Assembly: GCA_903861645.1 (NCBI GenBank)
Contig: CAIOVE010000037.1
Coordinates: 1 to 64,000 of the forward strand
DNA: 64,000 bases
Source of the DNA: an uncultured Hyphomicrobiales bacterium
Lineage (GTDB): Bacteria; Pseudomonadota; Alphaproteobacteria; Rhizobiales; Beijerinckiaceae
Direction of reading: 5' to 3'
The position numbers and the translations under genes were made by a program. Positions 1-64,000 of the stretch are shown in pieces (the first letter of the stretch is position 1; each line of letters opens with the position of its first letter). Under the pieces are notes generated by a model that was not told the origin of the DNA, did not search any database, and saw only the letters and a list, made by a program, of their open reading frames with translations.

Positions 1-1706
1 AGCGAGATCGGCTCCTTGGCGATCTTCAGCACCTTGCGCACTTTTTCGAGTGGCATGGCGAGCTTCTCGGCCAGTTCCTCCGGCGTCGGCTCGCGGCCGA
101 TCTCATGCAGCATCTGTCGGCTGGTGCGCACGATCTTGTTGATCGTCTCGATCATGTGCACGGGAATGCGGATCGTGCGCGCCTGATCGGCGATCGAGCG
201 CGTGATCGCCTGACGAATCCACCACGTCGCGTAGGTCGAGAACTTGTAGCCGCGGCGATACTCGAACTTGTCGACTGCCTTCATCAGGCCGATGTTGCCT
301 TCCTGAATGAGGTCGAGGAACTGCAGGCCGCGGTTGGTGTATTTCTTGGCGATGGAAATCACGAGGCGCAGGTTGGCCTCGACCATTTCCTTCTTGGCCT
401 GACGCGCCTCGCGCTCGCCCTTCTGCACCATCTGCACGATGCGGCGGAATTCCTGAATCTCGAGCCCGGTCTCGGTCGCCAGCGTGTGGATTTCGCCGCG
501 GATGGCCTTGATGCCGTCCTTCTGCTTGGCGACGAACTCCTTCCAGCCGCGCGAGCCGAGCTTCGACACGCGCAGGATCCACTTGGGATCGAGTTCCGAG
601 CCCTGATAGGTGCGCAGGAAGTCGTCGCGCGCCACGCCGAACTGCTCGGCCAGGCGCATCAGGCGCGTCTCCTTGCTGATCAGCCGCTTGTTGATGTCGT
701 AAAGCTGCTCGACCAGCGCGTCGATGCGGTTCTGGTTGAGCGCCAGCGACTTCACGTCGGCGACGATCTCCTTCTTGAGGGTCTTGTACTTGCGCTCCTG
801 CGCCGGCGTCAGCGACTCATTCTTGAGCTTGTTCTCGACGTTCTGGTCCTGCAGGCGACGCAGCTTCTTGTAGGCGTCGGCGATGCGGTCGAACGTGTCG
901 AGCACCTTGGGCTTCAACTCGGCTTCCATCGCCGACAGCGACACGGAATTCTCCATGTCGTCCTCGTCGTCGGAAAAATCCTCGCTGGCGGGTTCGCCAT
1001 CGGGGCCGACCTTGGGTCCGGCGGCGGCGCGCGCGGCGGCCTGCGCCTCGGCGGCCTGCGCCACCTTCTCCGCGGCGCCGGGCGCGGTCATGTCGATCTT
1101 CTTGCCATCGGGGCCGGCGTAGGTCGCCTCGAGGTCGATGATGTCGCGCAGCAGCACCTTGGCGTCGTTGAGTTCGTCGCGCCAGATGATGATGGCCTGG
1201 AAGGTCAGCGGGCTCTCGCACAGGCCCGCGATCATCGCCTCGCGACCGGCCTCGATGCGCTTGGCGATGGCGATTTCGCCCTCGCGCGACAGCAGTTCGA
1301 CCGAGCCCATCTCGCGCAGATACATGCGCACGGGGTCGTCGGTGCGGTCGGTCGGTTCGCGCGTGGTGGTCGTGGCGACGACCGAGGTCTTGGCCGCCTC
1401 GACGAGATCGCCGCCCTCGGCCTCGGCTTCCTCCTCGCCCTCGGCGTCGGCGTCTTCGGCCTCGCCAGCGTCAACGACATTGATGCCCATTTCATTGAGC
1501 ATCGCGTTCATGTCCTCGATCTGGTCGGAGGAGATTTCCTCGGACGGCAGAACGGCGTTCAATTCGTCATGGGTGACGAAACCGCGCTTCTTGGCGAGTT
1601 TGATCAGCCGCTTGACGGCGGCGTCCGAAAGGTCGAGCAAGGGGCTGTCGGGCCCCTCGACGGTGGCGACGGCGCCTTCGGGCTTTTCGTCTTCCTTCTT
1701 CGCCAT
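1..1706 (-). CDS. rpoD: RNA polymerase primary sigma factor RpoD (sigma-70), 3' end outside window
   Basis: Housekeeping sigma factor that directs core RNA polymerase to -35/-10 promoters. The 568 visible residues start [11 protein letters not shown] and carry, in order, region 1.1, an acidic Glu/Asp-rich linker, region 1.2 ([21 protein letters not shown]), a long non-conserved insert, region 2 ([49 protein letters not shown]) and region 3. Region 4 lies beyond base 1, so this is an edge truncation and not a broken gene. It follows dnaG on the same strand, the common dnaG-rpoD order. The ATG at 1706 is preceded on the minus strand by GGAGTTGAGCGA. Family assignment is certain from region 2. 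Confidence 0.97.
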
Positions 1707-1821
1707 TCGCTCAACTCCGATAAGGCGGACACTGACGCCGTCGCGCCGGTCCACGCCTGCAAGGTTCCAACGGCCCGTTGGCCATCAATGATTCGCTGGA
1801 CCGACCATGACCGTCCGCGCA

Positions 1822-1836
1822 TTAAGCCCGGCTTAA
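1822..1836. promoter_or_regulatory. Perfect palindrome in dnaG-rpoD intergenic region
   Basis: TTAAGCC-C-GGCTTAA, two 7-base arms around one central base, in the 171 bp between the dnaG stop and the rpoD start. It lies about 115 bp upstream of the rpoD ATG. The position suits an operator or promoter-proximal element for rpoD, but no regulator is suggested by the sequence. Nothing else is visible in this gap. Confidence 0.3.
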
Positions 1837-1877
1837 CCACGCACGGGCGGCGCGACGGAATGGTCAACCAACGACCG

Positions 1878-3851
1878 TCAAACTTCTTCCTTCGGAAGCC
1901 CGGACGACATCCCGAACCCCTCGACCATGGCCTCTCGGCCCTCGATACTCGCCAATTCGCCCTGAATGTCGCGCAACCGGGCGAGAGTCTCGTCGCTCGC
2001 GTCCTGCGCCAGGGCGAGTTCCGCCGATTTCAAGTCCTTATGTAACGCCCGCGCCCTGTGATGCAAGGCCAGCGCCTGCCGTAAAACCTCCTCCGCGTCG
2101 GATTCAGCGGCTTCCGGACGGATGCATTTCTGGCTGGCGATCAACTCCATGGCCTCGACCCGCCGGCGGGCGGTCTCGTGGCCCGCCCGGTCGACCGCCG
2201 CCCGCAGGTCGAAACGGTCGGGCTCCGGATCGACCGACAGACGCGAGATTATGCCGTCGCGCAGGTCGGCGAGTTCCTTGCCGACGAATTCCAGACCGGC
2301 GATCTCCTCGGCGAACCGGGCGGCAAGCCTTGGATGGTTGAGCAGCAACAGCACGATCAGCGCCTCGCGCGGCGGGAAATTCACCCGCCCCCGCGACAAA
2401 AGCGGTGAATTAACAAGGCTCTGGCTAGGCGGAACCGGCGTGCTGGCGAAGCCCGAGCGCGGTTCGTCGCGACGGAAACCGCCACGGCCCATCGGCTGGG
2501 CCGGCCTGCCGCCCTGGGAGCGACGGGGCGCGCCGGCAGCGCCCCGGCCCTGCGACTGCGGGGCGACGCCAAACAGACCGGCCAGCCGCTCCTCAAGCGC
2601 CTGCCAGTAATGCCGGCGCAGCGTTTCGTCGGCGATGCCCCGGACCACCTCCCGCAGACGCCGCTCCAATGCCGCCCGGCGCTCGGGGGTGTCGAGCGGG
2701 CCGGCCTGCACTTCCCGCGTCCAGAGAACGTCGATCAGCGGCCGGGCGGCCGACAGAACCTCCTCGATCGCCGCCGGGCCGCCCGAGCGGGCGAGATCGT
2801 CGGGGTCTTGTCCCTCCGGCAGAAAGGCGAAGCGCAGGCTACGCCCTGGCCCGATCAGCGGCAGGGCGGTGTCGACGGCCCGGTCGGCGGCCTTCCGGCC
2901 AGCCTTGTCGCCGTCGAAGCACAGGATCGGCTCCTCGGCCATCCGCCACATCAGGTCGCATTGGTCGGGCGTCAGCGCCGTGCCCATGGGCGCGACCACG
3001 TGCGGAAAGCCCGCCGCGCTCATGGCGATGACGTCGACATAGCCCTCGACAGCGATCACCGAGCCACGGTCATGGGCCGCCTTGCGGGCGTTGTGATGAT
3101 TGTAGAGGGTCGCCCCCTTGTGAAAGAGCGTCGTCTCCGGCGAATTCAGATATTTGGCCGGCACGTCCTTTTCGAGCGCCCGCCCGCCAAAGGCGATGAC
3201 CTTGCCGGAGCGGTCGGCGATGGGAAACATCACCCGGTTGCGGAAGCGGTCGTAGGGCACGGGAATGTCGTCGCCGTGGATCAACATGCCCGTTTCGATC
3301 ATCTGATCGACGCCGGCCCCCTTGGCGGCCAGATATTCGCGCAGGGCGAAGCGCTCGTTGGGCGCGTATCCCAGCCGGAACTGGCGCTGGACCTGCGGGC
3401 TCAGCCCGCGGTCGGCGAGATAGCCGCGCGCCCGCGCGCCGACCGGCGCCTGCAACTGTTCCTCGAAAAATTTCGCCGCGAGTTCCAGCACGTCCTGCAG
3501 GGAAGCGCGGGCCTTTTCCCGGCGGGCCGTCTCGGGCGACACCTCCGGCAGGGATAGGCCGGCGTCCGCGGCAAGCCGCTCGACCGCGTCGGGGAAGGAA
3601 AGTCCCTCCGTGCGCATGACGAAATCGAAAACATTGCCGTTCTGGCCGGACGAAAAATCGAACCAGGCCTGTTTCTGGTCGTTGACGAAGAAGGATGGCG
3701 TCTTTTCGGCGCTGAAGGGCGACAGGCCCTTCCATTCACGGCCCGCCTTCTGCAACTTGACCCGACGGCGCACGACCTCCGACACGGGCAGGCGCGCCTT
3801 GATCTCGTCGAGGAAAGTGGGCGGGAATCGCATGGGCGGCAGAGCATACAC
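1878..3851 (-). CDS. dnaG: DNA primase DnaG lacking the zinc-ligand residues
   Basis: Primase that lays RNA primers at the replication fork with DnaB helicase. The 657-residue protein has the normal length and order: N-terminal CHC2-like domain, TOPRIM core (VIAVEGYVDVIAM, then ILCFDGDKAGRKAADRA) and C-terminal helicase-binding domain after a Gly/Arg/Pro-rich linker. In the N-terminal domain the usual Cys-Pro-Phe-His is SPFS and the usual Cys-Phe-Gly-Cys is DFSSG, so all four zinc ligands are gone while EKTPSFFVND is kept. Partial loss is, as far as I recall, a trait of rhizobial-type DnaG. The start is the ATG behind GGAGGTGT; an internal ATG at 3833 (MRFPPTFLDEIK) is the alternative. Confidence 0.95.
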   Translation of the reverse strand: MYALPPMRFPPTFLDEIKARLPVSEVVRRRVKLQKAGREWKGLSPFSAEKTPSFFVNDQKQAWFDFSSGQNGNVFDFVMRTEGLSFPDAVERLAADAGLSLPEVSPETARREKARASLQDVLELAAKFFEEQLQAPVGARARGYLADRGLSPQVQRQFRLGYAPNERFALREYLAAKGAGVDQMIETGMLIHGDDIPVPYDRFRNRVMFPIADRSGKVIAFGGRALEKDVPAKYLNSPETTLFHKGATLYNHHNARKAAHDRGSVIAVEGYVDVIAMSAAGFPHVVAPMGTALTPDQCDLMWRMAEEPILCFDGDKAGRKAADRAVDTALPLIGPGRSLRFAFLPEGQDPDDLARSGGPAAIEEVLSAARPLIDVLWTREVQAGPLDTPERRAALERRLREVVRGIADETLRRHYWQALEERLAGLFGVAPQSQGRGAAGAPRRSQGGRPAQPMGRGGFRRDEPRSGFASTPVPPSQSLVNSPLLSRGRVNFPPREALIVLLLLNHPRLAARFAEEIAGLEFVGKELADLRDGIISRLSVDPEPDRFDLRAAVDRAGHETARRRVEAMELIASQKCIRPEAAESDAEEVLRQALALHHRARALHKDLKSAELALAQDASDETLARLRDIQGELASIEGREAMVEGFGMSSGLPKEEV

Positions 3852-3881
3852 CTCCGCCCCGCGCGCGAACAGACAGGAAAC

Positions 3882-3903
3882 GGGCGCGCGCGGCGCGGCG
3901 CCC
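3882..3903 (-). terminator. Possible weak stem-loop between dnaG and the upstream gene
   Basis: GGGCGC and GCGCCC arms (6 bp) around a 10-base GC-rich loop, just after the stop of the minus-strand gene at 3927. On the minus strand it is followed by GTTTCC, a poor U-tract, so terminator function is weakly supported. Confidence 0.25.
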
Positions 3904-3926
3904 GCTATTCACAGGCTCGACCGCGG

Positions 3927-4805
3927 CTATTCAGCGGCGACGGTGAAAATCGCGTCCTCGTAAACGCCGTGACCCATGCTGGCGTTCTGGAAGATTTCGC
4001 GCTCCTCGACCCAGCGGAAGGTGTTCTCGAAAATTTCCTTGGAATAGGGCTCGAAAACGATCCGCTCGCCCGGTCCCCAGCGCCGCGTGTCCATGACGCC
4101 GTGGAACCGCTCGGGAAACTCCTTCTTGTAGTAGTGGGTGTAAAGCTCGGGCCGCAGGTCGATATCGTGCTGGGCGCGCCGCAGGGCGCGAAAATACTTC
4201 GCGACATCCTCGGCTTCGGGCTCCCCGGTGATCATCGAGGCCATCATGAAAGTCGTGTCGATGACCTTCCTGAAGCCCAGTTGCTCCAGGAAGTAATAGG
4301 GGCCGCTGAAGGCCGAACAAGCCGGCGTTTTGCCGTCGATCAGGGCCTCCATCCGCGCGAACAGCAATCCGTCGTTGAAGGACATGTTCATGTCGGTGAT
4401 CGGCATGTACTGCTCGAGCGCCTGAATGGTCGCGTAATGGCTACCGGACTGGAAGCCAACCGAGATCGGCACCCCCTTGAGATCCTCGGGCGTTCTGATT
4501 TTCGAGTCCGCCGGCACGAAAACGCCAGCGGGCGAGACTGAATAACACTCCGAGTAGAGCTTGCCGTGACCGTTCGAGGCCGCGACGTTCACGGTCCAGT
4601 GGCAAGCGCCGCTGACGTTGCAAGGCCGGCCCGCCTCGAAGGTTTGATAGGCGCCGACGCGATTGCCGATGTGGTGGCCCTGCGACTTGCGCGAGTCCAT
4701 CGTCTCGCGGAATTCGTAATCAAGTCCCTCGGCGGCGAAATAGCCCTTTTCCTCGGCGACCCATTCATGCAGCCGGAAGTGCGGCGCGACAACGAACTTG
4801 TCCAT
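3927..4805 (-). CDS. Cytosolic NMT1/ABC substrate-binding-like protein
   Basis: A 292-residue protein of the periplasmic-binding-protein type II fold, beginning MDKFVVAPHFRLHEWVAEEKG and containing an NMT1-like body (EDLKGVPISVGFQSGSHYATIQAL). It has no signal peptide and no ABC permease or ATPase nearby, so it probably is not a transport receptor. The related family of 4,5-dihydroxyphthalate decarboxylases shows that this fold can be enzymatic. The reading frame stays open far upstream, but the start at 4805 is decided by GGAGGG three bases before the ATG and by the family N-terminus. The gene is divergent from selO. The actual substrate cannot be read from the sequence. Confidence 0.75.
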   Translation of the reverse strand: MDKFVVAPHFRLHEWVAEEKGYFAAEGLDYEFRETMDSRKSQGHHIGNRVGAYQTFEAGRPCNVSGACHWTVNVAASNGHGKLYSECYSVSPAGVFVPADSKIRTPEDLKGVPISVGFQSGSHYATIQALEQYMPITDMNMSFNDGLLFARMEALIDGKTPACSAFSGPYYFLEQLGFRKVIDTTFMMASMITGEPEAEDVAKYFRALRRAQHDIDLRPELYTHYYKKEFPERFHGVMDTRRWGPGERIVFEPYSKEIFENTFRWVEEREIFQNASMGHGVYEDAIFTVAAE

Positions 4806-4928
4806 TGGACCCTCCACGAGACCGCGCCGGTGTCCGGCCGCGTTTGTTGACGCGGAGCATAACCGAAAACACGGGTTTGGTAAGCGCCCGTTCGCGGCTA
4901 TTCTGGAAGGCCATACGAAAGAGCCCCC

Positions 4929-6350
4929 ATGCCCGTCTCGCCAGATTATCGTCCGGAAAAAATTCACGCCGCGCTTGGCGAGGAGTTTTACGATGTCGTG
5001 GACGCCGCCGAATTTCCCACGCGCGTGCTTCGCCATCGCAACGAGCGCTGGGCGGCGCGCGTCGGGCTTCAATCGCTGACCGACGATGAATGGCTCGACC
5101 ACTTCGGCGCGTTCAAGCCCCTGCCCGACAATCTGCCCAAGCCGCTGGCGCTGCGCTATCACGGCCACCAGTTCCGGCATTACAATCATGAGCTCGGCGA
5201 TGGCCGCGGTTTTCTGTTCGCGCAGTTGCGCGACGTCGCCGATGGCCGTCTGCTGGATCTCGCCACCAAGGGCAGCGGCCTGACGCCCTGGTCGCGCCGG
5301 GGCGACGGACGCCTGACGCTGAAGGGCGGCGTGCGCGAAGTGCTGGCGACCGAAATGCTGGAAGCGCTGGGCGTTTATACGTCGAAAAGTTTCAGCCTCG
5401 TCGAGACGGGCGAGGCGCTGGTCCGCGGCGACGAACCCTCGCCCACGCGCTCCAGCGTGCTGACGCGCCTGTCCCATTCGCATATCCGCATTGGAACGTT
5501 TCAGCGCCTCGCGTTTCATCAGGACAAGGCGTCGATCGCGCGGCTGCTAGAACATTGCATCGCACATTATCTGTCCGAACTCGCCAATGAATCCGCCGAC
5601 CGCCGCGCGCCGGAATTCCTCGCAAATGTCGCGCGCCGGGTGGCGCGGCTCGCCGCGCAATGGATGGTCGCCGGCTTTGTCCATGGCGTGCTCAACACCG
5701 ACAACATCAACATCACCGGCGAAAGCTTCGATTACGGACCCTGGCGTTTCGCGCCCCATTATGATCCGGAATTCACGGCGGCCTATTTCGACGAAAATGG
5801 CCTCTACGCCTTCGGTCGCCAGCCCGGCGCGCTCGCCTGGAATCTCACGCGGTTAGCGGAATGTCTATTGCCGGTCGCCGAGCAATCGGCGCTGGAAAAG
5901 GCGCTGGATGTGTATGAACCAACCCTGCAGGCGGAGTTCGCCAAGGCGATCGCGCGGCGCCTCGGCCTCGCGCCGGCCGACGCAAAAAGCGACGGATTGC
6001 TGGCCAAGCAGGCGCTGGAATTTCTCGGCAAGACGAAGGCGCCCTACGAACAGTTCTTTTTCGACTGGCGAGGCGGCCTCGCGAGCGCCGAACGCGCGCG
6101 CAGGAGCCCATCCGCGGCGTTTTACGCAACGGCCGAATTCACGGCCTTGCGCGACGCCCTCGCCGCGCGTGGCGCCGCGCCCGACGCGCGTCTCGATCAT
6201 CCCTATTTCGCGCGGACCGCGCCCTGCTCGATGCTGATCGACGAGGTCGAGGCGATCTGGGCGCCCATCGCCGCCAATGACGACTGGTCGCTGTTTCACG
6301 GCAAATTGAAAGCAATCGACGAGATGCGCGAGGCCTACGCGACGGATTGA
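4929..6350 (+). CDS. selO: Protein adenylyltransferase SelO (YdiU/UPF0061 pseudokinase)
   Basis: SelO transfers AMP from ATP to Ser/Thr/Tyr hydroxyls of proteins and is linked to redox stress. The 473-residue length matches the family. Visible family blocks are YHGHQFRHYNHELGDGRG, ATKGSGLTPWSRRGDGRLTLKGGVRE (the nucleotide-binding part), the acidic GVLNTDNINITGESFDYGPW (metal-binding Asn/Asp) and GRQPGALAWNLTRLAECLLP. The C-terminus does not show the Cys-x-x-U/C motif of eukaryotic SelO; it ends REAYATD. It is a single gene, convergent with the next one at a 6-base gap. Confidence in the family is high. Confidence 0.93.
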   Translation: MPVSPDYRPEKIHAALGEEFYDVVDAAEFPTRVLRHRNERWAARVGLQSLTDDEWLDHFGAFKPLPDNLPKPLALRYHGHQFRHYNHELGDGRGFLFAQLRDVADGRLLDLATKGSGLTPWSRRGDGRLTLKGGVREVLATEMLEALGVYTSKSFSLVETGEALVRGDEPSPTRSSVLTRLSHSHIRIGTFQRLAFHQDKASIARLLEHCIAHYLSELANESADRRAPEFLANVARRVARLAAQWMVAGFVHGVLNTDNINITGESFDYGPWRFAPHYDPEFTAAYFDENGLYAFGRQPGALAWNLTRLAECLLPVAEQSALEKALDVYEPTLQAEFAKAIARRLGLAPADAKSDGLLAKQALEFLGKTKAPYEQFFFDWRGGLASAERARRSPSAAFYATAEFTALRDALAARGAAPDARLDHPYFARTAPCSMLIDEVEAIWAPIAANDDWSLFHGKLKAIDEMREAYATD

Positions 6351-6356
6351 GCCCGC

Positions 6357-7577
6357 CTACTGGCTGAGATAGGCGCTCGCCGTGGTCGATCCGCCGCCCG
6401 ATGGTTGAATGGCGAAGCCCGCCGCCGGCGCGATATTCCACGTCAGCGAATCCAGAATGACCTGATTGACGACAATGGTCAGGTTTTCCGATGTCACGTT
6501 CGATTGCGCGTTGAAGGTGATGTTCCGACTTGGCTGATAGATCAACCCGCTGAGCGCGTGCCCCGCCGAACCATTGATCGTATAGGACGATCGCGGCAAT
6601 CCGTTCGGCTCGAACATCAGGATATTGGCGTAGGTTCCGCTGGTCGGCACCGAAGCGTTGATGACGACGCCGCTGTTGACCTGAATATAGGAATTCGAAT
6701 CCGCGAAATAGAAGGTCACGCCCGATCCCGTCACGGTCCAGCCGCTGTTCAGGTTCCAGTGCGCGTTGCTGAAAACATAGAATCCAGGCTGCAGGTTGAG
6801 CGTGCCGCTGCCATTGAAATTGAAATTGCCACAATAGACGCCGGGGCTCAGGAAGTTCGAGCCGGAATAGTTCTGGTTGCTGACCGTGCATGAACCAACC
6901 GTCACCGCGGGCAGCGTTGACGCGAAGGGATCGGCGGGAACCGAGCAACCCGTCGAAAGACCCGTTACGGGGCCGCCGTTCTGGATCACGCTGGCGCCAG
7001 CGACACAGATGCGGCTGACGTTGAACGTGTCGCCGGAATTGAAGATCGCGGCGGGATTGCCCGTCGAGGCGACATCGATCTCGCAGGCCGATCCGTTGAT
7101 CGTCACATTGCTGTTGACCAACAGGGACTGGTTCGCCGAGGGGTCGAGCGCCAGCAGGCAAATGGACGTCGCGCTCTGGCCGAGACCCGCCGTCGCGGTG
7201 ACGTGAACGGTGACGTTATGAACGCCGATGAGACCGAGAAAGGATGTCACGTAGCTCGCCGAGACCGCGCCCGTGAAGGTTCCATTGGCGTTGTTCGTCC
7301 AGATCGGCGAGGCGCTTCCGGTGAAGCCCTTCATGTTCGCCATCGACGCGGTGAGCATGGCGCCCGCGACGCCGCCACGTTGCGCGGTCGCGACCTTGAC
7401 GCCGGCCAGAACGCTCGAGTCCACGGCTTCCTGCAAATGCGCCCGCGCGTCGAGAAGCCGAGCGTATTCCACGGCCGCCCCGCCGGCGATCATCAGCGGC
7501 ACGAAGGCGACGGCGAAGAAGGTGGCGACGGAAGCTCGACGGTCCGAGAAGATCCGCGAAATCAATGAAATCCGCAT
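6357..7577 (-). CDS. TadG-like pilus assembly / secreted protein
   Basis: A 406-residue protein with the TadE/TadG layout: a short basic N-terminus, one hydrophobic segment at about residues 16-38 (VATFFAVAFVPLMIAGGAAVEYARLLDARAHLQEAVDSS), then a long extracytoplasmic Asn/Ser/Gly-rich beta-type region. This N-terminal module anchors pseudopilin-related proteins of the Tad (tight adherence) system. No tadA/cpa genes are present here, so it is a solitary member, which is common in Hyphomicrobiales. The start at 7577 is the ATG of MRISLISRIFSD. Its specific function is unknown. Confidence 0.8.
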   Translation of the reverse strand: MRISLISRIFSDRRASVATFFAVAFVPLMIAGGAAVEYARLLDARAHLQEAVDSSVLAGVKVATAQRGGVAGAMLTASMANMKGFTGSASPIWTNNANGTFTGAVSASYVTSFLGLIGVHNVTVHVTATAGLGQSATSICLLALDPSANQSLLVNSNVTINGSACEIDVASTGNPAAIFNSGDTFNVSRICVAGASVIQNGGPVTGLSTGCSVPADPFASTLPAVTVGSCTVSNQNYSGSNFLSPGVYCGNFNFNGSGTLNLQPGFYVFSNAHWNLNSGWTVTGSGVTFYFADSNSYIQVNSGVVINASVPTSGTYANILMFEPNGLPRSSYTINGSAGHALSGLIYQPSRNITFNAQSNVTSENLTIVVNQVILDSLTWNIAPAAGFAIQPSGGGSTTASAYLSQ

Positions 7578-7618
7578 GGCCGGTCCCGACGTTCGGTGAG
7601 CATTTGATCAATGAACAC

Positions 7619-7653
7619 AAGGCGTTCGCCGACTCGCGAACGTGAAACGCCTT
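7619..7653 (-). promoter_or_regulatory. Two mutually exclusive hairpins upstream of the tadG-like gene
   Basis: The 195 bp between yqeY and the tadG-like gene contain two overlapping inverted repeats: outer AAGGCGTT (7619-7626) / AACGCCTT (7646-7653), and inner CGTTCGC (7623-7629) / GCGAACG (7636-7642). They share the CGTT bases, so only one can form at a time. The location is 42-76 bases upstream of the start. An RNA or operator role is inference. Confidence 0.3.
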
Positions 7654-7733
7654 ACGATCACAATAGCAAAATGCAGCGTCGGGAGAGGCGGCGAATTTGA
7701 ATAAAGTTACCAACGAACAAATGGGAATGAAGG

Positions 7734-7758
7734 AAATCGGCGCCTCCCGCCCCGATTT
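7734..7758 (-). terminator. Candidate stem-loop downstream of yqeY
   Basis: AAATCGG and CCGATTT arms (7 bp) with an 11-base GC-rich loop, beginning 15 bases past the yqeY stop on the minus strand. No clear U-run follows, so this is a weak terminator candidate. Confidence 0.35.
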
Positions 7759-7772
7759 GCCTCGACCCTGAC

Positions 7773-8222
7773 TCAACCCGCCAGAATGGCCTTGACCGTG
7801 GCGCTCGCCTTGGCGAAGTCGATCTGCCCGGCGTATTTCGCCTTTAGCGCGCCCACGACCTTGCCCATGTCCTTGATCGAGGCCGCGCCGGTTTCCGCGA
7901 TGGCCGCGCGGATCGCCGCCTCGACGTCGGCCTCGGCCATCTGCTTGGGCAGAAACTCCGAAATGATCGCGATTTCCTCGCGTTCCTGCTGGGCAAGCTC
8001 GGGACGGGCGTTCTTTTCGTAGATGTCCATGGATTCCTGCCGGCTCTTCACCATCTTGGTGAGCACGGCGATCAAATCTTCCGGACCGACGGTCTTGCCC
8101 TCGCCCCGGGCGGCGATATCACGGTCCTTGAGCGCGGCGTTGACCATGCGCAGCGTCTCGACGCGGCGCTTGTCGCCCGCCTTCATCGCCGTCTTGAGCA
8201 TATCCATGATCTGTTCGCGCAT
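7773..8222 (-). CDS. GatB/YqeY domain protein
   Basis: A 149-residue YqeY-family protein (MREQIMDMLKTAMKAGDKRRVETLRMVNAALKD). It is an all-helical protein related to the tail domain of the GatB amidotransferase subunit and is thought to act on tRNA or translation; its precise role is unsettled. The C-terminal block KDMGKVVGALKAKYAGQIDFAKASATVKAIL is typical. Two ATGs lie 6 bases apart; AGGAG sits 7 bases before the inner one (8222) but only 1 base before the outer (8228), which favours 8222. It is divergent from carA, a frequent arrangement in alphaproteobacteria. Confidence 0.92.
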   Translation of the reverse strand: MREQIMDMLKTAMKAGDKRRVETLRMVNAALKDRDIAARGEGKTVGPEDLIAVLTKMVKSRQESMDIYEKNARPELAQQEREEIAIISEFLPKQMAEADVEAAIRAAIAETGAASIKDMGKVVGALKAKYAGQIDFAKASATVKAILAG

Positions 8223-8256
8223 TGTCATTCTCCTGGGATTGGCGGGCGGCGGCGGG

Positions 8257-8285
8257 TTGACGCCCCCGGAGCCCTCCAATAGCGT
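8257..8285 (+). promoter_or_regulatory. Candidate sigma-70 promoter of carA
   Basis: TTGACG at 8257-8262, a 17-base spacer, and TAGCGT at 8280-8285, about 83 bases before the carA ATG. It is a good -35 with a weak -10. Confidence 0.4.
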
Positions 8286-8368
8286 GCCGCCAAATTCCAA
8301 CCCGTTGTCCGGTCTCGAATCGGCGCTGTCCGCGCCGGGCCGGCGCGCGCACAGGGTGTAGAGCGACG

Positions 8369-9565
8369 ATGACCGAGGTTCAAGACAGGGCCGCCGCCGG
8401 CTGGACGAAACCGCTCGCGACGGCAAGGCTCGTGCTGGCCGACGGCGTGGTGATCGAGGGCTTCGGCCTCGGCGCGACCGGGCAGGCCGTGGGCGAGGTC
8501 TGCTTCAACACCGCCATGACCGGCTACGAGGAGATCATGACCGATCCCTCCTATGCCGGGCAGATCATCACCTTCACATTCCCCCACATCGGCAATGTCG
8601 GCGCGAATGAGCAGGATATCGAGACCGTCAACATGGCCTCGAGCGCCGGCGTGCGTGGCGTCATCCTGCACGCGCCGATCACCGACCCCTCGAACCACCG
8701 CGCCACTCGCCATCTCGACCAGTGGCTGAAGGCGCGCAACATCGTCGGTCTTTACGGCATCGACACCCGCGCCCTGACCGCCCTGATCCGCGAGAAGGGC
8801 ATGCCCAACGCGGTCATCGCCCACGCGCCCGATGGCGTTTTCGATATCGCGGCCCTGAAAAAGGAGGCGGCCGGCTGGCCCGGCATCGATGGCATGGACC
8901 TCGTGCCCTCCGTCACGACCGCCCAGCGTTTCGACTGGGATGAAACCACCTGGACGCTGGAAGATGGCTTCGGTCGGCAGACGGCGCCGAAGTATCGCGT
9001 GGTCGCGATCGATTACGGCGTCAAGCGCAACATCCTGCGCCTGCTCGCCAAGGCCGAATGCGCCGTGACCGTGGTGCCCGCGACCACCAGCGCGGCCGAC
9101 ATTCTGGCCATGAAGCCCGATGGCGTGTTTCTGTCGAACGGCCCCGGCGATCCCGCCGAAACCGGCAAATACGCCGTGCCCGTCATCAGGGAACTGCTTG
9201 ACAGCAAGACGCCGGTTTTTGGCATCTGCCTCGGCCATCAGATGATGGCGCTCGCCGTCGGCGCGAAGACCCTGAAAATGAAACAGGGCCATCATGGCGC
9301 GAACCATCCGGTGATGGACTACACCACCGGCAAGGTCGAGATCGTTTCCATGAACCACGGCTTCGCCGTGGATACGTCGACCCTGCCCGCGAACGCCAAG
9401 GAGACGCACCGCTCGCTCTTCGACGGCACCAATTGCGGCGTGGCCCTGACCGACCGCCCGGCGTTCTCCGTGCAACATCACCCCGAGGCCTCGCCCGGCC
9501 CGCAGGACTCGCACTATCTGTTCAAGCGCTTCGTCGACATGATGGAAAAGCGGCGCGCCGCCTGA
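8369..9565 (+). CDS. carA: Carbamoyl-phosphate synthase small (glutaminase) subunit
   Basis: CarA hydrolyses glutamine and passes ammonia to CarB, making carbamoyl phosphate for arginine and pyrimidines. The 398 residues show the N-terminal CPSase domain (GFGLGATGQAVGEVCFNTAMTGYEEIMTDPSYAGQI) and the class I glutamine amidotransferase domain with the nucleophile elbow GICLGHQ and the catalytic His-Glu in QHHPEASPGP. carB does not follow; the next gene runs the other way, so the two subunits are encoded apart, as in many alphaproteobacteria. The start is the ATG at 8369 (MTEVQDRAAAGWTK). Confidence 0.97.
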   Translation: MTEVQDRAAAGWTKPLATARLVLADGVVIEGFGLGATGQAVGEVCFNTAMTGYEEIMTDPSYAGQIITFTFPHIGNVGANEQDIETVNMASSAGVRGVILHAPITDPSNHRATRHLDQWLKARNIVGLYGIDTRALTALIREKGMPNAVIAHAPDGVFDIAALKKEAAGWPGIDGMDLVPSVTTAQRFDWDETTWTLEDGFGRQTAPKYRVVAIDYGVKRNILRLLAKAECAVTVVPATTSAADILAMKPDGVFLSNGPGDPAETGKYAVPVIRELLDSKTPVFGICLGHQMMALAVGAKTLKMKQGHHGANHPVMDYTTGKVEIVSMNHGFAVDTSTLPANAKETHRSLFDGTNCGVALTDRPAFSVQHHPEASPGPQDSHYLFKRFVDMMEKRRAA

Positions 9566-9571
9566 ACAAGT

Positions 9572-9961
9572 TCAATCGAGGCGCGCCCAGGCGACGGACT
9601 TGCAGAGAAACCCGCCCAGCAGGCAACCATTCGTGGTCATGCGCTGGCGCGAGGCGACGGCGATGGTGACGTTGAACGTCAGCTTTCGCTGCGGATCGTA
9701 GGCCTTGCCCTTCATTGTCGCGTCGTCGACCGGCGACACGCTCATCACCAGCCGGTCGCCCACTTTTTCGCTGCTGGCGGGATCGCGGATCCACGTATTG
9801 ATCGCGCATAGCGCCTTGCCGCAGGGAACGATGCGCACGCGCGCCTGACCATCGCCACGCTGCCATTCGCCCATGATCCGGGCTTGCGGATCATCGCCCG
9901 CCGCCGCGAACGCGAGGGCGGGAAAGGCGATCAGAAAGGGAACGAGCACGAGTCGACGCAT
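9572..9961 (-). CDS. Exported DUF2147 protein
   Basis: A small exported protein of 129 residues. The N-terminus MRRLVLVPFLIAFPALAFAAAG is a clear signal peptide, with cleavage likely after AFA. The remainder, GEWQRGDGQARVRIVPCGKALCAINTWIRDP and a second Cys pair near the C-terminus (GCLLGGFLCKS), fits DUF2147, a lipocalin-like periplasmic family of unknown function. AGGAG is best spaced (6 bases) for the ATG at 9961; another ATG lies directly before it. It is convergent with carA at a 6-base gap. Confidence 0.8.
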   Translation of the reverse strand: MRRLVLVPFLIAFPALAFAAAGDDPQARIMGEWQRGDGQARVRIVPCGKALCAINTWIRDPASSEKVGDRLVMSVSPVDDATMKGKAYDPQRKLTFNVTIAVASRQRMTTNGCLLGGFLCKSVAWARLD

Positions 9962-10004
9962 CATACACTCCTCTTCCATCATTCAGTCTTATTGGTGGCG
10001 GTTT

Positions 10005-11243
10005 TCAACGACGCGATTCAACGTGGGCGATCGAATAAAGGCCAACGTCGATCGCGCCTGTCTTGAAACCGGCTTCGCAGTAGCAAAGGTAATAATTCCA
10101 AAGGCGGCGGAATTTAGCGTCAAAGCCAAGCTTCTCGATGCGCGGCCACGCGTCGTTGAACCGGCGGCGCCATTCGGCGAGCGTAAGGGCGTAGCTCGCG
10201 CCAAAATTGCGCGCGGCGAGGCGGCGCAAGCCGGCGGCGGCCATGGCCTCGTCCATCGCCGTTTTGGTCGGCAGGAAGCCGCCCGGAAAGATATACCGCT
10301 GGATGAAATCGGGCCGCGCGCGATAGGCCTCGAACCGCTCTTCCGCGATGGTGATGGCCTGCAACACGGCGACGCCGCCGGGCTTGAGCCGATCATGCAA
10401 GGCGCCGAAATAGCTAGGCCAGTATTTGTGGCCGACGGCCTCGATCATCTCGATGGAGACAATGCGATCGAATTCCCCGCCCGTGTCGCGATAATCCTGC
10501 AAGCGCAGCTCGACGCGATCCGACAGGCCCGCCTCCTCGACGGAGCGGCGCGCGAAGGCCAACTGCGAGGGCGATAGCGTGATGCCGGTGACGCGGGCCC
10601 GCCCCGCGCCAAGCGAACGCGCCAGGGCGCCCCAGCCGCAACCGATTTCAAGCACGCACTGGTCCGGCTTGATGTCCAGCATTTCGGCGATCTGGCGAAG
10701 CTTCTCCTGTTGCGCCTCCTCGAGCGTCGAACCGGCGTGCGCGAATATCGCCGACGAATACAACATCGAGGGATCAAGCCATTCGCCGTAGAATTCATTG
10801 CCGAGGTCGTAATGGGCCTCGATATTGCGGCGACTTCCCGCGCGCGTGTTTGAGCGGCGCAGATGAGCGAGGAAGTTCATCAGGCGGAAGGGCGCCACGC
10901 CGGCGACGCGATCGACGAATTCCTCGCCGTTGCGCGCGATGAGTTCGATGAACGCGGTCAGGTCCGGCGTCGACCAGTCGCCGTCGATATAGGCCTTCGC
11001 GAAGCCGACATCGCCGCCGGCGATCAGGCGACGCAGCGCGCGCCAACGATGGATCTCGATCGCCGCCTCGACGCCCGCATGCTCCGCGCGATGATCGATG
11101 CGCTGCCCAGACGGCAATTGCACCACGAGCCGGCCCGACCGCAAATGCGCGAGCACCCGGCGCGTGACATAGGCCGCGAGCCCGCGAACCGGGCTTGCCG
11201 CGGAAGTCGCGGCGGTTGGCGCGGTTTCGACCTGCAATGACAT
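10005..11243 (-). CDS. Cyclopropane-fatty-acyl-phospholipid synthase family methyltransferase (long form)
   Basis: A SAM-dependent enzyme that methylates the double bond of phospholipid acyl chains at the membrane. The 412 residues have the N-terminal lipid-binding domain of true CFAS, AHYDLGNEFYGEWLDPSMLYSSAIF, the SAM site VLEIGCGWGALA and the C-terminal YYLCYCEAGF near the active-site Cys region. It is the last gene of a three-gene minus-strand unit with the FAD protein and DUF1365; 11 bases separate it from DUF1365. The start at 11243 (MSLQVETAPT) is chosen because the frame upstream only overlaps DUF1365. It may be a UfaM/FufM-type methylase of furan fatty acid synthesis instead of a classical CFA synthase. 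Confidence 0.88.
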   Translation of the reverse strand: MSLQVETAPTAATSAASPVRGLAAYVTRRVLAHLRSGRLVVQLPSGQRIDHRAEHAGVEAAIEIHRWRALRRLIAGGDVGFAKAYIDGDWSTPDLTAFIELIARNGEEFVDRVAGVAPFRLMNFLAHLRRSNTRAGSRRNIEAHYDLGNEFYGEWLDPSMLYSSAIFAHAGSTLEEAQQEKLRQIAEMLDIKPDQCVLEIGCGWGALARSLGAGRARVTGITLSPSQLAFARRSVEEAGLSDRVELRLQDYRDTGGEFDRIVSIEMIEAVGHKYWPSYFGALHDRLKPGGVAVLQAITIAEERFEAYRARPDFIQRYIFPGGFLPTKTAMDEAMAAAGLRRLAARNFGASYALTLAEWRRRFNDAWPRIEKLGFDAKFRRLWNYYLCYCEAGFKTGAIDVGLYSIAHVESRR

Positions 11244-11254
11244 GCCCTGCTCCC

Positions 11255-12040
11255 TCAAGCGCCCGCGCGCGGCGGAATGGTGGTCACGAATGCCGCCGGC
11301 GCGGGCGGCTTTGTTCTGACGCCTATTCCCTTGATCCACAGTTTCAGCGCTTCCCAATGGATGGCCGAAATGACCTTGAGCGTCACCAGCGGATGCGTGA
11401 TGAACACGCGCGCGAGGCTCGCGTCGGTGAGAGGCGCGCGATCGCCGATTTGCGTGGCGACGATCATCGGACCTTCCTCGTCGGCCCCAACAATGCCGAC
11501 GCGCACGCGCTCGGCCGGCGCCGACACGCGAAACTGGTAGCGCATGCGCATGTCCATGAAGGGCGAGACGTGGAAATCCTTGTCACAGCCCTGACTGATC
11601 GATCCGTCGGGCCGCGGCTCGACGGGAATGAGATAACAATGCCGCTCGCCGAACGTGTTGTGCACTTCGTAGAGGATGGCCGCGAGATCGCCTTCGCGAC
11701 GATGACAGAAGAAAATGCTGATGGGATTGAAGGCGTAACCAAGGACACGCGGCAGGGCGAACAAGCGGATGGGCCCGTCGCACGGCAGGCCCGCCGCGCG
11801 CAAATGCCCTTCGACTTGCGCCCGCAACGGGGCGCCGGACCCATCGCCAAAGTCGCCGTCGTGCAAGCTGAAAAGATTGAAGGCGTTATGCGAGAAGAGC
11901 TTGAGGCCGCGCGACAACGCGGGCAATTCGTCGAGGTCGATCAGGAACGAGTAGAGACGGTAGCGCAGTGAGTGACGACGTGGGCGCAATCGATGGTGCG
12001 TGACGGCGCCGACATAGATCGCGCTGATCCATTGGGTCAT
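11255..12040 (-). CDS. DUF1365 family protein
   Basis: A 261-residue DUF1365 protein (MTQWISAIYVGAVTHHRLRPRRHSLRYRLYSFLIDLDEL; GYAFNPISIFFCHRREGDLAAILYEVHNTFGERHCYLIP). The family nearly always sits between an FAD amine-oxidase-like protein and a CFAS homolog, as here, and belongs to RpoE/ChrR regulons in relatives such as Rhodobacter. The biochemical role is not known; a role in modifying methylated acyl chains is inferred. Its start overlaps the stop of the FAD gene by 4 bases (translational coupling). Confidence 0.88.
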   Translation of the reverse strand: MTQWISAIYVGAVTHHRLRPRRHSLRYRLYSFLIDLDELPALSRGLKLFSHNAFNLFSLHDGDFGDGSGAPLRAQVEGHLRAAGLPCDGPIRLFALPRVLGYAFNPISIFFCHRREGDLAAILYEVHNTFGERHCYLIPVEPRPDGSISQGCDKDFHVSPFMDMRMRYQFRVSAPAERVRVGIVGADEEGPMIVATQIGDRAPLTDASLARVFITHPLVTLKVISAIHWEALKLWIKGIGVRTKPPAPAAFVTTIPPRAGA

Positions 12041-13383
12041 GACGTCGGCTCCAGCGCGCGCGGCGCGGCGAGCGGTGGGCGAACGTGAATGCGGCCGGAT
12101 TCATTGGCGACGGACCAGGGGCGCCGAACCCCGCCTAGTTGCTCGGCGACCGCGAGCCCCGCCTGCAAGCCGTCCTCGTGAAAGCCCGAGCCAAAATAGG
12201 CGCCGCAGAACCAGACATTGCCGCGGCCCTGCAAGGACCAGAGCTGCTCCTGCGCGGCGATGGCGCGCGCGTCGAACAGGGGATGCGCGTAATCGAATCG
12301 CTGGATCACAAGATCGGCGCTCGGCTCGCGATCCGGATTCAGCGTGACGAAAAGCGGCGTCTCGGCCGGAATGCCTTGCAGGTTGTTCATCCAGTAGGTG
12401 ACGCAGGGCGGCGCGGTCGAAACCCCGCGCCGCGCCAGATAATTCCAGCTCGCCCATGCGCCGCGACGGCGTGGCATCAGAGCCGGATCGGCATGCAGCA
12501 CGGCGACATTGTCGCCATAGCGAAACGCCGAGAGAATGCGTTTGTCATCCATGTCGGCGCTCGCCAGCATCGCAAGCGATTGGTCCGCGTGGGAAGCAAG
12601 CACAACGTGGTCGTAGGACCGGCGCTCGCCGTCCGCGGTTTCAACAATCGCGCCGTCGTGTCCGCGGGTGACGCGATTGACGGGCGCGTTGACGCGAACG
12701 GACCCGGAAACGCCGGCGACGAGCTTCTCGATATAGACACGGCTGCCGCCCTCGATCGTGCGCCAGATGGGCCGGTCGCTGATCTTGAGCAGGCCATGAT
12801 TCTCGCAAAAACGGATCATCGCGGCCGCGGGATAATCGCCGATGCGGCCGGATGGCGTCGACCAGATGGCGGCGGCCATGGGATAAAGGTGATCCTCGCG
12901 GAACGCCGCGCCAAACCCCTTGCGGGCGAGATAATCGTCGAGGGAGTCAAGCCCCAGCGCCGCCATGTCGCCGGGCGCCTCCTTATAAAAGCGCATGAGG
13001 TCGCGCAGCATCGAGCAGAAGCGCGGGCGCAGCAGGTTCGACCGCTGGGCGAACAGACCCCACAGGTCCGTGCCCGCGTATTCAAGCGCGCCGTCGTCGA
13101 TCGACACGGCGAAGGACATGTCCGACGCCTTGGTCGCCACCCCGACATGGCGCAGCAAGGCCGTCAGGTTCGGATAGGTGTTCTCGTTATAAACAATGAA
13201 CCCGGTATCAACCGGCGTCTTGCCGCGCGAGGTCGGCGCGTCAATGGTGTTGCCATGTCCGCCAAGGCGCGCGTCGGCCTCGTAAAGCGTGACATCATGC
13301 GCGCTGGACAGCAGCCAGGCCGCCGACAGGCCCGATACGCCGCTGCCGACGACGGCGATGGACATGCGCCCGTTCGATGCCAT
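12037..13383 (-). CDS. FAD-dependent amine-oxidase-like oxidoreductase
   Basis: A 448-residue flavoprotein. The N-terminal Rossmann motif is AVVGSGVSGLSAAWLL, followed by YEADARLGGHGNTID, the amine-oxidase/desaturase-type FAD contact; the C-terminus ends the FAD domain with NVWFCGAYFGSGFHEDGLQAGLAVAEQL. Proteins of this type accompany DUF1365 and CFAS genes. Furan-fatty-acid work in Rhodobacter and Rhodopseudomonas described a desaturase (UfaD) and an oxygen-dependent enzyme (UfaO) in this setting; which one this protein would be is not decided by sequence. The ATG at 13383 follows GAGGGTA; a second candidate is 13365 (MSIAVV). It is the first gene of the unit, under the minus-strand promoter at 13471-13500. 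Confidence 0.85.
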   Translation of the reverse strand: MASNGRMSIAVVGSGVSGLSAAWLLSSAHDVTLYEADARLGGHGNTIDAPTSRGKTPVDTGFIVYNENTYPNLTALLRHVGVATKASDMSFAVSIDDGALEYAGTDLWGLFAQRSNLLRPRFCSMLRDLMRFYKEAPGDMAALGLDSLDDYLARKGFGAAFREDHLYPMAAAIWSTPSGRIGDYPAAAMIRFCENHGLLKISDRPIWRTIEGGSRVYIEKLVAGVSGSVRVNAPVNRVTRGHDGAIVETADGERRSYDHVVLASHADQSLAMLASADMDDKRILSAFRYGDNVAVLHADPALMPRRRGAWASWNYLARRGVSTAPPCVTYWMNNLQGIPAETPLFVTLNPDREPSADLVIQRFDYAHPLFDARAIAAQEQLWSLQGRGNVWFCGAYFGSGFHEDGLQAGLAVAEQLGGVRRPWSVANESGRIHVRPPLAAPRALEPTS

Positions 13384-13470
13384 TACCCTCACCCGCCATC
13401 ACTCCGGTTTGAACGAGTCTGTTTCCGGATGGCGACGATCGCCGTTGGAAACCATTCGCCAAACCCATAG

Positions 13471-13500
13471 TGTATACGACCGGCGCGCGCCGACGGATCA
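13471..13500 (-). promoter_or_regulatory. Predicted ECF (RpoE/ChrR-type) promoter of the FAD-DUF1365-CFAS unit
   Basis: On the minus strand, TGATCC (13500-13495), exactly 18 bases, then TATACA (13476-13471). The Rhodobacter RpoE consensus is TGATCC-N18-TAAGA-like, so the -35 is exact and the -10 partial. The leader to the ATG at 13383 would be about 80 bases. Confidence 0.55.
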
Positions 13501-13513
13501 TGCGACGGCCGAC

Positions 13514-13543
13514 TGATCCATTCGCTTTTCCGGCGCGTAACAG
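13514..13543 (+). promoter_or_regulatory. Predicted autoregulatory ECF promoter of the sigma/ChrR operon
   Basis: TGATCC (13514-13519), 18 bases, TAACAG (13538-13543). The -35 is exact and the -10 keeps TAA. The -35 faces the opposing -35 at 13495-13500, giving an inverted repeat GGATCA-N13-TGATCC shared by both arms. Transcription should begin near 13550. Confidence 0.6.
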
Positions 13544-13616
13544 GTGCATGAATGTCATCGCTTTCGACCATCAGATCCGGAGGATGCCGCGTTCGGCCCG
13601 CGCGAGGGTCAGCGCG

Positions 13617-14195
13617 GTGACCAACCCGACCGACCCGGTCGCGGCCGCCCGGACCCGCGACTTCAATCGAGACATCCAGTCCATTGCGGAGACGGCCGAC
13701 CGAGCCGCTTTCGCCCGGCTTTATGAACATTTCGCGCCTCGCGTGACCAGTTACCTGACCCGCCTTGGCGCGCCGGCCAATGTCGCCGAGGAGTTGGTTC
13801 AGGAAACAATGCTCTCGGTCTGGCGCAAGGCGGCCTCCTTCGATCCGTCCCGCGCCGGCGCATCGACGTGGATTTTCACCATCGCGCGCAACCTGCGCAT
13901 CGATTATCTGCGCCGCGACCGGGCGCCCGCCGACCTGCTGCCAGACCCCAGCGAGGAACCCGACGAGGCTCCGACAACGGAAATCGCGATGATCACCGCC
14001 CAGCGTGACGACCGGTTGCGCGCGGCCATGAACGCGCTGTCCCGAGAACAGGCTGAAATCGTTCGCCTCGTTTATTTTCAGGATCGCCCCCACTCGGAAA
14101 TCTCACGCATTTTGGGGCTCCCCCTCGGTACCGTCAAATCGCGCGTACGGCTTGCTCTCGGCCGCCTGCGCACCCTTCTGGAAGACCTGAAATGA
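13617..14195 (+). CDS. ECF sigma factor of the RpoE/ChrR (ECF11-like) type
   Basis: An extracytoplasmic-function sigma with only regions 2 and 4. Region 2 is AAFARLYEHFAPRVTSYLTRLG...ELVQETMLSVWRKAASFDPSRAGASTWIFTIARNLRIDYLRR; region 4 is LSREQAEIVRLVYFQDRPHSEISRILGLPLGTVKSRVRLALGRLR. Its partner ChrR overlaps by 4 bases. The start is uncertain: an ATG at 13548 would coincide with the predicted transcription start, an ATG at 13584 abuts GGAGG with no spacer, and the GTG at 13617 has GAGGG 8 bases upstream, so GTG is chosen (192 residues). It is expected to drive its own operon and the divergent lipid genes when ChrR releases it. Confidence 0.85.
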   Translation: MTNPTDPVAAARTRDFNRDIQSIAETADRAAFARLYEHFAPRVTSYLTRLGAPANVAEELVQETMLSVWRKAASFDPSRAGASTWIFTIARNLRIDYLRRDRAPADLLPDPSEEPDEAPTTEIAMITAQRDDRLRAAMNALSREQAEIVRLVYFQDRPHSEISRILGLPLGTVKSRVRLALGRLRTLLEDLK

Positions 14196-14857
14196 GCAGC
14201 ATGCATCACCCCCACGACGAAACCCTCGCCCGCCACGCGGCCGGCTCCCTCGGCCCCGCGGCTTCCCTTGTGGTCGAATCCCATCTCGCGCATTGCTCGA
14301 CCTGCCGGGCGGCCATGACGGACTTCGAGGCTGTCGGCGGCGCGCTGTTCGAGTGCCTGCCGCCGGGCGCGGCGCCCGCCGACGGTCTCGCGCGCGCCCT
14401 GGCCGCCATCGAGCGTGGATCGCCTCAGCCCGCCACGCCCCCCTCGCCTCGAGGCAAGGCCACCCGTCCGGCCTTGCCGACGGGCGTCGCCTTGCCGGCC
14501 TCGCTCGACAACTGCGATTTCGGCCAGTGGCGGTGGATGGCCCCCGGCATCCGCGTCAGCAGCGCGAAAGCGCCTTGGGCGAAAGCCGAGGGGCTGAAGC
14601 TTCTGCGCATCGAGCCCGGCAAGAAACTCCTGCGCCACGGTCATCATGGCGCCGAATGGACCTGTATTCTCAGCGGCTCCTTCTCGGACGAGCGCGCGCG
14701 CTTCGTAAAGGGCGATTTCGCCGAGGTCGACGAGGACGTGGATCACCAGCCCGTCGTCGATGGCGACGAGGAGTGCATCTGCCTCATCGCGCAGGAGGGG
14801 CGCATGCGTCCTCATGGTCTCGTCGGCCGCCTCTACCAGATGGTCTTCGACGCCTGA
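14192..14857 (+). CDS. ChrR-type zinc anti-sigma factor (cupin)
   Basis: Anti-sigma that holds the ECF sigma inactive until singlet oxygen or related stress. It is 221 residues. The N-terminal zinc site is present as His6, His31, Cys35 and Cys38 (HLAHCSTC), the same numbering as in Rhodobacter ChrR. The C-terminal cupin has RHGHHGAE and DVDHQPVV, giving His149, His151, Glu155 and His185, a constant offset of 8 from the known ligands. All eight ligands are therefore intact and the protein should sense stress through its cupin half. It begins with ATGA overlapping the sigma stop. Confidence 0.92.
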   Translation: MSSMHHPHDETLARHAAGSLGPAASLVVESHLAHCSTCRAAMTDFEAVGGALFECLPPGAAPADGLARALAAIERGSPQPATPPSPRGKATRPALPTGVALPASLDNCDFGQWRWMAPGIRVSSAKAPWAKAEGLKLLRIEPGKKLLRHGHHGAEWTCILSGSFSDERARFVKGDFAEVDEDVDHQPVVDGDEECICLIAQEGRMRPHGLVGRLYQMVFDA

Positions 14858-14873
14858 ACAAGGGGAGATCGCG

Positions 14874-15692
14874 ATGTTTGCTCTCGTCATCGTCGCCCTC
14901 GCCCTTTCGCTGACCATGGCGGGCGCCTGGCTTGTCCAGCGCCGCACCGGGCAATCGGGCTGGATCGACACCATCTGGTCCATCGCCTCCGGAGCAGCGG
15001 GGGCCGCTCTCGCGCTTGCGAATATCGACGTTGAAAACCCGGCGCGCGCCATTCTGGTCGCCCTTCTGGCGCTTGCATGGGGCCTTCGCCTCGGCCTCTA
15101 CATCGGCTTGCGGACATGGGGCCACGGCGAGGATCCCCGCTACGCCGATCTGGCCCGGCAATGGGGCGCGACCTTTCCCGCCCGGTTGTTCTGGTTCCTT
15201 CAGATTCAGGCGGTTTGCGCCTTCGTGCTCGCGGCATGCGTTTACGCCGCGGCGCGCAATCCCGCGCCGTTCCCCGGCGTCGGCGACGCGCTGGGACTGT
15301 TGGTCTTCGTGGCCGCGATCGCCGGCGAAACCATCGCCGACCGCCAGCTCGCCGCGTTCCGCGCAAATCCCGCCAACAAGGGCCGGGTCTGCGACGTCGG
15401 CCTGTGGGGCTGGTCGCGACACCCGAACTATTTTTTCGAGTGGCTGACCTGGATCGCCTTCGCCTTGATCGCGTTGAATCCATTCGGCGCCTGGCCCTGG
15501 GGTTTCGTCGCGTTGCTGGGCCCGCTGCAGATGTACTGGCTGCTGGCGCATGCCTCGGGCGTGCCACCGCTCGAGGCGCACATGCTGAAATCGCGCGGCG
15601 CGGCCTTCGCCGACTATCAGGCGCGCGTCAGCGTTTTCTTCCCGGCGCCGCCCCGCAAGGTCGGTATTGACACGAGGAGTCCAGCGCCATGA
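14874..15692 (+). CDS. DUF1295 integral membrane protein
   Basis: A 272-residue polytopic membrane protein of the DUF1295 / steroid-5-alpha-reductase-like family. It has about seven hydrophobic segments, starting MFALVIVALALSLTMAGAWLVQRR, and the family's C-terminal cytosolic blocks GRVCDVGLWGWSRHPNYFFEWLTWIAFAL and KSRGAAFADYQARVSVFFP. Relatives reduce double bonds of lipids using NADPH. In this operon it probably acts on unsaturated or methylated acyl chains. The start at 14874 follows AGGGGAG; 16 bases separate it from chrR and it overlaps the next gene by 4 bases. Confidence 0.88.
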   Translation: MFALVIVALALSLTMAGAWLVQRRTGQSGWIDTIWSIASGAAGAALALANIDVENPARAILVALLALAWGLRLGLYIGLRTWGHGEDPRYADLARQWGATFPARLFWFLQIQAVCAFVLAACVYAAARNPAPFPGVGDALGLLVFVAAIAGETIADRQLAAFRANPANKGRVCDVGLWGWSRHPNYFFEWLTWIAFALIALNPFGAWPWGFVALLGPLQMYWLLAHASGVPPLEAHMLKSRGAAFADYQARVSVFFPAPPRKVGIDTRSPAP

Positions 15693-16723
15693 GTTTCATC
15701 GCATCCGCCATCAACGTCGTTGAACGCGCGCCCCTGCCCGACGTGGTTACGCGCGCGGGCGTCGATTTTCTCGTGGGCCGCGCGCGACGCCGTCTCGCGA
15801 AAGGCGATCCGGGCGCCGAGGCGGTCTTCGCGCGCGACATGCACAGCCATCCCATCGCCGAGCATGCCGACGACGCCAACGCGCAGCATTATGAAGTGCC
15901 AGCCGAGTTCTTCGCGCTCGTGCTTGGCCCCAATCGTAAATATTCCTGCTGTATCTACGACGACACGACACGCTCGCTCGCCGACGCCGAGACGAAAGCC
16001 TTGGCCGAAACCATGGAGCACGCCGATCTTCGCGACGGCCAACGCATTCTTGAGCTCGGGTGCGGCTGGGGCTCCTTGTCGCTCGCCATGGCCGCGCGCT
16101 TTCCGAACGCGCGCATCACCGGCGTGTCGAATTCCCATGGCCAGCGCAAATCAATCGAGGCGCGCGCCGCGGCGCGGGGCTTGACGAACCTGACCATCGT
16201 CACCGCCGACATGAACACGTTCGACGCGAGCGGCACCTTCGATCGCATCGTATCGGTCGAGATGTTCGAGCATATGTCGAACTGGCGCGCCCTGTTCGAG
16301 CGCGCGCGGGGCTGGCTCGCGGCGGATGGCCGTCTGTTCATGCATATCTTCACGCATCGCGCCCAGCCCTATCGCTTCGACCACAACGACCGCGAGGACT
16401 GGATCGCGCAATATTTCTTCACCGGCGGCATCATGCCGAGCCACGGCCTGCCGGGACAATTCCCCGATCTCTTCACCATCGAGAAGGAATGGCGCTGGAA
16501 CGGTCGCCACTATGAGCGCACGGCGCTCGACTGGCTGGCGAATTTCGACGCCAATGACGCGGAAATCAGCGTGATCATGCGCGACGTCTATGGCGACGAA
16601 GCCACGATCTGGAAACGTCGCTGGCGCCTGTTCTTCCTCGCGACGGCGGGCCTCTTCGGCCATGCCGACGGCGAGGAATGGGGCGTCAGTCACTACCGTC
16701 TCGCGCCCACGCGCAATGGTTGA
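15689..16723 (+). CDS. CFAS-family methyltransferase (short form)
   Basis: A 344-residue SAM-dependent methyltransferase of the cyclopropane/mycolic acid synthase group. The SAM motif is ILELGCGWGSLSLAMAARFP, with GVSNSHGQ and SVEMFEHMSNW further on. It lacks the N-terminal lipid domain of the long paralog at 10005-11243 and has QHYEVPAEFFALVLGPNRKYSCCIY where CFAS has the acyl-chain entry. Two different CFAS-like enzymes in one regulon fit two methylation steps, as with UfaM and FufM in dimethyl furan fatty acid synthesis; this is inference. AGGAG precedes the start, which overlaps the DUF1295 stop. Confidence 0.85.
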   Translation: MSFIASAINVVERAPLPDVVTRAGVDFLVGRARRRLAKGDPGAEAVFARDMHSHPIAEHADDANAQHYEVPAEFFALVLGPNRKYSCCIYDDTTRSLADAETKALAETMEHADLRDGQRILELGCGWGSLSLAMAARFPNARITGVSNSHGQRKSIEARAAARGLTNLTIVTADMNTFDASGTFDRIVSVEMFEHMSNWRALFERARGWLAADGRLFMHIFTHRAQPYRFDHNDREDWIAQYFFTGGIMPSHGLPGQFPDLFTIEKEWRWNGRHYERTALDWLANFDANDAEISVIMRDVYGDEATIWKRRWRLFFLATAGLFGHADGEEWGVSHYRLAPTRNG

Positions 16724-17288
16724 TCCGCGCGCCGTCTGGCGCTGGATCGCGGAATACGCGCGCGCCGACGATCCCCTGTCGGCGGTCTGCAACACGCTGG
16801 CGCTGGTCGTCGTCGGCAACCAGCCATTCTATCCGCTCTACGTCTGGTGGTTCGTGGGCGACGATGGCTACGTGTCGTTCCTCACGTTTCTGTCGACGCC
16901 GTTTTTCGCCGCCGTGCCCGCCCTGACGCGACGATGGTCGACCGCCGGGCGCGCGTTGCTACCCCTCGCGGGCATCGCGAACACTTTTATGTGCGCGCGG
17001 ATTTTTGGAGCCGCTTCAGGTGTCGAGGCGTTCTATGCGCCCTGTCTGGTGATCTCGGCGCTTTGCTTCCGCGGCGGCGAAAAAGCCTGGATGCTCGCGA
17101 CCATCGGCGCGGGCCTTCTTGCCTTCACGGTTTCAAGAGCGATGACCGCGGCGCCGCTACATGATTTCACCGCCGCGCAATACGTCTGCTTTGTCTCCAT
17201 GAACACATGGAGCGTCGCCATGCTGACGATTCTCGCGGCCTACAAATTCGGCGTCGCCCACCAGTCACTCGAACACGACGGTCGCTAA
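16716..17288 (+). CDS. Unknown membrane protein of the ECF operon
   Basis: A 190-residue hydrophobic protein (MVDPRAVWRWIAEYARADDPLSAVCNTLALVVVGNQPFYPLYVWWFVGDDG) with about five to six transmembrane segments and no motif I recognise. It overlaps the preceding methyltransferase by 8 bases in another frame, so it is translated as the last gene of the sigma operon. The tail HQSLEHDGR is cytosolic or periplasmic. A role in the same membrane stress response is inferred only from the operon. Confidence 0.75.
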   Translation: MVDPRAVWRWIAEYARADDPLSAVCNTLALVVVGNQPFYPLYVWWFVGDDGYVSFLTFLSTPFFAAVPALTRRWSTAGRALLPLAGIANTFMCARIFGAASGVEAFYAPCLVISALCFRGGEKAWMLATIGAGLLAFTVSRAMTAAPLHDFTAAQYVCFVSMNTWSVAMLTILAAYKFGVAHQSLEHDGR

Positions 17289-17701
17289 TTCGCCGCGCGT
17301 CCGACAAACCACGATGTAACGGCGTATCCGAAGCTCGCGCCCACGCAAGTGACAAAAGCGCCCCAGGTCATGTCGACGACCGTGACGATGGTCGACCATT
17401 GTTTCAGCGTCGCCTGATTGGTCAGGTCATAGGTGGCGTAGGCGAAAAAGCCGAACATCGCGCCGTTGATCGCCGCGCGCCGCCAGTCACTTTCCGCCAG
17501 CGCGGGCATGATCGCCATCATCACGACGCCCAGCATGTAGAGCAGGTAGAAGGCCGCCGCCGGCCCCGGCCGGAAGCCGTCGATGATCATGTCGCCGATA
17601 TAGGGCCGGTAGAGCTTCTCGGCGGCGAAGGACAGCCAGATCGAGTCGAGGCCCAGAAAGGCCACGGCGGTCGAGACATAGGCGATGATGTAACGACTCA
17701 T
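17285..17701 (-). CDS. DUF2177 membrane protein
   Basis: A 138-residue protein with four transmembrane helices (MSRYIIAYVSTAVAFLGLDSIWLSFAAEKLYRP; FFAYATYDLTNQATLKQW), matching DUF2177. The family is often found with RpoE/ChrR clusters. It is convergent with the sigma operon and overlaps its last stop by 4 bases. The start at 17701 is favoured over the upstream in-frame start because AGGGGG lies upstream and the N-terminus then begins directly at the first helix. A matching ECF promoter stands upstream, so it is probably part of the same regulon. Confidence 0.85.
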   Translation of the reverse strand: MSRYIIAYVSTAVAFLGLDSIWLSFAAEKLYRPYIGDMIIDGFRPGPAAAFYLLYMLGVVMMAIMPALAESDWRRAAINGAMFGFFAYATYDLTNQATLKQWSTIVTVVDMTWGAFVTCVGASFGYAVTSWFVGRAAN

Positions 17702-17741
17702 ATGGCGCTTCCCCCTGAACGATCGCGACGGGCGATATCCG

Positions 17742-17771
17742 TTCATACGGCGGACGCGCGCCTTTGGATCG
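17742..17771 (-). promoter_or_regulatory. Predicted ECF promoter of the DUF2177 gene
   Basis: Minus strand: CGATCC (17771-17766), 18 bases, TATGAA (17747-17742). It is one base off the exact -35, with the same 18-base spacing as the two promoters at 13.5 kb. The leader would be about 35 bases. Confidence 0.45.
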
Positions 17772-17782
17772 CCACCGGGCCC

Positions 17783-19183
17783 TTATCCCGCCAGAGCGGG
17801 ACGACGGCCGCGGCTATCAATCGCTTTTTCCAGCGCCGCGCCGACGCGCAAGACCATGGGCTCGTCGAAATAGCGGCCATAAATCTGCATGCCCAGCGGC
17901 AACCCGTCGGATGAAAACCCGATGGGAATGGACATGGCCGGGTTGCCCGTGACGTTGGCCGGCGAATTCAGCAGGGGTGCGTTGGCAGGCATGCCGGGCG
18001 GCGCGGCGTCGAAACGGGGCGCGGGCGCCAGCGCGCCGGCGGTCAGCAGCACGTCGTAGGTCGAAAGCGTCTTGTTGACGGCAAGCGCCAGTTCGCGCCG
18101 CAACCGGTGCGCCTGAATGATGTCCGATCCGGTGACGAAGGCGCCCAGCGTCATGCGCAGCCACGTGAACAGGCCAAAATCGCGCGGGCGCGTCTGGAAA
18201 TCCTTCTCGTGGATCGCGAAGGCTTCCGCGAACATGATGACGCGCCCGCAGGCGTTGAAAAGCTCGTAATCCGGCAGGCGCGCGTCCTCGACCTCCGCGC
18301 CGAGCGACGACAGTTGGCGCGCAGCGTCCTCTATGGCGCCGGAAACCTCCGGCGAAAGACCCGCGAGACCCTCGTGGAAATGCCGGACGACGCCGACCCG
18401 CAGTCCCTTGACGCCGCGCGTCAGCGAGCCACGAAAATCAGGCTTCGGCACGTCCGCGCTGGCGGGATCGAGCGGATCGTGACCAGCGATGATGTCCATC
18501 GCGATCGCCGCGTCCTCGACGCTCCATGCCAGCGGCCCGCAATGATCAAGCGAATAGGCGAGCGGGAAAACGCCGCGCCGCGAGACAAGGCCGTAGGTCG
18601 GCTTGAGGCCGACCGTGCCGCAATAAGAAGCGGGTCCGCGGATCGATCCGCCCGTGTCCGAGCCCATGGCCATGCGCACGATGCCCGCGGCGACGGCGGC
18701 GCCCGACCCCGACGACGAACCGCCGGGAATATGATCGGGGTTCCAAGGGTTGCGCGCCGGCGGAAACGGCAGGTCGAAACTGGGGCCGCCCAAAGCGAAT
18801 TCGTGCGTGGACAACTTGCCCAGCAAAGCGCCGCCGGACGCCCGGAATCGCGCCGCGACGACGGAATCCTCTTCGGGAATATTATTCTCGCGCAGCTTCG
18901 AGTGGCAAGTCGTGCGAATGCCCGCGGTGTCGAAAATATCCTTCAGGGCATAGGGCACGCCCTGCATCGGTCCGCGATCGACGCCAGCGCGGAAGTCGGC
19001 GTCCGCGGCGTCGGCGTCGGCGAGCGCCCGCTCGGGCGTCACGGTGATGAAGGCGTTGATCGCCGGATCAATCGCGGCGATGCGCGCCAACGCATGTTCG
19101 GTGAGCTGTCGCGACGACACCTCGCCCTTGCGCAGCAACGCGCCCGCCTCGGCGATGGAGAGTTCGTGCAGGGCCGCGCTCAC
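17783..19183 (-). CDS. Amidase signature enzyme, AtzE/GatA-like
   Basis: An amidase with the Ser-cisSer-Lys triad: Lys81 in YALKDIFDTAG, the Gly/Ser-rich GGSSSGSGAAVAAG, and nucleophile Ser180 in GSDTGGSIRGPASYCGTVGLKPTYG. The 466-residue length is usual. It is preceded by a small AtzG/GatC-like gene whose stop overlaps its start by 4 bases; AtzE-AtzG form a heteromeric 1-carboxybiuret hydrolase in cyanuric acid breakdown, so this amidase likely works as such a complex. The substrate is unknown. Alternatives are an indoleacetamide or other aryl amide hydrolase. Confidence 0.87.
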   Translation of the reverse strand: MSAALHELSIAEAGALLRKGEVSSRQLTEHALARIAAIDPAINAFITVTPERALADADAADADFRAGVDRGPMQGVPYALKDIFDTAGIRTTCHSKLRENNIPEEDSVVAARFRASGGALLGKLSTHEFALGGPSFDLPFPPARNPWNPDHIPGGSSSGSGAAVAAGIVRMAMGSDTGGSIRGPASYCGTVGLKPTYGLVSRRGVFPLAYSLDHCGPLAWSVEDAAIAMDIIAGHDPLDPASADVPKPDFRGSLTRGVKGLRVGVVRHFHEGLAGLSPEVSGAIEDAARQLSSLGAEVEDARLPDYELFNACGRVIMFAEAFAIHEKDFQTRPRDFGLFTWLRMTLGAFVTGSDIIQAHRLRRELALAVNKTLSTYDVLLTAGALAPAPRFDAAPPGMPANAPLLNSPANVTGNPAMSIPIGFSSDGLPLGMQIYGRYFDEPMVLRVGAALEKAIDSRGRRPALAG

Positions 19184-19395
19184 GGGATTTGCCGCGTGAT
19201 CGAACGGACGTCGAACGACGCCGCGAATTCCGATGTCGCCGGGCGCGGATGGTGCAGGAGCGCCGTCATCTTGCGCAGATCCCGGAAGCCTTCCAGCAGC
19301 GCCGCCCGTCGCTCGGGCGGTATCTCGATGCCCGCGCGCCGCGCGAGCGCGTCGAATTCGGCCTGCAAGTCCGCTTCATCCAATTGCGTCGCCAT
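19180..19395 (-). CDS. AtzG/GatC-like small amidase partner (DUF4089-like)
   Basis: A 71-residue protein (MATQLDEADLQAEFDALARRAGIEIPPERRAALLEGFRDL), helical, ending ASFDVRSITRQIP. The pattern of a short helical N-terminus, a Pro turn, FRDLRKMTALL, and an extended tail resembles AtzG and GatC, which wrap around their amidase partner. AGGGGAG stands before the ATG at 19395; a longer frame upstream has no ribosome site. It is directly coupled to the amidase. Homology is judged from pattern only. Confidence 0.7.
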   Translation of the reverse strand: MATQLDEADLQAEFDALARRAGIEIPPERRAALLEGFRDLRKMTALLHHPRPATSEFAASFDVRSITRQIP

Positions 19396-19485
19396 GTCGA
19401 ACTCCCCTTTGGGACGCCCGAAGCCTAGCCAGAAGCGGGCCAACTCCCGTCGCGCCTTCGGGCGAGGGCGCGACGGCGCCACGCG

Positions 19486-21126
19486 CTATTTGCGCGGCGT
19501 CATGCGCGACTGCGCCTTCTCTAGGCAGGTGATGAACTCCAGCAGCACCGGCACGCCCTCGCGGGTTTTCTGGATGCCGCGCAGGATCGCCGGAACGATT
19601 TCCTCCGGCGTGGTCACCCGCTCGCCGTAACCGCCCAGCGCCTTCGCGAGATCGGCGTAATTGCCGGAGATGTCTGTGGCGCGAAAACGCTCCGTCGACT
19701 CCGGCATGATGTCGAGTTCGCAGGCCATCGAGAAGTTATTGAACAGGATCGACAGGATCGGAATTCGGTAACGCGCCGCCGTTTCGAAATCCATGCCGGT
19801 GAAGCCGATGGCCGCGTCGCCCCAGACGTTGATGCAGAGCTTTTCGGGCTCGGCCATCTTGGCGCCCATCGCGAGACCCAGTCCGTAGCCAAGCTGCGTG
19901 GTCTTGCCCCAGCCGAGATAGGAGAGCGGCGTCGTCGACACCCAGAAAGGCGACAACTGGTCGCGTGGCGAGCCCGCGTCATGGGTGATGATGGTATTAG
20001 CCACGTCCACGGTTTTCATCAGGTCGTTGATGACGCGATAGGGCGTCAGCGGCGTTTCCGACGAGGTCAATTTCGCCTTCCATTCGGCGAGCCACGGCTC
20101 GCGCACGGCGGCGATTTCCGCCGCGATGGCCTTGCCGTCGCGCGGCGCCTTCACAATGTCCGCGAGGCGGGCGTTGAGCGCGTCAAGCGTCAGGCCGGCG
20201 TCGCCGATGAGGCCGAGGCGAACCTCGATATCCTTGTTGAGATGTTTGGGATCGAGCGTCGCGTGAATGATCGCCTTGCCGGATGGCATTTTCACGCCAA
20301 AGGCCGTTTCGGAGAACGAGCAGCCGACGCCGAAAATCACGTCGGCCTCGTCGAGGAAATGGCGCACCGCGCGCGGCATCGCCGCGCCGCCCGAACCCAG
20401 CGCCAGCGGATGATCCTCGGGAAAGGCGCTCTTGCCTTCCAGCGAGGTGCAAACGGGAATCGCCAGCCGCTCGGCGAGCGCGCGCAACTGCGGCCAGGCC
20501 CGCGCGTAATGGACGCCCTGCCCCGCGTAGATAACCGGACGCTTCGCCTTCGCGAGCATCTCGGCGGCCGCTTCAACCGCCGCCGGGTCAGGTCCGTAGC
20601 GGGTCGAGATCACCGGCGTGTAATCGAAATCGGCGGGAACCTCCTCGTTCCAGACGTCCTTCGGCACCTCGACCACGCAGGGCCCGCCGCGGCCGTTGCG
20701 CAATTGCGTGAAGGCGCGCCGGAAGACGTTGACGATCTCGGCGCCGCTCGTCAGTTGCTCGACGGATTTGACATAGGTGCCCATGGACTTGGGCGCGGAA
20801 AAATTCGGATCGACATGGGCGAGGCGACGATCATAGCCGCCGGGAATGACCAGCAGCGGCACGGACTCGCTATAGGCCTGCGCGATGGCGCCGAGCGTGT
20901 TCTCGGTGCCCGGCCCGTGCTGCATGCAGAACACGCCAACATTGCGCCCGCTCGACACGCGCGACAGGGCGTCGGCCATGTGAACGCCGATGCGCTCCTG
21001 CCGCACGACGATGGGCTTGATGCCCACTTTCGCGGCGCCCTCGAAGAGCGGATTGACGGGATAGCCAAACAGCGTGTCGACGCCCTCGCGCTTGAGGATT
21101 TCGGCGATGGCGTCAACTACTTTCAT
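19486..21126 (-). CDS. Thiamine-diphosphate-dependent enzyme (acetolactate synthase-like)
   Basis: A 546-residue ThDP enzyme with the three domains of the pyruvate-oxidase/acetolactate-synthase group. The catalytic Glu that activates the cofactor is Glu44 (VRQERIGVHMADA). The C-terminal cofactor site is WGDAAIGFTGMDFETAARYRIPILSILFNNFSM, the GDG-to-NN motif with Ala in the third place. It lies between UbiK and the AtzG/AtzE pair, on their strand, 90 bases ahead of the AtzG-like gene. Substrate is unknown; no small regulatory subunit (IlvH) is present, so it is not the branched-chain biosynthetic enzyme. The start at 21126 follows GAGG. Confidence 0.85.
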   Translation of the reverse strand: MKVVDAIAEILKREGVDTLFGYPVNPLFEGAAKVGIKPIVVRQERIGVHMADALSRVSSGRNVGVFCMQHGPGTENTLGAIAQAYSESVPLLVIPGGYDRRLAHVDPNFSAPKSMGTYVKSVEQLTSGAEIVNVFRRAFTQLRNGRGGPCVVEVPKDVWNEEVPADFDYTPVISTRYGPDPAAVEAAAEMLAKAKRPVIYAGQGVHYARAWPQLRALAERLAIPVCTSLEGKSAFPEDHPLALGSGGAAMPRAVRHFLDEADVIFGVGCSFSETAFGVKMPSGKAIIHATLDPKHLNKDIEVRLGLIGDAGLTLDALNARLADIVKAPRDGKAIAAEIAAVREPWLAEWKAKLTSSETPLTPYRVINDLMKTVDVANTIITHDAGSPRDQLSPFWVSTTPLSYLGWGKTTQLGYGLGLAMGAKMAEPEKLCINVWGDAAIGFTGMDFETAARYRIPILSILFNNFSMACELDIMPESTERFRATDISGNYADLAKALGGYGERVTTPEEIVPAILRGIQKTREGVPVLLEFITCLEKAQSRMTPRK

Positions 21127-21230
21127 GGGCGTTTCCTCGCGATGGCGGGCGCCCGTTCGTTTGTCGGGCGGCGCGCGCCCGACATTCATAATCATGTTGG
21201 CCGGTTCGGCAAGCGCGCGACGAAGCGCCT

Positions 21231-21497
21231 TCAGACGGCGGGCTTGGCCGCCTCGATCCTCGCCTCGAGATCGGCGATGCGCTTTTCAAGCCGCTCGTTT
21301 TCCTCGCGCGCGAGCGCGGCCATGTCGCGCACCGCCTCGAATTCCTCGCGCGTCACCACGTTCATGGTCGAGAGCATGCGCTCGATCTGCGTCTTGATGA
21401 CGGTCTCGACCTCGCGTCGCACGCCGCCGGCGAGGCCCGCCGCGTCGCTCATCAGACGGGAAACGTCGTTGAAGATGGGGCTACGGTATTCGGGCAT
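21231..21497 (-). CDS. ubiK: Ubiquinone biosynthesis accessory factor UbiK (BMFP/YqiC family)
   Basis: An 88-residue protein with the BMFP pattern: amphipathic helix (IFNDVSRLMSDAAGLAGGVRREVETVIKTQIERML), the conserved NVVTREEFEAVRDMAA, and a C-terminal coiled coil (ENERLEKRIADLEARI). UbiK helps assemble aerobic ubiquinone biosynthesis, probably by bridging Ubi proteins and lipid. AGGAG stands before 21497. The family is often found near lgt in Hyphomicrobiales; here an amidase gene lies between them. Confidence 0.87.
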   Translation of the reverse strand: MPEYRSPIFNDVSRLMSDAAGLAGGVRREVETVIKTQIERMLSTMNVVTREEFEAVRDMAALAREENERLEKRIADLEARIEAAKPAV

Positions 21498-21634
21498 GAC
21501 GCTTGCTCCTCGGATCATCGGGAAAACACATGGGACGACACGCGCCCGGATGCAAGCGCCGGATCGTCGCGACGTTTCGATGGCGCCACGCGCCGCCAGC
21601 CGCTAGGCTTGACCAACCCCGACCGGAGCCGCCC

Positions 21635-22978
21635 ATGTCCAACGCCATCGCGCCGAAAAGCTATATCGCCAGCGCCGCCGCCCTCGCCAGCGGCGCGGAC
21701 ACGCCGCGGGCGTTTCTGGAGCGCTGCCTCGCCGCCATCGACGCCCACGAAAAGGACGTGCTCGCCTTCGTGACGCTCGACGTCGACGCCGCCCGCGCGG
21801 CGGCGGACGCCGCGACGAAACGCTGGCGCGACGGCCATCGGCTGTCGGCCATCGACGGCATGCCCATCGGCGTCAAGGACGTGATCGAAACGGTCGACAT
21901 GCCCACGGGCATGGGCTCGCCCCTGTTCACCGGCGTGCGCTCCGGCCGCGACGCCGCCAGCGTCAAGGCGCTGCGACAGGCCGGCGCCATCATCCTCGGC
22001 AAGACCGTGACGACGGAATTCGCCGCCTCGTTCCCCGGCCCCACCCGCAACCCGCACGATCTCTCCCGCACCCCCGGCGGATCGTCCAGCGGATCGGCCG
22101 CGGGCGTCGCCAGCGGCTTTTTCAGCGCCGGCCTCGGTACGCAGGTCGTCGGCTCCATCGTCCGCCCATCGAGCTTCTGCGGGGTCGTCGGCTTCAAGCC
22201 CTCGATCGGCGGGATCAATCGCGGCGGCAGCCATGATTTCATGAGCCAGAGCGCGCAGGGCGCCCTCGGGGCCAGCCTCGCCGATGTCTGGCAAGTGCTG
22301 ATCGAGATCGTCTCGCGGGCCGGCGGCGACCCCGGTTGGCCGGGCCTCGCCGGGCCCATGAGCCTGCCCGCGGCCCGCGCGCCCACCGCGCTGGCGGTGC
22401 TGGAGACGCCCGGCTGGGCCAAGGCCTCCGACGCGCTCAAGGCCGCCTTCGCGGCGCGACTAAGCGGCCTGTCGCGCGCCGGGATCAAGCTTCTGACCCG
22501 CGCCAACACGCCCGCCATCGAGGCGGTCGAAAAATCCCTTGAAAGCGCCCTCGCGCTCACCCGCGACATCAATGGCTGGGAGTCCATCTGGCCGCTCAAC
22601 ATCTATCGCGACCGGGACGCCTCGAAGCTGAGCGCGCCGATGCGCGAGCGGCTGGCCGAATCCGAGAAGATGACACCGGACGACTACCGCCGGGCCCTCG
22701 CCGCGCGCGCCGCCATGCGCGTGACCTACGCCCGACTGGCCGACCTCGCCGACGCCTGCGTCACCCTGTCGGCGACCGGCCCGGCGCCCGTGGGCCTCGC
22801 CTCGACGGGCGACCCGGCCTTCGCCGTGCCCGGCTCCATCCTCGGCGTCCCCGCCCTGTCCCTGCCGCTCCTGAGCGAGAACGGCCTGCCGGTTGGCCTG
22901 CAATTGATGGGCTTCGAGCAGCGCGACGCGGACCTTTTCGCGGTCGCCGGCGCGGTGGAGGCGATTCCGGGGGATTGA
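21635..22978 (+). CDS. Amidase signature family protein
   Basis: A second amidase, 447 residues, not closely similar to the one at 17783. Triad elements are Lys in GVKDVIETVDMPTG, the Ser-rich GGSSSGSAAGVASGF, and the nucleophile in TQVVGSIVRPSSFCGVVGFKPS. The VVGS version of the nucleophile strand differs from the usual D-T-G-G-S and is typical of AtzF-unrelated, uncharacterised amidases. CGGAG precedes the ATG at 21635; the longer frame upstream overlaps ubiK's leader. Substrate unknown. Confidence 0.85.
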   Translation: MSNAIAPKSYIASAAALASGADTPRAFLERCLAAIDAHEKDVLAFVTLDVDAARAAADAATKRWRDGHRLSAIDGMPIGVKDVIETVDMPTGMGSPLFTGVRSGRDAASVKALRQAGAIILGKTVTTEFAASFPGPTRNPHDLSRTPGGSSSGSAAGVASGFFSAGLGTQVVGSIVRPSSFCGVVGFKPSIGGINRGGSHDFMSQSAQGALGASLADVWQVLIEIVSRAGGDPGWPGLAGPMSLPAARAPTALAVLETPGWAKASDALKAAFAARLSGLSRAGIKLLTRANTPAIEAVEKSLESALALTRDINGWESIWPLNIYRDRDASKLSAPMRERLAESEKMTPDDYRRALAARAAMRVTYARLADLADACVTLSATGPAPVGLASTGDPAFAVPGSILGVPALSLPLLSENGLPVGLQLMGFEQRDADLFAVAGAVEAIPGD

Positions 22979-23050
22979 AATCGGCAAGGCGGCAATCGCC
23001 TTGACGCCATGTCGTCCCCGCGCGACACGGCGTCAAGGATTGGAAAAAGC

Positions 23051-23872
23051 GTGATTCTCCTCTCGATCCCCTATCCGCGAATAGACCCGGTGGCGCTCTG
23101 GCTCGGCCCCCTGCCGATCCGCTGGTACGCGCTCGCCTATATCGTCGGCCTTGTCGCCGGCTGGCTCTACGCCCGGCGCGTGGCGGCGCGGGACTCCTTC
23201 TGGGGACCAACGCCCCGGCCCGGCGTCGCGAGCCTCGACGATCTCCTTGTCTATTGCGCCCTCGGCGTGGTTCTGGGCGGTCGCCTCGGCTATGTCGCCT
23301 TCTATAACGGCGGCTATTTCCTCGAACATCCCGAGGAAATCCTGATGGTCTGGAAGGGGGGCATGTCCTTCCACGGAGGACTCGCCGGCGCGGCGCTGGG
23401 CGTCTGGCTTTTCGCCCGCCGACTTCGAATGCCCGTGCTGCCGATCGCCGATCTGTGCTGCGCGGTCGCGCCGTTGGGCCTGTTGCTTGGCCGCGTCGCC
23501 AACTTCATCAAGCCGGAGCTTTGGGGGCGCCCGACGGACGTGCCCTGGGCGATGGTTTTTCCGGACGCCGGCCCGCTGCCGCGCCATCCCAGCCAGCTTT
23601 ACGAGGCCGGGCTTGAAGGCGTTGCGCTGTTCCTGATCCTGATGGCCGCGACCCACGCGGGCGCGTTGCGTCGGCCCGGTCTTTTGTCGGCGATTTTCGC
23701 CATCGGCTACGCTTTCGCGCGAGTCTTTTGCGAATTCTTCCGCGAGCCCGACCCGCAACTCGGCTTTCTGTTCGGCGGCGCGACCATGGGCATGTTGCTG
23801 TCCGCGCCACTTGCGCTGGTCGGGCTGGTCTTGCTGGCCGTTTCGCGCCAATCGCCGGAACCCGAAAAATGA
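23051..23872 (+). CDS. lgt: Prolipoprotein diacylglyceryl transferase Lgt
   Basis: An inner-membrane enzyme that moves diacylglycerol from phosphatidylglycerol onto the lipobox Cys of prolipoproteins. It has seven hydrophobic segments, IRWYALAYIVGLVAGWLYARR, the essential His region SFHGGLAGAALG, and the signature GRVANFIKPELWGRPTDVPWAMVFP followed by RHPSQLYEAGLEG. The likely start is the GTG at 23051, since family members begin a few residues before the IPYPxIDP motif; an in-frame ATG at 23009 would add 14 residues. It overlaps midA by 4 bases. Confidence 0.95.
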   Translation: MILLSIPYPRIDPVALWLGPLPIRWYALAYIVGLVAGWLYARRVAARDSFWGPTPRPGVASLDDLLVYCALGVVLGGRLGYVAFYNGGYFLEHPEEILMVWKGGMSFHGGLAGAALGVWLFARRLRMPVLPIADLCCAVAPLGLLLGRVANFIKPELWGRPTDVPWAMVFPDAGPLPRHPSQLYEAGLEGVALFLILMAATHAGALRRPGLLSAIFAIGYAFARVFCEFFREPDPQLGFLFGGATMGMLLSAPLALVGLVLLAVSRQSPEPEK

Positions 23873-24984
23873 GCGATCTTGGCGCCATCATCCGCTCGAT
23901 GATCGCCCAGGAAGGCCCGATGTCGCTCGAACGATACATGGGGTTGGCGCTGGGTCACCCGCGCCACGGCTATTACATGACGCGCGATCCGCTTGGCGCG
24001 AGCGGCGATTTCATCACCTCGCCCGAAATCAGCCAGATGTTCGGCGAGATCATCGGCGTGTGGTGCGCCGACTATTGGGCGCGCATGGGCGCGCCGGGGC
24101 GGATCAATCTAGTCGAGCTTGGGCCGGGCCGCGGCACGCTGATGCGCGACGTGTTGCGCGCGGCGCGCGTCATGCCCGGGTTTTCCCAAGCGATCAATGT
24201 GCAACTCGTTGAAATGTCGCCCGTGCTGCGCGTCGCGCAGAAGGAAACCCTGCGCGACGCCGGCGCGCGGATCGAATGGTTTCATCACTTCGGCGAATTG
24301 CCGCCCGGTCCGGCGATCATTCTGGCCAACGAATTCTTCGACGCCCTCCCCGTGCGCCACTTCGTGCGCACGCGTTATGGCTGGCGCGAGCGCGTCGTCG
24401 GGCTCGGAGCGGGCGATGGCCTGTCCTTCGGCGTCGGCCCGAGCAACATTTCCGCGCTGCGCGTTCTCGCGCCCGAGGGGTCCATCATAGAGAGCGGCGC
24501 CATCGGACAACGATTGATGACCGAGATCGCCAGACGGCTGGTCGCCGAGGGAGGCGTCGCGCTGGCGATAGACTACGGCTACGCGCAGACCGCCCTCGGC
24601 GAGACATTGCAGGCCATGCGCGCGCACGCCTATGTCCATCCGCTGCGCGAGCCCGGCGAGGCCGATCTGACCACCCATGTCGATTTCGCGGCCCTCGCCC
24701 GCGCCGCGCGGTCGGTGGGCGCGCGCGTGCATGGCCCCGTCACGCAGGCGGATTTCCTGCTCGGTCTAGGCATGGCCGCGCGCGCCGACGCGCTCAAGCG
24801 CGCGGCTCCGCCCGCCCGCGGCCCGGTGATCGAATCCGAACTGCGACGCCTGACGGCGCATTCAAACGACGAGGCCGTTGACGCCTGCCGCGCGAGCGGC
24901 ATGGGCAGCCTGTTCAAGGTTATCGCCGTCGCGGGGAGCGGCGACGTCGCGCCCGCCGGCTTCGAAAAGGCCGAAAACCCATGA
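23869..24984 (+). CDS. MidA/NDUFAF7-type SAM-dependent methyltransferase
   Basis: A 371-residue member of DUF185 (Methyltransf_28). Family marks are YMGLALGHPRHGYYMTRDPLGASGDFITSPEISQMFGE at the N-terminus, the SAM-binding VELGPGRGTLMRDVLR and LANEFFDALPVRHFV. Mitochondrial NDUFAF7 methylates an arginine of complex I, and the bacterial family is thought to have a comparable protein-arginine target; that is inference here. It is the middle gene of lgt-midA-pgeF with 4-base overlaps at both ends. Confidence 0.9.
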   Translation: MSDLGAIIRSMIAQEGPMSLERYMGLALGHPRHGYYMTRDPLGASGDFITSPEISQMFGEIIGVWCADYWARMGAPGRINLVELGPGRGTLMRDVLRAARVMPGFSQAINVQLVEMSPVLRVAQKETLRDAGARIEWFHHFGELPPGPAIILANEFFDALPVRHFVRTRYGWRERVVGLGAGDGLSFGVGPSNISALRVLAPEGSIIESGAIGQRLMTEIARRLVAEGGVALAIDYGYAQTALGETLQAMRAHAYVHPLREPGEADLTTHVDFAALARAARSVGARVHGPVTQADFLLGLGMAARADALKRAAPPARGPVIESELRRLTAHSNDEAVDACRASGMGSLFKVIAVAGSGDVAPAGFEKAENP

Positions 24985-25775
24985 GCACGCTTTCTTCCAC
25001 GGATGGCGCGGTCGCCATTCGCTCGTCGCTCCTCGACCAGCAAGGCGTGACGCATGCCTTCTTCACGCGGCAAGGCGGCGTATCCCGGGGCGTTTACGCC
25101 ACATTGAACGGGGGCGTTGGCTCGCGCGACGAACCTGCGGACGTCGCGGAGAACCGTCGCCGGATGGCGACCGCCTTCGGGGTGGAGCCAACCCGGTTTC
25201 TCGCGCCCTATCAAATCCATTCCGCCGATGTCGTGACCGTCGATGAACCCTTCGCGCCAACGGAGCGTCCGCGCGTCGATGGGCTGGTGACGAAAACGCC
25301 CGGCATCGCCATCAGCGTGACCGGGGCGGATTGCGGCATGATGCTTTTCAGCGATCCCCGCGCCCGCGTCATCGGCGCCTGCCACGCGGGCTGGAAAGGC
25401 GCGCTGACGGGCGTGATCGAGGCGACCATCGAGGCGATGGAACGGTCGGGCGCCGCGCGCGAAAATATGGTCGCCGTGCTCGGCCCCATGATCGGGCCCC
25501 AGTCCTATGAGGTGGGGCCGGAATTTGTCGCGCGTTTCGCGGACGCCGACGCCACGAACGCCCGCTTCTTTCGGGCGTCGCCACGCGAAAACCACGCCCT
25601 GTTCGACCTGCCCGCCTATATCGCCATGCGCGCGCGGGCGACGGGCCTCGGCCGCTTCGACGACCTCGGGCTCGACACCTACGCGGACGCGGAACGCTTC
25701 TACTCCTACAGGCGCTCCGTGCATCGCGCGGAGCCAGACTATGGTCGACTGGTCTCCGCCATCGCGCTCGTCTAG
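24981..25775 (+). CDS. pgeF: PgeF/YfiH family protein (peptidoglycan editing factor, former polyphenol oxidase)
   Basis: A 264-residue DUF152/YfiH protein. It shows QIHSADVVTVD, the metal-site TGADCGMMLF and the signature GACHAGWKGALTGVIE, so the His-Cys-His zinc/copper site is intact. In E. coli YfiH removes wrongly inserted L-serine from muropeptides; other members have multicopper-like or nucleoside phosphorylase activity. The usual Ala-Pro after ADC is Gly-Met here. It is the last gene of the lgt operon. Confidence 0.92.
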   Translation: MSTLSSTDGAVAIRSSLLDQQGVTHAFFTRQGGVSRGVYATLNGGVGSRDEPADVAENRRRMATAFGVEPTRFLAPYQIHSADVVTVDEPFAPTERPRVDGLVTKTPGIAISVTGADCGMMLFSDPRARVIGACHAGWKGALTGVIEATIEAMERSGAARENMVAVLGPMIGPQSYEVGPEFVARFADADATNARFFRASPRENHALFDLPAYIAMRARATGLGRFDDLGLDTYADAERFYSYRRSVHRAEPDYGRLVSAIALV

Positions 25776-25821
25776 CGTCGTCGCTTTCCAAACCCATTCG
25801 AAACTGATTTACGGCTACGCG

Positions 25822-25869
25822 CCACGCATGCCGGTCGCCGCCGCATTTCCGTCGCCCGCGTGGGTTTTA
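25822..25869 (+). terminator. Possible terminator after pgeF
   Basis: CCACGC (25822-25827) can pair with GCGTGG (25858-25863), directly followed by GTTTTATTT. The loop of 30 bases is long, so the call is weak. The rest of this 118-bp gap shows nothing else. Confidence 0.3.
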
Positions 25870-25893
25870 TTTAGATGATTTCGGAGAAACGTG

Positions 25894-27855
25894 ATGAATC
25901 AGGATTCCGCGCCGACCATTCCGCCCGTCACGCGCGACCCGCCGACGATGGTGAAGCCGGCGAGCGCCCTCCCCTTGTTCATTCCGGAAACACGGGTCGA
26001 GGCCGACGCCTTCGGACACGACGCGGTCCTCGCGCCCGTGGCGGAATTGCTGGCCCATCCGCGGGGCGGATCGCCCATGACCGTCGGCCTGTTCGGCGGC
26101 CCCGGCGCCGGCAAATCCGCCGCCTCGACGCGACTGATGGCGCGCGTCGACGCGCTCGCTTCCGCTTCGGCGCGAACCAGCGCGCCGGTTTTCCTGTCGC
26201 GCGTGCTGGGCGCGCGCGTGGCGGCGGGCGAACTCGCGCGCGGGCCCGCCATCGCCATCGCCTCGGCCCTGAACGCGGCGTTGATCGCCAGCCAGCGGTA
26301 CGCCGCGCTCGCCGCGGAAGCCGCCCGCGAGGCGACGGACCCACACGTGGCCGCGCGGCAGGCCACCGAGCGCCTCGACCACGCGCGCAAGACGCTGGAC
26401 GTGGAGCGCAAGGCGCTGGAAGACATCGAGGGCCGCAAGGCGCGACTGGTGGACTCCATCCTTTTTGAAACGGCGGGATCGCGCATTGACGCCTACGCGC
26501 GCGCCAACCGCACGACCATCGAGAACCGGTTGCGCGGCTTCGGCTTCGATGGCGAATGCATCGCCACGTTCAAGGAACTCGCGCGCGAGGCGCACGAACA
26601 CGCGGGATTCGCGGGAGCCATCGCCGCCTTCGCGCGCTCACTCTGGTTCTTCAAGGGGCAGGCGAAGCTCCTCGTCTGGGCCGTCGTCATGTTTCTGCTC
26701 GCGGGCGCGAGCCATCTGGCAAGGGATAACGCGGAGCTCTGGCTGGGCGCGCTGCGCGGCGTGGGCGAACAGACCACGCCCGTCGCGGACTGGGCGGCGG
26801 CGCATCTTTCCTGGCTGAATAACCTGCGCGCCGTCGCCAACGGCCTCGGCGCCTTGCTGATCATCGTCAACGTGGCGCGCGCGCTGCGCTTTCTGGCGAC
26901 GGTGCGGCGCGGCGCAAGCCTGCTGGCCAACGATATAGCCACCAAGCGCGGACAAATCGAAACGGCCGTCGCGCACCAGACCCGTCGCGTCGACGCGCTG
27001 ACGCGCGAGACCGAAAGCCTCTCGACAATCGCGAGCGAGGCAGAAAAGCGCGCCGAAGGCAGGGCGGGCATCGCTGATATCGTGGCGTTTCCCGGCGCGA
27101 GTGACGAAGCCGCCGAACAGGCCGACGCCTTCATCGCCCATGTCGCCGGCGCCTGCGCGCGGGGTGACGCGGGCGCGCCGCAACGTATTATCGCCGTCAT
27201 CGACGAGCTCGACGCGCTGCCGCCCGCGCGCGCCGCGGAATGCCTGCGCGCGGCGGGCAAACTCCTGAGCCGCGAGGGCTTCGCCACCATCGTGGCGACG
27301 GACCCGATGTTTCTGGCGCGCGCATTCGACGGACAGGCCGCGGCGGCCGATGAATTCGACCGCGCCTTTCAGACGCCTGTCTCGCTGCCCGATCCGGGCC
27401 GTGATTCCGAAGGCATGAGCGCCTTCGCGCGCGCGCTGCTGACGAACGCCAGACCGCCGGTCTCAGCGCCTGTTGACGCGAGCGCTTGCACCCTCGACGC
27501 GCCCTTGCAGCCGGTCGAAACGGCGCTTGTCTCGACGCTCGCGCCATTCGCCGCCCGTTCGCCGCGCGCCGCCAAGCGCTTCGTCAATCTCTATCGCCTC
27601 GCGCGCGGACGCGCGCCCGACACGGCCGCGCTGGCGATGATGCTGGCGCTCGACGCCGACGCGACATCGATCGAACTCGCCGCCATGGGCGCGGCGATGG
27701 ATGGCGATGGCGCGGCGGAGATCGCCATCGGCGCGGATCAACCACGTCTCGCCTTCGCCCTCGCCGCGACAAACAAGGCGCGCGGCAAGCCGTTGACCAT
27801 CGGCGACGCGCGGACCGCGTGGAGCATCGCGCGCGACTACCGCATGCCCTTATAA
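25894..27855 (+). CDS. KAP-family P-loop NTPase with internal membrane segments
   Basis: A 653-residue NTPase. Walker A is GGPGAGKS (68-75), Walker B is IIAVIDELDAL in the second half, and between them lie two coiled-coil stretches and two hydrophobic segments (KLLVWAVVMFLLAGASHLA; VANGLGALLIIVNVARALRFL). A P-loop domain interrupted by membrane helices is the mark of KAP NTPases (Kidins220/ARMS, PifA). PifA excludes phage T7, but no other defence gene is seen here, so the role is open. The start is the ATG at 25894, 7 bases after GGAG; a GTG directly before it is the alternative. It appears to be a single-gene unit ending at a strong terminator. Confidence 0.75.
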   Translation: MNQDSAPTIPPVTRDPPTMVKPASALPLFIPETRVEADAFGHDAVLAPVAELLAHPRGGSPMTVGLFGGPGAGKSAASTRLMARVDALASASARTSAPVFLSRVLGARVAAGELARGPAIAIASALNAALIASQRYAALAAEAAREATDPHVAARQATERLDHARKTLDVERKALEDIEGRKARLVDSILFETAGSRIDAYARANRTTIENRLRGFGFDGECIATFKELAREAHEHAGFAGAIAAFARSLWFFKGQAKLLVWAVVMFLLAGASHLARDNAELWLGALRGVGEQTTPVADWAAAHLSWLNNLRAVANGLGALLIIVNVARALRFLATVRRGASLLANDIATKRGQIETAVAHQTRRVDALTRETESLSTIASEAEKRAEGRAGIADIVAFPGASDEAAEQADAFIAHVAGACARGDAGAPQRIIAVIDELDALPPARAAECLRAAGKLLSREGFATIVATDPMFLARAFDGQAAAADEFDRAFQTPVSLPDPGRDSEGMSAFARALLTNARPPVSAPVDASACTLDAPLQPVETALVSTLAPFAARSPRAAKRFVNLYRLARGRAPDTAALAMMLALDADATSIELAAMGAAMDGDGAAEIAIGADQPRLAFALAATNKARGKPLTIGDARTAWSIARDYRMPL

Positions 27856-27894
27856 AAAAAAAGGCCACGGAGTCGCCTCCGTGGCCATCGTTTT
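27851..27894. terminator. Bidirectional intrinsic terminator
   Basis: A perfect 10-bp stem GGCCACGGAG / CTCCGTGGCC (27863-27872, 27877-27886) with a 4-base loop. On the minus strand nine U residues follow, a textbook end for the formate dehydrogenase/transporter operon; on the plus strand ATCGTTTT follows for the KAP gene. Confidence 0.9.
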
Positions 27895-27905
27895 GTCGAG
27901 AAAAA

Positions 27906-29564
27906 TCAGCCAAAAATCTTGATCGCGCTTTGCAGCGTGACCCAGACGCCCCACGCCATGGGGATGCCGACACCGAGCCACGCGAGCGCGGCCTTGGCGT
28001 CGAACCCCCCAAGCCCGATGCCGTGCGAGCCGATGGGCCCTGAAGCCAGCGCGCTGGCCTTGGCCTGCAAGGCGGCGACCTCATCGTCCTTCATGAACCA
28101 TTTCGCGGCGACAGGCCGGATCATGAGGTTGCAGACGAAACCGATCGCCAGCATGCCCGCGAGTACGTAGGTCGTCACGTCATACAAGCGATCCGTGGGC
28201 ACGCCAGCGGCCTTGTTGAACTCGCGGATATAGTTGACCACGACCGGCCCGATGATGCCCGCTGTCGACCACGCGGTCAGCAGGCGGCCATGGATGGCGC
28301 CGACGAACTGCGTGCCGAACATGTCGGCGAGATAGGCCGGCACGGTGGCGAAGCCGCCGCCATACATCGACAGGATGACGCAGAACGCCGAGACGAACAG
28401 CGCCTTCGAGCCCATGTGCGCGAAGGTGGGCGCGGAGGCGTAGCAAAGGATGCCCAACGCGAAGAAGCAGAAGTAGGTCGCCTTGCGGCCGATCTTGTCG
28501 GACAACGACGCCCAGAAGAATCGACCGGCGATATTGAACAACGAGATGATGCCCGCGAAGCCCGCCGCGATGCCGGCGATGGCCGTTTTTTGACCCGCGT
28601 CGAGTTGCGCGAAGCCGAGATCGGGACGGCCGATGAGCGATCCGCCAAAAATCTCCTGCAACATGGGCGAGGCCATGCCGATGATGCCGATGCCCGCCGA
28701 CACGTTGAGACAGAGCACCGCCCAGATCAGCCAGAATTGCGGCGTCTTGTGCGCGTCCTTCAGGTGAACGTGCCCGGTCGTGATCATCGCGTTGGTGGAC
28801 GCGGGCGGCGTCCAGCCCTCGGGACGCCATCCGGCCGGCGGCACGCGATAACCGAAGGCGCCGGCGGTCATGAACACGAAATAGCCCGCGGCCATGACGA
28901 GAAATGTCTGCCAGACGCCCACGGAAGTCGACGTCTTGAAATAGTTCATCAGGATATTGGCGAGCGGCGAGCCGATCATCGCGCCGCCGCCAAAGCCCAT
29001 GATCGCCATGCCCGTCGCCATGCCGCGGCGATCGGGGAACCATTTCACCAGCGTGGAAACAGGCGAAATATAGCCAAGGCCGAGACCGACGCCGCCGATC
29101 ACGCCAGAGCCGACCCACAACATCCACAACTGGTGCAACTGAACGCCAACCGCCGAGATCACGAGGCCGCCGCACCAGCAAAGCGCGGAAACGAAGCCCG
29201 CCTTGCGCGGCCCGACGCGCTCGAGCCAGCCGCCCCAGATCGCGGCGGACGAACCCAGCAGAACGAAGAAAAGCGTGAACATCCAGCCGAGATCGGCCAC
29301 CGACCAATCGCAACTCGTGGTGAATAGCGACGTCAGGATGTTCGAGCCCGCCGGACAGGCGATGGGCTTGGCGACGCCAAGCGACTGGCTGAGCGGCAGC
29401 CAGAAAACGCTGAACCCATAAGCCATGCCGATGCAAAGATGAATGGCGAGCGCCGCCGGCGGCACGAGCCAGCGATTGAATCCCGCGCGAGCGATGGTGC
29501 GCTCGCGATCAAGAAATCCGCCGCCGCGCGAGCGGTCCCGCAATAGTTCGTTGGTGCTGGTCAT
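27906..29564 (-). CDS. OFA-family MFS transporter (oxalate/formate antiporter type)
   Basis: A 552-residue, 12-helix major facilitator. The A-motif region reads GGWLERVGPRKAGF in the first half and SDKIGRKATYF in the second; GLGLGYISPVSTLVKWFPDRRGMATGMAIMGFGGGA is the OFA hallmark. It has an extended N-terminus and an extra C-terminal pair of segments (GVGIPMAWGVWVTLQSAIKIFG), longer than a typical OFA protein. Placement directly after fdsD, on the same strand and before a strong terminator, suggests formate or oxalate exchange feeding the dehydrogenase. AGGGGAAA precedes the ATG. Confidence 0.88.
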   Translation of the reverse strand: MTSTNELLRDRSRGGGFLDRERTIARAGFNRWLVPPAALAIHLCIGMAYGFSVFWLPLSQSLGVAKPIACPAGSNILTSLFTTSCDWSVADLGWMFTLFFVLLGSSAAIWGGWLERVGPRKAGFVSALCWCGGLVISAVGVQLHQLWMLWVGSGVIGGVGLGLGYISPVSTLVKWFPDRRGMATGMAIMGFGGGAMIGSPLANILMNYFKTSTSVGVWQTFLVMAAGYFVFMTAGAFGYRVPPAGWRPEGWTPPASTNAMITTGHVHLKDAHKTPQFWLIWAVLCLNVSAGIGIIGMASPMLQEIFGGSLIGRPDLGFAQLDAGQKTAIAGIAAGFAGIISLFNIAGRFFWASLSDKIGRKATYFCFFALGILCYASAPTFAHMGSKALFVSAFCVILSMYGGGFATVPAYLADMFGTQFVGAIHGRLLTAWSTAGIIGPVVVNYIREFNKAAGVPTDRLYDVTTYVLAGMLAIGFVCNLMIRPVAAKWFMKDDEVAALQAKASALASGPIGSHGIGLGGFDAKAALAWLGVGIPMAWGVWVTLQSAIKIFG

Positions 29565-29582
29565 TGGATGTTTCCCCTAAAG

Positions 29583-29604
29583 ACGCGCTGATTGATCAGC
29601 GCGT
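29583..29604 (-). other. Intergenic stem-loop between fdsD and the OFA transporter
   Basis: ACGCGCTGA / TCAGCGCGT, a perfect 9-bp stem with a 4-base loop, in the 66-bp gap. On the minus strand only CUUUA follows, so it is more likely an mRNA processing or partial attenuation element than a full terminator. Confidence 0.45.
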
Positions 29605-29630
29605 TAGCCCCTTCCACGGACGCGAAGAAT

Positions 29631-29855
29631 TTATTGCAATCGCTCAAGCGCCGCCTTCGCCAGCGGCTCGAGCCTTTGTCCCCCCTCGGCGAGATGAGCG
29701 CCGATATCCCGCCGCATTTTCGGCGTCCAGAACGCCTTGATGTGATCGGCGACTCCCGTGATCGCCTCGTCGCGCGGTTGCGCGGCGAAGGCCACGGCGA
29801 TCTGGTTCGCCATGCGAATGAGTTTATCGACCGCGTGGGTCGCGCTGTCCGTCAT
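29631..29855 (-). CDS. fdsD: Formate dehydrogenase delta subunit
   Basis: A 74-residue FdsD homolog (VDKLIRMANQIAVAFAAQPRDEAITGVADHIKAFWTPKMRRDI), with the conserved MANQIA and HI..FW.P.MR blocks. In related FdsABG enzymes FdsD is a small subunit found with the complex and needed for full activity, probably in maturation. Its start overlaps the fdhD stop by 4 bases. Confidence 0.92.
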   Translation of the reverse strand: MTDSATHAVDKLIRMANQIAVAFAAQPRDEAITGVADHIKAFWTPKMRRDIGAHLAEGGQRLEPLAKAALERLQ

Positions 29856-30700
29856 GCGCCGGGCGCTCCTTCCAGTTTGAGATCGTGTTCCACGCCCGCG
29901 CCGTCCGTGAACAGCAACGCGCCATCCGCGCGCGCCACGGCGAGCATCGTCATGCCATGCGCGCGGGCGCGCTCGACCGCGAGGCTCGTCGGCGCGGAAA
30001 TCGCGACGATGGCGCCAGCGCCGAGCGCCGCGGTCTTTTCGACCATTTCAAATGAACATCGGCTGGTCACGACGACAAAACCGCGGGCGGCGTCGACCCC
30101 GCCGCGCATGAGCGCGCCAATCAGCTTGTCGAGCGCGTTGTGACGGCCGACGTCCTCGCGAACGAACAGAATATCGCCGGCCTCGTCGCACCATGCGGCG
30201 GCGTGGGTCGCGCGCGTCAGATCGCCAAGCGGCGTCAGCGCATCGAGCGCGCGCACCGCGCGTCGCGCCGCGGCGATAGACAGTGGCTTGCCGGAACGCG
30301 GAACACGCCGCGCGAAGGGCAACTGGTTGATGTCCTCGATACCGCAAACGCCGCAGCCGGTGCGGCCCGTCATGTTGCGGGCGCGCGCCAGATGCGTTTT
30401 CAACCGATCCGACGCCAGCGTGATCGTCAGGCGCAAGCCGCCCTGATCCGGCGCGACATCGATGGCGCGAATATCCGCGGCGTTTTCGATGACGCCCTCG
30501 GTGAGGCTGAAGCCATGGGCGAAGTCCTCGATATCCATCGGGCTCGCCATCATCACCGCGTAAGGCGTTGGCGCGTAGACGACCGCGATCGGCGTCTCCA
30601 CCGGAAGCGCGCGCTCGATGTCTTGAGGGGCCGCGCCCGAAAATGAAAGGCGGGTGGCGCGCGCCGGGAGGATGGCGCGCGCCACGTCACTCGGCGGCAT
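29852..30700 (-). CDS. fdhD: Formate dehydrogenase sulfurtransferase FdhD (FdsC)
   Basis: FdhD moves sulfur from a cysteine desulfurase to the molybdenum cofactor before insertion into FdsA. The 282 residues contain the catalytic Cys-x-x-Cys loop (GRTGCGVCGIEDI) and VREDVGRHNALDKLIGALM. Called FdsC in fdsGBACD operons. It overlaps the end of fdsA by 14 bases. The ATG at 30700 is favoured over the one 12 bases upstream because AGGCGG lies just ahead of it. Confidence 0.93.
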   Translation of the reverse strand: MPPSDVARAILPARATRLSFSGAAPQDIERALPVETPIAVVYAPTPYAVMMASPMDIEDFAHGFSLTEGVIENAADIRAIDVAPDQGGLRLTITLASDRLKTHLARARNMTGRTGCGVCGIEDINQLPFARRVPRSGKPLSIAAARRAVRALDALTPLGDLTRATHAAAWCDEAGDILFVREDVGRHNALDKLIGALMRGGVDAARGFVVVTSRCSFEMVEKTAALGAGAIVAISAPTSLAVERARAHGMTMLAVARADGALLFTDGAGVEHDLKLEGAPGA

Positions 30701-33533
30701 CGGCCGCCTCATGGGCGATCCGGCGCATGGATATGGCCGTCTCGCGATCCTGTTCCTGCCAGTCGGACCAATGGTTGGTGCGGCGCGCCTGCACCGCGGT
30801 GACCTTGTATTCCGGGCAGTTCGTCGCCCAGTCCGAATTGTCCGTCGTCACCACGTTGGCGCCGGAATTCGGATGGTGGAACGTCGTGTAGACGACGCCG
30901 GGTTGCATGCGCTCGCTGATCCGCGCCTTCAAAGACACTTCTCCAGCGCGACTGGCGAGCGCGACGAGATCGCCATCACGAATGCCGCGGCTCTCCGCGT
31001 CGAAGGGATGGATTTCGAGCACATCCTCCTCGTGCCAAACGCTGTTGGAGGTGCGACGCGTCTGCGCGCCGACATTGTACTGGCTGAGAATGCGACCCGT
31101 CGTCAGCAGCAGCGGGAAGCGCGGGCCCGTCCGCTCGTCGGTAGGCGTGAACTCGGTGAGCATGAACTTGCCCTTGCCGCGCACGAAGCGATCGACGTGC
31201 ATGATCGGCGTGCCCTCGGGCGCGGCGTCATTGCAGGGCCACTGCACCGAGCCCATCTCGTCGAGCTTCTTGTACGACACGTTGCGGAACGTCGGCGTCA
31301 ACGCCGCGATCTCGTCCATGATCTCCGAGGGATGCGCGTAATGCATGTCGACGCCAAGCGCCCTGGCAAAGCCGAGCGTGGCCTCCCAGTCGGCGAGGCC
31401 AGCCATCGGCGTCATGACCTTGCGCACGCGGTTGATGCGACGCTCGGCGTTGGTGAAGGTGCCGTCCTTTTCGAGAAAGGACGCACCGGGGAAAAACACA
31501 TGCGCGTATTTCGCCGTTTCGTTCAGGAAGAGGTCTTGCACGATCACGCATTCCATCGCCGCGAGGCCGGCGGTGACGTGATGCGTGTCGGGATCGGACT
31601 GGGCGATATCCTCGCCCTGCACGTAAAGCCCCTTGAACGAGCCAAACTGCGCCTCGTCGAGCATGTTGGGAATGCGCATGCCTGGAGTCTTGTCGAGCGC
31701 GACGCCCCACAGGCTCTCGAACGTGTCGCGCGTTGAATCGTCGCTGACATGGCGATAGCCGGAAAACTCATGGGGAAACGACCCCATGTCACAGGCGCCC
31801 TGCACGTTGTTCTGGCCCCGCAGCGGGTTCACGCCCATGCCGCGCTGGCCGATGTTGCCGGTGACCATGGCGAGGTTGGCCATCGCCATGACCGTGGTCG
31901 AGCCCTGCGAATGTTCGGTGACGCCAAGCCCGTAGTAGATCGCGGCCTTGCCGCCAGTGGCGTAGAGCCGCGCGGCGGCGCGCACATCGGCCGCCGGCAC
32001 GCCGGTGAACTGCTCTACCGCCTCTGGCGAATGTTTCTCCTCCGCGATGAAGCGCGCCCAGACCTGGAAATCATCCCAGTCGCAGCGTTCACGAATGTAA
32101 TCTTCCTTCGCGAGCCCCTCGGTGACGATGACATGCGAAAGCGCGTTGACGATGGCGACATTCGTGCCCGGCATCAGCGGCAAATGATAATCGGCGCGCA
32201 CATGCGCCGACTTCACCAGATCGATCTTGCGGGGATCGACGACGATCAGGCGCGCGCCCTGACGCAACCGTTTCTTCATGCGCGACGCGAAGACGGGATG
32301 CGCGTCGGTCGGATTGGCGCCGATGACCAGAATGACGTCCGATTCCTCGACCGATTTGAAATCCTGCGTTCCGGCCGACGTGCCAAAGGTCTTGCTCAGG
32401 CCATAGCCGGTCGGCGAATGGCAAACGCGCGCGCACGTGTCGACATTGTTGTTGCCGAAACCCATTCGAACGAGTTTCTGGATGACGAAGACTTCCTCGT
32501 TCGTGCAGCGCGACGAGGTAATGGCGCCAACGCCCTCGCGGCCATGGGTCGACTGAATGCGCTTGAACTCGGAAGCCGCGTAAGCGAACGCCTCGTCCCA
32601 CGAAACCTCGCGCCATGGATCGGTGATTTTCGCGCGGATCATCGGCTTGGTGATGCGATCCTTCGCCGTCGCGTATCCCCACGCGAAGCGACCCTTGACG
32701 CAGGAATGGCCCTCGTTCGCGCCGCCCGCCTTGTAAGGCTCCATGTTGACGACGCGCTCGCCCTGCATTTCCGCCTTGAACGAGCAGCCGACGCCGCAAT
32801 AGGCGCAGGTGGTGACGACCGAATGGTCGGGCTGGCCATGCTCGATGATGGTCTTTTCCGACAGCGTCGCCGTCGGACAGGCCTGCACGCAGGCGCCGCA
32901 GGACACACATTCCGACGACAGGAAATCCAGCCCGCCCGGCGAAACCTTCGAATTGAAACCGCGCCCCTGAATGGTCAGCGCGAACGTGCCCTGCGTTTCC
33001 TCGCAGGCGCGCACGCAACGCGAACAGACGATGCACTTGGATTCATCGAAGGTGAAATAGGGATTGCTCTCGTCCTTGCCGGCGTCCAGATGATTGGCGC
33101 CCTTGTAGCCATAGCGCACGTCGCGCAGACCGACCGCGCCGGCCATGTCCTGCAATTCGCAATCGCCATTGGCGGGGCAGGTCAGGCAGTCGAGCGGATG
33201 ATCGGAAATGTAGAGTTCCATCACGCCGCGGCGCAGCTTGGCGAGACGCTCGTTCTGCGTATGCACGATCATGCCGTCCTCGGCGGGCGTCGTGCACGAG
33301 GCCGGCGTTCCGCGGCGACCCTCGATCTCGACGAGGCACAAACGGCAAGAACCGAAGGCCTCCAGCGAATCCGTCGCGCAGAGCTTGGGGATTTTCGTGC
33401 CCATGGTCATCGCCGCCGCCATGACCGACGTGCCCGCCGGCACGCTGACGCGCTCGCCGTCGATGACGAGCGTCACTATCCTGTCGGCGAGGCGGATCGG
33501 CGTGCCCGTGTCGATTTCCTTGATGAGCGCCAT
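30687..33533 (-). CDS. fdsA: NAD-dependent formate dehydrogenase catalytic subunit FdsA
   Basis: A molybdenum bis-MGD subunit oxidising formate to CO2 in the cytosol. The 948 residues hold an N-terminal [2Fe-2S] domain (Cys52, 63, 66, 80), a His-Cys3 cluster (DHPLDCLTCPANGDC), two ferredoxin-like [4Fe-4S] sites (CIVCSRCVRAC, CVSCGACVQAC), the proximal CAYCGVGC cluster, and the active-site Cys371-His372 (RVCHSPTGYG). A Cys, not selenocysteine, is the metal ligand. The C-terminal molybdopterin dinucleotide domain (PLLLTTGRILSQYNVG) is complete. 9 bases separate it from fdsB. Confidence 0.97.
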   Translation of the reverse strand: MALIKEIDTGTPIRLADRIVTLVIDGERVSVPAGTSVMAAAMTMGTKIPKLCATDSLEAFGSCRLCLVEIEGRRGTPASCTTPAEDGMIVHTQNERLAKLRRGVMELYISDHPLDCLTCPANGDCELQDMAGAVGLRDVRYGYKGANHLDAGKDESNPYFTFDESKCIVCSRCVRACEETQGTFALTIQGRGFNSKVSPGGLDFLSSECVSCGACVQACPTATLSEKTIIEHGQPDHSVVTTCAYCGVGCSFKAEMQGERVVNMEPYKAGGANEGHSCVKGRFAWGYATAKDRITKPMIRAKITDPWREVSWDEAFAYAASEFKRIQSTHGREGVGAITSSRCTNEEVFVIQKLVRMGFGNNNVDTCARVCHSPTGYGLSKTFGTSAGTQDFKSVEESDVILVIGANPTDAHPVFASRMKKRLRQGARLIVVDPRKIDLVKSAHVRADYHLPLMPGTNVAIVNALSHVIVTEGLAKEDYIRERCDWDDFQVWARFIAEEKHSPEAVEQFTGVPAADVRAAARLYATGGKAAIYYGLGVTEHSQGSTTVMAMANLAMVTGNIGQRGMGVNPLRGQNNVQGACDMGSFPHEFSGYRHVSDDSTRDTFESLWGVALDKTPGMRIPNMLDEAQFGSFKGLYVQGEDIAQSDPDTHHVTAGLAAMECVIVQDLFLNETAKYAHVFFPGASFLEKDGTFTNAERRINRVRKVMTPMAGLADWEATLGFARALGVDMHYAHPSEIMDEIAALTPTFRNVSYKKLDEMGSVQWPCNDAAPEGTPIMHVDRFVRGKGKFMLTEFTPTDERTGPRFPLLLTTGRILSQYNVGAQTRRTSNSVWHEEDVLEIHPFDAESRGIRDGDLVALASRAGEVSLKARISERMQPGVVYTTFHHPNSGANVVTTDNSDWATNCPEYKVTAVQARRTNHWSDWQEQDRETAISMRRIAHEAADAAE

Positions 33534-33542
33534 GCGACTCTC

Positions 33543-35102
33543 CTATTCGGCCGCCAGACGGAGACCGCCCGGCTTTTCGAAATCCTCGGGAAAATGCGTC
33601 AACGCGCTGACGACGGGGATCGGCGTCAACCCGCCCAGCGCGCACAGCGATCCGTCCGTCATTACCTGACAGAGATCGTCGAGCACGGCGCGGTTCTTCG
33701 CCCGCTCGGTTCCCGCGATGATCTTGTCGATGGTCTCGACGCCGCGCGTCGAGCCGATGCGGCAAGGCGTGCACTTGCCACAGCTTTCGATCGCGCAGAA
33801 CTGCATGGCGAAGCGCGCCTGCCGGGCGAGATCGACCGTATCGTCGAACACGACGACGCCGCCATGGCCGAGCATGCCTTTCACCGCGAGCATCTCCTCG
33901 TAGCCAAGCGGCGTGTCGAGCAGATGATCGGGAAAATAGGCGCCCAGCGGCCCGCCAACCTGCACCGCCCGCACCGGACGACCCGTTCGCGAGCCGCCGC
34001 CGAAATCCTCGACCAGCGCGCGGATCGTGACGCCGAACGCCAGCTCGACGAGGCCGCCGCGCCTGATATTGCCCGCGAGCTGGAAGGGCTGCGTGCCCTT
34101 CGAGCGGCCAAGGCCGTAATCGGCGTAGGCATTGGCGCCATGCGCCAGAATCCACGGCGTCGCGGCGAAGCTCAGCACGTTGTTGATGACGGTCGGCTTG
34201 CCGAACAGACCCTTGAGCGCCGGCAACGGCGGCTTGGCGCGCACCTGACCGCGCTTGCCTTCCAGCGAGTCGAGCAGCGAGGTTTCCTCGCCACAGATAT
34301 AGGCGCCGGCGCCGAGCCGCGCCTCCATGTCGAAGGCCTTGCCGGAGCCGGCGACATCGGCGCCCAGCGAGCCCGCGCGCCGCGCCTCGGCGATGGCTTT
34401 TTCCATCACGCGGAACGCATGCGGATATTCCGAGCGGATATAGACGAAGCCCTTGGTCGCGCCGACCGCGAGGCCAGCGATCGCCATGCCCTCGATCAGC
34501 GTGAAGGGGTCGCCTTCCATCAACATGCGATCGGCGAAGGTGCCGCTATCGCCTTCGTCCGCGTTGCAGACGATGTATTTCTGGTCGGCTTCCGCGCCCA
34601 GAACCGTTTTCCATTTGATGCCGGTCGGGAAACCCGCGCCGCCGCGGCCGCGCAGGCCCGACGCCGTCACCTCGGCGACGATCTCCGCCGGCATCATGCG
34701 CGCCGCCTTCTCGAGGCCGGCGAAACCGCCATGGGCGCGATAGTCGGCGATGGAAACGGGATCGATCACGCCGCAACGCGCGAAGGTCAGGCGCTGCTGA
34801 CGCTTCATCCAGTCGAGGTCCTCGGTCTTGCCGAGCGCCAGCGCGTGCGCGCCGCCTTCGATGAACCGCGCGTCGAACAACGACGCCACGTCGCCCGGCG
34901 TCACAGGCCCATAGGCGACGCGCCCCGCGGGAGTCTCGACCTCCACAAGCGGCTCAAGCCACAACATGCCGCGCGAACCGTTGCGAACGATCTCGACGGC
35001 GACGCCACGGCGGGCGGCTTCCATCCGGATGGCGTCCGCGACCTTGTTGGCGCCAACCGAAATCGCGGCGGAATCGCCGGGAACGAAAATCCGCGCGCTC
35101 AT
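33543..35102 (-). CDS. fdsB: Formate dehydrogenase beta subunit FdsB (FMN/NAD site)
   Basis: A 519-residue NuoF-like subunit that carries FMN and one [4Fe-4S] cluster and reduces NAD+. An N-terminal thioredoxin-like domain is followed by the NAD/FMN motifs GLRGRGGAGFPTGIKW, CNADEGDSGTFADRMLMEGDP and GAGAYICGEETSLLDSLEG, then the cluster SCGKCTPCRIGSTRG. The start at 35102 overlaps the fdsG stop by 4 bases. Confidence 0.97.
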   Translation of the reverse strand: MSARIFVPGDSAAISVGANKVADAIRMEAARRGVAVEIVRNGSRGMLWLEPLVEVETPAGRVAYGPVTPGDVASLFDARFIEGGAHALALGKTEDLDWMKRQQRLTFARCGVIDPVSIADYRAHGGFAGLEKAARMMPAEIVAEVTASGLRGRGGAGFPTGIKWKTVLGAEADQKYIVCNADEGDSGTFADRMLMEGDPFTLIEGMAIAGLAVGATKGFVYIRSEYPHAFRVMEKAIAEARRAGSLGADVAGSGKAFDMEARLGAGAYICGEETSLLDSLEGKRGQVRAKPPLPALKGLFGKPTVINNVLSFAATPWILAHGANAYADYGLGRSKGTQPFQLAGNIRRGGLVELAFGVTIRALVEDFGGGSRTGRPVRAVQVGGPLGAYFPDHLLDTPLGYEEMLAVKGMLGHGGVVVFDDTVDLARQARFAMQFCAIESCGKCTPCRIGSTRGVETIDKIIAGTERAKNRAVLDDLCQVMTDGSLCALGGLTPIPVVSALTHFPEDFEKPGGLRLAAE

Positions 35103-35605
35103 GCCCGCGCTCCCGTGTGCTGGGTGATGATGTCGTCGATGGCCTTTGCGTCGAGCCGGCCCACGGGTTCGCCATCGAGCAGCGCGGCGGGCGACAGGGC
35201 GCAGTTGCCGAGACAATAGACGGACTCGATCGAAAGCCCCCCGTCGGGCGACACACCGCCGACGCCAAGCCGATGCGTTAATTCGATGCGCTCGACGAGT
35301 TTCTCGACGCCCATGGCCTGACAGGCCTCGGCGCGACAGATTTTCAGAACGTGGCGACCGGCGGGCGCCGAGCGGAAGTCGTGATAGAAACTGACGCAAC
35401 CGTGGATTTCAGCGCGCGACAGGTTGAGCGCCTCGGCGATCAGGGGCACGGCGCGCTGGTCGACATAGCCGAACTCTTCCTGAAGGGCGTGCAGAATGGG
35501 CAGGGTCGCCCCCTGCAATCCCGCGAGACCGCCAATGATCTCGCGCGCGCGAACCTCGTCGAAAAGGCCCGCGGACCCGCCCGCGGAATGCCCGGTTTCA
35601 GTCAT
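35099..35605 (-). CDS. fdsG: Formate dehydrogenase gamma subunit FdsG
   Basis: A 168-residue NuoE-like [2Fe-2S] subunit. Cluster ligands are in CRAEACQ and CLGNCALSPA, with the family helix PILHALQEEFGYVDQRAVPLIAEALNLSRAEIHGCVSFYHDF. First gene of the fdsG-fdsB-fdsA-fdhD-fdsD-transporter unit. Confidence 0.96.
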   Translation of the reverse strand: MTETGHSAGGSAGLFDEVRAREIIGGLAGLQGATLPILHALQEEFGYVDQRAVPLIAEALNLSRAEIHGCVSFYHDFRSAPAGRHVLKICRAEACQAMGVEKLVERIELTHRLGVGGVSPDGGLSIESVYCLGNCALSPAALLDGEPVGRLDAKAIDDIITQHTGARA

Positions 35606-35699
35606 GTCGGCGTTCCCCGCGTCGCCCGACCAGCGACTTTCCTAAACTTACATTGCGGCGGGACGAGGGAAAATGCCAATCGAATGTCCTGAACCATCA

Positions 35700-35714
35700 A
35701 TAGAAAAAATCTAT
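35700..35714 (-). promoter_or_regulatory. Candidate LysR-type regulator binding site upstream of fdsG
   Basis: ATAG-N7-CTAT, a T-N11-A dyad of the LysR class, 95-109 bases ahead of the fdsG start and touching the stop codon of the LysR gene. No convincing -35/-10 pair was found in the remaining 108-bp gap. Confidence 0.45.
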
Positions 35715-36640
35715 CAAACTGGCGAGGCGAATAATGTGGGCGGTGATAGCACCCGTTCGGGATCAAGCGGTTCGACAATTGAAAAAAGGCTTCTGGCCAA
35801 GGGACTTGCCGGCTCCCTGTCCGCGATGATCAGCCCCATGGACCGGCTCGCGACGGGCGCGATCAATCGCAACGGCTTGGTGTTGCGGGGTATACCAAAG
35901 AAGTAGAGCAAGGGTCGCGGCACGATGCTCGACCAGTGGCCCGAGGCGGTGTGCGAGCAGAGATTGAAGATGGAATTGGTCTCGACCGCTGGAACCGGCG
36001 CCTTGCCGACCGATCGGAAGATGCCATCGATGATGCGACGGTTCTGCATGTCGGGCGTCAGCAGGCAGAGCGGCGCGTCGGCCGCCTCAGCCCAGGTGAT
36101 TTCCTCCCGATCCGCGTAGGCCCCGTTGAGCGAGGTCAGAAAGGCGTAGGTCTCGGCGTAGACCGGCTTCGACCGCACCGAGGGCAGCGGTTCACTGTCG
36201 AGATAGGTGACGCCCGCCTCCAGTTCGAAATTCTCGATGCCGCGGAGGATTTCAATCGAGGTCAGCGACAGCACCGTCACGGACACCCTGGGATAGCGCG
36301 CGTAAAATGGCGCGGTCAGATGCGAGACGACCGGCAAGGCGGTCGGCACGGCCCCGATGCGCAGGCGCCCCGTCAGGCCCCGGCCGAGTTCGGCGAGCCC
36401 CTGATTCATGGCCTCGCATTCGGCGAGCGCGCGCTTGGCGTGCTCCAGCACCACCTGCCCCTCCGGCGTGAACCCGTTGAACCGGTGCCCGCGCTCGACG
36501 ATGGGCACGCCGAGCTCATCCTCCAGATTGCGGATGGCGGCCGACAGGGTCGGTTGCGACACATGCGCGACGGCGGCGGCGCGGCCAAAGTGCTTCTCGC
36601 GCGCCAGCGCCACCAGATAGGCGAACTGTTTCAGGACCAC
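35714..36640 (-). CDS. LysR family regulator, probable activator of the fds operon
   Basis: A 308-residue LysR protein. The N-terminal winged helix-turn-helix is FAYLVALAREKHFGRAAAVAHVSQPTLSAAIRNLEDELGVPIVER, followed by the inducer-binding domain (GRLRIGAVPTALPVVSHLTAPF). It lies upstream of fdsG on the same strand, whereas LysR genes are more often divergent. GTG start at 36640, 8 bases after GGAGG. Formate or a C1 metabolite is a likely effector by context only. Confidence 0.9.
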   Translation of the reverse strand: MVLKQFAYLVALAREKHFGRAAAVAHVSQPTLSAAIRNLEDELGVPIVERGHRFNGFTPEGQVVLEHAKRALAECEAMNQGLAELGRGLTGRLRIGAVPTALPVVSHLTAPFYARYPRVSVTVLSLTSIEILRGIENFELEAGVTYLDSEPLPSVRSKPVYAETYAFLTSLNGAYADREEITWAEAADAPLCLLTPDMQNRRIIDGIFRSVGKAPVPAVETNSIFNLCSHTASGHWSSIVPRPLLYFFGIPRNTKPLRLIAPVASRSMGLIIADREPASPLARSLFSIVEPLDPERVLSPPTLFASPV

Positions 36641-36694
36641 GTTCGGAGCCTCCGGCGCGCATCCTAGTGGAAACCCGCGGGATCGCGAAAAGCA

Positions 36695-37510
36695 TCAAAA
36701 CTTCCGCCAGACCGCCGCGATGGCCCCCTGTTCGCGACGGGCGTTGACGGCGGCCACCGTGGCGAAAATGCCGGCCTGCGCCGACCAGCCCGGCGCGAAT
36801 TCATAAACGAGGCTCGGTTGCAGCTTCGACCAGCGCTGGCTGGGATACCCCGCCGTTCCCGCGCCCGTGGTCGCCGCGCTGAAGGATTGCAGAAGCGCCA
36901 GCAGATGGTCGAAGGGGCGAACTCCCAGCGTCAGATCAAGCCGCGCCTCGCCGGGATTGCCGCCCATGCGCGCGGCCCAGCCCAGTTGGGCGTCCACGAA
37001 GGCGGGCCGACCGCCGACGTTCAGGGAATAGCCCGCCAGCACGCGCCCCTCGACCTCCACCGCCGTCATGCCCGACAGCGCGGGATTGCCCGTATCGCTG
37101 GCGCCGAGCAGTTTAACCTTCCCCTGCGTCGCGAAAACCGCGTCGCCGACGCGCGCGAGTTCGATCCGCGCGCCGAATTCCATGGAGGACAGGCCACGAT
37201 AGGCGCCGCTAGGCGGTCCCGCGCTGGAGACATCGGCGACGGCGGGGCGCGCCAGCAGCGTCACGCGCTCGCTCAGGCCGTATTCAACGTGGAAGCCCAG
37301 TTCGAATTTGCGCCAGGCCGAAACCGGCAACAATTTGCCGCTGGCGTCGAAGGCGCGGGTTGAATCGGCGAAACTCGCCGCCGCGATCACGAGGGTTTCG
37401 CCCTCGGGCTGCGCCCAGGCGCCGGCGCGCGCCATGGATGCCGGGCCGAACGCGGCCGCAGCAAACGAAAAAGTGAACTGGAAACGCCCCCACCAACGCA
37501 TAACAGCCAT
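36695..37510 (-). CDS. Predicted outer-membrane beta-barrel protein
   Basis: A 271-residue protein with an N-terminal signal-like segment (FQFTFSFAAAAFGPASMARAGAWA) and a body of alternating amphipathic strands (FELGFHVEYGLSERVTLLARPAV, MEFGARIELARVGD, RVLAGYSLNVGGRPAFVDAQLGW, SLVYEFAPGWSAQAGIFATVAAV) that ends in Phe (AVWRKF), the usual recognition residue for the BAM machinery. No specific family is recognised; it resembles transporter-like barrels of aromatic degradation loci. No clear ribosome site; ATG codons at 37510 and 37501 are both possible. Confidence 0.65.
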   Translation of the reverse strand: MAVMRWWGRFQFTFSFAAAAFGPASMARAGAWAQPEGETLVIAAASFADSTRAFDASGKLLPVSAWRKFELGFHVEYGLSERVTLLARPAVADVSSAGPPSGAYRGLSSMEFGARIELARVGDAVFATQGKVKLLGASDTGNPALSGMTAVEVEGRVLAGYSLNVGGRPAFVDAQLGWAARMGGNPGEARLDLTLGVRPFDHLLALLQSFSAATTGAGTAGYPSQRWSKLQPSLVYEFAPGWSAQAGIFATVAAVNARREQGAIAAVWRKF

Positions 37511-37677
37511 GAAACAACGGACTGACGATTAAATACGCTTCGATTTTCGCGAATTACCGCATGAAACGGGCAAGGCGACAAGTCGCGCGACCATTCGCCC
37601 GGCGACAAAACGCCGCCGCGCGACCTTGGAATGATTGATCCCCGCCCACCAATGGCTCATTTAAGGGTGGCGGGCCT

Positions 37678-37708
37678 GATCGCTTGTCCACCCCGGGGAC
37701 GAGCGATC
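37678..37708 (+). promoter_or_regulatory. Leader hairpin ahead of the 2OG oxygenase gene
   Basis: GATCGCTTGTCC / GGACGAGCGATC, a 12-bp stem with one G-U pair and a 7-base loop, ending 17 bases before the ATG. The remaining 215-bp gap from 37511 shows nothing else convincing. A post-transcriptional role is inference. Confidence 0.35.
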
Positions 37709-37725
37709 CAACAGCAGCGGGAACG

Positions 37726-38361
37726 ATGACGATGACCTATCTCGACTATGACGCGCTGGAGCGCACGCCGCTGTCCAGCGATCCCTATGATTTCATCATC
37801 GTCGAGAATTTCATTCTCAAGGACCAGTTCCCGAAGGTCTCTGCCGATTTTCCCAAGGTGCCCGGCCCCGGTTCCCATCCGCCGTCGGAACTCGACATTC
37901 ACGGCGACTTCGCCGGCGTCATGAAGGAGATGGACGGCCCACGCTTCAAGGAGGCCATCGAGCGCAAGTTCGGCGTCGACCTCACCGGCCGTCCCACCAT
38001 GTATACCGTGCGCGGATTCACCCGCGAGAAGGACGGTGAAATCCACACCGACACCAAGACCAAGATCATCACGGTCCTGCTCTACATGAACGAGGGCTGG
38101 GAGCCGCAGGGCGGTCGCCTGCGCATCCTGCGCTCAGGCACAAATCTCGAGGACTATGTCGTGGAGGCGCCGCCGAACGGCGGCACGCTGCTGGTGTTCC
38201 GCCGCTCCGACACGTCCTGGCACGGACACAAGCCCTTCGACGGACCCCGTCGCACCATTCAGTTGAACTGGGTGACCGATCAGGGCGTCGTCGATCGCGA
38301 ACAAAGCCGCCACCGCCTGTCGACGCGCGTCAAGAAAGTCGCGGCGATTTTCGGCGCGTAA
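37726..38361 (+). CDS. 2-oxoglutarate/Fe(II)-dependent oxygenase (prolyl-hydroxylase-like)
   Basis: A 211-residue dioxygenase of the double-stranded beta-helix fold. The iron triad is visible as His107-x-Asp109 (GEIHTDTKTKIITVLLYMN) and a distal His in DTSWHGHKPFDGPRRTIQLNWV, with Arg176 as the 2-oxoglutarate anchor. Relatives hydroxylate sugars, peptides or small molecules; the substrate is unknown. It is convergent with the MFS transporter at a 6-base gap. Start at 37726; an in-frame ATG two codons later is equally possible. Confidence 0.8.
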   Translation: MTMTYLDYDALERTPLSSDPYDFIIVENFILKDQFPKVSADFPKVPGPGSHPPSELDIHGDFAGVMKEMDGPRFKEAIERKFGVDLTGRPTMYTVRGFTREKDGEIHTDTKTKIITVLLYMNEGWEPQGGRLRILRSGTNLEDYVVEAPPNGGTLLVFRRSDTSWHGHKPFDGPRRTIQLNWVTDQGVVDREQSRHRLSTRVKKVAAIFGA

Positions 38362-38367
38362 CGCCGT

Positions 38368-39567
38368 TCAGTAGGATCGGCGCGGCCCGGCGCTGACGAC
38401 GAGAAAAATGACGGTCGCCAGCGTCATCAGCGCGCAGTTGACCATGATGTCCGCCGTATGCGCGCCGGTGAAATCGTCGAGCGCGCCAGCCACCACCGGC
38501 CCGAACACGAAGCCAACGTCGCCGAAGGTGCGCTGCATCCCCATGCCCGAGCCATAGCGCTCCCGCGGCAGGCAGGAGATGGTGAAGGCGCTGATCGCCG
38601 GATAGCTGATGCCGCCGCCAATGCCGAAGATCACGATGGCGAACCAGAACATCGCCTGCGAGGCCGCGATGTAGAGCAGCAGCAACCCGCCGACCGTCAT
38701 CACCGTCGAGGCGCCGACGACGCCCCGCGCGCCGAACCGCTCGATCAATCCCGGCGAGGCCGGAAGGACGGCGAAATTGACCAGCGCGCAGAAGGTCAGC
38801 GCGCCGCCGATGACGCCAACGTCGAGGTGCAGCGTTTCCGCCGCGATCTGCGGCAGGAGCTGGTAAAGACTGACAACGCGCGTGAAGAAAACAATGCACG
38901 TCAGGATGCAGACGGCGGTGAACGGCGCGCTCATCAACCCGACGCGGCTGACCGACGAGGGCAGCGGCTTGCGCGCCTCGGTCTTGTCCAGCGTATCCTC
39001 GAAGGAGGCGACCGCCGTCAGCGACGCCAGCAACCCAACCGCCATATAGGCCCAGAAGGGCGCGGCGTAACCGAACCATTGCGCTAGCAAGCCGCCCGCG
39101 CCCGGTCCGATGGAGGCGCCCAGTTGCAGCGCCGCCTGATACAGCGCCATGTTGCCGACGCGATACTGCGGCGGACTGATGTCGGCGATCGCCGCGAGGG
39201 AGGCGGTCATGTAGACGCCGGACCCGACGCCCTGAACGAAGCGCCAGACCAGCAGCATGTTGAAATCCTGCGTCATGGCCGCCATGGCTGACGAACCCGC
39301 GACGATGAGCGGCCCGACGAACAGCATGGGGCGTCGACCGACGCGCTGGGAGAGAATGCCCGCCGGCAGGTTCGCCAGCAGGCGCCCAACCCCGAACAGG
39401 GTGATCAATGTGCCAACGAGCGTGCTGGCGACCCCGAAGGTCTGCGCATACAGCGACAGGATGGGCGACACCACGCCATTGCCCATCATGATCAGCGCGA
39501 TCATGAGCAACAACGGCGCGAGGCGTTTCTCCCGCCGAAGCGGCTCGAAGTAATTGAACGTTATCAT
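38368..39567 (-). CDS. MFS transporter (drug/aromatic efflux or uptake type)
   Basis: A 399-residue, 12-helix MFS protein (LAPLLLMIALIMMGNGVVSPILSLYAQTFGV; A-motif GILSQRVGRRPMLFVGP). It is divergent from the class II aldolase gene with 127 bp between the starts, so the two may share control. Substrate is not readable from sequence; uptake of an aromatic acid for the neighbouring catabolic genes is possible. Confidence 0.85.
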   Translation of the reverse strand: MITFNYFEPLRREKRLAPLLLMIALIMMGNGVVSPILSLYAQTFGVASTLVGTLITLFGVGRLLANLPAGILSQRVGRRPMLFVGPLIVAGSSAMAAMTQDFNMLLVWRFVQGVGSGVYMTASLAAIADISPPQYRVGNMALYQAALQLGASIGPGAGGLLAQWFGYAAPFWAYMAVGLLASLTAVASFEDTLDKTEARKPLPSSVSRVGLMSAPFTAVCILTCIVFFTRVVSLYQLLPQIAAETLHLDVGVIGGALTFCALVNFAVLPASPGLIERFGARGVVGASTVMTVGGLLLLYIAASQAMFWFAIVIFGIGGGISYPAISAFTISCLPRERYGSGMGMQRTFGDVGFVFGPVVAGALDDFTGAHTADIMVNCALMTLATVIFLVVSAGPRRSY

Positions 39568-39694
39568 TCATTGAAGTTGTGCGCCGGTTCGCCTGCCCGC
39601 GCAAGCTGGACAAGCGCCACGGTTGGGCGCAAATCATCCCCGAACCGAGCGGCGCCCCGGGCGCCCATTCAGGTCTGGCGACACGGAGGATTTG

Positions 39695-40444
39695 ATGAAC
39701 CAGCATGCGGCGCCCGCGCGCTCCAACAGCGATCTGCAATTGCGCATGAAGGTCGCGGCCTGCACCCTGTTGCTGGTCAAGGAAAAAATCATGAACTACA
39801 GCGGGCACGTCAGCGCCCGCCTGCCCGGTCGCGACGCCTTTCTGATCCAGCCGATCGACGTGCCGCGCTCGGGCCTGCGCCCCGACCACCTGCTGATTTG
39901 CGATTATGACGGCAAGATTCTTGAAGGGCCCGAAGGCCAGCGCGCGCCAGCCGAGGTTTCCCTTCATGGCGAAATCCTGCGCTCGCGCCCCGATGTTAAT
40001 TCGGTCGCGCATTTCCATCACGATCTCACCAACTCGTTCACGCTGGTCGAGAACGTGCCGCTGCGCGTGGTCAAGAACCACGCCATCCGCTGGAAAAGCG
40101 GCATCCCCGTTCACGCCGATCCCGCCCACGTCGCCAACGCCGAGCTCGGTCAGGCCATCGTGCGCACGCTGGGGCCGCACCACGCCATGCAGATCCGCGC
40201 GCATGGACAGGTGATCACCGCCGAGTCGGTCGAGGCCGTGCTCAACGACTCCATCCACTTCGTCGAGAACGCGCAGGCGATGTATCACGCCGCCGCGCTG
40301 GGCAAGCTGGCGCCCCTGACGGACGCCGACATTGCCTCGTTCGAGAAGTATTTCCAGCGCGGACGGCACGTCAACAAACTCTGGCGCTTCTATGTGGAAA
40401 GCGCGCAGACCGACGGCGTCATTCCCGGCGACTGGGACATCTGA
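39695..40444 (+). CDS. Class II aldolase/adducin family protein
   Basis: A 249-residue zinc-dependent class II aldolase/adducin protein. The family features are NYSGHVSARLPGRDAFLIQP, the Glu in PAEVSLHGEILRSRPDVNSVAHFHHDLTNSF with the His-x-His metal site, and a third His in IRAHGQVITAESVEAVL. Members include fuculose-phosphate aldolase but also the 3,4-dihydroxyphthalate decarboxylase PhtC, which fits the phthalate-like genes downstream. GGAGGA precedes the ATG. It is 117 bp ahead of the EutA-like gene. Confidence 0.87.
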   Translation: MNQHAAPARSNSDLQLRMKVAACTLLLVKEKIMNYSGHVSARLPGRDAFLIQPIDVPRSGLRPDHLLICDYDGKILEGPEGQRAPAEVSLHGEILRSRPDVNSVAHFHHDLTNSFTLVENVPLRVVKNHAIRWKSGIPVHADPAHVANAELGQAIVRTLGPHHAMQIRAHGQVITAESVEAVLNDSIHFVENAQAMYHAAALGKLAPLTDADIASFEKYFQRGRHVNKLWRFYVESAQTDGVIPGDWDI

Positions 40445-40451
40445 AGCCACG

Positions 40452-40481
40452 TTGGACTTTGCCCGCGGCCGCGGCTAGAGA
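40452..40481 (+). promoter_or_regulatory. Candidate promoter of the EutA-like operon
   Basis: TTGGAC (40452-40457), 18 bases, TAGAGA (40476-40481). The palindrome at 40487 then falls on the expected transcription start. Confidence 0.35.
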
Positions 40482-40486
40482 ATGAC

Positions 40487-40498
40487 TTAGAGAGCTAA
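40487..40498. promoter_or_regulatory. Candidate MarR operator (TTAG-N4-CTAA), copy 1
   Basis: TTAG-AGAG-CTAA, 64 bases before the EutA-like start. The same core with the same 4-base spacer recurs at 46513-46524 before the Rieske oxygenase, and a MarR gene lies at 48888. Confidence 0.5.
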
Positions 40499-40500
40499 AT

Positions 40501-40520
40501 CGCCGGGGCATGTCCCGGCG
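40501..40520 (+). other. Leader hairpin of the EutA-like operon
   Basis: CGCCGGG / CCCGGCG, a perfect 7-bp GC stem with a 6-base loop, directly after the operator and 42 bases before the start codon. Confidence 0.35.
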
Positions 40521-40561
40521 GAAGGCCGCGCGCCAACGCCAGCGCCTTCCTGGGGGTGGGG

Positions 40562-42067
40562 ATGCACGATTTGGACTTCGATCACGAACACGCCCCGTTG
40601 AGCGACGCCGACAAGGCGGCCATGGCCAAGTTCATCTGGAGCCAGGAATCGGTCGAGCTCAACACCATCGGCATCGACATCGGCTCGTCGACCTCGCACC
40701 TGCTGTTCGCCAAGGTCACGCTGCAACGGCAGGCGCAGGGATTGTCCAGCCGCTTCCTCGTCACCAATCGCGAGGTGGTCTGGCGCTCGCCCATCATGCT
40801 GACGCCCTTCCTGAAGGACGGCACGATCGACGCGCACGAACTCGATCACTTCATCCACGACGCCTACAAGGCCGCGGGCCTGAAACGCGCCGACATCGAT
40901 AGCGGCGCGGTGATTCTCACCGGCGAGGCGATCAAGCGCACCAACGCTCGCGCCATCGACGAACTCTTCGCCGATCAGGCCGGCAAGTTCGTTTGCGCGA
41001 CGGCCGGCCACAAGCTGGAATGCACGCTCGCCGCCCATGGATCGGGCGCGGTCGCGCTTTCGAGGCAACGTGACGGATGCGTGCTGCACGTCGACATCGG
41101 CGGCGGCACCACCAAGCTCGCGTTGATCGACAAGGGCGTCGTGCGTTCCGTCGCGGCCTTCGCGGTCGGCGGCCGCCTGCTCGCCCAGGACGACAAGGGC
41201 GATTGGACCCGCGTCGACCAGTCCGCCTGGCTGGTGGCGCGCGAACTCGGCATCGGCACGGACGCCAGAACGCTGGCGGAGCCGGCCAATCGCGAAAGGA
41301 TCGCGGCGCGGCTCGCCGACGTCGCCATCGCGGAAATCTTCGGCGACGAACTCGACGCGCTCGGCAAGTCGCTGCAACTGACCGAACCGCTGAACCGCGC
41401 GACCGCGCCAACGGCCATCACTTTCTCGGGCGGCGTGTCCGAATATATCTTCGACACGGAGCCGCGCGATTTCGGCGACATCGCCCGCCTGCTCGCGCAA
41501 GGCATTCGCAAGCGCCTGTCGGAGCGCCGCGGCCTGCCGGTCGTCGATCCCGGCAACCGCATCCGCGCGACCGTCATCGGCGCCTCGCAGTTCACCGTGC
41601 AGGTCAGCGGCAAGACGATCTATCTGTCGAACCCCGATTGCCTGCCTGTTCACAACGTGCCGGTGGTGCGCATCAATCCCGACATGTCCGGCGCCATCGA
41701 CGCCGCCGAGGTCGCCCGCGCGATCACCGAGAAAACGGCGCAACTCGACATCGACCCCGCTGGCCGGCTGGCGATCTCCTTCACCTTCGAGGGCGATCCG
41801 GAATATTCGCGCCTGTTCGCGCTGGCCGACGGCGTGCGCCGCGCGACCACGCCCGGCGGCAAGCGGCGCGACATGCTGCTGTTGATGATCGACGGCGACA
41901 TCGGCAAGACCATGGGCAACCTGCTGCATCGCGAACTCGATCTGCCCGGCGATATCGTCTCGATCGACGGCGTGCAGTTGCAGGAACTCGACTACGTCGA
42001 CATCGGCGAGATGATCAATCCGCCGGGCGTCGTGCCGGTCGTCATCAAGTCACTGCTGTTTTCATAA
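40562..42067 (+). CDS. EutA-like reactivating factor (actin/Hsp70-fold ATPase)
   Basis: A 501-residue protein of the EutA family. EutA is the chaperone-like ATPase that swaps damaged cobalamin out of ethanolamine ammonia-lyase. The ASKHA nucleotide motifs are clear: phosphate-1 IGIDIGSSTSHLLFAK, phosphate-2 VLHVDIGGGTTKLALIDKG, and adenosine TFSGGVSEYIF. No EutB/EutC or other B12 enzyme is in the window, so its client is unknown and it may serve another enzyme or have another role. The first gene of an operon with a bicupin, a decarboxylase-like protein and nadC. The ATG at 40562 is chosen over a GTG 6 bases upstream. Confidence 0.85.
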   Translation: MHDLDFDHEHAPLSDADKAAMAKFIWSQESVELNTIGIDIGSSTSHLLFAKVTLQRQAQGLSSRFLVTNREVVWRSPIMLTPFLKDGTIDAHELDHFIHDAYKAAGLKRADIDSGAVILTGEAIKRTNARAIDELFADQAGKFVCATAGHKLECTLAAHGSGAVALSRQRDGCVLHVDIGGGTTKLALIDKGVVRSVAAFAVGGRLLAQDDKGDWTRVDQSAWLVARELGIGTDARTLAEPANRERIAARLADVAIAEIFGDELDALGKSLQLTEPLNRATAPTAITFSGGVSEYIFDTEPRDFGDIARLLAQGIRKRLSERRGLPVVDPGNRIRATVIGASQFTVQVSGKTIYLSNPDCLPVHNVPVVRINPDMSGAIDAAEVARAITEKTAQLDIDPAGRLAISFTFEGDPEYSRLFALADGVRRATTPGGKRRDMLLLMIDGDIGKTMGNLLHRELDLPGDIVSIDGVQLQELDYVDIGEMINPPGVVPVVIKSLLFS

Positions 42068-42087
42068 AAAACCAAGGGAGAGGAACC

Positions 42088-43203
42088 ATGAACGATCTCG
42101 TCACTCACCGCTACGGCATCGACCCCTACCTCGACTGGGTCGAGAAGGAAGGCCTGCCGGTCGCCGAGGATTACGGCATCGATCTTTTCAAGGTCGAAAT
42201 GCGCCATTGGGACCGCGTGGGCGTCAAGGGCGCGGCGGTGCATCTGAAAGGCCGCGGCGACTTCTGCAACATGTTCCTGATGGAGCTGCCGCCGGGCGGC
42301 TCGACCACGCCGCAGCGCCATCTCTACGAGGACGTCTATTACGTGCTCGAAGGCTCGGGCTCGACGCAGATCGAACTCGCCGACGGCTCCAAGCGCAGCT
42401 TCGAATGGGGCCCCAAGAGCCTCTTCGCCATACCGCTCAACGCGAAACATCGTCACTTCAATTCGAGCGGCCGCGAACGCGCCCTGCTCGTCACCACCAC
42501 GGATCTGCCGATGGTGATGAACACGTTCCACAACGAGAAATTTATCTTCGACAACACGTTTGATTTCGACGAGCGCACCGGCAAGGGCAAGCACTTCACC
42601 GGCGAGGGCGATCTCATAACGGTCAAGCCGGGCAACCATATGTGGGAGACGAATTTCGTTCCCGATCTCGCCGCCATCGAACTCAAGACCTGGGGCGACC
42701 GCGGCGCCGGCGGCACCAACATCATGTTCGTGCTGGCCGACGGCACCATGCACGCGCACATCTCCGAAATGCCGGTCGGCACCTACAAGAAGGGCCACCG
42801 CCACGGCCCTGGCTTCCACGTCATGTGCGTGGTCGGGCACGGCTATTCGCTCCTCTGGTTCGACAAGGAAAAGGATTTCCTGCGCATCGACTGGAAGCAT
42901 GGCGTCGTCTTCCCGCCCGCCGATCAGCAGTTCCACCAGCACTTCAACGCCAGCGCCGTGCCGGCGCGCTATCTCGCCACCGGCGTCGGCGGCCTGCGCT
43001 ACCCGCTGACCACCCAGAACCGTCGTTCGCTCATCGGCCTCAAGCCCGGCGAGAATGGCGCGGTCTCGACCAGCATCAAGGAAGGCGGCGATCAGGTCGA
43101 ATACGAGGACCAGGACGCGCGCATCCAGCAAATCTGGCTGGAGGAGACGCGCAAGCACGGCGTCGACCAGAAGATGGACAAATTCTTTCCCGCGAAGGCC
43201 TGA
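42088..43203 (+). CDS. Two-cupin-domain protein
   Basis: A 371-residue bicupin. The first cupin has PPGGSTTPQRHLYEDVYYVLEGSGSTQIE (His and Glu metal ligands), the second has PVGTYKKGHRHGPGFHVMCVVGHGYSLLWF with a His-rich metal site and QQFHQHFNAS. Such proteins include ring-cleaving dioxygenases (gentisate, salicylate), but size and motifs do not fix the reaction. A 20-base gap after the EutA-like gene and AGAGGAACC before its ATG show co-transcription. Confidence 0.8.
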   Translation: MNDLVTHRYGIDPYLDWVEKEGLPVAEDYGIDLFKVEMRHWDRVGVKGAAVHLKGRGDFCNMFLMELPPGGSTTPQRHLYEDVYYVLEGSGSTQIELADGSKRSFEWGPKSLFAIPLNAKHRHFNSSGRERALLVTTTDLPMVMNTFHNEKFIFDNTFDFDERTGKGKHFTGEGDLITVKPGNHMWETNFVPDLAAIELKTWGDRGAGGTNIMFVLADGTMHAHISEMPVGTYKKGHRHGPGFHVMCVVGHGYSLLWFDKEKDFLRIDWKHGVVFPPADQQFHQHFNASAVPARYLATGVGGLRYPLTTQNRRSLIGLKPGENGAVSTSIKEGGDQVEYEDQDARIQQIWLEETRKHGVDQKMDKFFPAKA

Positions 43204-43209
43204 ACACGC

Positions 43210-44193
43210 ATGTCGAAAATCCAGCTGACGCTCGCCTGTGGCGATTACGAGATCACGCGGCCGCTCATCGATGGAACGGTCGCGCCCGACGGCGTCGACC
43301 TCACCGTCCTGACCGATCTCGATTCAACCACGCGTCACTGGCGTTTTCTGCGCAACCGAGAGTTCGACGTGGCGGAGCTTTCCGCCTCGTCGTTCCTGCT
43401 GGCCAACGAGGTCGGCCTGCCGATCGTCGCGATTCCCGTCTTTCCGCATCGGCGCTTCCGGCACGAATTCGTCTTCATCAACACGAAAAAGGGTATTCGC
43501 GGACCGAAGGATCTGATCGGCAAGACCATCGGCGTGAAATCGTTTCAGGCGACCGCGATCGTCTGGATGCGCGGCATCCTCGAACAGGAATACGGCGTGC
43601 CGCACAAGTCGATCAACTGGGTCGCCGAACTCGACGAGGACGTTGAATTCGTTCCACCCGCCGACTTGCGGATTTCGCGCGTGCCGGACGACAAGACGCT
43701 GGAGGGCATGCTGGTCGACGGCCAACTCGACGCCTGCCTGCATACCGACCTGATCGATCCCTACATGGACGGTCATCCCAACGTCGCCCGCCTGTTCGAC
43801 GACTACAAGGCCGAGGAAGTCGCCTTCTTCAAGAAGACCGGCATCTTCCCCATCATGCACGTGGTCGGCATCAGGAAGGACGTCGCCGAGCGCCATCCGT
43901 GGCTGCCGATCGAGCTTTACAAGGCCTTCGATCGCGCCAAGGCCGCCGGCATGAAGCGCATGTTCAATCCGCGCGTCGCGCCGCTCGCCTGGTGGCGGCA
44001 CGCGATGGAGGAGCAGGAAAAGCTGCTCGGCCCGGACCCGTGGGAGTACGGGTTGACCGACCGCAACCGCAAGATTCTCGAGACGCTGACCCACTATTCA
44101 CACAGCCACGGAATGCTTAAGAAGCGTCCGGCGCTGGAGGATCTGTTCCTCGACGTGTCGCAGGGCCGCAAGCGCGGCGGCCACCGAGTCTAG
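43210..44193 (+). CDS. 4,5-dihydroxyphthalate decarboxylase-like protein (Pht5 family)
   Basis: A 327-residue protein with the substrate-binding-protein fold but no signal peptide (MSKIQLTLACGDYEITRPLIDGTVAPDGVDLTVLTDLDSTTRHWRFLRNREFDVAELSASSF). This pattern and the length match the 4,5-dihydroxyphthalate decarboxylase family, which produces protocatechuate from dihydroxyphthalate. With Rieske oxygenase, reductase and cis-dihydrodiol dehydrogenase-like genes near by it would complete a phthalate-type upper pathway. Direct reading as an ABC binding protein is the alternative; no permease is nearby. Confidence 0.75.
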   Translation: MSKIQLTLACGDYEITRPLIDGTVAPDGVDLTVLTDLDSTTRHWRFLRNREFDVAELSASSFLLANEVGLPIVAIPVFPHRRFRHEFVFINTKKGIRGPKDLIGKTIGVKSFQATAIVWMRGILEQEYGVPHKSINWVAELDEDVEFVPPADLRISRVPDDKTLEGMLVDGQLDACLHTDLIDPYMDGHPNVARLFDDYKAEEVAFFKKTGIFPIMHVVGIRKDVAERHPWLPIELYKAFDRAKAAGMKRMFNPRVAPLAWWRHAMEEQEKLLGPDPWEYGLTDRNRKILETLTHYSHSHGMLKKRPALEDLFLDVSQGRKRGGHRV

Positions 44194-44217
44194 CAACACC
44201 CGACCCAGGAGGCCACG

Positions 44218-45075
44218 ATGGCCATGACGTTCTTCAACCCGATCTATCTGGAAAACGCCGTGCGCGCCGCGCTCGACGAGGATCTTGGGCAAGCCGGCGA
44301 CATCACCTCGCTCGCGACCATCCCGGCGGGCCGGGTCGCGACGGCGGTCATGGCGGTGCGCAAGCCCGGTGTCGTCGCCGGCCTGCCGGTCGCCGAGGCG
44401 ACCTTTCGCGCGATCGATCCCTCGCTCAAGTTCGAGATGCTTGCGCTGGACGGCGCGCATGTGCCGGGCAACCGCACGCCGGTGGCGCGCATCAGCGGCG
44501 ACGCGCGCGCGATCCTCACCGCGGAACGCGTCGCGCTCAACTACATGACCCGCCTCTCGGGCGTCGCGACGTTGACGGCCAAGCACGTGGCGCTCGTCGC
44601 CCACACCAACGCGAAAATCTGCTGCACGCGCAAGACCACGCCGGGCCTGCGCGCGCTCGAGAAATACGCCGTGCGTTGCGGCGGCGCGATGAACCACCGC
44701 TTTGGCCTCGACGACGCCATTCTCATCAAGGACAACCATGTCGCCGTGTGCGGCGGCATCCGGCAGGCGCTGCGCGCGGCGAAACTGGCGGCCGGCCATC
44801 TCGTCAAGATCGAGATCGAGGTCGACACGCTCGATCAGTTGCGCGAGGTCGTCGACGAGGGCGCGGATTTCTGCCTGATCGACAACATGACCATCGACCA
44901 GATGCGCGAAGCCGTGAAGATCGCCGCCGGCCACGTCAAACTGGAGGCCTCGGGCGGCGTCAGTCTCGACACGGTCAAGGCCATCGCGGAAACCGGCGTC
45001 GATCTCATTTCTTCGGGCGGGATCACCCATTCGGCGCCCATCCTCGACGTCGGCCTCGATATCGAGATCGCCTGA
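44218..45075 (+). CDS. nadC: Nicotinate-nucleotide pyrophosphorylase (quinolinate phosphoribosyltransferase)
   Basis: NadC converts quinolinate and PRPP to nicotinate mononucleotide and CO2. The 285 residues show LNYMTRLSGVATLT, the PRPP/quinolinate residues TRKTTPGLRALEKYAVRCGGAMNHRFGLDDAILIKDNH, and VKLEASGGVSLDTVKAIAETGVDLISSG. Active-site residues look normal. No nadA or nadB is present, and it is the last gene of the EutA-like/bicupin/Pht5-like operon, which is an unusual place. It may be a second copy adapted to this pathway. AGGAGG precedes the ATG. Confidence 0.93.
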   Translation: MAMTFFNPIYLENAVRAALDEDLGQAGDITSLATIPAGRVATAVMAVRKPGVVAGLPVAEATFRAIDPSLKFEMLALDGAHVPGNRTPVARISGDARAILTAERVALNYMTRLSGVATLTAKHVALVAHTNAKICCTRKTTPGLRALEKYAVRCGGAMNHRFGLDDAILIKDNHVAVCGGIRQALRAAKLAAGHLVKIEIEVDTLDQLREVVDEGADFCLIDNMTIDQMREAVKIAAGHVKLEASGGVSLDTVKAIAETGVDLISSGGITHSAPILDVGLDIEIA

Positions 45076-45093
45076 TCGGTTCGACTTAAAGTC

Positions 45094-45136
45094 AAAACGC
45101 CCTCCCGCCTGACCGGCGGGAGGGCGTTTTGTTTTC
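45094..45136. terminator. Strong bidirectional intrinsic terminator
   Basis: A perfect 16-bp stem AAAACGCCCTCCCGCC / GGCGGGAGGGCGTTTT (45094-45109, 45115-45130) with a 5-base loop and T-runs on both sides. It ends the nadC operon and the converging Rieske gene. Confidence 0.92.
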
Positions 45137-45157
45137 AGGACCAATCGGAGGGTGGCG

Positions 45158-46474
45158 TTATTCCGCCGCCGTGTTGCGCGCGGCGGCGCGGGCGTTCCAC
45201 GCCAGTTCCTCGTCCGAGCAGCCCAGCGTGCGCCAGTCGTAGCCCTTCGCGACGATGCCCTCGAAGGATTGCAGCTTCGATTGAGGCACGCGGCCCTTGT
45301 GCGCGCCGATCGCCTCGCCGCCCGCGGCGAAGGTTTGCGCGGCCTCGACCATCTGGCGACGGAACTCGACGATCGCGAGATCGCTCGCGCCGAGGATTTC
45401 GTCGCCGCGGTCGGCGATCGCGCCAATGGTTTCCCACATGACGACATCCTGATTGGGAATGCCGGGAATGCCGGTGAAATTCCCCAGCTTCATCGACTTG
45501 CGGTCCTGCAGGTAGTTATTCTCGTACGTGCGGTTCTTGACGAAGGTCTTGTCGACGTCGACGCCGACCTGCATGTGCAGGAAGTTGCGCCATGTCGCGA
45601 CATCCGGCGTCGTCGCCGCCTCGCCCCACGCGATGAAATGGAACGCGGTATGCGTATCGTCCACCGGCACGTGCAGGATGGCGATGTTGTACATGTTGTT
45701 CGAGGGTATCTGCACCGTGTAGGGCGCGATGAACAGCGTGGTGCGAACGTAATCCTTCGTTGTCGCGTCCTTGATCGGCCGGCGGATCGCCGAATAGCGG
45801 AAGCCGAACGCGGTGCGGTCAACGACCAGCCGCGGCGCCTTGTCCGTCGACGGTCGCAACCAGTTCTCGTTGGTCGCCTGCGCGCCCGCGACGGGCGCCG
45901 GCACCATGTCGGACGAATGCAGGCTGGAGGAATGGGCGGAGTCGATCGCGCCTTCCAGAATCTGCGCCCAGTTGCAATCGACAATCATCCTGGCGATGGC
46001 GATCTTCGTGTCGGCCTTCGGCTGGAAAACCGGCGCCTCGAACTCGGGCTTTTCGTCGGCGGGACCCATCCAGACCCAGATGAAGCCCGCCTGCTCGTGC
46101 ACGGGATAGGCCTTGATCTTGACCTTCTCGCGCAGCGGGCTTTCGGCCGGCTCGCTCGACATGTCCACGCAGTTGCCGTTCACGTCGAATTTCCAGCCGT
46201 GATAGAGGCAACGCAAGCCGCATTCCTCGTTGCGCGCGAAGAACAGCGACGCCTTGCGATGCGGACACATCTCATCAATAACGCCGACCTTACCCTCGGA
46301 ATCGCGGAAGGCGACGAGGTTCTCGCCCAGCAGCCTGACGCGCACGGGATCGCAATCGGGTTCGGCGAGTTGCTCGGAGAGGCATGCAGGCAGCCAGTGC
46401 CGACGCATGATGCCGCCCATGGGCGCGTCGCCCTCGACCCGGGTCAGAAGATCGTTTTCGGTCCTGGTCAGCAT
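45158..46474 (-). CDS. Rieske ring-hydroxylating oxygenase alpha subunit (phthalate 4,5-dioxygenase-like)
   Basis: A 438-residue oxygenase, close to the size of phthalate 4,5-dioxygenase (Pht3). The Rieske site is Cys70-x-His72 (CPHR) and Cys89-x2-His92 (CLYHGW). The mononuclear iron site is in DCNWAQILEGAIDSAHSSSLHS, with His181, His186 and the bridging Asp178. It lacks a beta subunit, as expected for the phthalate/vanillate class. The start lies 36 bases from the palindrome at 46510. Substrate likely an aromatic carboxylate, not proved. Confidence 0.9.
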   Translation of the reverse strand: MLTRTENDLLTRVEGDAPMGGIMRRHWLPACLSEQLAEPDCDPVRVRLLGENLVAFRDSEGKVGVIDEMCPHRKASLFFARNEECGLRCLYHGWKFDVNGNCVDMSSEPAESPLREKVKIKAYPVHEQAGFIWVWMGPADEKPEFEAPVFQPKADTKIAIARMIVDCNWAQILEGAIDSAHSSSLHSSDMVPAPVAGAQATNENWLRPSTDKAPRLVVDRTAFGFRYSAIRRPIKDATTKDYVRTTLFIAPYTVQIPSNNMYNIAILHVPVDDTHTAFHFIAWGEAATTPDVATWRNFLHMQVGVDVDKTFVKNRTYENNYLQDRKSMKLGNFTGIPGIPNQDVVMWETIGAIADRGDEILGASDLAIVEFRRQMVEAAQTFAAGGEAIGAHKGRVPQSKLQSFEGIVAKGYDWRTLGCSDEELAWNARAAARNTAAE

Positions 46475-46509
46475 GATTCCTCCTTGCGCGGGGCGGCGAT
46501 CGAGAGCAT

Positions 46510-46527
46510 ATCTTAGTGATCTAAGAT
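46510..46527. promoter_or_regulatory. Candidate MarR operator (TTAG-N4-CTAA), copy 2
   Basis: ATCTTAG-TGAT-CTAAGAT, perfect 7-base arms around 4 bases, in the 204-bp divergent gap between the Rieske and reductase genes. It contains the same TTAG-N4-CTAA core as 40487-40498. Confidence 0.6.
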
Positions 46528-46596
46528 TTTGGATACACCATCCGTCCGCGACTGTCGAGTGCCACCCGGCCCGATGGCGGGCGGCGCCGGACAGGC

Positions 46597-46625
46597 TTGA
46601 ACGCCGCCGGCTACCCTTCTAGGTT
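46597..46625 (+). promoter_or_regulatory. Candidate promoter of the reductase-dehydrogenase genes
   Basis: TTGAAC (46597-46602), 17 bases, TAGGTT (46620-46625), 54 bases before the reductase ATG. Confidence 0.35.
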
Positions 46626-46678
46626 CCGCGCGCGCCGGACCTCGCGGGGGGCGAGGGCACGCGCGCAACGGAACAACC

Positions 46679-47641
46679 ATGTCGACCGATACGCTTTTCA
46701 CGCCGCTGCGCATCCTCTCGAAAGAGGAAATCGCGCGGGATATTTTCCGTTTTGAACTGGCGCGCGCCGACGGCGGTGAATTGCCGGAATTCACGGCGGG
46801 CGCCCATGTCGCGATCCGCGCGCCCAATGGGCTTGAACGCAAATACTCCCTCTGCAACGACCCGGCCGAGCGTGATCGCCATGTCATCGCCATCAAGCGA
46901 GAGGCAAATGGCGAGGGCGGCTCGCGCTCCATGGTCGACGATACGGTCGTCGGCGCAGATGTCGAGGTTGGCGCGCCGCGCAACGATTTCCCGATGGCGG
47001 CGAACATTCCGAACGTGCTGCTGATCGCCGGTGGCATCGGCATCACGCCGATCCTGTCGATGATCCGCCACCTGAAGTCGACCGGCGCCGCGCGCTTCAA
47101 GCTTTATTATCTCACGCGAGAGAAGGAGATGACCGCCTTTCGCGAGGAACTGTCCGCGCCCGAGTTCAATGGGCAGGTCGTCATTCACCACGACCATGGC
47201 GACCCCGACAGAATGTTCGATCTGTGGCCGGTGCTCGAAAAGCCCATGGGCCGCCATCTCTACTGTTGCGGCCCGCGGCCCCTGATGGAGACCGTGCGCG
47301 ACATGTCCGGCCACTGGTCGAGCGCCGCGGTTCATTTCGAGGATTTCGGCTCCTCGAAGCCCGCCCACAAGGAGGAGGACCGCCTCTTCAACGTGACGCT
47401 GGCGAAAAGCGGCCGCGTTATCGAGGTGCCGGCGAATGTATCCATTCTCGACGCGCTGCGCGCCAATGGCCTCAACGTGTCGAGCTCCTGCGAGAGCGGC
47501 ACCTGCGGCACCTGCCGGACCCGACTGGTTTCGGGCGATGTCGAGCACCGCGATCTCGTGCTCGCCGAGCACGAGAAAGCCAGCCAGATCATGATCTGCG
47601 TTTCCCGCGCCGCGAGCGGCGATCTCGTGCTGGATATGTGA
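46679..47641 (+). CDS. Class IA oxygenase reductase (phthalate dioxygenase reductase/VanB type)
   Basis: A 320-residue reductase, electron donor for the Rieske oxygenase. Domain order is FMN (RKYSLCNDPAERDRHVIAIKRE), NAD(P)H (NVLLIAGGIGITPILSMIRHL, YCCGPRPLMETVR) and C-terminal plant-type [2Fe-2S] (CESGTCGTCRTRLVSGDVEHRDLVL). This FMN-NAD-ferredoxin order is that of phthalate dioxygenase reductase. It overlaps no gene; the dehydrogenase starts 1 base later. Confidence 0.92.
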   Translation: MSTDTLFTPLRILSKEEIARDIFRFELARADGGELPEFTAGAHVAIRAPNGLERKYSLCNDPAERDRHVIAIKREANGEGGSRSMVDDTVVGADVEVGAPRNDFPMAANIPNVLLIAGGIGITPILSMIRHLKSTGAARFKLYYLTREKEMTAFREELSAPEFNGQVVIHHDHGDPDRMFDLWPVLEKPMGRHLYCCGPRPLMETVRDMSGHWSSAAVHFEDFGSSKPAHKEEDRLFNVTLAKSGRVIEVPANVSILDALRANGLNVSSSCESGTCGTCRTRLVSGDVEHRDLVLAEHEKASQIMICVSRAASGDLVLDM

Positions 47642-47642
47642 G

Positions 47643-48860
47643 ATGAACGATGCACGCGCCACGGATACACGCGTGCTGCGCCTTGGCGTGGCGGGCATCG
47701 GCCGCGCCTTCTCGCTGATGCTGCCGACGCTTGTCGGCGATCCCCGCCTCCGGATCGTCGCGGGCGCCGATCCCCGGCCCGAGGCGCGCGCCCGTTTCGC
47801 GGCGGATTTCAACGCGCGCGCCTTCGAGACCGTCGAGGCGATGTGCGAAAGCCCCGACGTCGATGTCGTCTATATCGCCTCGCCGCATCAGTTTCATCGC
47901 CCGAACGTCGAGGCCGCGGTCCGCGCTGGCAAGCACGTGCTGGTTGAAAAGCCGATGGCGCTGGCGCTCGACGATTGCGAGGCGATGATCGAGGCCGCCG
48001 AAAAGGCGGGCGTGGTCATGGTCGTCGGCCATAGCCATGGCTTTGATCGTCCCATCGCGCGCGCGCGCGAACTGGTCGCGAGCGGCGCCTTTGGCGGCCT
48101 GCGCATGATCAACGCCATGCAGTTCACCGATTTCCTGTATCGGCCGCGCCGCCCGGAGGAACTCGACACCGCCGCGGGCGGCGGCGTCATCTTCAATCAG
48201 GCGCCGCATCAGGTCGACAACATCCGAGTCATCGCCGGCGGCATGGCGCGCAGCGTGCGCGCGGGCGCGGGCGTCTGGGATCCCTCGCGCGCGACGGAAG
48301 GCGCCTATTCCGCCTTCATGACATTCGAGAACGGCGCCTTCGCGACCATGACCTACAGCGGCTACGCGCATTTCGACTCGGATGAATTCTGCGAATGGAT
48401 CGCCGAAAGCGGCCTGCCGAAAGACCCCGCGCGCTATGGCGCGACCCGCGCCGCGCTGGAAGGCCTGTCGCCGGCGGAGGAACTCGCCCTCAAGGCCGCG
48501 ACCAATTACGGCGGCGAGCGCTACACGCCGCCCCACAAGGCCGAGGACGCCGCCCGCCGCTGGCACCAGCATTTCGGCCTGCTGATCGCCTCGTGCGACG
48601 GCGCCGACCTGCGGCCGCGTCCCGACGGAATCATGATCTACGCCAATCGCGAGCGGCGCTTCGAACAGCTCGAACGCCCGCGCGTCCACCGCGCGGAGGT
48701 CGTCGACGAATTGCACGCGGCCATCGTCGAGGGGCGCAAGCCCCTGCACGACGGGCGCTGGGCAATGGCGACGATGGAAGTATGTTATGCGATCATCGAA
48801 TCCTCCCGTTCTGGACGGGAGGTTTTTCTGTCGCGGCAATGCGGTACGCCAACGGACTGA
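47643..48860 (+). CDS. Gfo/Idh/MocA oxidoreductase, cis-dihydrodiol dehydrogenase-like (Pht4 type)
   Basis: A 405-residue NAD(P)-dependent oxidoreductase. The N-terminal Rossmann motif is LRLGVAGIGRAFSLMLPTL, followed by ASPHQFHRPNVEAAVRAGKHVLVEKPMALALDDCEAM with the catalytic EKP lysine and the conserved NQAPHQVDNIRV. Length and context match 4,5-dihydro-4,5-dihydroxyphthalate dehydrogenase. An intrinsic terminator lies inside its last codons (48802-48827). Confidence 0.85.
   Translation: MNDARATDTRVLRLGVAGIGRAFSLMLPTLVGDPRLRIVAGADPRPEARARFAADFNARAFETVEAMCESPDVDVVYIASPHQFHRPNVEAAVRAGKHVLVEKPMALALDDCEAMIEAAEKAGVVMVVGHSHGFDRPIARARELVASGAFGGLRMINAMQFTDFLYRPRRPEELDTAAGGGVIFNQAPHQVDNIRVIAGGMARSVRAGAGVWDPSRATEGAYSAFMTFENGAFATMTYSGYAHFDSDEFCEWIAESGLPKDPARYGATRAALEGLSPAEELALKAATNYGGERYTPPHKAEDAARRWHQHFGLLIASCDGADLRPRPDGIMIYANRERRFEQLERPRVHRAEVVDELHAAIVEGRKPLHDGRWAMATMEVCYAIIESSRSGREVFLSRQCGTPTD
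48802..48827 (+). terminator. Intrinsic terminator inside the 3' end of the dehydrogenase gene
   Basis: CCTCCCGT / ACGGGAGG (8 bp, 5-base loop) then TTTTT, ending 33 bases before the stop codon. The conserved family core ends at about this point, so the last residues are a read-through tail. Confidence 0.6.
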
Positions 48861-48887
48861 CGCGCGCACGAAAGGAATTGGGGAGAC

Positions 48888-49505
48888 ATGCCAAGCGCCA
48901 AGCCTGCCCTCGTCGATCCGAGCATGCAGGCCGTCATCCGTCATTGGCGGGAATCCGTCCCCGAAGACCGTCTGGCGCATCTGCTCAAGGACGCGACGCG
49001 CGGCCTGACCCGCGCGCTGCAACTGCGCCTCGCCGAACATGACGTGTCCTTTGGCCACTGGACGTTCCTGCGCATCCTCTGGGACGCCGATGGCATCACC
49101 CAGCGGGATCTCAGCGAACGCGCGGGGCTGATGGAGCCCACGACCTATTCCGCGCTGCTGAGCATGGAAAAGCTCGGCTATGTCGAACGCCGACGCCTGC
49201 CCGACAGCCGCAAGAAGGTCTATGTCTTTCTGACCGCGACGGGGCGCGCCCTGCGCGCCAAGCTGGTGCCGCTGGCCGAGGAGGTCAACGCCATCGCGGT
49301 CGAGGGCGTCAAGCCGGAAATCATCGCGGCCGCGCGCGACATGCTGCTGACCATGATCCACAATCTGGCCGAGAACGAACTCGCGCAGGTCGCCGACCAA
49401 AGGCGCATTCCCTCGACACGCGAAATGTCGAGCCGCATCGACGCGGCGGGCGCGGCCAAGATCGTGCGCGCGCGGCGGAGCGGCAAAGCGCCGCCCGCCG
49501 GGTGA
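48888..49505 (+). CDS. MarR family transcriptional regulator
   Basis: A 205-residue MarR protein with the winged helix ITQRDLSERAGLMEPTTYSALLSMEKLGYVERRRLPDSRKKVYVFLTATGRAL. It is longer than usual by an N-terminal extension and a basic C-terminal tail (KIVRARRSGKAPPAG). It sits right after the oxygenase genes and is the obvious candidate to bind the TTAG-N4-CTAA palindromes at 40487 and 46510. The effector is probably the aromatic substrate. GGGGAGAC precedes the ATG. Confidence 0.9.
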   Translation: MPSAKPALVDPSMQAVIRHWRESVPEDRLAHLLKDATRGLTRALQLRLAEHDVSFGHWTFLRILWDADGITQRDLSERAGLMEPTTYSALLSMEKLGYVERRRLPDSRKKVYVFLTATGRALRAKLVPLAEEVNAIAVEGVKPEIIAAARDMLLTMIHNLAENELAQVADQRRIPSTREMSSRIDAAGAAKIVRARRSGKAPPAG

Positions 49506-49561
49506 CGGCGGCGCCCCCGCCTGTTATCGAACCCCCACAACATGTTCTCCTGGGAGGAAAA

Positions 49562-51196
49562 ATGGTCGCGCGCGCGAGTTACGACTACATCATCGTGGGA
49601 GCTGGCTCCGCTGGCTGCGTTCTGGCCAATCGCCTCACCGAGGATGGCGGCGCGACGGTGCTGTTGCTCGAAGCCGGCGGCCGCGACCGCGATCCGCTGA
49701 TCCATATTCCCCTCGGCATGGGCAAGATCCACGATCTCGGCCTGCATAACTGGGGCTATCACACCGAGCCAGAGCCCAATCTGGGCGACCGCCGCATCGA
49801 GGCCTCGCGCGGCAAGGTGCTGGGCGGCTCCTCCTCCATCAATGTGATGGCCTATACGCGCGGCCATCGCGGCGACTACGACCGCTGGGCGCAGAAGGGC
49901 TGTCAGGGCTGGTCCTACGCCGACGTGTTGCCCTATTTCCGGCGTGGCGAAACCTTCGCCGACGGTGGCGACACGTGGCGGGGCGGCGACGGGCCGATCA
50001 AGGTCGAATTCGCCCGCACGCGCGATCCCCTTTTCGACGCGTGGTGCGAGGCCGCGCGCAATCAGGGACTGCCGGTCACCGACGATTACAATGGCCAGCA
50101 GGGCGAGGGCTTCGGCCGCAGCCAGTACACCATCGGCAATGGCCGCCGTTCGTCCTCGGCGGTCGCCTATCTCCATCCCGCCCGCAAGCGCCGCAACCTG
50201 ACGGTGGAAACCGGCGCCCATGTCACGCAGGTGCTGATGAAAGGCACCACGGCGGTCGGCATCGCCTGGGCCAAGGACGGGCTTAGATTCGAGGCGGAAG
50301 CCAGCCAGGAGACGATTCTCTGCGGCGGCACGTTCAATTCGCCGCAACTGCTCATGCTCTCGGGCATTGGCCCGGCGGCGCATCTGAAATCGGTCGGCGT
50401 CGATCCGCTGGTCGATCTGCCCGTCGGCCGCAATCTTCAGGACCATCTGGCCGTGCTGAACATGTACACGCGCCCTACCAATCCCAGCCCCTTCCGCGAC
50501 ACCATGCGCTTCGACCGCATGGCCATCGCGATGATCCGGGCGTTTCTGACTGGCACGGGACCGGGCGTCGTTGTCCCCGGCGGATTGCACGCCTTCATCA
50601 AGACCAATCCCGAATTCGCCGTTCCAGATATTGAATTCATGTTCCGCGGTCTGCCGACCAACGCCCATCTGTGGTTTCCGGGCGTCAAGGCCGCCTATGA
50701 GGACGGCTATGGCATTCGCCCGGCCCTGCTCCACCCCGACAGCCGCGGCGAGATCCTGCTGGGATCGTCCGATCCCTTCGACACGCCACGCATCAAATAC
50801 AACTTCTTCTCCGCGCCCAACGATCTGCCCAAGCTGCGCGAGGGCTTCAAGCTGGCGCGACAGATCGCCGCCGACAAGGCGCTCGCGCCCTATCGCGGGG
50901 TCGAAAAATCGCCCGGCGACAAGGTGCGGACCGACGCCGAGATCGAGGCGTGGATCAGGAAGACCGTCATCACCGCGCACCATCCGGCGGGCACCTGCGC
51001 CATGGGCATCACGCCCGAAAGCGTGGTCGATCCGCAACTGCGCGTGCGTGGCGTCGAGAAACTGCGCGTGGTCGACGCCTCGGCGATGCCGGACATGGTC
51101 GGCGCCCATATCAACGCCTGCGTGCTGATGATGGCGGAAAAGGCGGCGGACATGATCCGCGGTCGCGAAGCTCTCGCTCCCGCCCTGAGCGCTTGA
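49562..51196 (+). CDS. GMC-family FAD oxidoreductase (choline/alcohol dehydrogenase type)
   Basis: A 544-residue glucose-methanol-choline oxidoreductase. It has the FAD motif YIIVGAGSAGCVLANRLTEDGGATVLLLEAG, the two GMC signatures (GGSSSINVMAYTRGHRGDYDRWA and GGTFNSPQLLMLSGIGP), and the C-terminal active-site His in TAHHPAGTCAMG with the Asn in VGAHINACVLMMAEKAAD. It probably oxidises a primary alcohol or polyol; the substrate is unknown. The ATG at 49562 follows GGGAGG; the longer frame upstream lacks a ribosome site. Confidence 0.9.
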   Translation: MVARASYDYIIVGAGSAGCVLANRLTEDGGATVLLLEAGGRDRDPLIHIPLGMGKIHDLGLHNWGYHTEPEPNLGDRRIEASRGKVLGGSSSINVMAYTRGHRGDYDRWAQKGCQGWSYADVLPYFRRGETFADGGDTWRGGDGPIKVEFARTRDPLFDAWCEAARNQGLPVTDDYNGQQGEGFGRSQYTIGNGRRSSSAVAYLHPARKRRNLTVETGAHVTQVLMKGTTAVGIAWAKDGLRFEAEASQETILCGGTFNSPQLLMLSGIGPAAHLKSVGVDPLVDLPVGRNLQDHLAVLNMYTRPTNPSPFRDTMRFDRMAIAMIRAFLTGTGPGVVVPGGLHAFIKTNPEFAVPDIEFMFRGLPTNAHLWFPGVKAAYEDGYGIRPALLHPDSRGEILLGSSDPFDTPRIKYNFFSAPNDLPKLREGFKLARQIAADKALAPYRGVEKSPGDKVRTDAEIEAWIRKTVITAHHPAGTCAMGITPESVVDPQLRVRGVEKLRVVDASAMPDMVGAHINACVLMMAEKAADMIRGREALAPALSA

Positions 51197-51202
51197 TTCA
51201 TC

Positions 51203-51239
51203 GCGGGCGAATTCCGGTGACAACTGTGAATTCGCCCGC
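51203..51239 (+). terminator. Long stem-loop after the GMC gene
   Basis: A perfect 12-bp inverted repeat GCGGGCGAATTC / GAATTCGCCCGC with a 13-base loop, 6 bases after the GMC stop, without a U-tract. In the same 248-bp gap a second inverted repeat, CGAATCCACG (51262-51271) / CGTGGATTCG (51336-51345), brackets an AT-richer stretch. No gene is seen there. Confidence 0.45.
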
Positions 51240-51444
51240 ACGCGGGATTGTCGCGGGGGCGCGAATCCACGACGGTGCGACGTCGCTAGTGAACGTCACA
51301 TTCCGTGCGTATATTCATCTAGCGTGTTGATTCGCCGTGGATTCGGGGGCTTTGGCCACCATCGCGGCGCGCGGCGCGGGGTCGGGTTGCGCTGTCGCGT
51401 CTAGTGAGTGTCGCCGCGTTCCGATCAAGCGCCAGAGGTTCACG

Positions 51445-51945
51445 ATGCAGATTTCTGAATCAGAGCAAAGCCTTGAATCGCATCCCCTCGATGTGGTCGA
51501 GCAGATGGCTTCGCTCAACGAGTGGTCCTTCGAGCGCGCCGACGACGACGAACTGTCGATTTCCGTCTCCGGCGGCTGGACCGACTACCACATCGCCTTC
51601 ACGTGGCTGCGGGAGATGGAGGCGCTGCATCTGGGCTGCGCCTTCGACATCAAGGTCAGCGAGCGCCGGCGCCCCGAACTGCTCAACCTGATCGCGCTGA
51701 TCAACGAACAGCTCTGGGTCGGCCACTTCGGCCTGTGGGACAAGGATGGCGTCGTCATTTACCGCCACTCCCTGCTGCTGACCGGCGGCGCGCAGCCCAA
51801 CCGCGATCAGTGCGAGGCCGCCCTGCGCGCGGCGATCGAAGCCTGCGAGCGGTATTATCAGGCGTTCCAGTTCGTGATCTGGGCTGGTCGCGGCGCCCGG
51901 GAAGCGATGGAATCCGCCCTGTTCGAGACCGTCGGCGAGGCCTGA
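51445..51945 (+). CDS. YbjN domain-containing protein
   Basis: A 166-residue YbjN-type protein (HPLDVVEQMASLNEWSFERADDDELSISVSGGWTDYHIAFTWLREMEALHLGCAFDIKV; HFGLWDKDGVVIYRHSLLL). YbjN proteins resemble type III secretion chaperones and affect motility and stress responses; the molecular role is unknown. AGAGG stands 6 bases before the ATG. It is directly upstream of proC, an arrangement common in Hyphomicrobiales. Confidence 0.87.
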   Translation: MQISESEQSLESHPLDVVEQMASLNEWSFERADDDELSISVSGGWTDYHIAFTWLREMEALHLGCAFDIKVSERRRPELLNLIALINEQLWVGHFGLWDKDGVVIYRHSLLLTGGAQPNRDQCEAALRAAIEACERYYQAFQFVIWAGRGAREAMESALFETVGEA

Positions 51946-51994
51946 TCCGGCTCGACCGCCCGACCCGCTTTCGCGAGGCGCGCGGCGGGTGTAT

Positions 51995-52031
51995 GCGACC
52001 TGTCGTTCCCCTTACGCCAGAGACAGGTCGC
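51995..52031 (+). promoter_or_regulatory. Leader hairpin covering the proC ribosome site
   Basis: GCGACCTGTC (51995-52004) / GACAGGTCGC (52022-52031), a perfect 10-bp stem with a 17-base loop. The right arm holds the only AGG upstream of the proC ATG at 52038, so pairing would hide the ribosome site. Confidence 0.45.
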
Positions 52032-52037
52032 CCAGCC

Positions 52038-52856
52038 ATGACGTCGCTCCCCAAAAGCCTCATCCTCGTCGGCGCCGGCAAGATGGGCGGCGCGATGCTG
52101 GAAGGCTGGCTGGCGCTGGGCCTCGATCCGCGCGGCGTCGTGGTCATCGATCCCCATGCGAGCCCGGCCCTGACGGCGCTCTGCGAAAAGCACGGCGCCC
52201 GGCTCAACCCGCCCGCGGCGGGTCTGGTCGCGCCCGAGGTTCTCGTCCTCGCCATCAAGCCGCAGATGCTCGAAGCCGCCGCGCCCGGAATCGCGCCCCT
52301 TGTCGGGCCGGCAACCCTCGTCGTCTCGATCATGGCCGGCAAGACCATCGCCAATATCGCCGACCGCCTGCCCGCCTGGGCTATCGCCCGCGCCATGCCG
52401 AACACGCCCGCCGCCGTCGGACGCGGCATCACCGGCGTCGCGGCCAGCGCTGGCGTGTCGGCGGAACAGCGCGCCATGACCGACGCGCTGCTCGGCGCCA
52501 TCGGCCGGGTCGAATGGGTGGCGCGCGAGGAGTTGATCGACGCGGTGACGGCGGTTTCGGGTTCGGGTCCGGCCTACGTTTTCCACCTCGTGGAATGCAT
52601 GGCCGCCGCGGGCGTCGCGGCTGGCCTGCCCGAGGACATCGCCATGCGACTGGCGCGCGCCACGGTCGAAGGCTCGGGCGAACTGCTCTATCGCGACGCG
52701 GCGACATCCGCCGCGCAACTGCGCGTCAACGTAACCTCGCCGGGCGGCACGACCGCCGCCGCGCTCGACGTGCTGATGGCGCCGGATGGCCTGCAACCGC
52801 TGATGACGCGCGCCATCGCCGCGGCCCATCGCCGCGCGGGCGAACTCTCCGGCTGA
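52038..52856 (+). CDS. proC: Pyrroline-5-carboxylate reductase
   Basis: Last step of proline synthesis, NAD(P)H reduction of pyrroline-5-carboxylate. The 272 residues have LILVGAGKMGGAMLEGWL, ARAMPNTPAAVGRGITG, the signature AVTAVSGSGPAYVFHLVECMAAAGVAAGLP, and NVTSPGGTTAAALDVL. The start is taken at 52038 because the family begins a few residues before the GxGxMG loop; the frame is open for 500 bases upstream over ybjN. Confidence 0.95.
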   Translation: MTSLPKSLILVGAGKMGGAMLEGWLALGLDPRGVVVIDPHASPALTALCEKHGARLNPPAAGLVAPEVLVLAIKPQMLEAAAPGIAPLVGPATLVVSIMAGKTIANIADRLPAWAIARAMPNTPAAVGRGITGVAASAGVSAEQRAMTDALLGAIGRVEWVAREELIDAVTAVSGSGPAYVFHLVECMAAAGVAAGLPEDIAMRLARATVEGSGELLYRDAATSAAQLRVNVTSPGGTTAAALDVLMAPDGLQPLMTRAIAAAHRRAGELSG

Positions 52857-52918
52857 CCCCTCGCCTTGCTGGCGCCATGGTCGCGGCCTAGTCTGTTATC
52901 GTTGAACGGGAGCCGCCC

Positions 52919-53629
52919 ATGACCGACGCCAGCTTCGCCAAGCCGCCCGCCGACGCGCGCGGAAAAATCGTCGACGCGCTGATGGAACTGGCCGCCGAAC
53001 GCCCGTTCGAGGACATCACCATCACCGACATCGCGGCGCGCGCTGGCGTCGGTCTCGCCGACTTCCGCGACGCCTTCCCGTCCAAGGGCGCGGTGCTCGC
53101 GGCCTTCAACAAGCGCATCGACCGCGCCGTCCTGTCCGGCGCCAGCGACGCGCTCGAGGGCGAGCCCGTCAAGGAACGCCTGTTCGACGTGCTGATGCGA
53201 CGCCTCGACGCGATGGCGCCCTACCGAGCCGGCGTTCGCGCGGTGGCGGAATGGGCGCGACGCGATCCGCTGGCCGCGACGGCGCTGAATCGCGAGGGGC
53301 TCAACTCCATGCGTTTCATGCTGGAATCGGCCGGCGTCTCCGCCGAAGGCCCGGTTGGCGCGCTGAAATTGCAGGGACTTCTGATCGCCTTCGGACGCGT
53401 GCTGGATGTCTGGTTCGAGGACGAGGAGCCCGGCTTCCCCGCGACCATGGCCGCGCTCGACAAGGAATTGACCCGCGGCGAAACGCTGGTTGGCCGGGTC
53501 GAGGATCTCGATCGCATGGCCTCGCCGCTGCGCGCGCTGGCCCGCGCCCTCGTCGCCGCGCCATTCGCGGCGGGCCGGCGTCGCCAACGCGCGCGCGACG
53601 AGGATATGTCCCCGGCCGAGGACGTCTGA
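52919..53629 (+). CDS. TetR family transcriptional regulator
   Basis: A 236-residue TetR protein. The DNA-binding part is KIVDALMELAAERPFEDITITDIAARAGVGLADFRDAFPSKGAVLAAF; the C-terminal half is helical and ends in a basic segment RRRQRARDED. It follows proC on the same strand by 62 bases. Target genes are not evident. Confidence 0.88.
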   Translation: MTDASFAKPPADARGKIVDALMELAAERPFEDITITDIAARAGVGLADFRDAFPSKGAVLAAFNKRIDRAVLSGASDALEGEPVKERLFDVLMRRLDAMAPYRAGVRAVAEWARRDPLAATALNREGLNSMRFMLESAGVSAEGPVGALKLQGLLIAFGRVLDVWFEDEEPGFPATMAALDKELTRGETLVGRVEDLDRMASPLRALARALVAAPFAAGRRRQRARDEDMSPAEDV

Positions 53630-53633
53630 GCGG

Positions 53634-53960
53634 TTATTCTTCCTCGCCGAAACGATTGGCGACAAGCGCGGCGATCGCGTCGAGCGCCGCCTGCGCCTGC
53701 GGGCCGCGGGCGGCCACGTTGATGGTCGAGCCGAGACCGGCGCCGAGCGTCAGAATGCCCATGATCGACACGCCGCCAACCGTCTCGCCGCAACGCGTGA
53801 CGAAAACCTCGGCGTCGAATTTTTCCGCGCATTGCACGAATTTCGCGGTGGCGCGCGCGTGCAGCCCCTTGCGGTTGACGATCTGGAGATCGCGCGACAC
53901 GGCCCCGTCGATGACGGGCGGCGGCGGGCAATCCTCTTCGAAATCGTCCTGATCGTTCAT
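53634..53960 (-). CDS. HPr-like phosphocarrier protein
   Basis: A 108-residue HPr with a longer N-terminus than usual (FEEDCPPPPVIDGAVSRDL). Phospho-acceptor His34 lies in NRKGLHARATAKFV and the regulatory Ser65 in GGVSIMGILTLG, the target of HprK. It is part of a PTS chain without sugar transport, used for regulation. It overlaps the EIIA gene by 4 bases. Confidence 0.95.
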   Translation of the reverse strand: MNDQDDFEEDCPPPPVIDGAVSRDLQIVNRKGLHARATAKFVQCAEKFDAEVFVTRCGETVGGVSIMGILTLGAGLGSTINVAARGPQAQAALDAIAALVANRFGEEE

Positions 53961-54358
53961 TTGACGGTCAAAATCCGGCTGGCCACGGAAATATATTTGC
54001 GACCGGCCTCCTGCGCCTGAACGACCGCCTGCTCCAGCGGCGCGGTTTCCCGCACGGAGGCCAGCTTGATGAGCATGGGCAGGTTGATGCCCGCGACCAC
54101 GTCGACCTTGGCGCTTTCCATGACGGAGATCGCGAGATTGGACGGCGTGCCGCCAAACATGTCGGTCAACAGGATGACTCCCGCGCCCGTGTCGACGGAA
54201 TGGACGGCCGCGAGGATATCCTTCCGGCGCTGCTCCATGTCGTCCTCGGGACCGATGGTCACCGTTTCGAGCTGGCTTTGACGGCCAACCACATGCTCAA
54301 GCGCGGCGCGGAATTCCGTCGCCAAGCGCCCATGCGTCACCAGCACCATTCCGATCAT
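53957..54358 (-). CDS. PTS EIIA component, mannose family (ManX-like)
   Basis: A 133-residue EIIA-Man domain (MIGMVLVTHGRLATEFRAALEHVVG), with phospho-His9 in VTHG and the LLTDMFGGTPSNLA block. No EIIB/C/D genes are present, so this is a regulatory phospho-relay member. The start at 54358 matches the family N-terminus; the frame continues upstream only by chance. Confidence 0.95.
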   Translation of the reverse strand: MIGMVLVTHGRLATEFRAALEHVVGRQSQLETVTIGPEDDMEQRRKDILAAVHSVDTGAGVILLTDMFGGTPSNLAISVMESAKVDVVAGINLPMLIKLASVRETAPLEQAVVQAQEAGRKYISVASRILTVK

Positions 54359-54479
54359 GGGATCAGACCGTCCACGGCAGCGAGTTCGAGGCGAAACGCG
54401 CCCCGCTGGGAAAAGGAGCGCCATATTGTGCAACGCGGGGCATTTGGCAAGAGAAACCTGTGGAAGACCCCTAACGGGA

Positions 54480-54950
54480 TCATACGCGCGACAGGCGATT
54501 CAGCACCCGCAGCGCGCCTTCCATCGGCCCGACATCGCGCGCGAGGCGGATGCGGGGAATGGAGACGCCTTCGATCGCGTCGGCCTCGTCGCCCGCCTCC
54601 GGCAGGCGCGGCGGACGGCCGTCCGGCGTGTCGACAATATCGAGATCGACGATGCATCGAACATTGGCCGCGCCCTCGTGCGCCACGGCAAGCAAGCCGG
54701 TGCCGCGCTCCTCGATGAGACCAGCGATTTGCGGCGGCGCGCGCGCGATGATCCGTCCGGCCGCGACGGAAAGCCACACCCGGTCATCCGCCACCAACCG
54801 CGCGAACAGCCCGCGCGCCAGCCCCTCGGCGATCAGCGCGCGCGCGAGACGGCTTTTGCCCGCGCCAGAACCACCCCGCACGAGCACGCCGGCCTCGCCG
54901 ATCGCCACGATCGTCGCGTGAAGGGAAAGGGGCTTGACGGCGCCGGTCAT
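54480..54950 (-). CDS. hprK: HPr kinase/phosphatase, short alphaproteobacterial form
   Basis: A 156-residue catalytic-domain-only HprK. Walker A is GGSGAGKS (26-33) after ATIVAIGEAGVLVRG, with LVADDRVWL and the His-free DIVDTPDGRPPRLPEAG further on. The N-terminal domain of Firmicute HprK is absent, which is the norm in alphaproteobacteria. It adjusts Ser-phosphorylation of HPr and links carbon state to ChvG/ChvI, whose genes are upstream with a 4-base overlap. Confidence 0.93.
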   Translation of the reverse strand: MTGAVKPLSLHATIVAIGEAGVLVRGGSGAGKSRLARALIAEGLARGLFARLVADDRVWLSVAAGRIIARAPPQIAGLIEERGTGLLAVAHEGAANVRCIVDLDIVDTPDGRPPRLPEAGDEADAIEGVSIPRIRLARDVGPMEGALRVLNRLSRV

Positions 54951-56764
54951 GCGCCGCCCGGCAGCCAGACAATGAAGCGCGCGCCGCCCGCGCGCTCGCG
55001 CTGGTCGCCGCGGTTCAGCGCGCGGATGGTTCCGCGGTGCGCCTCGACGATCTGGCGCGAAATCGACAGGCCGAGGCCCGAATTCTGGCCGAAGCCCTGA
55101 TCGGGCCTGTCCGTGTAAAAGCGCTCGAAGATGCGCTCGAAGGCGTGCGCGGGAATGCCGGGCCCATCGTCGTCGACGACGATCTCGACGCCCTCGATGG
55201 ATTGTCCGGCCCAGTTTCCGCCCCGCGCCCGGCGCAACGCGACGCGCACGTTGCCGCCTTCCGGCGAGAAGGACCGCGCGTTGTCGACGAGATTGTTGAC
55301 GACCTGCGCGAGGCGCGAGTCATGGCCCTGCACGACATAGCCCCCCGAATCGGCGACCGGCGCGACATCCAGCGTCACGCGCACGCCATCGCCTCGCTCG
55401 ACCTGATTGGCCATCGAAATCACCGCGCCGAGCAACTGCCGCAGATCGACGCCCTGCATATCGCCGCGCGCCAGTTCCGCGTCGAGGCGGGAGGCGTCGG
55501 AAATATCGCTGATCAGGCGATCGAGGCGACGCACGTCGTGCTGGATGATTTCAAGCAGGCGTCCGCGCGAGTCCTCGTTGCGCGCGCGCGGCAATGTCTC
55601 GACGGCGCTGCGCAGCGACGTCAGGGGATTCTTGAGTTCATGCGCCACGTCGGCGGCGAAACTCTCGATCGCCTCGATGCGCGCGTAGAGCGCGCCGGTC
55701 ATGTCGCGCAACGCGCCGGAAAGATGGCCAATTTCGTCGTTGCGCGAAGTGAAGTCGGGAATTTCCTGACGCGATTTAACGCCACGTCTCACGCGCTCGG
55801 CGGCCTCAGCCAGCTTGCGCATGGGCTCGGCGATCGTGCCCGCGAGGAACATCGACAGCAGGAACATCACGCCGGCGGAAACAAGAAAGATGCGGATGAT
55901 CGCCCAGCGCTCGAAGGTGATGATCTTGTCGATGTCGCCGCCTTGCGTCGACAACAGCAACGCGCCGCGCACCACGTGAAAGCGCTGCACGGGCACGGCG
56001 ACGGACACGATCGTCTCGCCCTTCGTGTTGACCCGCACGACGGACGAGGGCGCGCCGCCAAGCGCCTCGCGCACCTCTGGAAACGCGCGGCCGTTGCCGA
56101 CGCCGACATCCTCGGTCACCGACGTCGGCGCGTTCGTGCCGAAACGCCCGCGCAGCAGGTTCCACGTGCGCGCCACCAGCGTGGGCGACGATTCCTCGTT
56201 GCCAGGCGCCGGCAGTTCGAAGCTCATGATGTTCGAGCGTTCCGCGATCGACAGCGAGTCGACCAGCAGATAGCCGTCGCGGTCATAGACCCGCGCGCGC
56301 GTGCGCGTCGGCGACACGAGACGCCGCAACACCGGCCCCACGCGTTCCGGATTGATGGAGAATTCGAGATCGTTCTCGCTGTCCGCGCCGGGGTCGTAAA
56401 CTTCTCCGGGCGCGAGCTTCAGCAGCTTCTCCGGGTCGATGGTGATCGCGTCCGTCTCGACCGCGGCCGAGGCGGCGATCGCCGCGGCGATGATCTCGCT
56501 CTGCGTCTGGAGACTTTGCACGCGGGCGTCGATCAGGCCCTCGCGAAACTGATTGAGATACAGAAACGCCGCCGAGAGAACCAGAAGTCCACTGACGTTG
56601 AGAACGACGATGCGACGCGTGAGCGATGACGAATAACGCGACACGACCGACCGCCACAGGCGACGAAGACGCGCCATGACGCGCGCCAGCGGACCGACGC
56701 GTGGCCGCGACGGTTCCGCTGGCTCGACCGCCAGCTCGCTTTCGCCATGCGCTTCAACGCTCAT
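54947..56764 (-). CDS. chvG: Sensor histidine kinase ChvG (ExoS/BvrS family)
   Basis: A 605-residue membrane kinase. Two transmembrane helices (about 50-71 and 288-311) flank a periplasmic sensor domain; HAMP follows, then the His-kinase core with His375 in FAADVAHELKNPLTSLR and an ATPase domain with NLVDNARSFSPEGG, DDDGPGIP and GQNSGLGLSISRQIVEAH. ChvG responds to acid or envelope stress and phosphorylates ChvI. 33 bases separate it from chvI. Confidence 0.96.
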   Translation of the reverse strand: MSVEAHGESELAVEPAEPSRPRVGPLARVMARLRRLWRSVVSRYSSSLTRRIVVLNVSGLLVLSAAFLYLNQFREGLIDARVQSLQTQSEIIAAAIAASAAVETDAITIDPEKLLKLAPGEVYDPGADSENDLEFSINPERVGPVLRRLVSPTRTRARVYDRDGYLLVDSLSIAERSNIMSFELPAPGNEESSPTLVARTWNLLRGRFGTNAPTSVTEDVGVGNGRAFPEVREALGGAPSSVVRVNTKGETIVSVAVPVQRFHVVRGALLLSTQGGDIDKIITFERWAIIRIFLVSAGVMFLLSMFLAGTIAEPMRKLAEAAERVRRGVKSRQEIPDFTSRNDEIGHLSGALRDMTGALYARIEAIESFAADVAHELKNPLTSLRSAVETLPRARNEDSRGRLLEIIQHDVRRLDRLISDISDASRLDAELARGDMQGVDLRQLLGAVISMANQVERGDGVRVTLDVAPVADSGGYVVQGHDSRLAQVVNNLVDNARSFSPEGGNVRVALRRARGGNWAGQSIEGVEIVVDDDGPGIPAHAFERIFERFYTDRPDQGFGQNSGLGLSISRQIVEAHRGTIRALNRGDQRERAGGARFIVWLPGGA

Positions 56765-56797
56765 CGGCTTCCGCCATGGAAGGCGCGGACGGCGCGC

Positions 56798-57496
56798 CTA
56801 CGCTTCCCTGAACCTGTAGCCCACTCCGTAAAGCGTTTCGATCATTTCGAAATCGCCGGCGGCGGACTTGAATTTCTTGCGCAGCCGCTTGATGTGGCTG
56901 TCGATGGTGCGATCGTCGACATAGACCTGATCGTCATAGGCCGCGTCCATGAGCGCGTTGCGGCTCTTGACGACGCCCGGCCGCATCGCCAGCGCCTGAA
57001 GGATCAGGAATTCCGTGACCGTCAACGTCACCGGCTGGCCGTTCCACGTGCAGGTGTGTCGCTCCGGGTCCATCCGCAGCGCGCCGCGCTCGAGGATCTT
57101 GGCTTCCGACTCCTTCTGGGCGGCTGCTTCCTTCGGATTGGAGCGCCGCAGGATCGCCTTCACCCGCTCGACGAGCAAACGCTGCGAGAACGGCTTGTGA
57201 ATGAAATCGTCGGCGCCCATCTTGAGGCCGAACAGTTCATCGATTTCCTCGTCCTTGGAGGTGAGGAAAATCACCGGCAGATCGGACTTCTGACGCAGGC
57301 GGCGCAGCAGTTCCATGCCATCCATGCGCGGCATCTTGATGTCGAAAATGGCGAGATCGGGCGGATTGGCCTTCAACCCGTCGAGCGCGCTGGCGCCATC
57401 GGTGTAGGTCTGGACCCGGTAACCTTCGCCCTCGAGGGCGATGGAGACGGAGGTGAGGATGTTGCGGTCGTCGTCGACCAGGGCGATCGTGGGCAT
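56798..57496 (-). CDS. chvI: Response regulator ChvI (ExoR-ExoS-ChvI / BvrR family)
   Basis: A 232-residue OmpR-type regulator. Phospho-Asp52 lies in [17 protein letters not shown], the conserved Lys in [11 protein letters not shown], and the winged helix DNA-binding domain in [32 protein letters not shown]...[16 protein letters not shown]. It heads the chvI-chvG-hprK-manX-ptsH block. pckA, which often precedes chvI in rhizobia, is not here. Confidence 0.97.
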
Positions 57497-57779
57497 GGGG
57501 GCCTTGGGGCTCCGTGATCAGGCGCGACGGAATGTCGCGGTCGGACAATGGGACCAATCTGGACCGTTCGCCCTGAATGGGCCGTGAACGGTGAGCTTGG
57601 CCGTACGCTGGGACACTCGGCGGACACGAGGGCCGAAATGTGACCGAAGCCGAGCGCCGATATGGCCAGCGACGGAATTGCAACAAGCCGATTAGCACGA
57701 AAATCATGCCGCGGTCGCGTCAAAAATCCGCCAGGGAAACGATGGGGAACGCCGGAATCGTGGGATTTTTCCCTGTCGC

Positions 57780-57842
57780 GCGCATGGCTGGCCATGCGCC
57801 ACGCGCTTGACGCGCCACGGCGATACACGGCTTAAATAAGCC
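57780..57842 (+). promoter_or_regulatory. Palindromes and candidate promoter ahead of the LLM gene
   Basis: In the 407-bp gap between chvI and the LLM gene, no gene is visible. It holds GCGCATGGC-TG-GCCATGCGC (57780-57799), a TTGACG -35-like element (57807-57812), and GGCTTA-AA-TAAGCC (57829-57842) covering the -10 area, about 60 bases before the ATG. This looks like a regulated promoter. The chvI side shows no clear promoter. Confidence 0.4.
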
Positions 57843-57903
57843 TTCGAGCGAACGCGGCGACGCCCGACCAGGAAGGCGGTCGCGATTCGCCAGGGGAGTG
57901 GCA

Positions 57904-59109
57904 ATGAAAGTCTATTTGATGGACCTGCTGCCTTACGGCAGGCATTTCGACCAGTTCAAGGCGGACCGTTACATTCCCTACCCCCTGCCCGGCAGCCATT
58001 TCGACCCCGAAATCGCCGCGCAAACCTATGCCGAGCATTTCGACATCTGGAACGAAATGGAGGAGCTGGGCTTCGACGGCGTCGGCCTCAACGAGCATCA
58101 CACGACGCCGCACGGCCTGATGGTTTCGCCCAACGCCATCGCCATGGCCGCGGCGCGCACCACCAAGAAGCTGGAGTTCCTGCTGCTCGGCAATCTCTTG
58201 CCGCTGCACAACCCGCTGCGCATCGCCGAGGAACTCGCGATGGCGGACTGTATTTCCCGGGGGCGCATCCTTTCGGGCTTCGCCCGCGGCGTGCCGCGCG
58301 AATACCGCGTCTATGACGTGCCTATGTCGGAATCCCGCGCCCGCTTCGACGAGGCGCTGGAAATCATCCAGCTCGCCTGGACGAAGGACACCTTCTCGTA
58401 CGACGGAAAATTCTGGAAATACAAGGACATCGGCATCTGGCCGCGGCCCTTCCAGCAGCCGCATCCGCCGGTCTGGATTCCCTTCACCGGCAGCAAGGAA
58501 ACGATCCAGCTCGCTGGCCGAAACAATTTCCGCGCCGTCATGTCGGCGGGTCATCCGGGCGTCACCGAGGACATCGTCCAGTATTACGCCAAGCAGTTGG
58601 CCGATCACGGACACCAGATCACGCCGCAGCACATGTGCCTGTTCACCGACGCCTATGTCGCCGACAGCGCCGACGCGGCGTTGAAGGAGAACATGTCCTA
58701 TTATCTCTATTTCGTGCAGACGCTCTGGCATCACGGCAGCGACCAGCCCAAGGAAGCGCTGGGCAAGGCTGGCTACGTGGCCTCCTCGTCGTTCGACTAC
58801 CTGCGGCCGGAAAACCAGCCGCACGCGGAAATGGACCGGGCGAAGATCCGCCTGACCAACGCGTCGGACGTCGAGGCCCGCGTCAAGAACGGTTCGCTCG
58901 CCTGGGGTTCGCCCAAGGAAGTGGCCGAGCGGCTGATCGACAAGGCCGAGCAGATGGGCGCCAACCAGTTGTTGCTGAACGTCAATCTCGGCGCGCCGCC
59001 GCACGACATGTTCCGCGAGCAGGTCAGGCGCTTCGGCAAGGAAGTCCTGCCGATCCTGCAAAAGCACCAGGTAAAGAAGGTGCCGCTGGCCGCCGCCGCC
59101 GCGGCCTGA
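57904..59109 (+). CDS. LLM class flavin-dependent oxidoreductase (luciferase-like)
   Basis: A 401-residue bacterial-luciferase-type monooxygenase (MKVYLMDLLPYGRHFDQFKADRYIPYPLPGSHFDPE; EELGFDGVGLNEHHTTPHGLMVSPNAIAMAAARTTKKLEFLLLGNLLPLHNPLRIAEELAMADCISRGRILSGFARGVPREY). The GLNEHH and GRILSGFARG blocks are typical. It uses reduced flavin supplied by another protein; the substrate is unknown. The ATG at 57904 lies behind AGGGGAG; a GTG 6 bases upstream overlaps the ribosome site. Confidence 0.9.
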   Translation: MKVYLMDLLPYGRHFDQFKADRYIPYPLPGSHFDPEIAAQTYAEHFDIWNEMEELGFDGVGLNEHHTTPHGLMVSPNAIAMAAARTTKKLEFLLLGNLLPLHNPLRIAEELAMADCISRGRILSGFARGVPREYRVYDVPMSESRARFDEALEIIQLAWTKDTFSYDGKFWKYKDIGIWPRPFQQPHPPVWIPFTGSKETIQLAGRNNFRAVMSAGHPGVTEDIVQYYAKQLADHGHQITPQHMCLFTDAYVADSADAALKENMSYYLYFVQTLWHHGSDQPKEALGKAGYVASSSFDYLRPENQPHAEMDRAKIRLTNASDVEARVKNGSLAWGSPKEVAERLIDKAEQMGANQLLLNVNLGAPPHDMFREQVRRFGKEVLPILQKHQVKKVPLAAAAAA

Positions 59110-59122
59110 GGATCGAAAACGT

Positions 59123-59151
59123 GGATCGCGCGGCTCAGGCGCGCGCGATCC
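59123..59151. terminator. Stem-loop between convergent LLM and permease genes
   Basis: GGATCGCGCG / CGCGCGATCC, a perfect 10-bp stem with a 9-base loop, overlapping the last codons of the permease gene. No U-tract on either strand. Confidence 0.4.
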
Positions 59152-60187
59152 GCTCGTACCCCTTGAAGCGATAGATCGCGGCCGAGGCGACCCAGGCCAG
59201 CGCGAAAACGCCGATGACGACAAACCCGAAATCGGCGAGGTCGTCATTGAGCGCGGCGATCAGGCTCCAGAAGCCGCCCTCGAGGCCAAGCCGTTCGCCG
59301 ATCAGTCCAAGCGCCTCGACGCCGCCGATCAGCACCGCGACGACGACCGAAATCGCCGTGATCGTCAGATTGTACCAAAGCTTGCGGATGGGATGCACGA
59401 AGGCCCAGCCATAGGCGCCGACCATCATCGCGCTGTCGGCGGTGTCGACCAGCGCCATGCCGGCGGTGAACAGGGCGGGAAAAACCAGAATTTGCCACGC
59501 GCCCATGCCCTGCGCCGCCTGACCCGCCGCGATGCCCAAAAGACCGATCTCGGTCGCCGTATCAAAGCCAAGCCCGAACAGAAATCCGATCGGATACATG
59601 TGCCAGCTTTGCGTCACCGTGCCGAACAAGGGCCGGAAAATCCGCGCCAGAATCCCGCCGCCCGACAGCAACATGTCGAGGGAATCGTTATCGAGTTCGC
59701 CGCCCTTGGCGACGTGCCGGAAATTCCGCCACACGCCGCGCAGGATCAGGAGATTCGCCAACGCGATGACCAGCAGGAAAAAGGCGGATACCGACGTGCC
59801 GATGACTCCGCCGATGGTCTTGAAGGACTCGAAGCGGGACTGCATCGCCATGGTCGTCGCCGCAAGCAGGGCGGTCGCGATGATGACGATGGTCGAATGG
59901 CCCAGCGAGAAGAACAGGCCGACGTTCAGGGGGCGCTTGCCCTCCTGCATCAGCTTGCGCACCACATTGTCGATGGCGGCGATGTGATCGGCGTCGACGG
60001 CGTGCCGCAGGCCGAAAACCCAGGCCAGCAGGGCCGTGCCCAGCAACGCCGGCTGATCGTGGAACAGCGCCCAGGCCCAGACCCAGGCCGCGACATTGGC
60101 CAGTATGAGCAAGGCGAAAACGCCCTTGAGACGCGTGGCGGCGCCATCGCGGGAGTCATCGAACAGGCCTTCCGACACCACCGACAA
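59135..60187 (-). CDS. Nickel/cobalt permease (NiCoT, HoxN/NixA family)
   Basis: A 350-residue eight-helix metal permease. The nickel signature GLRHAVDADHIAAIDN (His-x4-Asp-His), SLGHSTIVI and LGFDTATEIGLLG are all intact. It would supply nickel or cobalt to enzymes not present in this window. The start is unsure: TTG at 60187 has AAGGGAG 5 bases upstream and leaves the direct repeats at 60209-60236 outside the gene; a GTG at 60238 would add 17 residues (MYEKRKLPYEAGWKGAI) through those repeats. Confidence 0.9.
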   Translation of the reverse strand: MSVVSEGLFDDSRDGAATRLKGVFALLILANVAAWVWAWALFHDQPALLGTALLAWVFGLRHAVDADHIAAIDNVVRKLMQEGKRPLNVGLFFSLGHSTIVIIATALLAATTMAMQSRFESFKTIGGVIGTSVSAFFLLVIALANLLILRGVWRNFRHVAKGGELDNDSLDMLLSGGGILARIFRPLFGTVTQSWHMYPIGFLFGLGFDTATEIGLLGIAAGQAAQGMGAWQILVFPALFTAGMALVDTADSAMMVGAYGWAFVHPIRKLWYNLTITAISVVVAVLIGGVEALGLIGERLGLEGGFWSLIAALNDDLADFGFVVIGVFALAWVASAAIYRFKGYERIARA

Positions 60188-60208
60188 GATTGCTCCCTTC
60201 CATCCAGC

Positions 60209-60236
60209 TTCATACGGAAGTTTTCTTTTTTCATAC
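60209..60236 (-). promoter_or_regulatory. Direct repeats GTATGAA upstream of the nickel permease
   Basis: On the minus strand GTATGAA occurs at 60236-60230 and 60215-60209, exactly 21 bases (two helical turns) apart. GTATGA is the half-site of the E. coli NikR operator, but there the halves are inverted. A metal-responsive operator is possible. Confidence 0.35.
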
Positions 60237-60402
60237 ACGCGAAGTCCGGGTCAAGGGCCTTGCCGCGGCGGCTCGATTGATTCAGGCGCAACCTGTTCCC
60301 CAGACCGGTTCTGGATTAGCCTGAGGATCATAATCAAGACATCCCTCCGGGAGGACGGATGAGACCCGCGCGGCGCTCCCGCCCACGCCCGAAAGGTTGT
60401 CC

Positions 60403-61185
60403 ATGCGTTTCAGATTGAGCAATGGCCTGTCGATCGCCTATCGCACCAGAGGCGCTGGACGGCCTGTCGTGCTGATGCATCCGGTCGGGGTGCGCGGCGC
60501 CTTCTGGGATGGCGTCATCGCCGAGCTTGAAGGCGAGTGTCGCCTGATAGCTCCCGATTTCCGCGGCCACGGCGACAGCGACGCCCCCGCCAGCGGCTTT
60601 GGTCTCGACGACCTCGCGGCCGACATCATCGAATTGCTGCGCGCCGTCGGCCAGCCTCCGGCCCTCGTCGTCGGCTGCTCCATGGGCGGCATGGTCGCTC
60701 AGGCGATCGGCTGCCTCGCGCCTGACGTGGCGAGCGGCATTGTCATCGCCAACACCGCCCATCTGCGCAATGAGCAGGGTCGGGCGACCATGGTGCAACG
60801 CGCCCTTCAGGCGGAAAAGGGCATGCCCATCGTTCTGCCGACGACGCTCTCGCGCTGGTTCGACGCGCAGACCATGGTCGCGCGGCCCGAACTGGTGGCC
60901 CGCGCGCGCGACTGGCTGATCGAGGCTGACCCCGTCGTCCACGCCTGGTCATGGCGCGCGATCCGCGATCTGAATTACGCCGAGCGCCTGAAATCGCTGT
61001 CGATACCCGCTCTCGCGGTTGCCGGTCTGCGCGATCAGTCGACGCCGGTCGCGGCCATGCAGGCGATGGCGCGCGACATTCCCCATTGCGCCTACCGTGA
61101 AATCGATTCCGGCCATCTCGCGCCGCTGGAGGAGCCCGCCCGGTTCGCCGCGCTGCTGCGCGAATTCATGGCCGGACTTTCCTGA
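60403..61185 (+). CDS. Alpha/beta hydrolase, 3-oxoadipate enol-lactonase-like
   Basis: A 260-residue alpha/beta hydrolase. The oxyanion region is VVLMHPVGVRGAFWDGVI, the nucleophile elbow VVGCSMGGMVAQ, the acid AGLRDQSTP and the base His in DSGHLAPLEEPARF. Its length and the N-terminus resemble PcaD, which opens 3-oxoadipate enol-lactone, but no other pca genes are present. The ATG at 60403 follows AAAGG. A UbiD gene starts 26 bases downstream. Confidence 0.82.
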   Translation: MRFRLSNGLSIAYRTRGAGRPVVLMHPVGVRGAFWDGVIAELEGECRLIAPDFRGHGDSDAPASGFGLDDLAADIIELLRAVGQPPALVVGCSMGGMVAQAIGCLAPDVASGIVIANTAHLRNEQGRATMVQRALQAEKGMPIVLPTTLSRWFDAQTMVARPELVARARDWLIEADPVVHAWSWRAIRDLNYAERLKSLSIPALAVAGLRDQSTPVAAMQAMARDIPHCAYREIDSGHLAPLEEPARFAALLREFMAGLS

Positions 61186-61211
61186 GCCCTTAAATCAAGG
61201 ACCGCCGCACC

Positions 61212-62858
61212 ATGACATCCGGACACATTGGCGCGCGCCCGCCGCGCGACCTGCGCGAACATATCGCCGCGCTCGACGCCGCGGGTCTGCTGACGCGCAT
61301 CGACCGCCCCATCAACAAGGACACGCAATTGCAGCCGCTGGCGCGGTGGCAATTCATCGGCGGCATCCCCGAAAACGAGCGGCGCGCGTTCCTGTTCACG
61401 AATGTCACGGATTCGAAGGGCCGGCGCTACGACATGCCCGTTCTCTTGGGCGCGCTGGCGGGCTCGCCGCGCATATACGCCCTTGGCATGGGCCGGCCCG
61501 TGGAGGAAATCGGCCCCGCGTGGACGCGCGCCATCGCCAACCCCATACCGCCAGTCACGGTCGCCGGCGCGCCCTGTCAGGAAGTGGTGATCACCGGCGA
61601 CGCCTTGCGCGAAAAGGGTGGCGGCCTCGCGGCGCTGCCCGTGCCCATCTCCACGCCGGGATACGACGCCGCGCCCTATCTGACGGCCACCCTTTGCGTC
61701 ACGCGCGATCCCGACACCGGCGTGCAAAACACCGGCATGTATCGCGCCGCGCTTAAGGCGACCGACCGCCTCGTCGTGCGCATGGTCGCGCGACCGGGCG
61801 GCGCGGGCGGCTGGTTGCACTGGCTGAAATACCGCGAGCGCGGCGAACCCATGCCCATATCCATCGCGATTGGCGGCGCGCCAGTCGTGGTGTTCACATC
61901 GCCGGCCAAGCTCGCCGTCGACGCCGACGAATATGGCGTCGCCGGGGCGCTCGCGGGCGCGCCCATCGAGATGGTCCGCTGCAAGACGAATGATCTGCTT
62001 GTTCCCGCCAGCGCGGAAATCGTCATCGAGGGCGTCATCGACACGAGCGTGCTCGAGCCCGAGGCCCCCTTCGGCGAAAGCAACGGCTATGTCGCGCTGG
62101 AAGCCTTCAACATGCCCATGCGCGTGACGGCGATCACGCGCCGCGAGGACGCGCTTTTCAACGCCATCATCAGTCAGGTCACGCCAAGCGAATCCAGCGT
62201 CATCAAGAAGGTCGCCTATGAGCCACTTTTTCTCGATTACCTGAAGCGCAAACTGAACGTGAAGGGCGTGAAGCGCGTCGTCCTGCATGAACCCCTCACC
62301 AACCTGCGGCCGGTCATCTTCGTGCAATTTGAATACGGCGCGCCGCAGGCCGAGATCTGGCGCGCCCTGCGCGGCGCCAGCGCCTTCATCTCCAATTTCG
62401 GCAAGGTGGTCATCGCCGTGAGCGACGACATCGATCCATCCTCCGTCGACGCGGTGCTCTGGTCCATCGCCTACCGCAGCAACCCCATCGAGGACGCGTT
62501 GATCGTGCCTTACAAGGGCGGCGGGCAAGGATCGCAGTATGGCGAAAAGCGCGCCGACTCCGCGCTGCTGATCGACGCCACGCGCAAGCGGCCCATGCCG
62601 CCCCTCGCCCTGCCGCGCAAGGAGTTCATGGAGGACGCGCTGGCGATCTGGAACGAGTTGGGACTGCCCGCCGTCAAGGTTCCCTCCCCATGGCACGGCT
62701 ATACGCTCGGCAACTGGGGCGACGACTGGGAGACCTTCGCGCGCAACGCGGTCGCCGGCGACTGGGAGGCGAATGGTCTGCAAACGCTGAAACGCCAACG
62801 CGCCGGCCTCGACGCCGAAACACCCGCGCGCGTGGTCGAGCCGCCGCCAAAGCCCTGA
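61212..62858 (+). CDS. UbiD family decarboxylase
   Basis: A 548-residue UbiD-type reversible decarboxylase that needs prenylated FMN made by UbiX (not in the window). Family marks are NPIPPVTVAGAPCQEVVITGD, the metal/prFMN region GVQNTGMYRAALKATDRLVVRM, and the Glu-rich active site LEPEAPFGESNGYVALEAF. It is longer than E. coli UbiD (497), like aromatic and UbiD-Fdc relatives. Co-transcribed with the hydrolase; the substrate may be an aromatic or alpha,beta-unsaturated acid. Confidence 0.9.
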   Translation: MTSGHIGARPPRDLREHIAALDAAGLLTRIDRPINKDTQLQPLARWQFIGGIPENERRAFLFTNVTDSKGRRYDMPVLLGALAGSPRIYALGMGRPVEEIGPAWTRAIANPIPPVTVAGAPCQEVVITGDALREKGGGLAALPVPISTPGYDAAPYLTATLCVTRDPDTGVQNTGMYRAALKATDRLVVRMVARPGGAGGWLHWLKYRERGEPMPISIAIGGAPVVVFTSPAKLAVDADEYGVAGALAGAPIEMVRCKTNDLLVPASAEIVIEGVIDTSVLEPEAPFGESNGYVALEAFNMPMRVTAITRREDALFNAIISQVTPSESSVIKKVAYEPLFLDYLKRKLNVKGVKRVVLHEPLTNLRPVIFVQFEYGAPQAEIWRALRGASAFISNFGKVVIAVSDDIDPSSVDAVLWSIAYRSNPIEDALIVPYKGGGQGSQYGEKRADSALLIDATRKRPMPPLALPRKEFMEDALAIWNELGLPAVKVPSPWHGYTLGNWGDDWETFARNAVAGDWEANGLQTLKRQRAGLDAETPARVVEPPPKP

Positions 62859-62949
62859 TTGATCGGACGCGCCGCCCGCGCGCGATAAGTTACCGCGCGT
62901 TGACCAAAGCAACCGTTTGGAAACCACTCGTTAGGTAAACTTCCATCCA

Positions 62950-63645
62950 ATGGCTGTTCAGGACATTGGGATGCAGGTCGACCTATCGGGAAAGGTGGCG
63001 CTTGTGACCGGCGCGAGCCGCGGCATTGGCGCGGCCGTCGTCGAGGCGCTGCGCGCGGCCGGCGCCACCGTGACCGGCGTGTCGCGCGCGCAGGGCGTGG
63101 ACCTCCTCGATCGCGACCAGCGCGCGAGACTGACCGCGCGCGCCGATATTCTTGTTAATTGCGCCGGCATGCAGGCGGCCCACCCGGCCCTTGACTATCC
63201 AATTGACACCTGGGACCGCGAACTCGAGATCAATCTCACCGCCACGTTCGATCTCTGCCAGAGGGTCGCGCCGGGCATGATCGAACGGCGCTGGGGCCGC
63301 ATCATCAATTTCAGCAGCATCGCCGGGATTCAGGGCACGCGCGGCATTATCGGATACTCCGTCGCCAAGGCGGGCCTGATCCAACTCACCAAATGTCTGA
63401 GCAACGAATGGGCGCCCTTTGGCGTGACCGTCAATTGCGTCGCGCCCGGCTATATCGAAACGGAAATGCTCAAGCCCCTGACAGAAAACGCCACCGCGGC
63501 CGAGCTGACCAGGGGACGCATTCCCGTTGGTCGGTTCGGCGCAAGCGAGGAAGTGGCGTCTTCCGTCGTTTTCCTGTGCGGCGAGCAATCAAGATACATC
63601 ACCGGCGTCACCTTGCCGGTCGACGGAGGATGGATGGCCCGATGA
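62950..63645 (+). CDS. SDR family oxidoreductase
   Basis: A 231-residue short-chain dehydrogenase. Cofactor loop TGASRGIG, structural NCAG, and catalytic Ser (NFSSIAG) with Tyr-x3-Lys in YSVAKAG. The C-terminus GVTLPVDGGWMAR is standard. Substrate is unknown. It overlaps the radical SAM gene by 4 bases and starts a new operon; the 91-bp gap before it holds no clear promoter. Confidence 0.9.
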   Translation: MAVQDIGMQVDLSGKVALVTGASRGIGAAVVEALRAAGATVTGVSRAQGVDLLDRDQRARLTARADILVNCAGMQAAHPALDYPIDTWDRELEINLTATFDLCQRVAPGMIERRWGRIINFSSIAGIQGTRGIIGYSVAKAGLIQLTKCLSNEWAPFGVTVNCVAPGYIETEMLKPLTENATAAELTRGRIPVGRFGASEEVASSVVFLCGEQSRYITGVTLPVDGGWMAR

Positions 63646-64000
63646 AAATCAAGACAATCGAACTGCGGGAAAACCAGCGCATCGATCTGGGCAAGGCCGC
63701 GCCAATTCCCGCGCCGCTGTCGCTCTATCTGGAGCCGACCAGCCTGTGCAACATGCGGTGCGAGTTCTGCCCGACCGGCGACGCGATGCTTCGCCGCGAG
63801 CGCCCCAATGGCATGATGGATATCGCCCTCGTCGAGAAACTCGTTCGCGATGTCAGGGAATGGGGCGTTCAACTGCGCCGCATCAATCTTTACAAGGATG
63901 GCGAGCCGACCCTGCATAAGCAGTTCATCGAGATGGTGCAAATCCTCAAGGCGGGCGGCATCAGCAAGGAATTGTGGACGAAGACAAACGGCCTTCTGCT
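63642..64000 (+). CDS. Radical SAM protein (5' part; continues past window)
   Basis: The first 119 residues of a radical SAM enzyme. The [4Fe-4S] motif is Cys36-x3-Cys40-x2-Cys43 (CNMRCEFCPTG) at the start of the barrel, and KDGEPTLHKQFIEMVQ is the GE motif that binds SAM. The form resembles SPASM-type proteins often found in surface polysaccharide or peptide modification loci. The end is cut by the window edge. Function is undetermined. Confidence 0.85.
   Translation, partial: MKIKTIELRENQRIDLGKAAPIPAPLSLYLEPTSLCNMRCEFCPTGDAMLRRERPNGMMDIALVEKLVRDVREWGVQLRRINLYKDGEPTLHKQFIEMVQILKAGGISKELWTKTNGLL

Follow-up and report, generated by a model that had tools for sequence, protein, structure and literature searches.

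Phthalate is a plastic-related acid, and the described systems closest to the locus analysed here include the pht/oph clusters of the plasmids pCAR3 (Novosphingobium) and pPNAP04 (Polaromonas). They have in common with it a Rieske oxygenase, a Gfo/Idh dehydrogenase, a MarR regulator, nadC, and a Pht5 homologue annotated as 4,5-dihydroxyphthalate decarboxylase. In Burkholderia cepacia DBO1, the nadC gene ophE is reportedly a second, phthalate-induced copy near the phthalate genes. Another relevant system is EutA, the reactivating factor of ethanolamine ammonia-lyase, which exchanges damaged cobalamin in this enzyme.

We have analysed a stretch of 64,000 nucleotides (the window), whose source host looks like a Beijerinckiaceae-like bacterium carrying a phthalate-degradation-type gene set. 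Overall, the island at 39695-51196 is a known pathway core with a new accessory module, formed by a EutA-like protein and a bicupin. We regard it as moderately probable that a phthalate cluster, a nadC link and this accessory module together explain the locus.

Gene content and conservation of the island

An ORF scan and family searches have placed all ten genes reported in an earlier note where that note had them, with the family calls upheld and the block conserved among relatives. The features are as follows.

38368-39567, minus strand: MFS transporter (PF07690, 197.3 bits), divergent from the aldolase gene
39695-40444, plus strand: class II aldolase/adducin family protein (PF00596, 94.7 bits)
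40562-42067, plus strand: EutA-like ASKHA ATPase with N-terminal MHDLDFDHEH (PF06277, 378.6 bits)
42088-43203, plus strand: bicupin (Cupin_2, 36.8 bits)
43210-44193, plus strand: Pht5-like 4,5-dihydroxyphthalate decarboxylase (best PDB match the decarboxylase of this name, 9JP7, 211.9 bits, E 1.2e-61)
44218-45075, plus strand: nadC, quinolinate phosphoribosyltransferase (TIGR00078, 315.7 bits, cut-off 198.4)
45077-45147, no strand: inverted repeat, possible bidirectional terminator (33-nt arms, 79% complementary)
45158-46474, minus strand: Rieske oxygenase, phthalate 4,5-dioxygenase type (LigXa_C 490.4 bits, Rieske 66.2 bits; best PDB match phthalate dioxygenase 7FJL, 586.8 bits)
46679-47641, plus strand: phthalate dioxygenase reductase (best PDB match the reductase of this name, 2PIA, 389.7 bits)
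47643-48860, plus strand: Gfo/Idh-type 4,5-dihydroxyphthalate (dihydrodiol) dehydrogenase, Pht4-type (best PDB match 4,5-dihydroxyphthalate dehydrogenase 7WZD, 480.1 bits)
48888-49505, plus strand: MarR regulator (PF01047, 36.6 bits)
49502-51196, plus strand: GMC oxidoreductase (family searches)

The gaps from the EutA-like gene through the bicupin and Pht5-like genes to nadC are 20, 6 and 24 nt, and such short gaps are consistent with one operon. The inverted repeat sits where the nadC and Rieske genes converge; it is not among the predictions of the terminator scan.

The same gene order is found in five metagenome-assembled genomes (L005-L008, L018), with protein identities of 57-92%, and of 86-89% for the bicupin, which was compared apart. 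Since the order recurs, the block is not a chance arrangement. In L009 the contig end cuts the block within nadC, and in L021 the left part alone is present; gene boundaries in all relatives are approximate, as they come from a home-made codon-usage gene caller. The island also has other forms. Five of them (L088, L137, L138, L142, L148) are without Pht5, aldolase and GMC genes, and L153 carries nadC and the Rieske set without the EutA-bicupin pair. Given these variants, the pathway does not depend on the pair. Two loci, L139 and L140, have EutA-bicupin-nadC with no Rieske genes in 18-20 kb.

In addition, the MFS gene, a transporter missing from the list of the earlier note, is kept beside the block in relatives (L005-L009, L018, L021). 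The product is a probable uptake permease.

The probable phthalate pathway core

The island is very probably a catabolic cluster for aerobic o-phthalate degradation of the 4,5-dioxygenase type. The earlier description of it as phthalate-like is borne out by the best PDB relatives of the oxygenase, reductase, dehydrogenase and Pht5-like protein, all of which are phthalate-pathway proteins, and by the retention of the binding residues. A passage of PMC12445078 names S182, R207 and R244 as the phthalate-contacting residues of PDO-KF1. In one alignment, all three are present in the window oxygenase and in 10 island rows (8 distinct genomes), whereas four more distant Rieske2 rows do not keep all three. 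For the Pht5-like protein the homology is moderate, with an NMT1 match of 21.6 bits in Pfam and no match in NCBIfam.

By sequence homology, each step from phthalate to protocatechuate has a counterpart in the island. That is, the Rieske oxygenase with its reductase, the dihydrodiol dehydrogenase and the Pht5-type decarboxylase would together convert o-phthalate to protocatechuate, accompanied by the MarR regulator. The earlier note had suggested that there may be a new route for an aromatic or N-heteroaromatic dicarboxylate, and a new N-heteroaromatic route is not required, because the o-phthalate-binding residues are kept and every step to protocatechuate has its homologue. It is still worth asking whether the substrate could be a pyridine dicarboxylate such as quinolinate, with nadC as the outlet. 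The linkage of nadC to the island fits this idea, as do the molybdenum-hydroxylase genes which adjoin EutA-bicupin in L003, L004, L010, L012 and L014, and one phthalate 3,4-dioxygenase was active on quinolinate and cinchomeronate according to a passage of a review (PMC13040137). However, the window island has no molybdenum hydroxylase of that kind, its nadC clusters with the housekeeping copies of the family in the tree, and the contact residues and best relatives are those of phthalate enzymes. We therefore consider a pyridine dicarboxylate substrate very improbable, and keep o-phthalate as the preferred one.

We have further compared the island with 10 plasmid phthalate loci found by means of the oxygenase. 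Pht5 and MarR occur in 10/10 of these, the reductase and the dehydrogenase in 9/10 each, and nadC in 5/10 (within ~10 kb). In contrast, the EutA-like, bicupin, class II aldolase and GMC genes have no match in any of the ten, while the window island has all four. This agrees with the earlier view that the EutA-like protein and the bicupin stand outside the known pathway.

Two further enzymes may be considered here. The class II aldolase family protein is possibly a decarboxylase or an aldolase, going by its family; its score against the model of PhtC, a 3,4-dihydroxyphthalate decarboxylase (NF053537), is 67.8 bits, under the cut-off of 200. As to ring cleavage, the window genome (G000) has LigA and LigB (PF07746, 117 bits; PF02900, 273 bits) and two intradiol family matches, so this step has candidates besides the bicupin, and the idea that the bicupin is the missing ring-cleavage enzyme is weakened.

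Linkage of nadC to the phthalate genes

The earlier note held that NadC has no place in the known pathway, which is contradicted by its presence in half of the plasmid clusters. The window nadC resembles ophE in lying beside phthalate genes. On the other hand, ophE is said to be a second copy, while the window nadC is the only match over the family cut-off in its genome, and among the 27 genus genomes having a match (31 searched), 26 likewise have a single nadC. In the nadC tree, the 20 genus rows group as one clade (99/97) that excludes the five plasmid nadC, and membership of the window nadC in a horizontally acquired OphE clade has been rejected on this ground. The tree marks the window nadC as a vertically inherited gene of housekeeping type.

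In 16 of these 27 genomes, nadC lies within 7.1 kb of a window-type EutA gene on one contig. A functional link between nadC and the phthalate island is likely in our judgement. The housekeeping nadC of the genome itself would have been recruited into the island; as the most likely reason, phthalate is a mimic of quinolinate and may thereby burden NAD synthesis. Alternatively, nadC could be a neighbour by history, if the island grew beside a chromosomal nadC without any metabolic link. The single, vertically inherited copy would suit such a history, and so would L139 and L140, where nadC is kept without Rieske genes. Against it, nadC is also present in five of the ten plasmid clusters, whose nadC rows do not group as a single clade, though long branches leave their places unsure, and L153 has nadC near Rieske genes without EutA. 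Moreover, the genus has left nadA behind (0/4 within 5 kb of nadC), while 59 of the 64 other family genomes having both genes keep them together. Proximity by history alone is rather unlikely in our view, and recruitment under quinolinate mimicry is preferred. On this view, the nadC genes of phthalate clusters would reflect a recurring and testable connection of NAD synthesis with the breakdown of a compound that mimics quinolinate.

The EutA-like ATPase and the bicupin

Like EutA, the window protein shows a full-length PF06277 match and, in the alignment, the conserved ASKHA ATPase motifs. Its gene has a GTG at 40556, 6 nt upstream of the ATG, and the ATG fits the start in relatives. The AlphaFold model (mean pLDDT 79.5; residues 1-12 below 50) matches generic ASKHA structures only. 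The window protein differs from EutA in reaching none of the four NCBIfam EutA equivalog cut-offs (best 315.1 vs 598), in its cupin partner and in an additional N-terminal His/Asp motif. No EutB match is found in the window genome, which has 4 full EutA-like genes, and EutB occurs in 2 of 11 genus genomes.

The His/Asp motif stands at the start of most EutA-like proteins (44/58 by regular expression, with 3 of the 14 misses being near variants). It is missing from the paralogues of 492/506/530-residue type, from L019 and from the rhizobial copies L117-L120. An Fe-S activase of BcrA/BadF type has been rejected, as the Pfam score is 22.3 against a cut-off of 31.5 and the alignment has no invariant Cys. 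Anti-phage defence has likewise been set aside, with no PADLOC match for the EutA-like, bicupin or Pht5-like proteins.

The predicted bicupin fold has gentisate/salicylate 1,2-dioxygenases as top VIA rows (14% identity to the window bicupin), tied with oxalate decarboxylases, which lie within 1 Z. Against the gentisate 1,2-dioxygenase model TIGR02272, the score is 18.2 bits, under the cut-off of 442.1. In gentisate/salicylate dioxygenase bicupins the iron is held by the N-terminal cupin, whereas the invariant His of the window bicupin (H237, H239, H283, H285) are all in the C-terminal cupin.

A cupin is the next gene for 49 of 58 distinct EutA-like genes, lies 2-4 genes off in 6, and is not seen in 3; many of the 58 belong to a single genus and cannot count as independent cases. 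Outside the genus, it is the next gene in 15 of 16. The set is without the window itself, the short loci (L001, L002, L022-L077, L095-L100, L121-L132, L135, L136), five duplicate and two truncated EutA rows and the G017 copy L092; L108, in which no genes were called, was dropped from the locus set. A phylum-wide survey of 349 genomes, which scored the best few candidates per genome, is too thin for a statistic, since five genomes have EutA-family matches and the bicupin occurs in the window genome alone. Our literature search has found no publication joining EutA with phthalate or a reactivase with a cupin.

The linkage of EutA-like, bicupin and nadC genes to Rieske and Pht5 genes, as first supposed, holds in part elsewhere. 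Several independent clusters have EutA-bicupin with Pht5-like, Rieske or molybdenum-hydroxylase genes, but the stretches examined at L017, L019, L020, L079 and L083 have none of these. The pair is an uncharacterised and strongly conserved two-protein module, expanded in one genus, beside several kinds of carboxylic and aromatic acid clusters.

We tentatively suggest that the EutA-like protein uses ATP to load the bicupin with metal or to reactivate it. The bicupin might be a metal-dependent enzyme, an oxygenase or a decarboxylase, acting on an aromatic carboxylate; its metal would be loaded or exchanged at the expense of ATP by the ATPase with its His/Asp start, by analogy with EutA and cobalamin. 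With similar caution, the pair could represent a new class of paralogous systems that use ATP to load or reactivate metal centres. In it, the fold of a B12-enzyme reactivase would be redeployed to non-B12 cupin metalloenzymes, and each bicupin would be devoted to an aromatic or heteroaromatic carboxylate of its own. If the ATPase does maintain a cupin metal, ASKHA reactivases would reach beyond B12 enzymes.

In acetone carboxylase, ASKHA subunits belong to an ATP-consuming enzyme, and the two proteins could similarly form one enzyme which activates, decarboxylates or carboxylates an aromatic carboxylate. The close pairing with tight same-strand spacing (46/58 next genes) speaks for a single enzyme, and so does the presence, in several clusters, of neighbouring genes of decarboxylase type (Pht5-like, UbiX, Amidohydro_2, Amdase). 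However, 30 of 31 genus genomes have 2-5 EutA and 4-18 cupin matches each (fragments counted), and ten loci of 4-20 kb (L101, L102, L105-L107, L109-L111, L113, L114) have a bicupin without EutA. Both observations are more in keeping with a shared helper than with a fixed subunit, and the homology to EutA itself points to a reactivase. A single enzyme is therefore unlikely, and the loading or reactivating factor is preferred.

Ni/Co or CobW genes are neighbours in four loci only: NixA/NikR beside EutA in Phyllobacterium L117, CobW in L080 and L103, and, in L015, a NicO-like gene that narrowly misses its cut-off (27.3 vs 27.7 bits). By tblastn, no NixA/NikR relative is found in Sinorhizobium L118-L120, which have genes in common with L117, or in the other loci then examined, and nickel/cobalt dependence has been reduced to a lead. 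Five EutA-like paralogues carry 18-30 His within their last 60 residues.

Core enzymes and plasmid counterparts

All ten genes named by the earlier note (class II aldolase, EutA-like, bicupin, Pht5-like, nadC, Rieske oxygenase, reductase, Gfo/Idh, MarR and GMC) were found at the same positions by ORF and family searches of the window. The core enzymes were identified by sequence search against solved structures, and the best matches were taken.

Best structural matches of the core enzymes
Rieske oxygenase: 7FJL/7V25/7V28, 586.8 bits
Reductase: 2PIA, phthalate dioxygenase reductase, 389.7 bits
Gfo/Idh: 7WZD, 4,5-dihydroxyphthalate dehydrogenase, 480.1 bits
Pht5-like: 9JP7, 4,5-dihydroxyphthalate decarboxylase, 211.9 bits

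The three oxygenase entries, labelled as Rieske protein, are the Comamonas phthalate dioxygenase. Since the window's genome (G000) encodes LigAB and two intradiol dioxygenase family matches, the bicupin is probably not needed for protocatechuate cleavage.

According to PMC12445078, S182 and R207 are the key residues of PDO-KF1 for phthalate, whose carboxylates are contacted by R207 and R244; V178 and L198 replace S182 and R207 in isophthalate dioxygenase. All three residues (S182, R207, R244) are present in the window oxygenase, within a gapless stretch of its alignment with 7FJL, and the triad is complete in the window and 10 island rows of the alignment (two pairs are from the same genome). 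Oxygenases of a second type (Rieske2) occur in other EutA-bicupin clusters, here loci from other genomes (L numbers):

L080 18450-19736, second-type cluster Rieske oxygenase
L103 18718-19950, second-type cluster Rieske oxygenase
L117 5859-7091, second-type cluster Rieske oxygenase

These three of the four Rieske2 rows show V at S182 and a gap at R207, while L101, from a bicupin locus without EutA, has S at the former and a gap at the latter. V is also the residue reported at the first position for isophthalate dioxygenase (PMC12445078), and the second-type clusters may act on another aromatic acid.

As a control, the window oxygenase was searched against a collection of plasmids, where it matched 45 records at E <= 1e-100; 10 loci, chosen for different genera among 25 of these records, were scored by tblastn with the window proteins over about 10 kb either side. 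Pht5 and MarR were found in 10/10, reductase and Gfo in 9/10, and nadC in 5/10 (Acidovorax, Novosphingobium, Thalassospira, Polaromonas, Phaeobacter). None of the 10 had a match to the EutA-like protein, bicupin, class II aldolase or GMC. Therefore, the core is ordinary and nadC a frequent companion, while EutA-bicupin, aldolase and GMC are unusual. The idea that EutA-like, bicupin and NadC have no place in the known pathway thus holds for the first two in these 10 plasmid clusters, but not for nadC. Overall, the island is a known pathway core with a recruited nadC and a new putative accessory module, EutA-bicupin.

The EutA-like, bicupin, Pht5-like and nadC genes are consecutive, with gaps of 20, 6 and 24 nt, and the EutA start at 40562 agrees with that in relatives. 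The convergent nadC and Rieske genes meet at an inverted repeat (45077-45147), which is not among the predictions of a terminator scan of the window. An MFS gene, identified by family search, is divergent from the aldolase gene. Adjoining the island are NAD-dependent formate dehydrogenase-like genes (29631-35605, minus; Complex1_51K, molybdopterin oxidoreductase) and a LysR gene (35714-36640), and several relatives' loci carry genes related to this dehydrogenase-like set. ORFs at 53957-54950 (minus) resemble PTS EIIA and HPr kinase, judged from translations alone.

Pairing of EutA and bicupin

A first scan with short peptide patterns over 84,980 species genomes gave 19 EutA loci. The longer loci hold 61 distinct EutA-family genes, or 58 after leaving out two truncated rows and L092, a G017 copy with no cupin within its 20 kb. 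A cupin is the next gene for 49 of these 58, in 46 cases with both genes on one strand; six have their nearest cupin 2-4 genes away, and none was seen near EutA in three (L081, L104, L141). Many of the 58 come from one genus. Outside this genus, which is the window's own and includes the MAG contigs L006, L008 and L018, a cupin is next to EutA in 15/16 (L010-L017, L019, L020, L093, L094, L117-L120); Streptomyces L019 has a 93-residue cupin fragment three genes from EutA. In the genus genome search (n=31), 30 genomes have 2-5 EutA and 4-18 cupin matches each, fragments included, and G107 has neither. EutB was found in 2/11 genus genomes and not in G000; G107, with EutB present and both partners absent, is the opposite of G000. 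Among 25 EutA-bearing plasmid records, a form with 60-80% identity occurs in four, each of which also gives a full bicupin match.

Five EutA-like paralogues carry 18-30 histidines in their last 60 residues, resembling metallochaperone tails:

L078 11188-12924, His-rich-tail paralogue
L080 9191-10906, His-rich-tail paralogue
L084 8430-10169, His-rich-tail paralogue
L089 10486-12222, His-rich-tail paralogue
L103 9774-11552, His-rich-tail paralogue

Origin and linkage of nadC

G000 has one QRPTase match above the family cut-off, and 27/31 genus genomes have a nadC match (two in one of them). Among genomes with both genes, nadA and nadC lie <=5 kb apart in 59/64 of the family outside the genus and in 0/4 of the genus. 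In a maximum-likelihood tree, the 20 rows from the genus group together in a single clade (99/97) within the copies of the family; plasmid copies fall outside this clade and not in one group, with long branches limiting their placement. The island nadC is therefore the housekeeping gene. In 16 of the 27 nadC-bearing genus genomes, nadC and window-type EutA share a contig at a distance of 25 nt to 7.1 kb; in the remaining 11, nadC is on another contig or window-type EutA is absent. In work on ophE, Chang and Zylstra (1999) reportedly found that phthalate inhibits quinolinate phosphoribosyltransferase. L139 and L140, with nadC near EutA-bicupin and no Rieske genes, speak against a link that is purely functional, and L153, with nadC <=10 kb from a Rieske set and no EutA, speaks against a tie to EutA itself.

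Neighbourhoods of the pair elsewhere

Neighbours were labelled by phmmer to seed proteins assigned by Pfam. Outside the genus, the EutA-bicupin loci with Pht5-like genes are L010-L016 and L118-L120; L093 and L094 gave weak matches, and none was found in this comparison at L017, L019, L020 and L117. The genus's second cluster type has them in L080, L084, L089 and L103, accompanied in L080 and L103 by Rieske, ferredoxin and CobW genes. Rieske genes are also present at L117-L120, and Mo-hydroxylase-type genes at L003, L004, L010, L012 and L014. The cross-genome comparison proposed by the earlier note thus gives a mixed answer, as Pht5-like or Rieske companions appear at several loci, but neither was found at L079 and L083, which carry TctA, single cupins and amidohydrolases. 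At L105, L109 and L111, EutA-less bicupins adjoin genes for transporters of the ABC or Tct type.

In Phyllobacterium zundukense (L117, 11473-13075), a HoxN/NixA nickel/cobalt transporter and NikR lie immediately downstream of EutA-bicupin; these were not found at the Sinorhizobium loci L118-L120. The EutA-bicupin locus L015 (7838-14229) encodes a UbiX-like flavoprotein, two class III CoA-transferases and a class II aldolase, a set reminiscent of anaerobic phthalate genes.
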